Assembly (NCBI GenBank): GCA_024224415.1
Contig: JAAENK010000337.1
Span: forward strand, 1 to 32,159
Direction of reading: 5' to 3'
Origin: Gammaproteobacteria bacterium
GTDB taxonomy: Bacteria; Pseudomonadota; Gammaproteobacteria; GCA-001735895
DNA length: 32,159 bases
Under the pieces are notes generated by a model. It was not told where the DNA came from. It saw only the letters and a list, made by a program, of their open reading frames with translations, and searched no databases. A program made the translations under genes and the position numbers. Shown here one piece after another: positions 1-32,159 of the stretch (position 1 is its first letter; each line of letters opens with the position of its first letter).

Positions 1-1
1 C

Positions 2-412
2 GATATCGAAACAGCAAGTTTGGGCGTAACTCAGAGTGAAAATAAAGCGATTAGAAAACTTGCTGCTATGGTACTTCGTGATCACAGTATGGTCATACAA
101 ATGGCTCGAGATACCGCGAAACAGTACAATATTGACTACAAAGTAGATAATAAAAACGCCTCCGCAACTTCTCATGAGAAAGTACTCAAAGAATTACGAA
201 AGCTGTCTGGGGAGGAATTTGATAAAGCCTATTTGAAGCATGAAGTTGAATTTCATAGCTCTGCAATTAGTGCAGTTAAAACTGTACTCATTCCAGCAGC
301 AAAAGGTACAGAGCTTGAGATTTTATTGAAGGCGGTATTACCTGGCTTCCAACATCATTTGGAGCACACCAAAACACTTGCTGCCGATATTGGCATTATT
401 AAATTTGATTGA
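2..412 (+). CDS. DUF4142 domain protein, 5' end cut by window
   Basis: The reading frame is open back to base 2 (D-I-E-T-A-S-L-G...), so the TTG at 20 is probably internal and the true start lies outside the window. The visible part, about 136 residues, matches the DUF4142 helical domain: an N-terminal E/D-x-E-x-A-x-L helix, a conserved DH in 'VLRDHS', 'LSGEEFDKAYLKHEV' in the middle, and an 'LPGFQHHLEHTKTLA' closing helix with the family's paired histidines. DUF4142 proteins are usually secreted or outer-membrane-associated with a signal peptide, which would lie in the missing part. Function is not known; the domain is ferritin-like in predicted architecture. Its stop codon overlaps the left arm of an inverted repeat. 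Family assignment is fairly secure; role is unknown. Confidence 0.75.
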   Translation, partial: DIETASLGVTQSENKAIRKLAAMVLRDHSMVIQMARDTAKQYNIDYKVDNKNASATSHEKVLKELRKLSGEEFDKAYLKHEVEFHSSAISAVKTVLIPAAKGTELEILLKAVLPGFQHHLEHTKTLAADIGIIKFD

Positions 413-456
413 TTGTGTTACTGCGCAATGGAAAATCATTTTGGATACACAATCAA
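409..456. repeat. 10-bp inverted repeat at 3' end of DUF4142 gene
   Basis: TTGATTGTGT at 409-418 and its exact reverse complement ACACAATCAA at 447-456 flank 28 bases that include a smaller AATG/CATT pairing. The left arm overlaps the stop codon. There is no T-run after the right arm, so a standard intrinsic terminator on the plus strand is not clear. It may still mark the 3' end of the transcript. Confidence 0.4.
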
Positions 457-565
457 AATTAGGATGGCATTGATATTCGGATAACAAGGCGGCGCGCGGG
501 ATAAAAAGGTATTGTGTAGTCAGGGCTGTCAGGACGCTGCTCCGCAGTCAAAATCCCCGGCAGCT

Positions 566-600
566 AATACTGGCAACGTAGGTGAAGAAATGCCAGTATT
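566..600. repeat. 10-bp perfect inverted repeat upstream of MmgE/PrpD gene
   Basis: AATACTGGCA at 566-575 and TGCCAGTATT at 591-600 are exact reverse complements separated by 15 bases. The element sits 77 bases before the start of the following gene. It could be a regulator-binding site or an RNA hairpin in the leader; no T-run follows. The rest of the 413-676 gap shows no convincing ORF. Confidence 0.45.
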
Positions 601-676
601 GAAGTTTATGCCATTTATTCCTTTTGTATTGCTATCAGACTGTGACGTTGAAAGAATGTCTTTGAAATGACCGACC

Positions 677-2047
677 ATGAGTGCAATTGAAAAACTTGCA
701 GAGCTAATAAGTGCGGCGCATCGCGAGCATCAACTCGATGCCATTGCTATTTCGCGGAATGCCCTTATCGATACCGTTGCCTGCATGTTTGCAGGATCCA
801 CGAGTTTGGTAGCCGAAAAGACGCTGCAATCCGTCACCGCCTGGGGTTCAGGTGATTCAGCTGTCATCGGACAATCTGTAAAACTTAACCCTCCTTTTGC
901 GGCAATGGTAAACGGGGCCTCGGCTCATGCCTTCGATTACGATGACTTTGACGAAGTAGCGAATGCGCATCCAAGTGCAGTCATTTTCCCGGCCTTGCTC
1001 GCACTGGCGGCCGAGGAACCCGTGAGTGGGATGGATATTCTCGACGCACATATCGTCGGCGTTGAAATCATGCAACGCCTCGGTGAAGCCATGAATATGG
1101 ATCATTATCGTCGTGGCTGGCTTAGCACGTTGACATTGGGCAGTATTGGTGCGGCGGCGGCCTGTGCACGGCTTGGCCGTTTTGATCATGCCACAACTGC
1201 CGCGGCCCTTTCGCTCAGTGCATCCATGGCTTCGGGGTTGACCAATCAGGGCGGTTTCCTCGCAAAGCAGCTACATCCCGGTTTGGCTGCGAAAAATGGC
1301 GTAATGGCCTCGGCGCTCGCCGCTGCCGGCATAACTGCTAGCGAGCAGACCATCGACGGACCGATAAGTCTCGCAAATTCAATGGGCGAACACCAGCCGC
1401 ACAAGTTCGCAGCAGCTATGGCGAAACTGGGAAATCCCTGGTCGATCGTCGAATATGGGTTGATTACGAAAGCCTACCCAACTTGTGGCTATACACACCG
1501 GGTGATCGATGCTGCCATCGAAATTCATTCCAAATTGAAATCCAGTACCGAAAACATTCGCTCGATACAGATTTCGATACCCGATTATTATCTAGATTTA
1601 TTGATTTACTCGAGCCCAGGCACAGCCGCCGAGGCAATGTTCAGTGCGGAGTACAGCGTTGCTACTGCCCTGGTACATGGCAATTTTGGATTACCTGCGT
1701 TAACAAATGAAGCCATCGCCGACCCCGAAATCACCCGTCTTTGTGGCCTGGTAACAGTCGTGCCCCGGACACCCAGAAACTCAAATATCATCTACGACCC
1801 GCTAGATCCAGATACTGTTGAAGTTCAGTTCGATGACGGTAGCAGTTCTTACGGCGAAACCACTCTTCTCACGGGATCGCCTGCTAAACCGATGAGCAAA
1901 GCCACCCTCCGCTCCAAATTCGACGAATGCCTTGAAAATCATAAATCCTTGGTTGATTGCAATGATTTGTGGGTTTTGCTCTCACATACCGAGCAGCTTG
2001 ATAAGCTGAATTCTCTAGTGGACCTTTTCAGTATTGGGGTTGATTAG
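677..2047 (+). CDS. MmgE/PrpD family protein (2-methylcitrate dehydratase-like)
   Basis: This 456-residue protein has the normal length and landmarks of the MmgE/PrpD superfamily. Near residues 85-100 is 'AHAFDYDDFDE...HPS' (family core DYDD...HPS). It is followed by 'PALLALAAEE', a Gly/Ala-rich helical stretch, 'PGLAAKNGVMASALAAAGI', then 'KAYPTCGYTH' and 'FSAEYSVATALVHG', which normally build the active site between the helical and lid domains. The family includes 2-methylcitrate dehydratase, cis-aconitate decarboxylase and iminodisuccinate epimerase; sequence alone does not choose among them. No prpB or prpC is next to it, so a role in the methylcitrate cycle is not supported by context. 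The start ATG at 677 has only a weak Shine-Dalgarno. Family is secure; substrate is unknown. Confidence 0.88.
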   Translation: MSAIEKLAELISAAHREHQLDAIAISRNALIDTVACMFAGSTSLVAEKTLQSVTAWGSGDSAVIGQSVKLNPPFAAMVNGASAHAFDYDDFDEVANAHPSAVIFPALLALAAEEPVSGMDILDAHIVGVEIMQRLGEAMNMDHYRRGWLSTLTLGSIGAAAACARLGRFDHATTAAALSLSASMASGLTNQGGFLAKQLHPGLAAKNGVMASALAAAGITASEQTIDGPISLANSMGEHQPHKFAAAMAKLGNPWSIVEYGLITKAYPTCGYTHRVIDAAIEIHSKLKSSTENIRSIQISIPDYYLDLLIYSSPGTAAEAMFSAEYSVATALVHGNFGLPALTNEAIADPEITRLCGLVTVVPRTPRNSNIIYDPLDPDTVEVQFDDGSSSYGETTLLTGSPAKPMSKATLRSKFDECLENHKSLVDCNDLWVLLSHTEQLDKLNSLVDLFSIGVD

Positions 2048-2130
2048 CCCTAACAATTATAAGAAAAAACTATTACGATAAGTGTGCATAAATCCGTGTC
2101 CACTTTTCGTGGCTGACATCACTTTGAAAA

Positions 2131-2889
2131 ATGTTAAATGCAATCTTTAAAATAGGTCATCTAAAGACTGTAGTATTAGTTACAATAGTCTCCATTTTTA
2201 TATCAGTACTAATTACTTTTGTGGCAATGAATGTAATTGCTGATGGCTTAGAGTTTTCTAGCATATTTATCTCAATTATCGCACCTATGCTAATTGCTCC
2301 TTCAATTTCATGGTACATAGTCGGATTGATATTTAAGATTCGTAAGTTAGAGGATATACAGAGAAAGCTTGCAACATTTGATATGTTAACAGGACTAATG
2401 ACGCGTAGGGCATTTCTTGAAAGTGGTGAGACTCTATTGAAAATAATGGCCAGAGACAAGCAACCAATGTCACTGGCATTTCTAGATTTAGATAACTTTA
2501 GAAGTGTAAATAGTAAATATGGACATGCAGGCGGGGACAAGGCTTTAAAGTCTTTTTCAACTGTTTTACAGAGTCATTTGCGTAATAGTGATTTGGTGGG
2601 ACGTTTAGGTGGCGAAGAGTTTGCTATTGTCTTACCAAATACGGATTTGGGAAGTTCTATTAAAGTTTTAGAGAAAATCCAGTATTCAATGGAAAACAGT
2701 CCAGTAGAATATTTGGGTAAAACTTTTCAATGCACAATAAGTATCGGAGTCTCTCTATTCCATGAAGCCAACGAAGTTGAGCTAGAAGAGCTAATTCGAC
2801 AATCTGATACTGCACTCTATAATGCGAAGAAGTCTGGAAAGAACCGCATAGTTGAATATAAAGAAAGCCAACAAGGCAAATCAACCTGA
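2131..2889 (+). CDS. Membrane-anchored diguanylate cyclase (GGDEF)
   Basis: This 252-residue protein synthesises cyclic di-GMP from two GTP. Two N-terminal hydrophobic segments (about residues 13-35 and 44-68) anchor it, followed by a short linker and a GGDEF domain from about residue 82. Visible motifs are D-x-L-T (84-87), 'FLDLDNFRSVNSKYGH' for GTP/metal binding, and an intact catalytic GGEEF at 160-164. An RxxD inhibitory site (R151-N-S-D154) sits at the standard spacing before GGEEF, so product feedback inhibition is expected. No known sensory domain is present; the region between the membrane segments is very short. Base composition is clearly more AT-rich than the core genes to the right, which suggests separate acquisition. 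It stands alone and is followed by a probable terminator. Confidence 0.92.
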   Translation: MLNAIFKIGHLKTVVLVTIVSIFISVLITFVAMNVIADGLEFSSIFISIIAPMLIAPSISWYIVGLIFKIRKLEDIQRKLATFDMLTGLMTRRAFLESGETLLKIMARDKQPMSLAFLDLDNFRSVNSKYGHAGGDKALKSFSTVLQSHLRNSDLVGRLGGEEFAIVLPNTDLGSSIKVLEKIQYSMENSPVEYLGKTFQCTISIGVSLFHEANEVELEELIRQSDTALYNAKKSGKNRIVEYKESQQGKST

Positions 2890-2954
2890 TCCTCAGCAGC
2901 CCTGAATTTCAAGGAAGTAGCTTACTACCCGTGGAGTGGTGCCGTCCTGGCTAG

Positions 2955-2981
2955 AAAACTGGTAACCCGGTTTTGATTTTT
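2955..2981 (+). terminator. Probable intrinsic terminator after diguanylate cyclase gene
   Basis: AAAACTGG (2955-2962) pairs with CCGGTTTT (2967-2974), with one G-U pair in RNA, around a TAAC loop. It is followed by GATTTTT. It lies 66 bases after the stop codon on the same strand. The stem is short but the T-rich tail fits. Confidence 0.5.
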
Positions 2982-3104
2982 GGGTAGGAAAGGATAATTG
3001 GCTTAACCCAATTGATTGCGTAAAAGCAAAGAAATCCGTAGGTGGCGCATCTTTCGAAGTTTTTATTTACCATAATTTACATCATGGCATTTATCTTTCC
3101 ATAC

Positions 3105-3920
3105 CTAGGTCCCACAGGCTCTTAGAACCTCGCTTAAGTGATGAAGATGTTGCATAAATTTCCCCGGTCCAGCATTGGCATCGATAGTCAATGGATAAAC
3201 AGTCAAATTAAATTGGTTGGCCAGGTTACGACCGGTCTTTGAAATACTCGCTTCATTGGCAAGCAGACATTTTGCGGGTGTTCGAGTCAGCGTCTCTTCT
3301 ATGGTTCTTAAGGTTTGAATACCGCCATGCTGGCCGTGGCGATCGTTTATGGTGGCGAGTGCTTTGACTTTAAAATCCGATTCGAAATGAAGTAGAAAAT
3401 TATGGTCGAGGAGATAACGCAATCTTTGTCCGGCGAGTTGCTCGCGAGTACTGGTTTCCCAGGCATCGATGGCAAGCAGCATTTTTTGCTGGTTTTGCCA
3501 GAAAAGGCTTTGCTGCGCGGGATCCAGCCTGCTCAATGCCTGAGTGATTTTGAGAACCATTTTCCGCAACTGGGTCGGCGAGTACCAGATATGCCCGTCC
3601 TGGTTCTGCAGGTCAAGCAACCGTAGCAATTCGAGCCGTACCGTAGCCTGCGGTAGTATTTCTGGCAATTTCTGGAAGCCGCTCTCGAAATTCCGGTCGA
3701 TCCAGATCACCAGGTCAGCACGTTTCAATATTCTGAAATGCGACGGCCTGAAAGCAAAGTGGTGTGCCGAATGTTGATGTTTTATTAATAACTCGGGTTT
3801 CCCGGCACCCTGCATTAGCGAGGCTGTTATCGCCTGTAATGGTGCAATTGAAGTTACGACACTGAGCTCGGCGCGCGCCATAATCGGCGACAGGCACAGT
3901 AGAATAAGCAGGCAACGCAT
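3105..3920 (-). CDS. znuA: Zinc ABC transporter substrate-binding protein ZnuA
   Basis: ZnuA is the periplasmic zinc receptor that hands Zn(II) to ZnuBC. The 271-residue protein starts with a signal peptide (about residues 1-17, cleavage near ARA-E). Probable ligands by family alignment are His53 in 'HHFAFRPS', His110 in 'DGHIW', His173 in 'DHNFLLHFE' and Asp247 in 'TIDANAG'. It is shorter than many ZnuA proteins (about 300 residues) and lacks the long His-rich loop; only a short 'KHQHSAHH' run remains. The gene diverges from zur-znuCB across a 44-base gap containing a Zur box, so repression by zinc-loaded Zur is expected. Assignment rests on motifs and context together, since the sequence is fairly divergent. 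Confidence 0.9.
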   Translation of the reverse strand: MRCLLILLCLSPIMARAELSVVTSIAPLQAITASLMQGAGKPELLIKHQHSAHHFAFRPSHFRILKRADLVIWIDRNFESGFQKLPEILPQATVRLELLRLLDLQNQDGHIWYSPTQLRKMVLKITQALSRLDPAQQSLFWQNQQKMLLAIDAWETSTREQLAGQRLRYLLDHNFLLHFESDFKVKALATINDRHGQHGGIQTLRTIEETLTRTPAKCLLANEASISKTGRNLANQFNLTVYPLTIDANAGPGKFMQHLHHLSEVLRACGT

Positions 3921-3948
3921 GGGTATCTATAGCAATTGAAAAAGTTAC

Positions 3949-3961
3949 GTTATAATATAAC
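3949..3961. promoter_or_regulatory. Zur box between znuA and zur
   Basis: GTTATAATATAAC is a perfect palindrome around 3955 and matches the core of the gammaproteobacterial Zur operator (GTTATA-A/T-TATAAC). It sits in the only gap between the divergent znuA and zur-znuCB genes, so one site probably controls both directions. It contains TATAAT (3951-3956), a perfect -10 hexamer reading towards zur. Bound Zur would therefore block RNA polymerase directly. Confidence 0.85.
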
Positions 3962-3964
3962 ACT

Positions 3965-4453
3965 ATGACCAAATCTAAAACCAGTTGCCTGGCTTTTTCG
4001 CACCACGACCATAAGCGTTGCCAAAATAAGTTGCTATCCGCCGCACGAGATCTGTGCGAGTCGAGAAACCTTCGGCTTACGGAAAGACGCAAACAGGTGC
4101 TGCAGATATTATTGCAATCGCACCAGCCGATAGGTGCTTACGATATACTTGCGCAACTCAATCAGGGTCAGGCCCGCATAGCACCGCCGATTGTATATCG
4201 GGCACTGGAGTTTTTGCTCGAAGAAGGCCTGGCGCATCGCATTGAATGCAAAAATGCATTTATTGGCTGTGTACATCCGGGGCATCAGGGTGCTACGCAG
4301 TTTCTGATTTGCAAAGATTGCGACAAAGTGGCCGAGCTCGAAAATCCGGTATCTGCTTTACAGGAGGACGCCAGGAACGTCGGTTTCGTAATCGATCATT
4401 CGGTGGTCGAATTAACAGGTACTTGCGCAGACTGCCAGCAAAATGTCGGCTGA
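3965..4453 (+). CDS. zur: Zinc uptake regulator Zur (Fur family)
   Basis: Zur represses zinc-uptake genes when loaded with zinc. The 162-residue protein has an N-terminal winged helix ('LRLTERRKQVLQILL', 'IVYRALEFLLEEGLAHR') and a C-terminal dimerisation domain. The structural zinc site is Cys116/Cys119 plus Cys154/Cys157. Residues aligning with the regulatory zinc site of E. coli Zur are His91, Cys102, His107 and Glu124. The N-terminal 'HHDHKRC' run is typical of Zur relatives and supports the ATG at 3965. That ATG has no Shine-Dalgarno and lies only nine bases after the TATAAT inside the Zur box, so the mRNA may be leaderless. It overlaps znuC by 11 bases, forming a zur-znuC-znuB operon, and is probably autoregulated. 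Confidence 0.94.
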   Translation: MTKSKTSCLAFSHHDHKRCQNKLLSAARDLCESRNLRLTERRKQVLQILLQSHQPIGAYDILAQLNQGQARIAPPIVYRALEFLLEEGLAHRIECKNAFIGCVHPGHQGATQFLICKDCDKVAELENPVSALQEDARNVGFVIDHSVVELTGTCADCQQNVG

Positions 4454-5183
4454 CTTACTCGTTAAAGGCAAGGATATCGGTTTTATCGGCAAGTCCGGGC
4501 CGATTTTAGACTCGGTGAGTTTCGAGCTTTATCGTGGCCAGATTACCACCATTATCGGCCCCAATGGTGCTGGCAAATCAACCCTCACTAATATTGTAAC
4601 TGGACTGTTGCAGGCACATTCTGGAGTGCTTGAGCGAGCCAACAATTTGTGCATTGGTTATCTTCCGCAGAAGGTATACGTGAATACCCTGATGCCGCTA
4701 AGTGTTAAACGCTTGCTGCAACTCACCCAGACAGTGTCCGACGAGGAAGTGCATCAGGCGCTATCACAAACCGAGGTCGGATATTTGTATGACCGCCAGG
4801 TACAAACCCTCTCCGAAGGCGAGCTTAAACGGGTTTTGTTGGCGAGAACCACGCTGGGTAAACCAGACTTAATCGTGCTTGACGAACCAACCGCGGGTGT
4901 CGACATCAGTGGTGAAATTAAAATGTACGATCTTATTGGCGAATTCCACAATCAATTGCAATGTGGTGTTTTGCTAGTTTCACATAACCTGCACCTGGTG
5001 ATGTCGAAAACTGATCAGGTGCTTTGCCTGAACCGGCATTTATGCTGCTCCGGCTTACCCGAATCGGTAAGCCAACATCCTGAGTACCTGGCGCTATTCG
5101 GTGACCAGGCAGCGGAATCATTAGCGGTGTATACCCATCACCACGATCACATACATGATGTCGCAGGACATCATCATGACTGA
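4443..5183 (+). CDS. znuC: Zinc ABC transporter ATPase ZnuC
   Basis: This is the cytoplasmic ATPase of the zinc importer. The 246-residue protein has Walker A 'GPNGAGKST' (39-47), the ABC signature 'LSEGE' (LSGGE in most relatives), Walker B 'LIVLDEPTAGVD' and the switch His in 'LLVSHNLH'. The C-terminus ends in a His/Asp-rich tail, 'HHHDHIHDVAGHHHD', a common feature of ZnuC that may bind zinc. The start codon lies within the end of zur (11-base overlap) and the end overlaps znuB, so the three are translationally coupled. Confidence 0.95.
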   Translation: MSADLLVKGKDIGFIGKSGPILDSVSFELYRGQITTIIGPNGAGKSTLTNIVTGLLQAHSGVLERANNLCIGYLPQKVYVNTLMPLSVKRLLQLTQTVSDEEVHQALSQTEVGYLYDRQVQTLSEGELKRVLLARTTLGKPDLIVLDEPTAGVDISGEIKMYDLIGEFHNQLQCGVLLVSHNLHLVMSKTDQVLCLNRHLCCSGLPESVSQHPEYLALFGDQAAESLAVYTHHHDHIHDVAGHHHD

Positions 5184-5985
5184 ATGGCTGGACGATTTTG
5201 TCGTACGCAGCACGGTAGCTGGTCTGCTGATGATCAGTATTGCCGCGCCGATGGGATGCTTGATGATCTGGCAGCGGATGGCGTTTCTCAGCGATACTCT
5301 GGGCCATGCAGCGGTACTCGGGGTTGGGCTTGGTCTGTGGCTACAAATACATCCGATGATTGGTGTGCTGGCAATTGTGGTACTTATCGTGGTGTCGCTG
5401 AGTCGAGTAGTCAGTTTCAACAATTCGTTGTCGGAAACCACACTGGCGATTATTTCACATAGCGGCCTGGCTGCTGGATTGATTTTGCTTGGAACCATGC
5501 CCAGTCAAACAGTAAGTCTGGAATCGATACTATTCGGTGATTTGCTTGCCACCACAAAGATCGATTTGGCAATGATTTTAGGTACTGTAGTGATACTTGT
5601 ATTTCTGCTGCTGCAACATTGGCGCTCGTTTGTCGCAGTTTCTGTGAGTCAGGAAATTGCCCAGGCCGAAGGCATCGAAGTGCGCAAGCTACAATTCCTT
5701 ATGTATTTAATGATTGCCTTACTGATTACCGTAATGATGAAGGTAATGGGTGTGCTGTTAATTGCTGCAGTGCTGGTGATACCTACCAGTAGCGCACGGT
5801 TGATTAGCCGAAGCCCTGAGCAAATGGTTTTAGGCAGCGCTTTGTTTGGGGTCATGTCGTTGGGCGGGGGGATGCTGAGTTCGTTTCAATTTGACTGGCA
5901 GACTGGACCAGCAATTGTGCTGAGTGCGACTGCTTTGCTTTTTGTCACGTTACTGGTTAGGCGCCTGGCGCGGAGTGCCCTATAA
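5176..5985 (+). CDS. znuB: Zinc ABC transporter permease ZnuB
   Basis: This is the integral membrane subunit of the zinc importer, a hydrophobic ABC-3 family permease with about eight predicted membrane segments. Family landmarks include 'PMGCLMIWQRMAFLSDTLGHA' near the N-terminus and 'GVLLIAAVLVIPTSSARL' near residue 200. I chose the ATG at 5176 (269 residues) over the in-frame ATG at 5155. It has an AGGA at 5165-5168 with seven-base spacing, and the resulting N-terminus (MTEWLDDFV) matches the family's length before the first membrane segment. With this start the overlap with znuC is eight bases. Confidence 0.93.
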   Translation: MTEWLDDFVVRSTVAGLLMISIAAPMGCLMIWQRMAFLSDTLGHAAVLGVGLGLWLQIHPMIGVLAIVVLIVVSLSRVVSFNNSLSETTLAIISHSGLAAGLILLGTMPSQTVSLESILFGDLLATTKIDLAMILGTVVILVFLLLQHWRSFVAVSVSQEIAQAEGIEVRKLQFLMYLMIALLITVMMKVMGVLLIAAVLVIPTSSARLISRSPEQMVLGSALFGVMSLGGGMLSSFQFDWQTGPAIVLSATALLFVTLLVRRLARSAL

Positions 5986-6073
5986 AGCCTTTGCTCCCGG
6001 AGGGTTGGGGGTAATGACGTGATGTGCTGTGATTATCTACAAGGTAGCTTTTCAGAATATAAAGGGGTTTGAT

Positions 6074-6202
6074 ATGAATACTGAACAATACCTAAAAGAA
6101 CGTATCGATGATCAAATTGAGTGGTCGCAGAACCTGCACAGTGCTAGCAACGGAAGTAATGAATGGCTGCCAGGTAGTGTTCAAACCTCTGTGCCAGACT
6201 AG
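6074..6202 (+). CDS. Small ORF, 42 aa, possible SLATT/DUF4231 remnant
   Basis: A 42-codon ORF begins at ATG 6074, preceded by a good Shine-Dalgarno (AGGGG at 6063-6067, six-base spacing). The N-terminus 'YLKERIDDQIEW' resembles the start of DUF4231/SLATT-type membrane proteins (Y-x-x-x-R-x-D-D-Q-x-x-W). The similarity stops there, and the rest (Ser/Asn-rich, ending VPD) has no membrane segment. It may be the broken 5' end of a SLATT gene or an independent small protein. Both readings are inference; no continuation is obvious in the other frames. Confidence 0.4.
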   Translation: MNTEQYLKERIDDQIEWSQNLHSASNGSNEWLPGSVQTSVPD

Positions 6203-6271
6203 ATCGAAACTAATACACATTATGCCCTTTTTTTTCGAAGGCTATTACGTTTTGAAAAAACCAATTATATT

Positions 6272-7468
6272 TTAGTTTCTAGCAGATAATCGTTCAATTG
6301 CCTGTTCAGAAAAAGCCCTAAATGAGGCTGAAGCATCACTCTTTTTAGCCAGTAAATGATAGAACGATAATGCTTTCTGTCGGTTCCCTGCGAGATCTTC
6401 GAGGCGAGCATTAATCATCAGCCTATTTGGAGTCCCCCTATACGCATTATCACTGTCCAGCCAATTGGATAGCTCCAATAGAGTCACTGGTGAAACGACC
6501 TCGATAAGTTGGTTTAAAGCTGGCAGAGTATTTTGATCCAGTATTTTGTAGGGTGCTACTATGTATGCAATCGCGTTGAAAACACTGGAACGATCACTTC
6601 GATTTAATCTACCACTCTGTTGCCTTACCTCTTCTGAAAACTTAATTAATTCAATGGAAACTTTTAAATCATGGCTAGGATTAATTAAACCACTGACTAT
6701 CATCCTGTTGATATACTCACGATCATGAGTAGCCTGTAATGCTGCCGCAAAATGCGTTTTGACTTTATCAAGGTTAATATCCTTATTTTGCTCGTAACCC
6801 TCCCAAAGCAACCAATGAGCCAGCATAATATGGGCATAAGAATTGTCAGGATCGAGCGTCAAGGCTCGATCATAATATTCGGCTATTCCTAATCCTGTAG
6901 TCCCGTCTCGACTACGTAAAAAATTTGCCCAGCCAATATGAGACAAAGCAGTCGCTGCTATGTGAGGGTCTGTATTGACCGATCCCAGATAAAGGGTCGG
7001 TAGTAATTTATTCAAAGTATCACTAAATGTTTGATCCCCATATCTTCGAATATTTCGTAACCAGACTGTGGCTATAGCAATTTGATGTTGACGTGCCGGT
7101 AACGAACTCGGATCAAAACTTAAAGCATCATCAATCAACATCCATGCTCCACGATAATCCCCGTATTCGATTTGTAGCCTGGAAGCGTCAATCAACTGCG
7201 CCACGGCCACTTTACGCTCCTGCCAGTCAGTATATAGGTCATTGATTCGTGTAGTTCCCATAACAAGCGAAATAACTGCAGTGATACCACCAATCCACTT
7301 GAGCATCTTCGCCATCGAATGCCATGGCCTGGATCGCTGGTCGGTACCACAAAAACGACACTTGTTAGCCTGGGTATGGATATATTCATGACAGGCAATA
7401 CAGAATTTGCCTGGTATTTGTTCGGCAAAATCATTTATTTCAGAATTCTCTGAATCTAATTTAGACAT
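6272..7468 (-). CDS. Zinc-ribbon, single-pass membrane protein with TPR-like repeats
   Basis: I do not recognise this 398-residue protein as a named family. It opens with a zinc ribbon (C23-x2-C26...C37-x2-C40), followed by one membrane segment at about residues 55-73. The long remainder is helical with TPR-like units, the clearest being 'AEYYDRALTLDPDNSYAHIMLAHWLL', plus 'AWMLIDDALSFDPSSLPARQHQIA' and 'LEDLAGNRQKALSFYHLLAKK'. The ribbon would be cytoplasmic and the repeats probably periplasmic, suggesting a scaffold or sensor. It stands alone between the znu locus and glmS, and its base composition is more AT-rich than the glm/atp genes. The start ATG at 7468 is the only good one before the ribbon. 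Confidence 0.75.
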   Translation of the reverse strand: MSKLDSENSEINDFAEQIPGKFCIACHEYIHTQANKCRFCGTDQRSRPWHSMAKMLKWIGGITAVISLVMGTTRINDLYTDWQERKVAVAQLIDASRLQIEYGDYRGAWMLIDDALSFDPSSLPARQHQIAIATVWLRNIRRYGDQTFSDTLNKLLPTLYLGSVNTDPHIAATALSHIGWANFLRSRDGTTGLGIAEYYDRALTLDPDNSYAHIMLAHWLLWEGYEQNKDINLDKVKTHFAAALQATHDREYINRMIVSGLINPSHDLKVSIELIKFSEEVRQQSGRLNRSDRSSVFNAIAYIVAPYKILDQNTLPALNQLIEVVSPVTLLELSNWLDSDNAYRGTPNRLMINARLEDLAGNRQKALSFYHLLAKKSDASASFRAFSEQAIERLSARN

Positions 7469-7655
7469 AATCTCAATGAATTTAGTCCTTTATGAGCCTG
7501 AGAGATGATGTAGTTTGCAACGTTCACTCAGTTAGAGTCAACCCTGAACTTTATATGCTGACTCAAACCCCGGTCAGTTGTACTGTCTAATAAAACAAGA
7601 TACGTCAATGACTTCTAAGTTTGAGCGGCACTAATGTAATGAACCATCCAAACAA

Positions 7656-9476
7656 CTACTCCACCGTAACAGACTTGGCCAAATTCCTTGGTTGATCCAC
7701 ATCCGTTCCTCGTTGCACGGCAACGTAATAACTCAATAACTGCAAGGGAATAGTCGATAAAATCGGTGTGGTCCATCGCGTTTCGCAATCCATTTCAACG
7801 ACTACATCTTCTCCTGGTTCCTCAAGTTTGGCGCCCTGGTGGGCGAATACATACAACTTGCCACCACGGGCTTTGACTTCCTGCATATTGGAATGCAGTT
7901 TTTCCAGCAAGCCATCATTTGGCGTGACGACGACTACCGGCATCTCGGCATCCACTAGCGCCAGTGGGCCGTGTTTGAGTTCACCAGCGGGGTAGGCTTC
8001 GGCATGGATGTAGGATATTTCCTTGAGTTTTAATGCGCCTTCCATCGCAATTGGATAATGCACGCCACGGCCCAGAAATAACGCGTGGTGTTTGTCGATA
8101 AAATTTTCAGCAATGGCTTCGATTTGTTTATCGAGGAAAAGCAGCGACTCTATCTGGCGTGGCAATGCAATAAGTTCTCGCACGATGTCACTGATGATGG
8201 TTTTATCCATACTCCTTACCTTGCCAATCGAAATTGCCAGCAACAGCAGCGAGACTAATTGCGTGGTGAAGGCTTTGGTCGACGCGACGCCAATTTCAGG
8301 GCCAGCGCGTGTCATTAACACCAGGCTGGATTCGCGCACCAAAGACGACTCGGGAACATTGCAGATACTCACTGAGCCGCAGTAGTCTTCCATCGGCAAA
8401 TTGCGTAACGCCGCCAGCGTGTCGGCTGTTTCACCCGATTGCGACAGAGTGACGAATAATGTATCTTTGGGAACGACCGATTGTCGATATCGAAACTCAC
8501 TGGCGACTTCAATTGCGCAGGGTCGTCCCAGCAATTCTTCGATCCAGTACTTGGCTACATACCCGGCGTGGTAACTGGTGCCACAGGCGACGATTTGTAT
8601 TTGTTCAACCTGTTTAAATATTCGTTCCGACTCAGGGCCAAATACTGAATCGAGCACGTTGTTTTCGCTGATTCGTCCTTCCAGGCAATCGGCTACAGCT
8701 TTAGCTTGCTCGTGGATTTCCTTGAGCATGTAGTGTTTGTAATTGCCTTTGTTGATCGCGTCGGCTGATAGTTCGGTTGTGTTAATCGTTAATTCTTTTG
8801 CCTCGCCATTGGCGTCATATACCTGATAGTCATTTTGACTGATAACAACCAGGTCACCTTCTTCGAGATAGATAAAACGATTGGTAACAGGTAATAGCGC
8901 GGATACATCGGAAGCGACAAAATTCTCCTTAATGCCAAGGCCGACCACCAGCGGGCTACCTTTGCGGCAAGCAACCAGTGTATTCGGATCATCGCTGACG
9001 ATAACACCGAGGCCGAATGTACCTTCTAGTTGGTCGACAGCCTTTTGTACAGCGGCAAGCAAATCACCATCGAAGTAACTTTCGATTAAATGTGCGACAG
9101 TCTCGGTATCAGTCTCTGATTCGAACTCATAACCGTCCGCCAGCAGTTTTGTGCGGATATCCTTGTAATTCTCGATAATACCGTTATGCACCAGTGCGAT
9201 TTTTTGGCGCGAAAAATGCGGGTGTGCATTGTTTTCGGAAGGCACACCATGGGTAGCCCAACGGGTGTGCGCGATACCAATGGCGCCAGCTTGATTTGGA
9301 TTAACCTTAACGGCGAGTTCGTTGACCTTACCCAACGCTCGAAAGCGCTGCAGTTTATTGTCGTCGATTAAGGCAATGCCAGCCGAATCATATCCGCGAT
9401 ACTCCAGGCGCCTGAGACCTTCGATCAGGATTGAACTAACATCGCGTTGCGCTACCGCGCCGACTATTCCACACAT
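7656..9476 (-). CDS. glmS: Glutamine--fructose-6-phosphate aminotransferase
   Basis: GlmS converts fructose-6-phosphate and glutamine to glucosamine-6-phosphate and glutamate, the first committed step of amino-sugar synthesis. At 606 residues it has the usual length. The class II glutaminase domain starts 'MCGIVGAV', with Cys2 as nucleophile after Met removal, and contains 'RWATHG' and 'HNGIIENY'. Two SIS sugar-isomerase domains follow ('CGTSYHAG', 'SQSGETADT', 'STKAFTTQ', 'GRGVHYPIAMEGALKLKEISYIHAEAY'), and the C-terminus is the conserved 'PRNLAKSVTVE' tail. It begins four bases after glmU ends, so the two form an operon that makes UDP-GlcNAc for peptidoglycan and LPS. I see no self-cleaving riboswitch upstream, as expected for this lineage. 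Confidence 0.98.
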   Translation of the reverse strand: MCGIVGAVAQRDVSSILIEGLRRLEYRGYDSAGIALIDDNKLQRFRALGKVNELAVKVNPNQAGAIGIAHTRWATHGVPSENNAHPHFSRQKIALVHNGIIENYKDIRTKLLADGYEFESETDTETVAHLIESYFDGDLLAAVQKAVDQLEGTFGLGVIVSDDPNTLVACRKGSPLVVGLGIKENFVASDVSALLPVTNRFIYLEEGDLVVISQNDYQVYDANGEAKELTINTTELSADAINKGNYKHYMLKEIHEQAKAVADCLEGRISENNVLDSVFGPESERIFKQVEQIQIVACGTSYHAGYVAKYWIEELLGRPCAIEVASEFRYRQSVVPKDTLFVTLSQSGETADTLAALRNLPMEDYCGSVSICNVPESSLVRESSLVLMTRAGPEIGVASTKAFTTQLVSLLLLAISIGKVRSMDKTIISDIVRELIALPRQIESLLFLDKQIEAIAENFIDKHHALFLGRGVHYPIAMEGALKLKEISYIHAEAYPAGELKHGPLALVDAEMPVVVVTPNDGLLEKLHSNMQEVKARGGKLYVFAHQGAKLEEPGEDVVVEMDCETRWTTPILSTIPLQLLSYYVAVQRGTDVDQPRNLAKSVTVE

Positions 9477-9480
9477 AATT

Positions 9481-10851
9481 TTAATCCTGCTGTTTTTTAA
9501 CCGGCCGCAACCAACCGGACAAGGTTAGCTGCTTGGCTCGGGTCAAGGTCAGCTTGCCTTCCGGCGTATCGCGGGTGATGGTCGAACCCGCGCCGATGGT
9601 GCTACCTTTGCCAACTATTACCGGTGCGACCAGCTGCGTATCTGACCCTACAAATACATCATCTTCGATAATGGTTTTAAATTTATTCACACCATCGTAG
9701 TTACAGGTAATGGTGCCTGCGCCGATATTAACATCGCTACCCATTTCGGTATCGCCAATGTAACTGAGATGGCTGACCTTACTGCCTGCACCGATTTGTG
9801 ATTTTTTGGTTTCGACGAAGTTTCCTATTTTAACTTCATCAGCACATTCCGTACCTGGCCGAATACGCGCAAAAGGACCTATCGAAACACGCTGGCCGAT
9901 GCTTGCGGTATCAATCGATGTCATTGGCAATATGTTGCTATTGGCTGCGATTGTGGAATTGGCAATCACGCAGTTGGCCGCAATGCTGACATTGTCACCA
10001 AGTTTTACATCACCGATAAAAACACAGTTAACGTCTATCTCGACATCGACACCGACTGTTAAGCTGCCGCGCACATCGATGCGCAATGGATCGTATAGCT
10101 TCACTCCGGCGTTCATTAATTTACTCGCCTGTTGTTGTCGATAAATGGCTTCGACCTGGGCCAGCTGCGCCTGGTTATTAACACCAAGCACTTCATTAGC
10201 ATCATCACAGATTGTGGCCGATACACTTAACCCTGACGCCACCGCATGTTTGACCACATCAGTTAAATAATATTCGCGCTGCGCATTATCATTATCGAGT
10301 TTGTCGATTAAGTATTTAACCTGATCACCATCGATTACCACAATACCCGAATTTGATTCGCGAATTTGTTTCTGGCTTTCGTTAGCGTCTTTTTCTTCTA
10401 CGATGGCGACTACCTTATCATCGGTCTGACGCACGATTCGCCCGTAACCAGACGAATCATCCGGCAGAAAGCTCAAAACGTTCACTACGCTAGACTTGTT
10501 ATTGTTCAATAAAGTTTGCAGCGCATCGACTGAAATCATCGGCACATCGCCGTACAGAACCAGCAAATCGTTGTCGGGCTTTAAAACCGCCAGGCTTTGC
10601 GCCACCGCATGACCCGTTCCCAACTGCTCGCTTTGCTCGACAAACTCAAGTTCCTGATTCTGCATTTGTGCACGCAGCTGATCAGCGCCATGTCCGATGA
10701 CCAGGATTACCTGATCAGGTTTCAGTGCAAAACTTTTGTCGATGACATGCTGCAACATCGGCTTGCCCGCGAGAGGATGCAATACCTTGGGCCGGGACGA
10801 TTTCATGCGGGTTCCCTGGCCAGCGGCGAGAATGATAATGCTCAACGGCAT
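9481..10851 (-). CDS. glmU: Bifunctional GlmU (GlcN-1-P acetyltransferase / GlcNAc-1-P uridyltransferase)
   Basis: GlmU acetylates glucosamine-1-phosphate and then couples it to UTP, giving UDP-GlcNAc. The 456-residue protein has the N-terminal nucleotidyltransferase signature 'LAAGQGTRMKS' with 'HPLAGKPMLQHV', the GlcNAc/UTP pocket 'EQLGTGHA', and 'LYGDVPM'. From about residue 250 it has the left-handed beta-helix hexapeptide repeats ending in the acetyltransferase site ('GAGTITCNYDGVNK'). It is the first gene of the glmU-glmS pair and lies just beyond the atp operon terminator, an arrangement common in gammaproteobacteria. A GGAG lies rather far (13 bases) from the ATG. Confidence 0.98.
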   Translation of the reverse strand: MPLSIIILAAGQGTRMKSSRPKVLHPLAGKPMLQHVIDKSFALKPDQVILVIGHGADQLRAQMQNQELEFVEQSEQLGTGHAVAQSLAVLKPDNDLLVLYGDVPMISVDALQTLLNNNKSSVVNVLSFLPDDSSGYGRIVRQTDDKVVAIVEEKDANESQKQIRESNSGIVVIDGDQVKYLIDKLDNDNAQREYYLTDVVKHAVASGLSVSATICDDANEVLGVNNQAQLAQVEAIYRQQQASKLMNAGVKLYDPLRIDVRGSLTVGVDVEIDVNCVFIGDVKLGDNVSIAANCVIANSTIAANSNILPMTSIDTASIGQRVSIGPFARIRPGTECADEVKIGNFVETKKSQIGAGSKVSHLSYIGDTEMGSDVNIGAGTITCNYDGVNKFKTIIEDDVFVGSDTQLVAPVIVGKGSTIGAGSTITRDTPEGKLTLTRAKQLTLSGWLRPVKKQQD

Positions 10852-10901
10852 AAACTTATTTAATCTCCTTTTATTTCATCGGCTAGTGTAATGCAGCAAC
10901 C

Positions 10902-10933
10902 AAAAAAAAAGGAGGCTTATGCCTCCCTTTTTT
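10902..10933 (-). terminator. Strong intrinsic terminator after atpC
   Basis: GGAGGC (10911-10916) pairs with GCCTCC (10921-10926) around a TTAT loop. The stem is flanked by nine A on the left and six T on the right. On the minus strand this gives a GC stem followed by a long T-run directly after atpC. Because both flanks are homopolymeric it could also stop plus-strand transcription, isolating atp from glmU-glmS. Confidence 0.88.
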
Positions 10934-10958
10934 AAACAATTAAACTCTCCGTATCCGG

Positions 10959-11375
10959 CTATTTTTTGCGTAGTTTCTGAATCGCTGCTATTTGTGCGGC
11001 GGCCGCTGCCAGTTCGGCTTTGGCTTTTGCAACATCTAGATCAGATTGCTGATCAGCAAGTGCATCCTCTGCACGCTTCTTCGCTTCCAGCGCAGCGGCT
11101 TCGTTCAAATCGTGGGCGCGAATCGCGGTATCCGACAATACGGTAACGATATGCGGCTGCACTTCGAGAATACCACCGGAGATAAAGAAGAATTCTTCTT
11201 TACCGTCACCCATATCCAGCCGAACTTCACCGGGTTTTAACGGTGAAATCAGTGGTGTGTGGCGCGGTGCGATACCCACTTCACCCATAATCGCTGGCGC
11301 ATATACCATATGCGCTTCACCGGAAAAGATTTGCTCTTCGGCGCTGACGATATCTACCTGGATTGTACTGGCCAT
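10959..11375 (-). CDS. atpC: F1Fo ATP synthase epsilon subunit
   Basis: This is the central-stalk subunit, which couples gamma to the c-ring and can inhibit ATP hydrolysis. The 138-residue protein has the N-terminal beta-sandwich ('[29 protein letters not shown]') and a C-terminal helical hairpin rich in Ala, Lys and Asp. It lies nine bases after atpD, is the last gene of the operon and is followed by the terminator at 10902-10933. Confidence 0.97.
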
Positions 11376-11384
11376 ATCGTTACC

Positions 11385-12812
<1,428 letters not shown>

Positions 12813-12828
12813 CTAATTCTGTAAATGT

Positions 12829-13692
12829 TTATACTGCAGCCGCGCCGCCGACGATCTCGCTGATTTCCTGCGTGATGCTAGCCTGACGCTCACGGTTATA
12901 AATAAGGTTAAGCTCATCGATCATCTCACCAGCATTGTCGGTTGCATTCTTCATAGCGAGCATGCGCGCGGCCATTTCACAGGCAACATTTTCGACGATG
13001 GCCTGATAAACCAGTGATTCGATGTAACGGTCGAGCACGTTATCGAGTACTTCTTTCGAACCCGGCTCGTAAATGTAATCCCAGTGATGCTGAAGCTCTG
13101 TATCCTGTGCGGGCTCTACCGGTACCAGTTGCTGTACGTCCGGATTTTGTACCATCGTGCTTTCGAATTCGTTACCGACCAGGTAAATGACATCTATTTC
13201 ACCATCTGCATAGGACTTCAACAATGCCTGTACCGTACCAATAATCTGAGTGATTTCCGGCGAATCGCCGAGGTGACTGGTTTCGGCAATGACATTCGCA
13301 CCGATACGCTTAAAGAAGCCAAGCGCCTTACCGCCGAATGTCACAACATCGAAAGCAACCCCTTTACCTTCCAATTCACTCATCAGGTTCAACGATTTCT
13401 TGAACATATTGGTGTTCAAACCACCGCATAACCCACGATCAGTAGAGACCGCGATAATACCGGCACGTTTTACCTGCTCGCGACCGACGATATACGGATG
13501 CTTATACTCAGCGTGCGAACTTGCGACGTGGCTAACCACCTCAGCTATACGTTGTGCGTAGGGACGCGTTGCCAGCATCTGATCCTGCGCCTTGCGCATT
13601 TTACTCGCTGCAACCATCTCCATTGCTGAAGTGATCTTTCGCGTATTCTCTACGCTAGCGATCTTGGTCTTTATCTCTTTGCCGGCGGCCAT
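12829..13692 (-). CDS. atpG: F1Fo ATP synthase gamma subunit
   Basis: This is the rotating central shaft of F1. The 287-residue protein starts with the conserved '[28 protein letters not shown]' helix and ends with the matching helix '[36 protein letters not shown]'. These two form the coiled coil inserted in the alpha3-beta3 ring. '[11 protein letters not shown]' is also a family signature. It lies 11 bases after atpA. Confidence 0.98.
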
Positions 13693-13703
13693 GGTATTAC
13701 TCT

Positions 13704-15245
13704 CTAGTAAACGCCGTTGGCTTTAAAGTCTTCGATAGCCGCCTTGATCTGTGCAGCGATATCGTCGTTATAGTCACCGGATTCATTGATAGTATCGAGC
13801 AAGTCCTGATTGTTGGAACGCACATGCGCATGCAAGGCTTCCTCAAAAGCAACCACTTTGGCGGCTTCAACATCGTCGAGGAAACCTTCGTTAGCGGCAT
13901 AAAGCGAAACCGCCATCTCTGCCACGTTTAAAGGTGCGTACTGCTTTTGCTTCATCAATTCAGTAACGCGCTGACCACGTTCGAGTTGGGCACGAGTTGC
14001 TTCATCAAGATCCGAAGCAAACTGAGAGAATGCTGCAAGTTCACGAAACTGTGCCAGTGCGAGACGAATACCACCACCAAGTTTTTTGATAATCGTGGTT
14101 TGTGCCGCACCGCCGACTCGCGATACCGACAGGCCAGCGTTTATCGCAGGACGGATACCTGCATTGAACAGATCCGACTCAAGGAAAATCTGACCATCGG
14201 TGATAGATATAACATTTGTTGGTACGAATGCCGAAACGTCACCACCCTGAGTTTCGATGATCGGTAATGCCGTTAAGGAACCGGTTTGACCTTTAACTTT
14301 GCCATCGGTGATCTTCTCAACATAGTCGGCGTTGATACGCGCGGCACGCTCTAAAAGACGCGAGTGCAGGTAGAAAACATCGCCCGGATATGCTTCGCGA
14401 CCTGGCGGACGACGCAGCAGCAATGAAACCTGACGGTAAGCCCAGGCTTGCTTGGTTAAATCATCATAAACAATTAGCGCGTCTTCGCCACGATCGCGGA
14501 AATATTCACCCATAGTGCAACCAGAATATGGAGCGATGTATTGCAGGGCAGCAGAATCCGAAGCGTTGGCAGCAACTACGATAGTGTGTTCCATCGCGCC
14601 GTGCTCTTCAAGCTTGCGTACCACGTTGGAGATAGTCGAAGCTTTCTGACCGATACCGACGTAAACACATTTAATGCCGGTACCTTTCTGGTTAATGATG
14701 GCGTCGATGGCTACCGCTGATTTACCAGTCTGGCGGTCGCCGATGATCAATTCACGCTGGCCACGACCAACCGGCACCATGGCGTCGATTGATTTCAGAC
14801 CAGTTTGTACCGGTTGCGAGACTGACTGACGCGCGATAACGCCGGGCGCTACCTTTTCAATCGGCTCGAATTGTTTAGCGTCGATGGCACCCTTACCGTC
14901 GATAGGCTGACCGAGGGAGTTTACCACGCGGCCAAGCAACGCTTCGCCAACTGGCACTTCAAGGATACGACCGGTAGTTTTTACTGTTTCACCTTCCGAG
15001 ATGTGCTCATAGTCACCGAGGATTACCGCACCAACCGAATCGCGCTCCAGGTTGAGTGCCATTCCGTAGGTGTTACCAGGAAATTCAATCATCTCGCCCG
15101 ACATAACGTCGGCGAGTCCATGAATGCGTGCGATACCATCCATCAGGCTCACAATCGTGCCCTCGGTTCTGGCTTCTGCTGCGCTTTCGAAGTTTTTAAT
15201 ACGATCTTTTATCAGTTCGCTAATTTCTGACGGATTCAGTTGCAT
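13704..15245 (-). CDS. atpA: F1Fo ATP synthase alpha subunit
   Basis: This is the non-catalytic nucleotide-binding F1 subunit. The 513-residue protein has the normal length, with Walker A 'GDRQTGKSA', '[34 protein letters not shown]' with the expected arginine finger region, and the alpha/beta signature '[17 protein letters not shown]'. The N-terminal helix '[16 protein letters not shown]' is typical and contacts delta. It sits 36 bases after atpH. Confidence 0.99.
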
Positions 15246-15281
15246 TGCGTGTGTCCCGTAATCATAAAATTCTGTGTAGAG

Positions 15282-15833
15282 TTATTCGTCTAGCGCGATG
15301 GTAAGCTTATCGAGGCGGCCTCTGGCCGAACCATCAATCACCATATCGCCCGCCTGGATGATTGCACCAGCAATGAGCGATTCATCCACCGAGGTGGTAA
15401 TACTCACTTCTTTGCCAAGCTTTTTCACCATACTATTGGCTATGTCTTGCTGCTGTTTATCGCTGAGTTCGAATGCCGAGGTTACCTGCACTTCGATCTT
15501 GCCTTCGGCTTCCTGCTTGAGCGATTCCAGAGTTACCGCAATTGCAGGTAGAGACGCCAGCCGACCGTTTTCAGCTAGTAAGCCAATCAGGTTTTTGAAC
15601 TCATCGCTTGCATCTGGTGCTTCGCTCACGTCAGTGTAAACCGAAAGGAATATTTCAGCCTGTTGCGTCGCTAACATGGAAGGCGATTCAAAAAGTGCCG
15701 TCATTTCCGCATCGCTAGCAATGACGCCGGCAGCCTGTAAGCGATTATTCCAGTCTTGCAATTCACCAGCTTCAGACGCCAGCTCAAAAACTGCTTTGGC
15801 GTAAGGTCTGGCCGCTGTTTCAAAATCGGACAT
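15282..15833 (-). CDS. atpH: F1Fo ATP synthase delta subunit
   Basis: Delta joins the peripheral stalk to the top of F1. The 183-residue protein has the family start 'ARPYAKAVFELA', the mid-domain 'FKNLIGLLAENGRLASLPAI', and the C-terminal 'VTSAFELSDKQQQDIANSMVKKLGKEVSI...DESLIAGAIIQAGDMVIDGSARGRLDKL'. It is 11 bases downstream of atpF. Length is a few residues above the E. coli protein. Confidence 0.97.
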   Translation of the reverse strand: MSDFETAARPYAKAVFELASEAGELQDWNNRLQAAGVIASDAEMTALFESPSMLATQQAEIFLSVYTDVSEAPDASDEFKNLIGLLAENGRLASLPAIAVTLESLKQEAEGKIEVQVTSAFELSDKQQQDIANSMVKKLGKEVSITTSVDESLIAGAIIQAGDMVIDGSARGRLDKLTIALDE

Positions 15834-15844
15834 ATTCTTAAGAC

Positions 15845-16315
15845 CTAAATCTGGGCTACCAGCTCATCGAGTACCGCAGCATGCGTATCGGCATTGACTT
15901 CGCGTTTGAGTATCTGTTCGGCGCCTGCCAGGGCGATGACTGATACTTCCTTACGCAGTTGTTCACGCGCGCTATTGACCTGCTGGTCGATATCGGCAGT
16001 TGCAGAGTTTTTGATCTTGTCCGCTTCTTCACGTGCAATGTCTTTCGCACCATCAACAATCTCGTTAGCGCGTTTTTGCGCCTGATTGATGATTTCCTGC
16101 GCCTGTTGCTTGGCTTCGTTCAGGTTATCACCGATTTTTGACTTGGCTTCTTCCAGGTCTTTCTGACCTCTTTCAGCCGCCGCCAGTCCTTCAGTGATTC
16201 TCGCGTTACGCTCTTCCAACGCAGCCATGAGTGGTGGCCATACATATTTCATGCAAAACCAGACAAACACTAAAAATGTGATGGATTGCCCGATCAGCGT
16301 CGCATTGAAATTCAT
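15845..16315 (-). CDS. atpF: F1Fo ATP synthase b subunit
   Basis: Subunit b is the peripheral-stalk stator. The 156-residue protein has one N-terminal membrane helix (about residues 5-26, '[25 protein letters not shown]'). A long charged amphipathic coiled coil follows, rich in Glu, Ala, Lys and Gln, with no Pro after the membrane segment. The length and '[22 protein letters not shown]' match E. coli-type b. Only one b gene is present, so a homodimer is expected. Confidence 0.98.
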
Positions 16316-16349
16316 ATTGCTGTCCTCGTTCTAGTTAAAAAACAAGCGC

Positions 16350-16595
<246 letters not shown>

Positions 16596-16628
16596 CTAAA
16601 TATTAACGAGTTTGTTTAAATTAAAAAA

Positions 16629-17477
<849 letters not shown>

Positions 17478-17837
17478 TCAATTACCCTTGATAATAAACG
17501 GTACAAACCAGCTGGATATTTGAATTAACACATATCCAGCGAACAAAACTATTGGATCCCATGGGAGGTCAGAGGCAAATGCGAGCATGAATATCATGCC
17601 TGTCATTAGCCATTTCCCTAACTCGGATCGGTATGCATAACCTAACCACTGTTGCGCATTGTCATTTTCCCTTTGCTTCGATATCCGCCAGTAAAAGTAA
17701 CTGTTCGGTATCAGCGCCGCCAGGCTACCTACCACAGCGGAGAATACAACATCAGATTTCCAGAAGGCCATAATCGAGGCATAAAATACACCCAGAGAAA
17801 ACTGAATAGCCAGGGTCTTCCAGATTTGAAATCTCAT
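17478..17837 (-). CDS. atpI: ATP synthase-associated protein I
   Basis: AtpI is a non-essential assembly factor that helps c-ring formation. The 119-residue protein has four hydrophobic segments and the family's 'AVVGSLAALIPNSYFYWRI' near the middle. It is the first gene of the atp operon, in its usual place before atpB. The ATG at 17837 has no close Shine-Dalgarno; an AGAGG lies about 16 bases away, so translation initiation may be weak. Confidence 0.93.
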   Translation of the reverse strand: MRFQIWKTLAIQFSLGVFYASIMAFWKSDVVFSAVVGSLAALIPNSYFYWRISKQRENDNAQQWLGYAYRSELGKWLMTGMIFMLAFASDLPWDPIVLFAGYVLIQISSWFVPFIIKGN

Positions 17838-17892
17838 TGCTTTTTGCAGGCAACCTCTGTGTCTTAAACAACCACCCCAAAAGCGGATGCAG

Positions 17893-17922
17893 ATTATAAT
17901 GTAGTTAGCTGTTAAGAATCAA
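17893..17922 (-). promoter_or_regulatory. Candidate sigma-70 promoter of atp operon
   Basis: On the minus strand TTGATT (17917-17922) and TATAAT (17893-17898) are separated by 18 bases, close to sigma-70 consensus. It falls in the 103-base gap between parB and atpI and would give a leader of roughly 50 bases before the atpI ATG. It allows the atp operon to be expressed independently of mnmG-parB. Confidence 0.6.
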
Positions 17923-17940
17923 TGACCGAATTGATAAATT

Positions 17941-18807
17941 TTATGACCCCAGATGTTCGAGGATTCCATCCAGCTCGTCACTATTATGGAAGTCTATGAT
18001 GAGTTGTCCCGCACCCTTTTTCCCAGCCTTGATTTTGACCGCTGCGCCGAGCTTCTCACTAATACTGGTTTCCAGTCTTTTGATATCCGGATCGGCAATA
18101 TCGATCTTGGCCACCGGTTCTTTCGTACCGCTGTTTAAAGCCTTCTTAACCAGCGCTTCGGTTCCGCGAACCGACAGGCCTCGATTAACAACTATCCTGG
18201 CTATTTCGATCTGATCGTGTCTGATCAGGGCCAGCAAAGCACGCGCATGACCCATATCGAGCAGACCGCGGTTGACATGATCTTTCACTGGTTCAGCCAA
18301 ATCGAGCAAGCGTAAAAGATTGCTAACGGAAGCACGCGAACGCCCAACTGAATCTGCAACCTGTTGATGTGTAAGGTCAAATTCGTCAATCAAACGCATC
18401 AGGGCCTGTGATTCTTCGAGCGGGTTGAGGTCTTCGCGCTGGATATTTTCGATCAAAGCGATCGCCGCCGCAGACTTGCTATCAAGTTCGCGAATCACCA
18501 CCGGCACGGTTTGCAAGCCAACCAGTTGCGCTGCCCGCCAACGTCGTTCACCGGCAATTAATTCGTAGTGCGCACCTTCGGGGCGGACCACCAACGGTTG
18601 CACGATACCTTGGGCTTTAATCGATTCCGCCAACTCCTGCAGCGCCTGCTGATCGAAGTGCTGACGAGGTTGATACTTACCCCGCTGAATCAGCTCGACT
18701 CCTAACTCGGTCAGACCACTGACTTTATCGGAATCGCTGACCTGGGTAACCTCTTCAATATTGCCGATTAACGACCCGAGCCCTCTGCCTAGACGCTTTT
18801 TTTTCAT
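17941..18807 (-). CDS. parB: Chromosome partitioning protein ParB
   Basis: ParB is a CTP-dependent clamp that loads at parS sites near the origin. The 288-residue protein starts with 'KKKRLGRGLGSLIG' (the region that stimulates ParA). It has the CTP-binding 'ELIAGERRWRAAQ' and 'ENIQREDLNPLEE' motifs, a helix-turn-helix ('LTHQQVADSVGRSRASVSNLLRLL') and a C-terminal dimerisation domain. It starts eight bases after parA. I did not see a parS-like palindrome in the window. Confidence 0.97.
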   Translation of the reverse strand: MKKKRLGRGLGSLIGNIEEVTQVSDSDKVSGLTELGVELIQRGKYQPRQHFDQQALQELAESIKAQGIVQPLVVRPEGAHYELIAGERRWRAAQLVGLQTVPVVIRELDSKSAAAIALIENIQREDLNPLEESQALMRLIDEFDLTHQQVADSVGRSRASVSNLLRLLDLAEPVKDHVNRGLLDMGHARALLALIRHDQIEIARIVVNRGLSVRGTEALVKKALNSGTKEPVAKIDIADPDIKRLETSISEKLGAAVKIKAGKKGAGQLIIDFHNSDELDGILEHLGS

Positions 18808-18815
18808 AATCAGTA

Positions 18816-19601
18816 TTAGTTTACGTAATGGTTTTGCTTGGCGTCACGACGTAACACTTCGCCGGCAAGCGCAATATAAGCCATCGAACCACGCGAGTTT
18901 TTGTTATATTGCAAGATCGGTTGCCCGAAGCTGGGAGCTTCGGCGAGGCTAACATTGCGCGGGATCACGGTACGGTATACACGTTCACCAAAATGCTCTA
19001 CCAGCTCTGAAGAGACATCGTTTGACAGGTTATTACGTGGGTCGTACATGGTACGCAGCAAGCCTTCGATTTTGATATCGGGTTTGACACTGACGCGAAT
19101 CTGTTCGATGGTTTCGAGTAACGAGGACAGGCCTTCGAGCGCGTAATATTCACATTGCATCGGAATTACTACACCATTTGCCGCTACCAACGAATTGACC
19201 GTGAGCATATTCAATGACGGCGGACAGTCGATCAGAATGTAGTCATAACGGTCTCGAATTTTGTCCAACGACAGGTCGAGTTGTTTTTCGCGGCCAATCT
19301 TGTTCATCAACTGCACTTCGGCAGCGGTCAAATCGGCATTGGCGGGTAACACGTCATAACCTACTTCGGCTACATGAATAATCGCATCGGTTATTCCGGC
19401 TTCACCGAGCAGCACATCGCAGATACTGACATTCAAATCATTCTTGTCGACTCCGCTGCCCATGGTGGCATTACCCTGCGGATCCATATCGATCAGCAAT
19501 ACCCGGCGTTTGGTCGCGGCTAAGGCCGCAGCCAGATTAACGGTCGTGGTGGTTTTACCGACACCACCTTTTTGATTGGCTATGGTTATAGTTTTACTCA
19601 T
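18816..19601 (-). CDS. parA: Chromosome partitioning ATPase ParA
   Basis: ParA is a Walker-type ATPase that binds the nucleoid and moves ParB-parS complexes. The 261-residue protein has the deviant Walker A 'KGGVGKTTT' with the signature Lys at the start, 'LLIDMDPQGNAT' and 'YILIDCPPSLNMLTVNSL'. It lacks the N-terminal DNA-binding extension of plasmid type Ia ParA, fitting the chromosomal class. It overlaps the end of rsmG by four bases. Confidence 0.97.
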   Translation of the reverse strand: MSKTITIANQKGGVGKTTTTVNLAAALAATKRRVLLIDMDPQGNATMGSGVDKNDLNVSICDVLLGEAGITDAIIHVAEVGYDVLPANADLTAAEVQLMNKIGREKQLDLSLDKIRDRYDYILIDCPPSLNMLTVNSLVAANGVVIPMQCEYYALEGLSSLLETIEQIRVSVKPDIKIEGLLRTMYDPRNNLSNDVSSELVEHFGERVYRTVIPRNVSLAEAPSFGQPILQYNKNSRGSMAYIALAGEVLRRDAKQNHYVN

Positions 19602-20224
19602 GCTATCGCTGTCAGGGTGACCAGTTTCCGCGGTTCGGAAATACCAGGCACCTGCAAATCATATTCCTGTCTATTATATAGAGTTGTATCGAATGCCGCC
19701 TCTTTGTCCTCGAAACCAGTCTTCATCGTCATCAATATCGTCTCGGGTTCTAGTAGCGCGGCAACCGATTCGGCGAAATCACCAAGTGATGCATAAGCAC
19801 GACTGACGATGATGTCGAAAACCCCGGGAGCATGATAATCCTCAACCCGCGACTTCACAACCGTGGCATTTTTCACAGCACAAGTTGCCAGTGCCTGTTG
19901 CATGAAACGTGTCTTCTTGCCGTTACTGTCGAGCAGCGTCCAGTGACACCCGGGCAATGCTATCGCCAGCGGGATACCCGGTAACCCGGCGCCACTGCCG
20001 ACATCAAGCGCATGACTGCAATGATCGAACCACTTGAGAATCGACAAACTATCGAGCAAATGGTAATTCAGCATTTTCTGCGGATCGGTAATAGAGGTAA
20101 GGTTATAGCTTCGACTCCATTTAGCCAGCAACTCCATATATGCCAGTAGGCGCTTGACCTGGCTTTCTTCCAGTTCAACACCGAGCTGGTCTAAACCGCT
20201 GACAAGGTTAGTTTTCAGATTCAA
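19598..20224 (-). CDS. rsmG: 16S rRNA (guanine527-N7)-methyltransferase RsmG
   Basis: RsmG methylates G527 of 16S rRNA using S-adenosylmethionine. The 208-residue protein has the SAM-binding motif '[20 protein letters not shown]', the acidic '[12 protein letters not shown]', and '[13 protein letters not shown]'. '[23 protein letters not shown]' is a family hallmark. Four-base overlaps with mnmG upstream and parA downstream indicate one operon. Confidence 0.97.
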
Positions 20225-22110
20225 GCTGATTTTTCGATAGACAGTGAGTGGCGCTTTAGATGTACCAGTAACAGCGAAATTGCGGCCGGTGTCACACCAG
20301 AGATACGACCCGCCTGACCAACAGTGGCCGGACGATGATCCTGCAATTTCTGGCAGGCTTCATTTGACAGGCCTCGCACCTTTTTGTAATCCAGCGTCTC
20401 CGGCAATGCAGTTTGTTCGTGCTGGCTGGCTTTATCGATTTCTTCCTGCTGCCGGGATAGATAGCCTGCATACTTGCACACAGCTTCAGCCTGCTCGCGC
20501 ACACGCGTTGAGAATTGCTCTCGATTATCGATTAACGGCATCAAATGCTCTATCTCTATTTCCGGGCGCTTGAGAATGTCACCAAAGCGGTACTCACGCG
20601 TCACCGAATTTTGTAAAACTGGATTGAGCGCATCCGCCTCCATGGTATCCGGACGCAACCAGCTTTCCTGCAAGCGCTGATTAAGCAACTCAAGCTGTTC
20701 GCGGTAGTTTTCGAAAGCCGCCCAGCGGTCATCTTCAACCAGACCCATATTCCGGCCGATTTCAGTCAGGCGCAAATCCGCATTGTCTTCACGCAACATC
20801 AAACGATATTCCGCACGCGAAGTAAACATCCGATACGGTTCTTTGGTGCCACGTGTAATCAAATCGTCGACCAGCACACCAAGATATGCCTGCGAACGCG
20901 ACAATTGCAATGCTACCTTATCCTGAACCGATGCCGCCGCATTAGCTCCCGCCATCAAACCTTGCGCACCGGCTTCTTCGTAGCCGGTGGTACCATTGAT
21001 CTGCCCGGCAAAATACAGGCCCGCGATAAAACGAGTTTCCAGTGTCGGACGTAAATCTCGAGGATCGAAAAAATCGTATTCAATCGCGTAACCAGGCTGT
21101 GTGATTTCGGCATTCTCAAACCCAACAATACTGTTCACATACGCCTGTTGTATATCGAATGGCAGACTCGTGGAAATGCCGTTGGGATAGACCTCGCCCA
21201 GCGTTAGACCTTCGGGTTCTACAAATATCTGGTGCGAAGTACGCTCGGCAAAACGCACCACCTTGTCTTCAATCGACGGACAATAACGTGGCCCGACGCC
21301 TTCAATTTCGCCGCTAAACAAAGGCGAACGATGCAGGCTATCCCGAATAATCTGGTGTGTGATTGCGTTGGTGTGGGTGATATAACAACTGATTTGCTGT
21401 GGATGCATGTCCACCGTCGCCATGGTCGAAAATACTGGTAGAGAGCTATCGCCAGGTTGTTCTTGGAGTTTACTGAAATCAATAGTTTTACGGTCAAGAC
21501 GTGGCGGTGTGCCAGTTTTTAGTCGTTCGACTCGGAAAGGACGTTCACGCAGACGAGCAGCCAAAGCCGTCGCAGGCGGATCACCAGCTCGACCCCCGCC
21601 GTAGTTAGCATCACCGATATGAATCCTGCCACCGAGGAAGGTTCCCACCGTGAGCACAACACTAGGTGCCATAAAGCGCAAACCCATTTGGGTGAGCACA
21701 CCTTCTACTCTGCCATTGCTTTCGATTAAATCAACAACTGGTTGCTGAAAAATAGATAGATTCGGCTGGTTTTCAAGCTTTTTACGGATGGCAATACGAT
21801 AAAGCTGCCGGTCGGCCTGCGCTCGGGTGGCCCGCACCGCCGGACCCTTGCGGCGATTGAGTATGCGAAACTGAATACCCGCTTTGTCTGCGGCAAGTGC
21901 CATTTCACCGCCGAGCGCATCAATTTCTTTCACCAGATGGCCTTTACCGATGCCGCCAATCGCCGGGTTGCAACTCATTTGCCCCAGGGTATCGATATTA
22001 TGCGTCAACAATAAGGTCTTCACACCCATGCGCGCAGCCGCCAGCGCAGCTTCGGTCCCCGCGTGACCGCCGCCGACTACGATGACATCGAAGCGCGTGT
22101 TGAAATCCAT
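20221..22110 (-). CDS. mnmG: tRNA uridine-5-carboxymethylaminomethyl modification enzyme MnmG
   Basis: With MnmE, MnmG installs the cmnm5 group at wobble U34 of tRNA. The 629-residue protein has the FAD-binding '[21 protein letters not shown]', '[15 protein letters not shown]', '[22 protein letters not shown]', 'RATRAQADR', '[20 protein letters not shown]' and a C-terminal helical domain that binds MnmE. The frame begins within the conserved N-terminus at ATG 22110. In many gammaproteobacteria oriC lies just upstream, but the 126-base gap here has no recognisable DnaA boxes. Confidence 0.98.
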
Positions 22111-22194
22111 GGATATCAGTTTCGCTAAAAAGGGGCGCGGATTCTAGCGGCTTTTGGGGATTATTGCATTTCTAATTTGGAAGGCACTTATGTA

Positions 22195-22211
22195 AAGCAT
22201 GGGCAATGCTT
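22195..22211. repeat. Short hairpin between dctM-like gene and mnmG
   Basis: AAGCAT (22195-22200) and ATGCTT (22206-22211) are exact reverse complements around a five-base loop. It lies 26 bases after the stop of the TRAP large permease gene. No T-run follows on the minus strand, so if it terminates the TRAP operon it is weak. The rest of the 22111-22236 gap must also contain the mnmG promoter, which I could not place with confidence. Confidence 0.3.
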
Positions 22212-22236
22212 CCGAAATAGTTTGACCGAATAAACC

Positions 22237-23556
22237 TTAACTCCCCATCAGCGAAGGCAAATAAAGTGCAATTGAAGGAATAAACAACAGCAACAACAAG
22301 CGGATGATATCGACGATCCAGAATGGTGTGACACCTTTGAATATAGTGCCAAGCCGCACGTCACCCAGTACGCCTTTCAAAACAAATACGTTTAGCCCAA
22401 CTGGCGGTGTGATCAGACTGATTTCAGTGACGACAACAATGACTATGCCAAACCAGATCAATACCTGATCAGCCGGCATGATATCGCCGAAATCGAGTCC
22501 GAGAACCAGCGGATAAAAAACTGGCACGGTGAGCAAAATCATCGACAGGCTCTCCAGCACACAGCCTAGCAGCACGTAAATCATCAGGATTAGCAGTACC
22601 ACCATCATGGGTGACAGGTTATGGGAGAGTACCCACTCAGAAAGTATCGAAGGCATACCGATGATATTGATATAGTTGGAGAATACCAGTGCACCGATCA
22701 GTATGGTAAAGATCATCGCTGTGGTACGCACGCTGTCTATAAGTATGTCGACCAGGCTGGAAAGGCTCAGGCGCTTTCGCAGCAGGGCAAACAGGAATGC
22801 ACCGAAAGCACCGATACCCGCAGCCTCGGTGGGTGTGAATACGCCGCCGTAGATGCCACCAATCACCACTATGAACAATAGCAACACTCCCCACACACCT
22901 CGCAGTGCAACCAGCCGCTGATGCCAGTCACTGCGCTCACCACGGGGTCCGGTTTTGGGGTACAACCGAACGGTGGCGAATACTGCCACCAGATAAAGTC
23001 CAATGCCCAACAACCCGGGTAGAATACCGGCGATGAACAGCTTGCCAATATCCTGTTCGGTCATAATACCGTAGATCACCAGTATTACGCTGGGGGGGAT
23101 AAGAATGCCGAGAGTACCGCCAGCCGCGATGGCACCGGTGGCCAGGCTATCGGCATAGCCATAACGTCGCATCGGCGGCATTGCCACCTTGGACATAGTT
23201 GCCGCAGTAGCCAGGCTAGACCCGCACACGGCGCTAAATCCACCGCAAGCCACAATAGTAGCCATCGCCAGACCGCCACGTCGATGACCAAGAAACGCAT
23301 TGGAAGCCGCATACAGCTCATCGGATAAACCCGCCCTGCTGACGAAGTTACCCATCAGCACAAACATAGGCACGACCGAGAGACCGTAGGAAAGACCGGT
23401 TTCATAAGTGACGGTAGTCACCATGGCAAGCGCCGGGCTCCAGTCGGTCATCAGGCCGAAACCGACAAACCCGACCAGCCCCATGGCGAAGGCGATGGGC
23501 ACACGCATTGCTACTAGCGCAAGCAGCGCAACAATAGCAATAAGAGATTCCTGCAT
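22237..23556 (-). CDS. TRAP transporter large permease (DctM family)
   Basis: This is the ion-coupled transport subunit of a tripartite ATP-independent importer. The 439-residue protein is very hydrophobic, with about 12 membrane segments. Landmarks are 'VPMFVLMGNFVSRAGLSDELY', 'FSAVCGSSLATAATMSKVAMPPMRRYGY', 'GGTLGILIPPSVILVIYGIMTEQDIGKLFIAGILPG', 'GVFTPTEAAGIGAF' and 'EISLITPPVGLNVFVLKGV', all DctM hallmarks. It is the last gene of the three-gene TRAP set and begins 23 bases after the small permease ends. Substrate cannot be read from this subunit. Confidence 0.96.
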   Translation of the reverse strand: MQESLIAIVALLALVAMRVPIAFAMGLVGFVGFGLMTDWSPALAMVTTVTYETGLSYGLSVVPMFVLMGNFVSRAGLSDELYAASNAFLGHRRGGLAMATIVACGGFSAVCGSSLATAATMSKVAMPPMRRYGYADSLATGAIAAGGTLGILIPPSVILVIYGIMTEQDIGKLFIAGILPGLLGIGLYLVAVFATVRLYPKTGPRGERSDWHQRLVALRGVWGVLLLFIVVIGGIYGGVFTPTEAAGIGAFGAFLFALLRKRLSLSSLVDILIDSVRTTAMIFTILIGALVFSNYINIIGMPSILSEWVLSHNLSPMMVVLLILMIYVLLGCVLESLSMILLTVPVFYPLVLGLDFGDIMPADQVLIWFGIVIVVVTEISLITPPVGLNVFVLKGVLGDVRLGTIFKGVTPFWIVDIIRLLLLLFIPSIALYLPSLMGS

Positions 23557-23579
23557 AGCTGGTTATTCTTCTGTTTTTC

Positions 23580-24098
23580 TTAAGGAGATGAGGGGCGACG
23601 GAATTGCTGCCAGGCCAACATGAGGAACACCAGACCGGTAATGCCCAGCGCAATACTCATGAAGTAAAACATCGGTGCAAACGGGATATGGAGCACAGCG
23701 GTCACATCCCCATAATCCACTGCCTCGTTGCCCTTTTCCCAGAGTCGTATTGACACTACCGCCATTATGACCGTAGCTAGCAGTGAGATTAATATATCGC
23801 GAAAACGACCAATGGCGCCGGGGAAAAACTTGTCCAACAAGTCGACTGTAACATGCTCTCCACCTGAACTCACCAACGGTAAGCCGGCAAAGATCAGGGT
23901 GGCGAGCATGATTTCGGTAACCTCAAAGCCACCCGGGATTGGGTAATTCAAGACATAACGACCGACGACATCAGCAAAGGTAAGCAACATCATTAAAAAC
24001 AACAAAACTGCTGCGAAACCACCGAGCAGCCAGTACAGAACAAACTGTACCCGCCGCCCGGTCTTTAAGACATAAACATCGTCAGCCTGTGGATCCAC
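23580..24098 (-). CDS. TRAP transporter small permease (DctQ family)
   Basis: This is the small membrane subunit that scaffolds DctM. The 172-residue protein has four hydrophobic segments, with the family stretch 'LTFADVVGRYVLNYPIPGGFEVTEIML' and 'LVSSGGEHVTVDLL'. The start is GTG at 24098, sharing one base with the TAG stop of the dctP-like gene, and has an AAGG about six bases upstream. This points to translational coupling with the binding protein. Confidence 0.92.
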   Translation of the reverse strand: MDPQADDVYVLKTGRRVQFVLYWLLGGFAAVLLFLMMLLTFADVVGRYVLNYPIPGGFEVTEIMLATLIFAGLPLVSSGGEHVTVDLLDKFFPGAIGRFRDILISLLATVIMAVVSIRLWEKGNEAVDYGDVTAVLHIPFAPMFYFMSIALGITGLVFLMLAWQQFRRPSSP

Positions 24099-25120
24099 TA
24101 ATTACCTTCAAGCTTCTTGATCTCAGCCCGCAGGTCGGCCATCAAACTAGCGCCATCGACACCCTTTCCACCGGCAGCTTTAACCCAGTCAGCCTCAATA
24201 CTTGAGGTGGCTCCCTTGATTTCACCGATCAGACCAGCACCCGCAGTAATCACGGCAACACCGTCGGCTTTCATCGCGGCAACACCCGCTGTATCGGCAT
24301 TATCCCATCCCTTACCAGCGATACGCGCAAAGTTCTCACCTGATGCGCGGCTTATCGCATCCTGATCGGCTTGCGAAAGCTTGCTGAATTTTTTCGGATT
24401 CATCACTAAAAAGAAACTCGTGTTATACAAACCGCCAGGTACTAACGTGGCATGCTTGATGAGCTTGGTCAGTTTGAATGACTTGATAGATTCCTTGGGA
24501 AAGAAAACACCGTCTGCCACACCATTTGAGAGTAACTCATAAGATTTGGGTGCTGGCTTAAGCAGTGAAGTTGCACCAATTGCCTTGGAGACGTCATTGA
24601 TGACACCACCACCGACACGAATTTTCAAACCACTAAGATCAGCGAGTTTCTTAATTGGACGTTTGGCGTTGTACATCTGACCCGGACCATGAGTCATCAA
24701 ACCAAGTAGCTTTACGCCTTTATGCTCGTTGGCTTGTTCCATATGCTTTTTATGCATACGCCAGTATGCAACCGAAGTTGCTTCGGCACTGTCACCCAGA
24801 AACGGCATTTCTACGGCCTTGGTCAACAGGAAGCGTCCAGGCTGATAACCATGCACACCATAAGTAATATCTGCCACACCATCTTTAGCCAGGTCAAAAT
24901 GGGCAGGAGGCGCTCCCAGAGGTTTGGCCAAAAGATTAATTTTAATCCGCCCTGCACTTTCTTTTTCTACCGCAGCCATCCAGGGCTTAATCATGTCGGC
25001 GACAATCGGATGGGTAGGTGGCAGCCATGACGAAAGGTTAAGCGTCGTTGCCGCACTGGCCAGAGATGCACTGCCTAATAGCAGGCTCGCAGCCATGGTT
25101 ATGGTAAATTTTTTCATCAT
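24098..25120 (-). CDS. TRAP transporter substrate-binding protein (DctP family)
   Basis: This periplasmic receptor delivers an organic acid to the DctQM permease. The 340-residue protein has a signal peptide (about residues 1-23, cleavage after ASA). The mature part starts 'TTLNLSSWLPPTHP', a DctP-like opening. 'DLSGLKIRVGGG' carries the Arg that in most DctP proteins binds the substrate carboxylate, and 'LSNGVADGVFFP' is the second landmark. A carboxylate ligand is therefore likely but its identity is not. A strong GGAGG precedes ATG 25120. The gene lies downstream of the TetR gene on the same strand with a 90-base gap. Confidence 0.93.
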   Translation of the reverse strand: MMKKFTITMAASLLLGSASLASAATTLNLSSWLPPTHPIVADMIKPWMAAVEKESAGRIKINLLAKPLGAPPAHFDLAKDGVADITYGVHGYQPGRFLLTKAVEMPFLGDSAEATSVAYWRMHKKHMEQANEHKGVKLLGLMTHGPGQMYNAKRPIKKLADLSGLKIRVGGGVINDVSKAIGATSLLKPAPKSYELLSNGVADGVFFPKESIKSFKLTKLIKHATLVPGGLYNTSFFLVMNPKKFSKLSQADQDAISRASGENFARIAGKGWDNADTAGVAAMKADGVAVITAGAGLIGEIKGATSSIEADWVKAAGGKGVDGASLMADLRAEIKKLEGN

Positions 25121-25210
25121 TAAAGATATCCTCCGGTATATTTAAAATCTAGATTATTCTGGTAGTCGGCAATGCCGAATAAATCATTATTCCATAAAAC
25201 TCGTAGTAAA

Positions 25211-25798
25211 TCACAGGGATTCTTTATCGACATAAAGCAGACCCTGTGAACTCATTGTAAAGAAAGTATCAATAACATCAGGGATACTGATTGACTGACC
25301 AGGATTAAACCAACGCGAAACCCAATTACACATTCCCAGAACCCCAAGGGCTACTATCCGGGGATCAAGATCGGGATTGAATTCTTTACTAGCCTGTCCT
25401 TCGCACACCAGATCAACCCAGAGTTCTGTCATGTCTTGCCAGAGCTTATGCAGCTCATCAAGCTTTTTCTTGTCTTTAAAGTAGTGATTTTCACGCATCA
25501 ATATCGACATTTCCAGATACCCAGGATTGTAGCTATCCAACTGTACTCGAATGGCTTCATGTAGTTTGTCTTTAGCGCTATGGTGGGTTGCCATAACATT
25601 TCGCAGGTTGCGATGTAAAGTGGTGCTTTGAGGTAGAATGATTTCCAGCAGAATATCTTCAAGGCTTTTGAAATAATAATAAATGGCTTCACGCTTGAGA
25701 CCAACTGCTTCTGCAATATTCTCAATTGAAGTATGCGCAACCCCTTTGCGTGCAAAAATTTCAGCGGCTCGCCTTAAAATTTCATGCCTTCTCGACAT
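25211..25798 (-). CDS. TetR family transcriptional regulator
   Basis: This is a DNA-binding repressor released by a small ligand, probably an acyl-CoA or the transported acid. The 195-residue protein has the TetR helix-turn-helix at about residues 10-48 ('AAEIFARKGVAHTSIENIAEAVGLKREAIYYYFKSLEDIL'). The divergent C-terminal helical domain is of the length seen in regulators of fatty-acid-like catabolism. It faces the acyl-CoA ligase operon across a 189-base gap with two inverted repeats, and is followed by the TRAP genes. Control of both is the simplest reading. Confidence 0.93.
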   Translation of the reverse strand: MSRRHEILRRAAEIFARKGVAHTSIENIAEAVGLKREAIYYYFKSLEDILLEIILPQSTTLHRNLRNVMATHHSAKDKLHEAIRVQLDSYNPGYLEMSILMRENHYFKDKKKLDELHKLWQDMTELWVDLVCEGQASKEFNPDLDPRIVALGVLGMCNWVSRWFNPGQSISIPDVIDTFFTMSSQGLLYVDKESL

Positions 25799-25832
25799 CG
25801 CTCAGTACATTCTCCTTGGTCAATCCGAAGTA

Positions 25833-25847
25833 TTTACACTTTGTAAA
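25833..25847. promoter_or_regulatory. Candidate TetR operator 1 (TTTACA-CTT-TGTAAA)
   Basis: A perfect 6-bp inverted repeat around CTT, centred at 25840, lies 35 bases before the tetR start. Its TTTAC/GTAAA arms recur in the second repeat at 25896-25913. Size and position fit an autoregulatory TetR site. Confidence 0.5.
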
Positions 25848-25895
25848 ATTGCGCTTTTAACAATACGTTGAATGGCTATATCGCGCAAGCATAAG

Positions 25896-25913
25896 TTTTA
25901 CGTTACCGTAAAA
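25896..25913. promoter_or_regulatory. Candidate TetR operator 2 (TTTTACG-TTAC-CGTAAAA)
   Basis: A perfect 7-bp inverted repeat with a four-base spacer lies 75 bases before the acyl-CoA ligase ATG. It shares its TTTAC/GTAAA arms with the repeat at 25833-25847. It is the best palindrome in the gap and is placed to control the plus-strand catabolic operon. Confidence 0.6.
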
Positions 25914-25987
25914 ACATCTTTACTTCAGGGTCCATTTGGGCTAGTTTTGGACTTAAAAGAGGTGGGAATAATCGAGAGAAACGCACA

Positions 25988-27508
25988 ATGAACCTGGCTG
26001 ACTGGGTTGATCGACACGCCGGATTTACCCCGGAGAAAGCTGCTCTGTGTTTTCAGGAAAAGACTCTAAGCTATGCCAAACTGGCTAAACAGGTGGCCCT
26101 ACTGGCAGACGTACTGTGCAACAACCTAGGGCTTGTTAAAGGAGATCGGGTTGCTTTCGTAGGATACAACAGTCCGGAAATGCTGACTCTATTACTGGCC
26201 TGTGCACGCAGCGGAGTGATCTTTCTTCCATTAAACTGGCGACTGGCCCCTGCCGAGCATTGTTTCATTCTTGATGACTGTTCACCAAAAGCTTTTTTCG
26301 TTGGTGCAGAATTCACATCACAGGTAGAGAGTCACCGTGATCAAATCAAATGCCCCAACCTGGTCAGTTACGGCGAAACCCGGGCGGAATGGCATAACTA
26401 CTCAGAGCTTTTCACAGGCGCCAGGGAAATGACTGGCAGGCAATCCGATGTAGGCTATGACGCAGCTGTTTTACTGTGTTACACCTCAGGAACCACAGGA
26501 CAACCCAAAGGTGTATTACTCGATCAAAACGCACTGCTTTACACCGCTATCAACAGCGTACACATGCACGACATGACCAGTTCGGACCGTATCCTGTCTA
26601 CTCTACCAATGTTTCATGTCGGTGGTTTGAATATCCAGACACTGGCTGCTCTGCACACCGGTGCAACTATTTACCTGCATGCCGGATTCGATCCAGTGGA
26701 TGTGCTGCATGATCTTGAAGAACAGGCCATTAATCTGGCTGTACTCGTACCAGCACAACTCCTGGCTTTGCTTGATTTACCGAGCTGGCAACAGGCAGAT
26801 TTTGCCAGCCTACGCTCGATAACAACCGGATCCACGCTGATACCCAAATCACTCATAGAAACCATTTGTCAACGCGGAGTGCCATTGATACAGGTCTATG
26901 GCTCTACTGAAACAGCACCAATTGCCGCCTATCTGAAAGCTGAAGATGCAGCACAGCACATTGGATCAACTGGGAAAGCTGCATTGCATTGCGATATCCG
27001 TCTTGTCGATGCTGAAAATCAGGATGTTGATCAAGGCTGCAGCGGAGAGATCCTGGTGCAAGGTCCAAATGTAATGATCAGCTACTGGAATGCTCCGGAT
27101 GAAACCGCAGCAACACTGAAAAACGGATGGTTTCACACCGGTGATAGTGGGTATATGGATCCAGATGGTTATTTATACGTAGATGGCCGAATCAAGGATA
27201 TGATTATTAGCGGTAGTGAGAATATCTACCCTGGAGAATTGGAGAACCTGCTATTAGAACACCAATCGATCACCGAAGCCGCAGTAGTAGGCCGCCCCGA
27301 CGAGCGCTGGGGCGAAGTACCCGTGGCCGTTGTTGTAAGCTCAGATGCAACCCTGGATGCCGCCGATGTTACTGCCCTTTTTGAAAACCGGCTGGGTCGT
27401 TTCAAACATCCCCGAGATGTGGTTTTTGTGGACAGCCTGCCCCGCAATGCAATGGGAAAAATTCAGAAACATGAAATCATGAAAATGGTGGAAGAGGTAC
27501 AGCAATGA
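25988..27508 (+). CDS. Acyl-CoA ligase (adenylate-forming enzyme)
   Basis: This enzyme activates a carboxylic acid to its CoA thioester through an acyl-AMP intermediate. The 506-residue protein has the P-loop 'YTSGTTGQPKG' (165-175), 'VYGSTETAP', and 'WFHTGDSGYMDPDGYLYVDGRIKDMIISGSENIYPGELE' with the hinge region. The C-terminal catalytic Lys491 is in 'RNAMGKIQKHE'. It has the length of class I acyl/aryl-CoA synthetases. It is the first gene of the plus-strand operon and overlaps the next by ATGA, so its product probably feeds the following acyl-CoA enzymes. The substrate may be the acid imported by the adjacent TRAP system. Confidence 0.94.
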   Translation: MNLADWVDRHAGFTPEKAALCFQEKTLSYAKLAKQVALLADVLCNNLGLVKGDRVAFVGYNSPEMLTLLLACARSGVIFLPLNWRLAPAEHCFILDDCSPKAFFVGAEFTSQVESHRDQIKCPNLVSYGETRAEWHNYSELFTGAREMTGRQSDVGYDAAVLLCYTSGTTGQPKGVLLDQNALLYTAINSVHMHDMTSSDRILSTLPMFHVGGLNIQTLAALHTGATIYLHAGFDPVDVLHDLEEQAINLAVLVPAQLLALLDLPSWQQADFASLRSITTGSTLIPKSLIETICQRGVPLIQVYGSTETAPIAAYLKAEDAAQHIGSTGKAALHCDIRLVDAENQDVDQGCSGEILVQGPNVMISYWNAPDETAATLKNGWFHTGDSGYMDPDGYLYVDGRIKDMIISGSENIYPGELENLLLEHQSITEAAVVGRPDERWGEVPVAVVVSSDATLDAADVTALFENRLGRFKHPRDVVFVDSLPRNAMGKIQKHEIMKMVEEVQQ

Positions 27509-28638
27509 CATTTCAACTTTCTGACGAGCAAAAAGCCACACGCGACGTCATCGCGCGTTTTTCTGATGAGCAAATTGCACCACGTGCTGAAGAGATGGAC
27601 GAGTCACACGCTTACCCATACGAACTATTTAGCCAACTCGCTGAGCTGGGGTTTTTCGGCATGCGCTATCCAGAATCCGTGGGTGGCTCCGGGATGGATT
27701 TGAGTTGCTTTTGCCTCGCTCTCGAAGAAGTTGCGCGTGGCTCCATGTCGCTAGCTGGCGCTGTAGCGATGCAATCGCTAATGGGTACCGAGTTTTTACA
27801 CCAGCTTGGTAACGATGACATTAAAGAGCGCTTATTCAAACCCGCTTTAAAGGGTGAGAAAATTGGCGCAATCTGCATGACTGAACCCAATGCCGGTAGT
27901 AATCTTGGTGCTATCAGCACCACTGCCACACGGGTCGACGGCGGCTACAGTATTAAGGGTCAGAAAATGTGGGTTACATCAGCTCCGGTCGCAGACTTTT
28001 TTACCGTCTTTGCCAAAGCCGGGGAAGAAAACAGGCTGACTATTTTCCTCGTCGAAAAAGATATGCCAGGGCTGATTGTGGGGCGAGCCATTAAAAAAAT
28101 GGGCGTTTGGGCGCTACCAACTTCAGAGGTAGTTTTTGACGATTGCTTCGTACCAGAAACCCATCGTCTGAGCGCCGAAGAGGGAGATGGCGAAGCTCAT
28201 TTACATAAGTTACTCGCCGAGATTCGAATCATAACAGGTGCAATGGCACTCGGCATTGCCCGCGCCGCACTGGATGCTGCTATCGGTTATGCCGCTGAGC
28301 GCGAGCAGTTCGGCAAACCAATCAATCGCTTTCAGGCAATCCAGCTCAAACTGGCAGAAATGGGCACCGACCTCGAAGCCGCCAGGCAACTGGTTTATCA
28401 CGCCGCCAGCCGCAAACAGAACGGCGAAGCACATCACAAAGAAGCCGCCATGGCCAAACTATTCGCCAGCGAAGCTGCTGCCAGTATTTGTGACAAAGCT
28501 GCCAGAGTTGCAGCGTCCTACGGATTCGCAATGGAATATCCTTTTCAACGTTATTTACGCGATGTTCGCTTTACCCTGATCGGCGGCGGCACCAGCGAAC
28601 TTTTAAAATTAAATATAGCCAGGGAGCTTTGCAAATGA
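27505..28638 (+). CDS. Acyl-CoA dehydrogenase-like flavoprotein with altered catalytic position
   Basis: The 377-residue protein has the complete acyl-CoA dehydrogenase fold. It carries an N-terminal helical domain, FAD/substrate loops 'ICMTEPNAGSNL' (123-134) and 'KMWVTSA' (154-160), the 'REQFGKPINRFQAIQLKLAEM' helix and 'YPFQRYLRDVRFTLIGGGTSEL'. Against short-chain dehydrogenases (EIYEGTSEI) the catalytic Glu position is Gly361. The alternative base position used by isovaleryl-CoA dehydrogenase aligns with Ile240, with Glu239 one residue away. It may use another residue as base or catalyse a non-standard reaction. FAD binding looks intact. It overlaps the ligase and mutase genes by ATGA. 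Confidence 0.92.
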   Translation: MTFQLSDEQKATRDVIARFSDEQIAPRAEEMDESHAYPYELFSQLAELGFFGMRYPESVGGSGMDLSCFCLALEEVARGSMSLAGAVAMQSLMGTEFLHQLGNDDIKERLFKPALKGEKIGAICMTEPNAGSNLGAISTTATRVDGGYSIKGQKMWVTSAPVADFFTVFAKAGEENRLTIFLVEKDMPGLIVGRAIKKMGVWALPTSEVVFDDCFVPETHRLSAEEGDGEAHLHKLLAEIRIITGAMALGIARAALDAAIGYAAEREQFGKPINRFQAIQLKLAEMGTDLEAARQLVYHAASRKQNGEAHHKEAAMAKLFASEAAASICDKAARVAASYGFAMEYPFQRYLRDVRFTLIGGGTSELLKLNIARELCK

Positions 28639-29036
28639 GCACTCAACCAGTCCCCTTCAAAGTTTTGATAGCAAAACCGGGGTTAGACGGACATGACCAG
28701 GGCGCAAAGGTCATTGTGCGAGCCCTGGCCGAGGCAGGTTTCGAAGTAATTTATACGGGCCTGAGGCAAACCCCGGAAGCCGTTGCCGCTATAGCGCTGG
28801 AAGAAGGCGTCGATGTGATTGGCCTGTCCAGTATGGCCGGGTCACATTTACCTTTTTGTCGGCGACTTGCAGTACTGCTCAAGGAGCAGGAGCTAGATGA
28901 AAAACTCTGGTTGATTGGGGGCAACATACCCGCTCAGGATCACCAGCAGCTACGAGATATTGGTCTCGACGGCATTTTCCCTACGGGAGCCCGTTTTGAC
29001 GAAATAACCGACTTTATCAATGCGGAGCTATCATGA
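28635..29036 (+). CDS. B12-binding subunit of acyl-CoA mutase
   Basis: This is the cobalamin-carrying subunit of a two-protein acyl-CoA mutase. The 133-residue protein has the base-off B12 signature D18-G-H20-D-Q-G23, with His20 as the expected lower cobalt ligand. It continues with 'GLSSMAGSH' and 'GGNIP', which wrap the nucleotide tail. The ATG at 28635 is preferred over a TTG at 28629 because it forms an ATGA overlap with the upstream gene and has AGGGAG eight bases away. It overlaps the catalytic-subunit gene by ATGA. Split small subunits are known from archaeal methylmalonyl-CoA, isobutyryl-CoA and 2-hydroxyisobutyryl-CoA mutases. Confidence 0.94.
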   Translation: MSTQPVPFKVLIAKPGLDGHDQGAKVIVRALAEAGFEVIYTGLRQTPEAVAAIALEEGVDVIGLSSMAGSHLPFCRRLAVLLKEQELDEKLWLIGGNIPAQDHQQLRDIGLDGIFPTGARFDEITDFINAELS

Positions 29037-30637
29037 CTGAATATACCGAAGACGGTCGGGTGATCAATGAATCCGGCATTGAGATCAAACCCGTCTATGG
29101 CCCCGAAGATGTAGCAGCCGGTAGTGGGCTCGACATGCTGGGGGAACCTGGAGAATACCCCTTTACCCGCGGCATCCACCGTGAGATGTACCGCAAACGA
29201 CCATGGACTATGCGCCAGTATGCCGGGTTTGGCAACCCGTCTGATACCAATCAACGTTTCAAATACCTCATTGATAATGGCCAGACCGGTCTAAATGTAG
29301 CATTCGATCTCCCCACCCAGATTGGACTTGATTCGGATGATCCACTGGCCGTTGGCGAAGTGGGGCGTGTCGGTATGGCAATTGATAGCCTGCGTGATTT
29401 TGAAATAGCCTTCGGTGGTATTGATCTTGAAAAAATCACCGTCTCGCTAACCATCAATGGTTCCGCCGCCATCGCCATCGCCATGTATCTGGCCATGGCT
29501 GAAAAACGCGGTTATAACATCAACATGCTTCGTGGCACAGCTCAAAACGATATTTTGAAAGAGTTTATTGGTCGCGGAACCTGGATTTTTCCTGTGGAGC
29601 CATCGGTAAAACTGGTCTGTGACACCATTGAATACTGTGCCGAGCATGCACCCAAATACAGCCCTGTAAGTGTTTGTGGTTATCACATCAGGGAATCAGG
29701 CGCGAACCCGGTTCAGGAAATCGCCTATGCATTTTGTATCGCCAAAGCCTATGCAGACGAAACGCTAAAGCGCGGGTTGAAAATTGATGAATTCGCCGGA
29801 CGTCTTTCCTACAACCTGAATATCTTCGGCAACCTGTTTGAGCAAGTCGCCAAATTCCGTGCCGCTCGCGGATTATGGGCCAAAATTGTTAAAGAAGAAT
29901 ACGGTGCTACCGACCCCAAATCCATGTGGTTACGCATGATTGCCGGTGGCGGGGGAGGTGGTTTAACATCCGAGCAGCCCGAATTGAATATTGTGCGCGG
30001 TGCTTATTACGCATTGATCTCAGCATTATCAGGAACCCAGACTATGGCGCTTTGCTCCTACGATGAGGCATACACCATCCCCACCGAATACTCTGCACGC
30101 ATTTCACTGCGAACCATGCAATTACTCACCGATGAAATGGGCCTGTGCGATACTGTTGACCCGCTGGCTGGCTCTTATTACGTCGAGACACTCACTAACG
30201 AAATGCGTAGTGAGATCGAGAGAATCATGGCGGAGACCGATGCTGCGGGAGGCATTGTACAAATGGTTTCAACTGGAGAAATTCAATCCGGGGTTTCCGC
30301 ACAAGCCTACGAGATGCAAAAAGACCTGCAATCCGGCAAGTTCCGTAAGGTAGGCGTAAACCGCCATCGTATCGATGAAGAAGAACGCGAGGTGGAATTT
30401 CACTCATACAGAGAAGAAGATGCCCAGCTTCAAATTGAAAGCCTGAACCAGGTTCGTTCAGAACGCCATGCCAGCCTGGTAGAACAAAGCCTGGCTCGAG
30501 TTAAACGCGATGCCGATGCAGGTAAAAACGTAATGCCCGCCATCATGGACGCGGTAAAGGCCTACGCCACCGTGGGCGAAATTACCAATAAGCTGGTCGA
30601 ATCCTATGGCCGCTATCAGGAACCAATTCGGTTTTAG
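29033..30637 (+). CDS. Acyl-CoA mutase catalytic subunit (methylmalonyl-CoA mutase family)
   Basis: This is the TIM-barrel subunit that rearranges acyl-CoA carbon skeletons by adenosylcobalamin radicals. The 534-residue protein lacks a B12 domain, which the preceding gene supplies. Residues that bind the substrate in Propionibacterium methylmalonyl-CoA mutase are kept: Tyr63 (Tyr89), Gln171 (Gln197), Arg181 (Arg207), His218 (His244), Arg257 (Arg283) and Ser259 (Ser285). Tyr plus Arg points to a substrate with a free carboxylate rather than isobutyryl- or 2-hydroxyisobutyryl-CoA. In contrast His328 and Gln330 are replaced by Ile303 and Gly305 within a six-Gly run (305-310), and Asn366 by Cys341; Glu370 is kept as Glu345. 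I infer a divergent clade with an unassigned reaction. No MeaB/ArgK chaperone gene is in the window. Confidence 0.92.
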   Translation: MTEYTEDGRVINESGIEIKPVYGPEDVAAGSGLDMLGEPGEYPFTRGIHREMYRKRPWTMRQYAGFGNPSDTNQRFKYLIDNGQTGLNVAFDLPTQIGLDSDDPLAVGEVGRVGMAIDSLRDFEIAFGGIDLEKITVSLTINGSAAIAIAMYLAMAEKRGYNINMLRGTAQNDILKEFIGRGTWIFPVEPSVKLVCDTIEYCAEHAPKYSPVSVCGYHIRESGANPVQEIAYAFCIAKAYADETLKRGLKIDEFAGRLSYNLNIFGNLFEQVAKFRAARGLWAKIVKEEYGATDPKSMWLRMIAGGGGGGLTSEQPELNIVRGAYYALISALSGTQTMALCSYDEAYTIPTEYSARISLRTMQLLTDEMGLCDTVDPLAGSYYVETLTNEMRSEIERIMAETDAAGGIVQMVSTGEIQSGVSAQAYEMQKDLQSGKFRKVGVNRHRIDEEEREVEFHSYREEDAQLQIESLNQVRSERHASLVEQSLARVKRDADAGKNVMPAIMDAVKAYATVGEITNKLVESYGRYQEPIRF

Positions 30638-30652
30638 AGGTTAAGCAATACA

Positions 30653-31495
30653 ATGACAGATATCCAATCCTACCAGGTCCCTGCTTCGCTCGCCGAGGCA
30701 ACCGCCATTCTGGCAAACGGCGACGTTAGTATTTTGGCCGGTGGCACCGATCTTATGTTGCAGAAAAATCTGCATGGCGGCACGTTGATGAATATTCGGC
30801 GTCTTGAGGAACTACACGGCATCCAGCTAAGCGGGAACACGATTCGCATCGGGGCCGTGACCACCATTACCAAGATACTTGAAAGCCCGCTGATCGAGAA
30901 ACACTTGCCGATACTACATGAAGCTACCAACCATTTCGCTTCTGTACAGATTCGCAATGCCGGAACAATCGGTGGCAATATCTGCAACGCCTCACCAGCA
31001 GGTGACACTCTGATACCGCTGCTGGTGCTTGATGCGCAGGTAGAGCTAGCCAGTGCCGCAGATACCCGTCTGATACCTATTGCTGACTTCTTCATCGCCC
31101 CTGGTAAGACCAGCCGCGAACCGGGTGAGCTATTAACCGCCATACATATTCCGCAGCCGGCAGAAGGTTTTGTAGCCTGCTTTGAAAAGTTTGGCAGCAG
31201 GCCAGCGTTGGATATTTCTACAGTATCAATAGGTATTGGGGGCATCCTGCAAGATAGTAAATTACAGGCTGCACGAGTAGCTTTTGGTGCAGTTGCACCC
31301 ATACCACTACTGGCTAAAAAAACCATGGCGGCCATCGAAAATCAAACGCTGGATGTCGATGGAATTCAGACCATAGCCACCGCTGCCAGGGATGAAGTCA
31401 ATCCCATCGATGACGTTCGTGCCAGCGCCTGGTATCGCAAAGAATTGATTCACAACCTAACCAGAAAGGTATTACAAAATGTCGCTAACACGTGA
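30653..31495 (+). CDS. Molybdenum hydroxylase FAD subunit (xanthine dehydrogenase family subunit M)
   Basis: This FAD-binding medium subunit passes electrons from the Mo/Fe-S subunits to an acceptor. The 280-residue protein has the FAD motifs 'ILAGGTDLML' and 'QIRNAGTIGGNICNASPAGD', then 'LISR'-type spacing to 'KFGSRPALDISTVSIGIG', and the C-terminal CO-dehydrogenase flavoprotein domain. It follows the mutase by 15 bases and overlaps the Fe-S subunit by 17, so it belongs to the same operon. Relatives include xanthine dehydrogenase, 4-hydroxybenzoyl-CoA reductase and 2-furoyl-CoA dehydrogenase. The last two act on CoA thioesters, which would suit this operon. Confidence 0.93.
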   Translation: MTDIQSYQVPASLAEATAILANGDVSILAGGTDLMLQKNLHGGTLMNIRRLEELHGIQLSGNTIRIGAVTTITKILESPLIEKHLPILHEATNHFASVQIRNAGTIGGNICNASPAGDTLIPLLVLDAQVELASAADTRLIPIADFFIAPGKTSREPGELLTAIHIPQPAEGFVACFEKFGSRPALDISTVSIGIGGILQDSKLQAARVAFGAVAPIPLLAKKTMAAIENQTLDVDGIQTIATAARDEVNPIDDVRASAWYRKELIHNLTRKVLQNVANT

Positions 31496-31952
31496 AATTA
31501 ATTTCACCTTAAACGGTAGCCCCGTGAAGGTGACAGTTCCAGTTACCATGAATACTTTGACACTGTTACGCGAGCAGCTAAACCTGACTGGAACCAAATA
31601 CGGTTGCGGCGAAGGAGAGTGTGGGGCATGTACCATTTTGATGGATGGCGTAAGCGTAAACGCCTGCCTGATGTTCGCAGTAGATTGCGATGGCAGACAG
31701 CTAACCACAGTTGAGGGATTGCTCACCGATTGTGACAGTGATCCGTTGCGTAATGCTTTTGTAGAAAAAGGCGGTGTGCAATGTGGCTTTTGTTCACCAG
31801 GCATGATGATGCAGGCAACGCATATACTCAAACAAAACCCCAACGCCGACCGTGAGCAAATCCAGCGCGGTCTCGAAGGTAATCTGTGTCGTTGCACCGG
31901 TTACAAAAAAATTGTCGATGCCGTCGCCAGCGTCAGCAAGCACGAAGATTGA
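31479..31952 (+). CDS. Molybdenum hydroxylase 2Fe-2S subunit
   Basis: This small electron-transfer subunit carries two [2Fe-2S] clusters. The 157-residue protein has the plant-ferredoxin-type set Cys43, Cys48, Cys51 and Cys63 ('GCGEGECGACT'). The second set is Cys102, Cys105, Cys137 and Cys139 ('QCGFCSPGM', 'NLCRCTGY'). All eight ligands are present. It sits between the FAD and Mo subunit genes with an AAGG ahead of the ATG at 31479. Length is normal for the family. Confidence 0.95.
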   Translation: MSLTREINFTLNGSPVKVTVPVTMNTLTLLREQLNLTGTKYGCGEGECGACTILMDGVSVNACLMFAVDCDGRQLTTVEGLLTDCDSDPLRNAFVEKGGVQCGFCSPGMMMQATHILKQNPNADREQIQRGLEGNLCRCTGYKKIVDAVASVSKHED

Positions 31953-31963
31953 GGTAATCGAAA

Positions 31964-32159
31964 ATGTCTCAGGTCGCAAAACAAATTCTAGAAAAAGACA
32001 CCCTCATCGGTAAACACGTCCCCAAACTGGATGCCCCTGCGAAAGTGAGCGGCAGGGCATTATATACCACGGATATTAAATTGCCCAACATGCTGCACGC
32101 CAAGATTTTAAGGAGCCCATATGCCCATGCCAGAGTGGTTCGAATTGAGACAGGCCAAG
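31964..32159 (+). CDS. Molybdenum hydroxylase large (molybdopterin) subunit, 3' end cut by window
   Basis: An open frame runs from ATG 31964 to the window edge (65 residues, no stop). 'IGKHVPKLDAPAKVSGRALYTTDI' and 'LPNMLHAKILRSPYAHARV' are the standard N-terminus of xanthine dehydrogenase-type molybdopterin subunits. Full-length relatives are about 750 residues, so most of the protein, including the Mo site and the catalytic Glu, lies outside. It follows the Fe-S subunit by 11 bases and completes the three-subunit hydroxylase. Confidence 0.92.
   Translation, partial: MSQVAKQILEKDTLIGKHVPKLDAPAKVSGRALYTTDIKLPNMLHAKILRSPYAHARVVRIETGQ

What the first reader, a model, noticed from the sequence alone, without database searches (positions are those of the whole stretch)
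22237..32159. Catabolic island joining TRAP import, CoA ligation, a split B12 mutase and a molybdenum hydroxylase
A TetR regulator sits between a three-gene TRAP transporter and a tightly overlapping operon of acyl-CoA ligase, acyl-CoA dehydrogenase-like protein, B12 subunit, mutase and an XDH-family hydroxylase. I cannot match this combination to a named pathway. The order suggests that an imported carboxylate is activated to CoA, rearranged by the mutase and oxidised or hydroxylated. XDH relatives that act on CoA esters (4-hydroxybenzoyl-CoA reductase, 2-furoyl-CoA dehydrogenase) make a fully CoA-bound route possible. The substrate is unknown.
Basis: partly seen in the sequence, partly recalled or inferred. 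Interest (0 to 1): 0.8.

Follow-up and report, generated by a model that had tools for sequence, protein, structure and literature searches.

The report
Anaerobic auxin (indoleacetate) degradation gene island
The genes most likely let an uncultured bacterium take up the plant hormone auxin (indoleacetate) and break it down by a known oxygen-independent route, here in a form whose usual ring-opening enzyme is missing from its place and probably replaced by a distant relative encoded elsewhere in the genome.

Summary
The unnamed pathway is the iaa route of indoleacetate degradation known from Aromatoleum. The acyl-CoA dehydrogenase carries the GGG motif reported for IaaF (decarboxylating benzylmalonyl-CoA dehydrogenase) in place of YEG, as do all 69 of the 83 sequences compared in which it could be read, window included. 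The mutase falls in a clade apart from nine other acyl-CoA mutases (100% SH-aLRT). The contig ends inside the molybdenum subunit; the rest of it and an IaaL-type CoA transferase lie at the end of contig C343. The same genome holds the core benzoyl-CoA reductase pathway. Three departures: (1) The canonical lactamase pair (HyuAB) is absent between ligase and dehydrogenase. A distant pair on contig C221 is 55-63% identical to pairs upstream of 8 other such clusters that lack the canonical pair; no locus has both. (2) Indolepyruvate oxidoreductase-like genes lie downstream, suggesting tryptophan as a second source. (3) A TRAP transporter and TetR regulator adjoin the cluster. Ordinary in kind; the probable enzyme replacement is the new point.

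The parts
22237..23556 (-). TRAP transporter large permease (DctM)
   Evidence: TIGR00786 307.9 bits over cut-off 268.45; 75% identical DctM beside the G054 cluster
23580..24098 (-). TRAP transporter small permease (DctQ)
   Evidence: PF04290 86.4 bits over 28.3
24098..25120 (-). TRAP solute-binding protein (DctP); probable indoleacetate/arylacetate binding protein (inference)
   Evidence: PF03480 107.8 bits over 23.4; DctP relatives of 54-65% identity in the loci of G054, L039, L051, L064
25211..25798 (-). TetR-family regulator, probably of the cluster (inference)
   Evidence: PF00440 and PF17932 over cut-off; relatives of 49-60% identity in the loci of G054, L082, L087, L089, L095
25988..27508 (+). 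acyl-CoA ligase in the position of indoleacetate-CoA ligase IaaB
   Evidence: AMP-binding family (no NCBIfam equivalog reached its cut-off); 61% to the G054 ligase; its stop overlaps the next start by 4 bases, so HyuAB is missing at this junction
27505..28638 (+). IaaF-type decarboxylating (aminobenzyl)malonyl-CoA dehydrogenase
   Evidence: GGG at residues 360-362 where three solved homologues have YEG (alignments); same motif in 69 of 69 sequences that could be read, this one included; motif described in PMC8360864
28582..28590 (+). codons of the diagnostic GGG motif of IaaF
   Evidence: position counted from the alignment
28629..29036 (+). B12-binding small subunit of the mutase (IaaG position)
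   Evidence: TIGR00640 125.2 bits over cut-off 57.45
29033..30637 (+). large subunit of (aminophenyl)succinyl-CoA / (aminobenzyl)malonyl-CoA mutase (IaaH position)
   Evidence: TIGR00641 592.8 bits over 303.8; separate clade, 100% SH-aLRT; Y63, R181, H218 and the loop M-x-A-x-GGG-x-GLT in 83 of 83 sequences, this one included
30653..31495 (+). XDH-family FAD subunit, proposed indoleacetyl-CoA hydroxylase/dehydrogenase
   Evidence: PF00941, PF03450 over cut-off
31479..31952 (+). XDH-family 2Fe-2S subunit of the same enzyme
   Evidence: PF00111, PF01799 over cut-off
31964..32159 (+). first 65 codons of the molybdenum subunit, cut by the contig end; the remainder (80% to G054) is at G000:C343:45149-47275

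Best explanation
The island encodes an iaa-type pathway for indoleacetate degradation that needs no oxygen. Proposed steps: (1) TRAP uptake of indoleacetate (inferred). (2) The ligase makes indoleacetyl-CoA. (3) The three-subunit molybdenum enzyme hydroxylates C2 of the indole with water, giving 2-oxoindoleacetyl-CoA. (4) An ATP-dependent HyuAB-type gamma-lactamase opens the lactam to (2-aminophenyl)succinyl-CoA; the canonical pair is missing here and the pair on contig C221 is the best candidate. (5) The CaiB-type transferase (C343) moves CoA to the other carboxyl group. (6) The split B12 mutase makes (2-aminobenzyl)malonyl-CoA, probably with the MeaB-type GTPase on C343. (7) The IaaF-type dehydrogenase oxidises and decarboxylates it to 2-aminocinnamoyl-CoA. 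(8) A hydratase/dehydrogenase fusion (C343) and a thiolase (candidate on C321) give 2-aminobenzoyl-CoA and acetyl-CoA. (9) Benzoyl-CoA reductase and ring-cleavage enzymes (C199) continue the route without oxygen. IorAB-like genes on C343 probably feed in tryptophan-derived indoleacetyl-CoA. Gene identities are shown by sequence; the reactions are taken from the Aromatoleum pathway (in part recalled) and were not tested here.
For: Diagnostic GGG motif in the dehydrogenase. Mutase clade separate from nine other acyl-CoA mutases, with the Tyr and Arg positions that bind the free carboxylate in methylmalonyl-CoA mutase kept (role recalled; residues seen). Gene order of relatives, including Aromatoleum toluclasticum (L054) and Candidatus Desulfobacillus denitrificans (L042), follows ligase-HyuA-HyuB-ACAD-B12-mutase-FAD-FeS-Mo-CoA transferase, which fits the iaa gene letters and the functions of IaaB, F, GH and L in PMC8360864. 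Mo subunit and CoA transferase (80% and 74% to G054) at the end of C343. MeaB over its cut-off, and IorA, IorB and hydratase/dehydrogenase-like genes below theirs, on C343. Benzoyl-CoA reductase A, B, C, dienoyl-CoA hydratase, Oah, Had and a BzdR-like regulator over NCBIfam cut-offs on C199. IorA relatives of at least 40% identity in 10 of 83 loci, none of them Pseudomonadota, an independent pointer to indoleacetyl-CoA.
Against: No canonical lactamase pair in the MAG (best 35% and 31%); the MAG is 87% complete, so it may only be unassembled. The thiolase candidate is 61% identical and lies beside a feruloyl-CoA-ligase-like gene and an ammonia-lyase fragment (by eye), not in the island. The A. 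aromaticum EbN1 proteins were not fetched, so orthology to the assayed enzymes rests on motif, clade and gene order. The Mo subunit's residues 4-59 are 52% identical to G054 against 80% for the rest and the two contig ends share no overlap. The IorB, Lrp-like, CoA-transferase and hydratase/dehydrogenase proteins score well below the curated cut-offs of their best NCBIfam models. No enzyme was assayed.
Confidence: 0.9

Rival explanations
1. The cluster handles another arylacetate or aryl-succinate by the same chemistry (for example a substituted indoleacetate or a phenyl analogue); the missing lactamase reflects a substrate without a lactam stage.
For: The canonical lactamase pair is absent. 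IaaF accepts benzylmalonyl-CoA, which lacks the amino group (PMC8360864).
Against: The Mo hydroxylase, the CoA transferase and the other iaa-type parts are kept. The closest relatives L038 and G054 have the canonical lactamase. IorAB-like genes point to indole. A HyuAB pair of the type found beside other clusters of this kind is present on C221.
Confidence: 0.08
2. A short-chain pathway: methylmalonyl-, ethylmalonyl- or 2-hydroxyisobutyryl-CoA mutase with an unrelated XDH enzyme and a fatty acyl-CoA ligase.
For: Best solved-structure hit of the mutase is 2-hydroxyisobutyryl-CoA mutase.
Against: The Ile and Gln positions of that enzyme are Tyr and Arg here; the clade is separate; the dehydrogenase has GGG where the catalytic Glu would be; FAD and FeS genes stand collinear with the mutase in 53 of the 60 sequences holding all five genes.
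Confidence: 0.02
3. Within the iaa reading: the lactamase has not been replaced. The canonical pair exists in this organism but is missing from the assembly, and C221 HyuAB has an unrelated role such as opening another lactam.
For: MAG 87% complete in 347 contigs. The C221 pair is not linked to the island and lies beside an aromatic amino acid decarboxylase-like gene, an OYE-type flavoenzyme and a peptide ABC transporter (by eye; OYE). Five other loci with 9 kb or more upstream hold neither pair type by my limits.
Against: The slot is closed: ligase and dehydrogenase overlap by 4 bases, and they adjoin in the four replacement loci where a ligase was found. The C221 HyuA has no relative above 43% in the other family genomes, and its kin stand upstream of 8 clusters that lack the canonical pair, never with it.
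Confidence: 0.4

Closest known systems
iaa locus of Aromatoleum aromaticum EbN1 and A. evansii KB740 (Ebenau-Jehle et al. 2012 and Schuhle et al. 2016, known here only through PMC8360864, PMC5214803 and PMC9613470)
   Same: Ligase, GGG-type dehydrogenase, split B12 mutase, XDH-type enzyme and CoA transferase; same order as in Aromatoleum toluclasticum (L054) apart from the lactamase
   Different: No canonical lactamase pair in place; TRAP and TetR genes where the A. aromaticum locus has the binding protein IaaM and the regulators IaaQ/IaaR; IorAB-, MeaB- and Lrp-like genes nearby on C343
Related clusters of Bacteroidota, Ignavibacteriota and Krumholzibacteriota (L093, L096, L098, L106, L108, L115, L116)
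   Same: Mutase of the same clade, GGG-type dehydrogenase, HyuB and mostly HyuA, CoA transferase, XDH subunits, IorA and IorB relatives
   Different: Other gene order; thiolase-, RidA- and aminotransferase-like genes in several (by eye); canonical HyuAB kept
ATP-dependent caprolactamase CapAB of Pseudomonas jessenii and the hydantoinase/ketone carboxylase family
   Same: Both HyuAB types hit these models
   Different: All score below the curated cut-off of 1000 bits; HyuA: canonical G054 673.8, C221 533.8, L079 533.7. Neither type is shown to be the caprolactamase
2-hydroxyisobutyryl-CoA mutase (HcmAB) and methylmalonyl-CoA mutase
   Same: Protein family; split subunits as in HcmAB (recalled)
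   Different: Tyr/Arg pair instead of the Ile/Gln of HcmA; human MCM's HCQTSGWSLT stretch is MIAGGGGGGLT here, with the glycines mostly invariant

Membership tests
iaa pathway (indoleacetate degradation) | IaaF-type dehydrogenase with GGG in place of YEG | tested here: met
   alignments; 69 of 69 readable sequences; motif from PMC8360864
iaa pathway (indoleacetate degradation) | Split B12 mutase IaaGH | tested here: met
   Clade with Aromatoleum toluclasticum and others, 100% SH-aLRT; not compared directly with EbN1 IaaGH
iaa pathway (indoleacetate degradation) | Three-subunit molybdenum hydroxylase next to the mutase | tested here: met
   Window FAD and FeS genes; Mo subunit split between C337 and C343
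iaa pathway (indoleacetate degradation) | Family III CoA transferase IaaL after the Mo subunit | tested here: met
   74% to G054 at C343:43946-45130; NCBIfam family III models hit below cut-off
iaa pathway (indoleacetate degradation) | 2-oxoindoleacetyl-CoA gamma-lactamase pair of the canonical type in the cluster | tested here: not met
   Best own-genome hits 35% and 31%; a pair of another type on C221. Hence filed as an iaa-type variant, not as a full member
iaa pathway (indoleacetate degradation) | Ligase specific for indoleacetate | not testable with these tools
   Position and 61% identity to the G054 ligase only
iaa pathway (indoleacetate degradation) | Anaerobic fate of 2-aminobenzoyl-CoA | tested here: met
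   Core benzoyl-CoA reductase pathway genes on C199 over curated cut-offs; the fourth reductase subunit is cut by the contig end; later beta-oxidation steps not checked
2-hydroxyisobutyryl-CoA mutase | Ile at the Tyr89 position and Gln at the Arg207 position (P. shermanii MCM numbering, recalled) | tested here: not met
   Tyr63 and Arg181 in the window mutase and in all 83 sequences; HcmA alignment
canonical methylmalonyl-CoA mutase | HCQTSGWSLT-like stretch and grouping with MCM | tested here: not met

The most novel reading that the evidence does not exclude
iaa pathways exist in versions that differ in the lactam-opening step: a canonical lactamase, and a distant HyuAB family (about 35% and 30% identical to it) that has taken its place in a group of mostly betaproteobacterial MAGs and, separately, in the window's lineage, where it works in trans. 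In the window's organism the same pathway is also fed from tryptophan by IorAB, which makes indoleacetyl-CoA without a ligase, joining tryptophan catabolism to the benzoyl-CoA pathway.
Probability: 0.5. Interest if true: 0.5.

Novelty: new variant of a known kind. Interest (0 to 1): 0.38.

Why it matters
It assigns a substrate and a pathway to an island that looked unnamed, and gives sequence marks for finding it: the published GGG motif of the dehydrogenase and, seen here, an invariant loop (M-x-A-x-GGG-x-GLT) in the mutase, kept in 83 of 83 sequences of a similarity-ranked sample. By the record titles, clusters of this kind occur in many uncultured lineages. It points to a testable replacement of the ring-opening lactamase and to a direct link from tryptophan to the benzoyl-CoA pathway.

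Tried and rejected
Short-chain acyl-CoA mutase readings (methylmalonyl, ethylmalonyl, 2-hydroxyisobutyryl) were rejected on active-site residues and clade. Furoyl-CoA and 4-hydroxybenzoyl-CoA readings of the XDH genes were not supported: the 4-hydroxybenzoyl-CoA reductase models, like all other XDH-type models, scored below their cut-offs, and the genes travel with the mutase and the GGG dehydrogenase. A fused 2-aminobenzoyl-CoA monooxygenase/reductase was looked for through the OYE family; of 12 own-genome hits only three were read (the 741-aa frame on C324, and those on C343 and C221), none was such a fusion by eye, and the other nine were not read. My first guess that the C221 type is the caprolactamase-like one was dropped: the canonical HyuA scores higher on the CapA model (673.8 against 533.8 bits). 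The viral-contig scan with the single protein found no relative. The plasmid search gave 428 records, all under 60% identity. The 2012 paper is not held. Structure prediction and fold search were not used.
Full report
Observation. Every gene in the finding is present at the given place and strand. Ligase and dehydrogenase overlap by four bases, dehydrogenase and B12 subunit by ten (the latter with a TTG start as listed), B12 subunit and mutase by four, FAD and FeS subunits by seventeen. The window is a whole contig, C337, of a metagenome-assembled genome of 3,070,587 bases in 347 contigs, given as 87.31% complete with 4.2% contamination. The contig stops 196 bases into the molybdenum subunit. 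To the left lies ordinary chromosomal sequence: zinc uptake-like genes, glmS, glmU, ATP synthase, parAB, rsmG and mnmG (named by eye).

Relatives. Of 41 genomes of the family, at E <= 1e-50, only the window's own and one 33% hit matched. In the class 19 of 369 genomes matched at E <= 1e-120; apart from the window's own, G054 stood at 83% and the rest at 47% or less. In the phylum 2 of 398 matched at E <= 1e-150: the window's own and G579 at 72%. All counts below refer to 83 sequences: those 80, G054, G579 and the window itself. They are the most similar ones, not a random sample, and many have short flanks.

What the pathway is. In many of these loci the order is ligase, HyuA, HyuB, dehydrogenase, B12 subunit, mutase, FAD, FeS, Mo subunit, CaiB-type CoA transferase, often with a thiolase-like gene in front (thiolase named by eye). 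This is the iaa locus for anaerobic indoleacetate degradation, which I recognised from memory and then checked in the literature. In PMC8360864 (parts 1, 3 and 4 of 6 read) IaaB is the CoA ligase, IaaL the phenylsuccinyl-CoA transferase, IaaGH the mutase, and IaaF a dehydrogenase that oxidises and decarboxylates benzylmalonyl-CoA to cinnamoyl-CoA; it also states that A. aromaticum grows on indoleacetate almost equally well with and without oxygen. PMC9613470 (passages) lists the locus as iaaABCDEFGHIJKLMPQR, leading to 2-aminobenzoyl-CoA. [quoted passage not shown] That the Mo enzyme is the C2 hydroxylase of the indole is recalled from the 2012 work, which is not held.

The sharpest test. PMC8360864 reports that IaaF orthologues have GGG where most other acyl-CoA dehydrogenases have YEG or a variant, the Glu being the base that abstracts the C2 proton. 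The window dehydrogenase reads FTLIGGGTSE where 2dvl, 4l1f and 5lnx have YEG; GGG is residues 360-362. Of the 83 sequences 69 gave a dehydrogenase match of at least 40% identity, and all 69, the window among them, have GGG; the other 14 had no such match in the DNA held.

The mutase. Its nearest solved structure is 2-hydroxyisobutyryl-CoA mutase, but the Ile and Gln of that enzyme are Tyr63 and Arg181 here, as in methylmalonyl-CoA mutase, where they hold the free carboxylate (role recalled). Tyr63, Arg181 and His218 are kept in 83 of 83. Where human methylmalonyl-CoA mutase reads HCQTSGWSLT this clade has a glycine-rich loop, M302-x-A304-x-G306-G307-G308-x-G310-L311-T312, invariant at these named positions in 83 of 83; G305 is Gly in 64 and Ala in 19, G309 is Gly in 66. 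That a smaller loop makes room for an aryl group is inference. A quick maximum-likelihood tree sets the 83 apart from nine other acyl-CoA mutases of the class and family (unnamed; their types were judged by motif) with 100% SH-aLRT; several outgroup branches are long and the tool warns of false joins. The window sits with L038 (88% identity, 99% support), then G054 (93%). At E <= 1e-50 it is the only such mutase in its genome.

The rest of the pathway in this genome. Contig C343 ends in the Mo subunit from residue 61 on (80% to G054), followed by the CoA transferase (74%). The two contig ends share no overlap; by eye the adjoining residues fit within a few codons. The Mo residues on the window side are only 52% identical to G054, though they match other loci of the set at up to 61% over 51 residues. 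Further along C343 lie a small thioesterase-like gene (by eye; no NCBIfam hit), an NnrS-like gene (by eye), an OYE-type gene, an Lrp-like regulator (124.6 bits, cut-off 233), IorA (1127 aa, fused to a GltD-like domain; 599.2 bits, cut-off 650.9), IorB (103.8 bits, cut-off 205.8), MeaB (251.8, cut-off 240.75) and a hydroxyacyl-CoA dehydrogenase/enoyl-CoA hydratase fusion with relatives of 54-62% identity in ten of the loci. Contig C199 carries benzoyl-CoA reductase A, B and C, dienoyl-CoA hydratase, Oah, Had and a BzdR-like regulator, each above its curated cut-off, and a further reductase-ATPase gene cut by the contig end. The Pfam model PF01869 alone would not show this, as it rings in 10 of 14 control genomes. 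A thiolase of 61% identity lies on C321, in other company.

The departure. Where relatives such as G054, L054 and L064 have about four kilobases between ligase and dehydrogenase, filled by HyuAB, the window has none. The MAG holds no canonical pair: the best hits are 35% (HyuA) and 31% (HyuB), whereas canonical pairs are 65-75% (HyuA) and 75-86% (HyuB) identical to G054 in Pseudomonadota, and 47-56% and 64-73% in the distant phyla. The best own hit, on C221, is instead 59-63% (HyuA) and 55-63% (HyuB) identical to pairs lying divergently upstream of eight such clusters (L066, L069, L072, L078, L079, L088, L099, L104). Of 83 sequences, 50 hold the canonical type (two of them, L047 and L053, by a short fragment), 8 the other type, none both, and 25 neither, the window among these. 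Of the other 24, 18 have under 6 kb of upstream DNA and L110 7.2 kb; L080, L086, L092, L107 and L109 have 9 kb or more and hold neither. L092 and L107 have a third HyuAB kind there; L080, L086 and L109 show none. A ligase match was found in four of the eight replacement loci, and there it adjoins the dehydrogenase, as in the window; the other four gave no ligase match in the DNA held. The C221 HyuA has no close relative in its family: 25 of 41 genomes match at E <= 1e-150, but outside its own gene at no more than 43%, which is also the level of the second own-genome gene on C308. The window mutase groups with canonical carriers, so its lineage probably lost the canonical pair separately. The tree needs three changes of pair type among labelled rows, two forced, and the canonical carrier G579 falls among replacement loci, so the history is not simple. 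Against the replacement: C221 is not linked to the island, its neighbours are not iaa genes, and the assembly is incomplete. I put it at about 0.6 given the iaa reading.

Tryptophan link. IorA relatives of at least 40% identity stand in 10 of 83 loci, by title eight Bacteroidota, one Ignavibacteriales and one Krumholzibacteriia (titles), several with an aminotransferase-like gene (by eye). No Pseudomonadota locus of the set reached that limit, L038 and G054 included, so the IorAB-like genes on C343 may be a chance neighbour some 9 kb from the CoA transferase. Indolepyruvate oxidation by IorAB yields indoleacetyl-CoA (recalled), so these clusters and the window's genome can probably reach the pathway from tryptophan. 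Six library searches listed no paper whose title or abstract start joins IorAB with iaa genes or describes a second lactamase type. PMC13290082 (listing only) concerns indoleacetate production by oxidoreductases of this class in gut acetogens. Only open-licence papers are held, and most listed papers were not opened.

Verdict. What is new is a variant: probable replacement of the lactamase, a possible indolepyruvate entry, and TRAP/TetR beside the cluster. DctP relatives (at least 45%) occur in 5 and TetR relatives in 6 of the 83 sequences, the window included.

Noticed in passing
G000:C199 (L161:2-13110): Core genes of a class I benzoyl-CoA reductase pathway with a BzdR-like regulator, a 2-oxoacid:ferredoxin oxidoreductase and a 771-aa gene that looks like a tungsten aldehyde oxidoreductase (by eye; no NCBIfam hit at 1e-40) in the same genome.
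   Followed up: partly
L093, L096, L098, L106, L108, L115, L116: Clusters of this kind in Bacteroidota, Ignavibacteriota and Krumholzibacteriota carry IorA and IorB relatives and an aminotransferase-like gene near the mutase, suggesting a tryptophan-to-2-aminobenzoyl-CoA route; how these organisms would use 2-aminobenzoyl-CoA was not examined.
   Followed up: partly
L092, L107 (HyuAB next to the dehydrogenase): A third HyuAB kind, 39-40% to the canonical HyuA and 34% to the C221 HyuA, lies in the slot of the lactamase.
   Followed up: no
L070: HyuA and HyuB occur twice in mirror image with identical scores (L070:648-4474 minus and 4569-8395 plus), with a dehydrogenase on each side; possibly an assembly artefact or an inverted duplication.
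   Followed up: no
G000:C321 (L155:1-15004): Ammonia-lyase fragment, feruloyl-CoA-ligase-like gene, thiolase, aminotransferase, another TRAP system and a three-gene 2-oxoacid:ferredoxin oxidoreductase stand together (named by eye): a second possible aromatic catabolic island.
   Followed up: no
window 22110-22237: The island begins directly beside mnmG/rsmG/parAB, the usual gammaproteobacterial origin region (recalled), although the mutase was not found at 1e-50 in the other family genomes searched, one 33% hit apart.
   Followed up: partly
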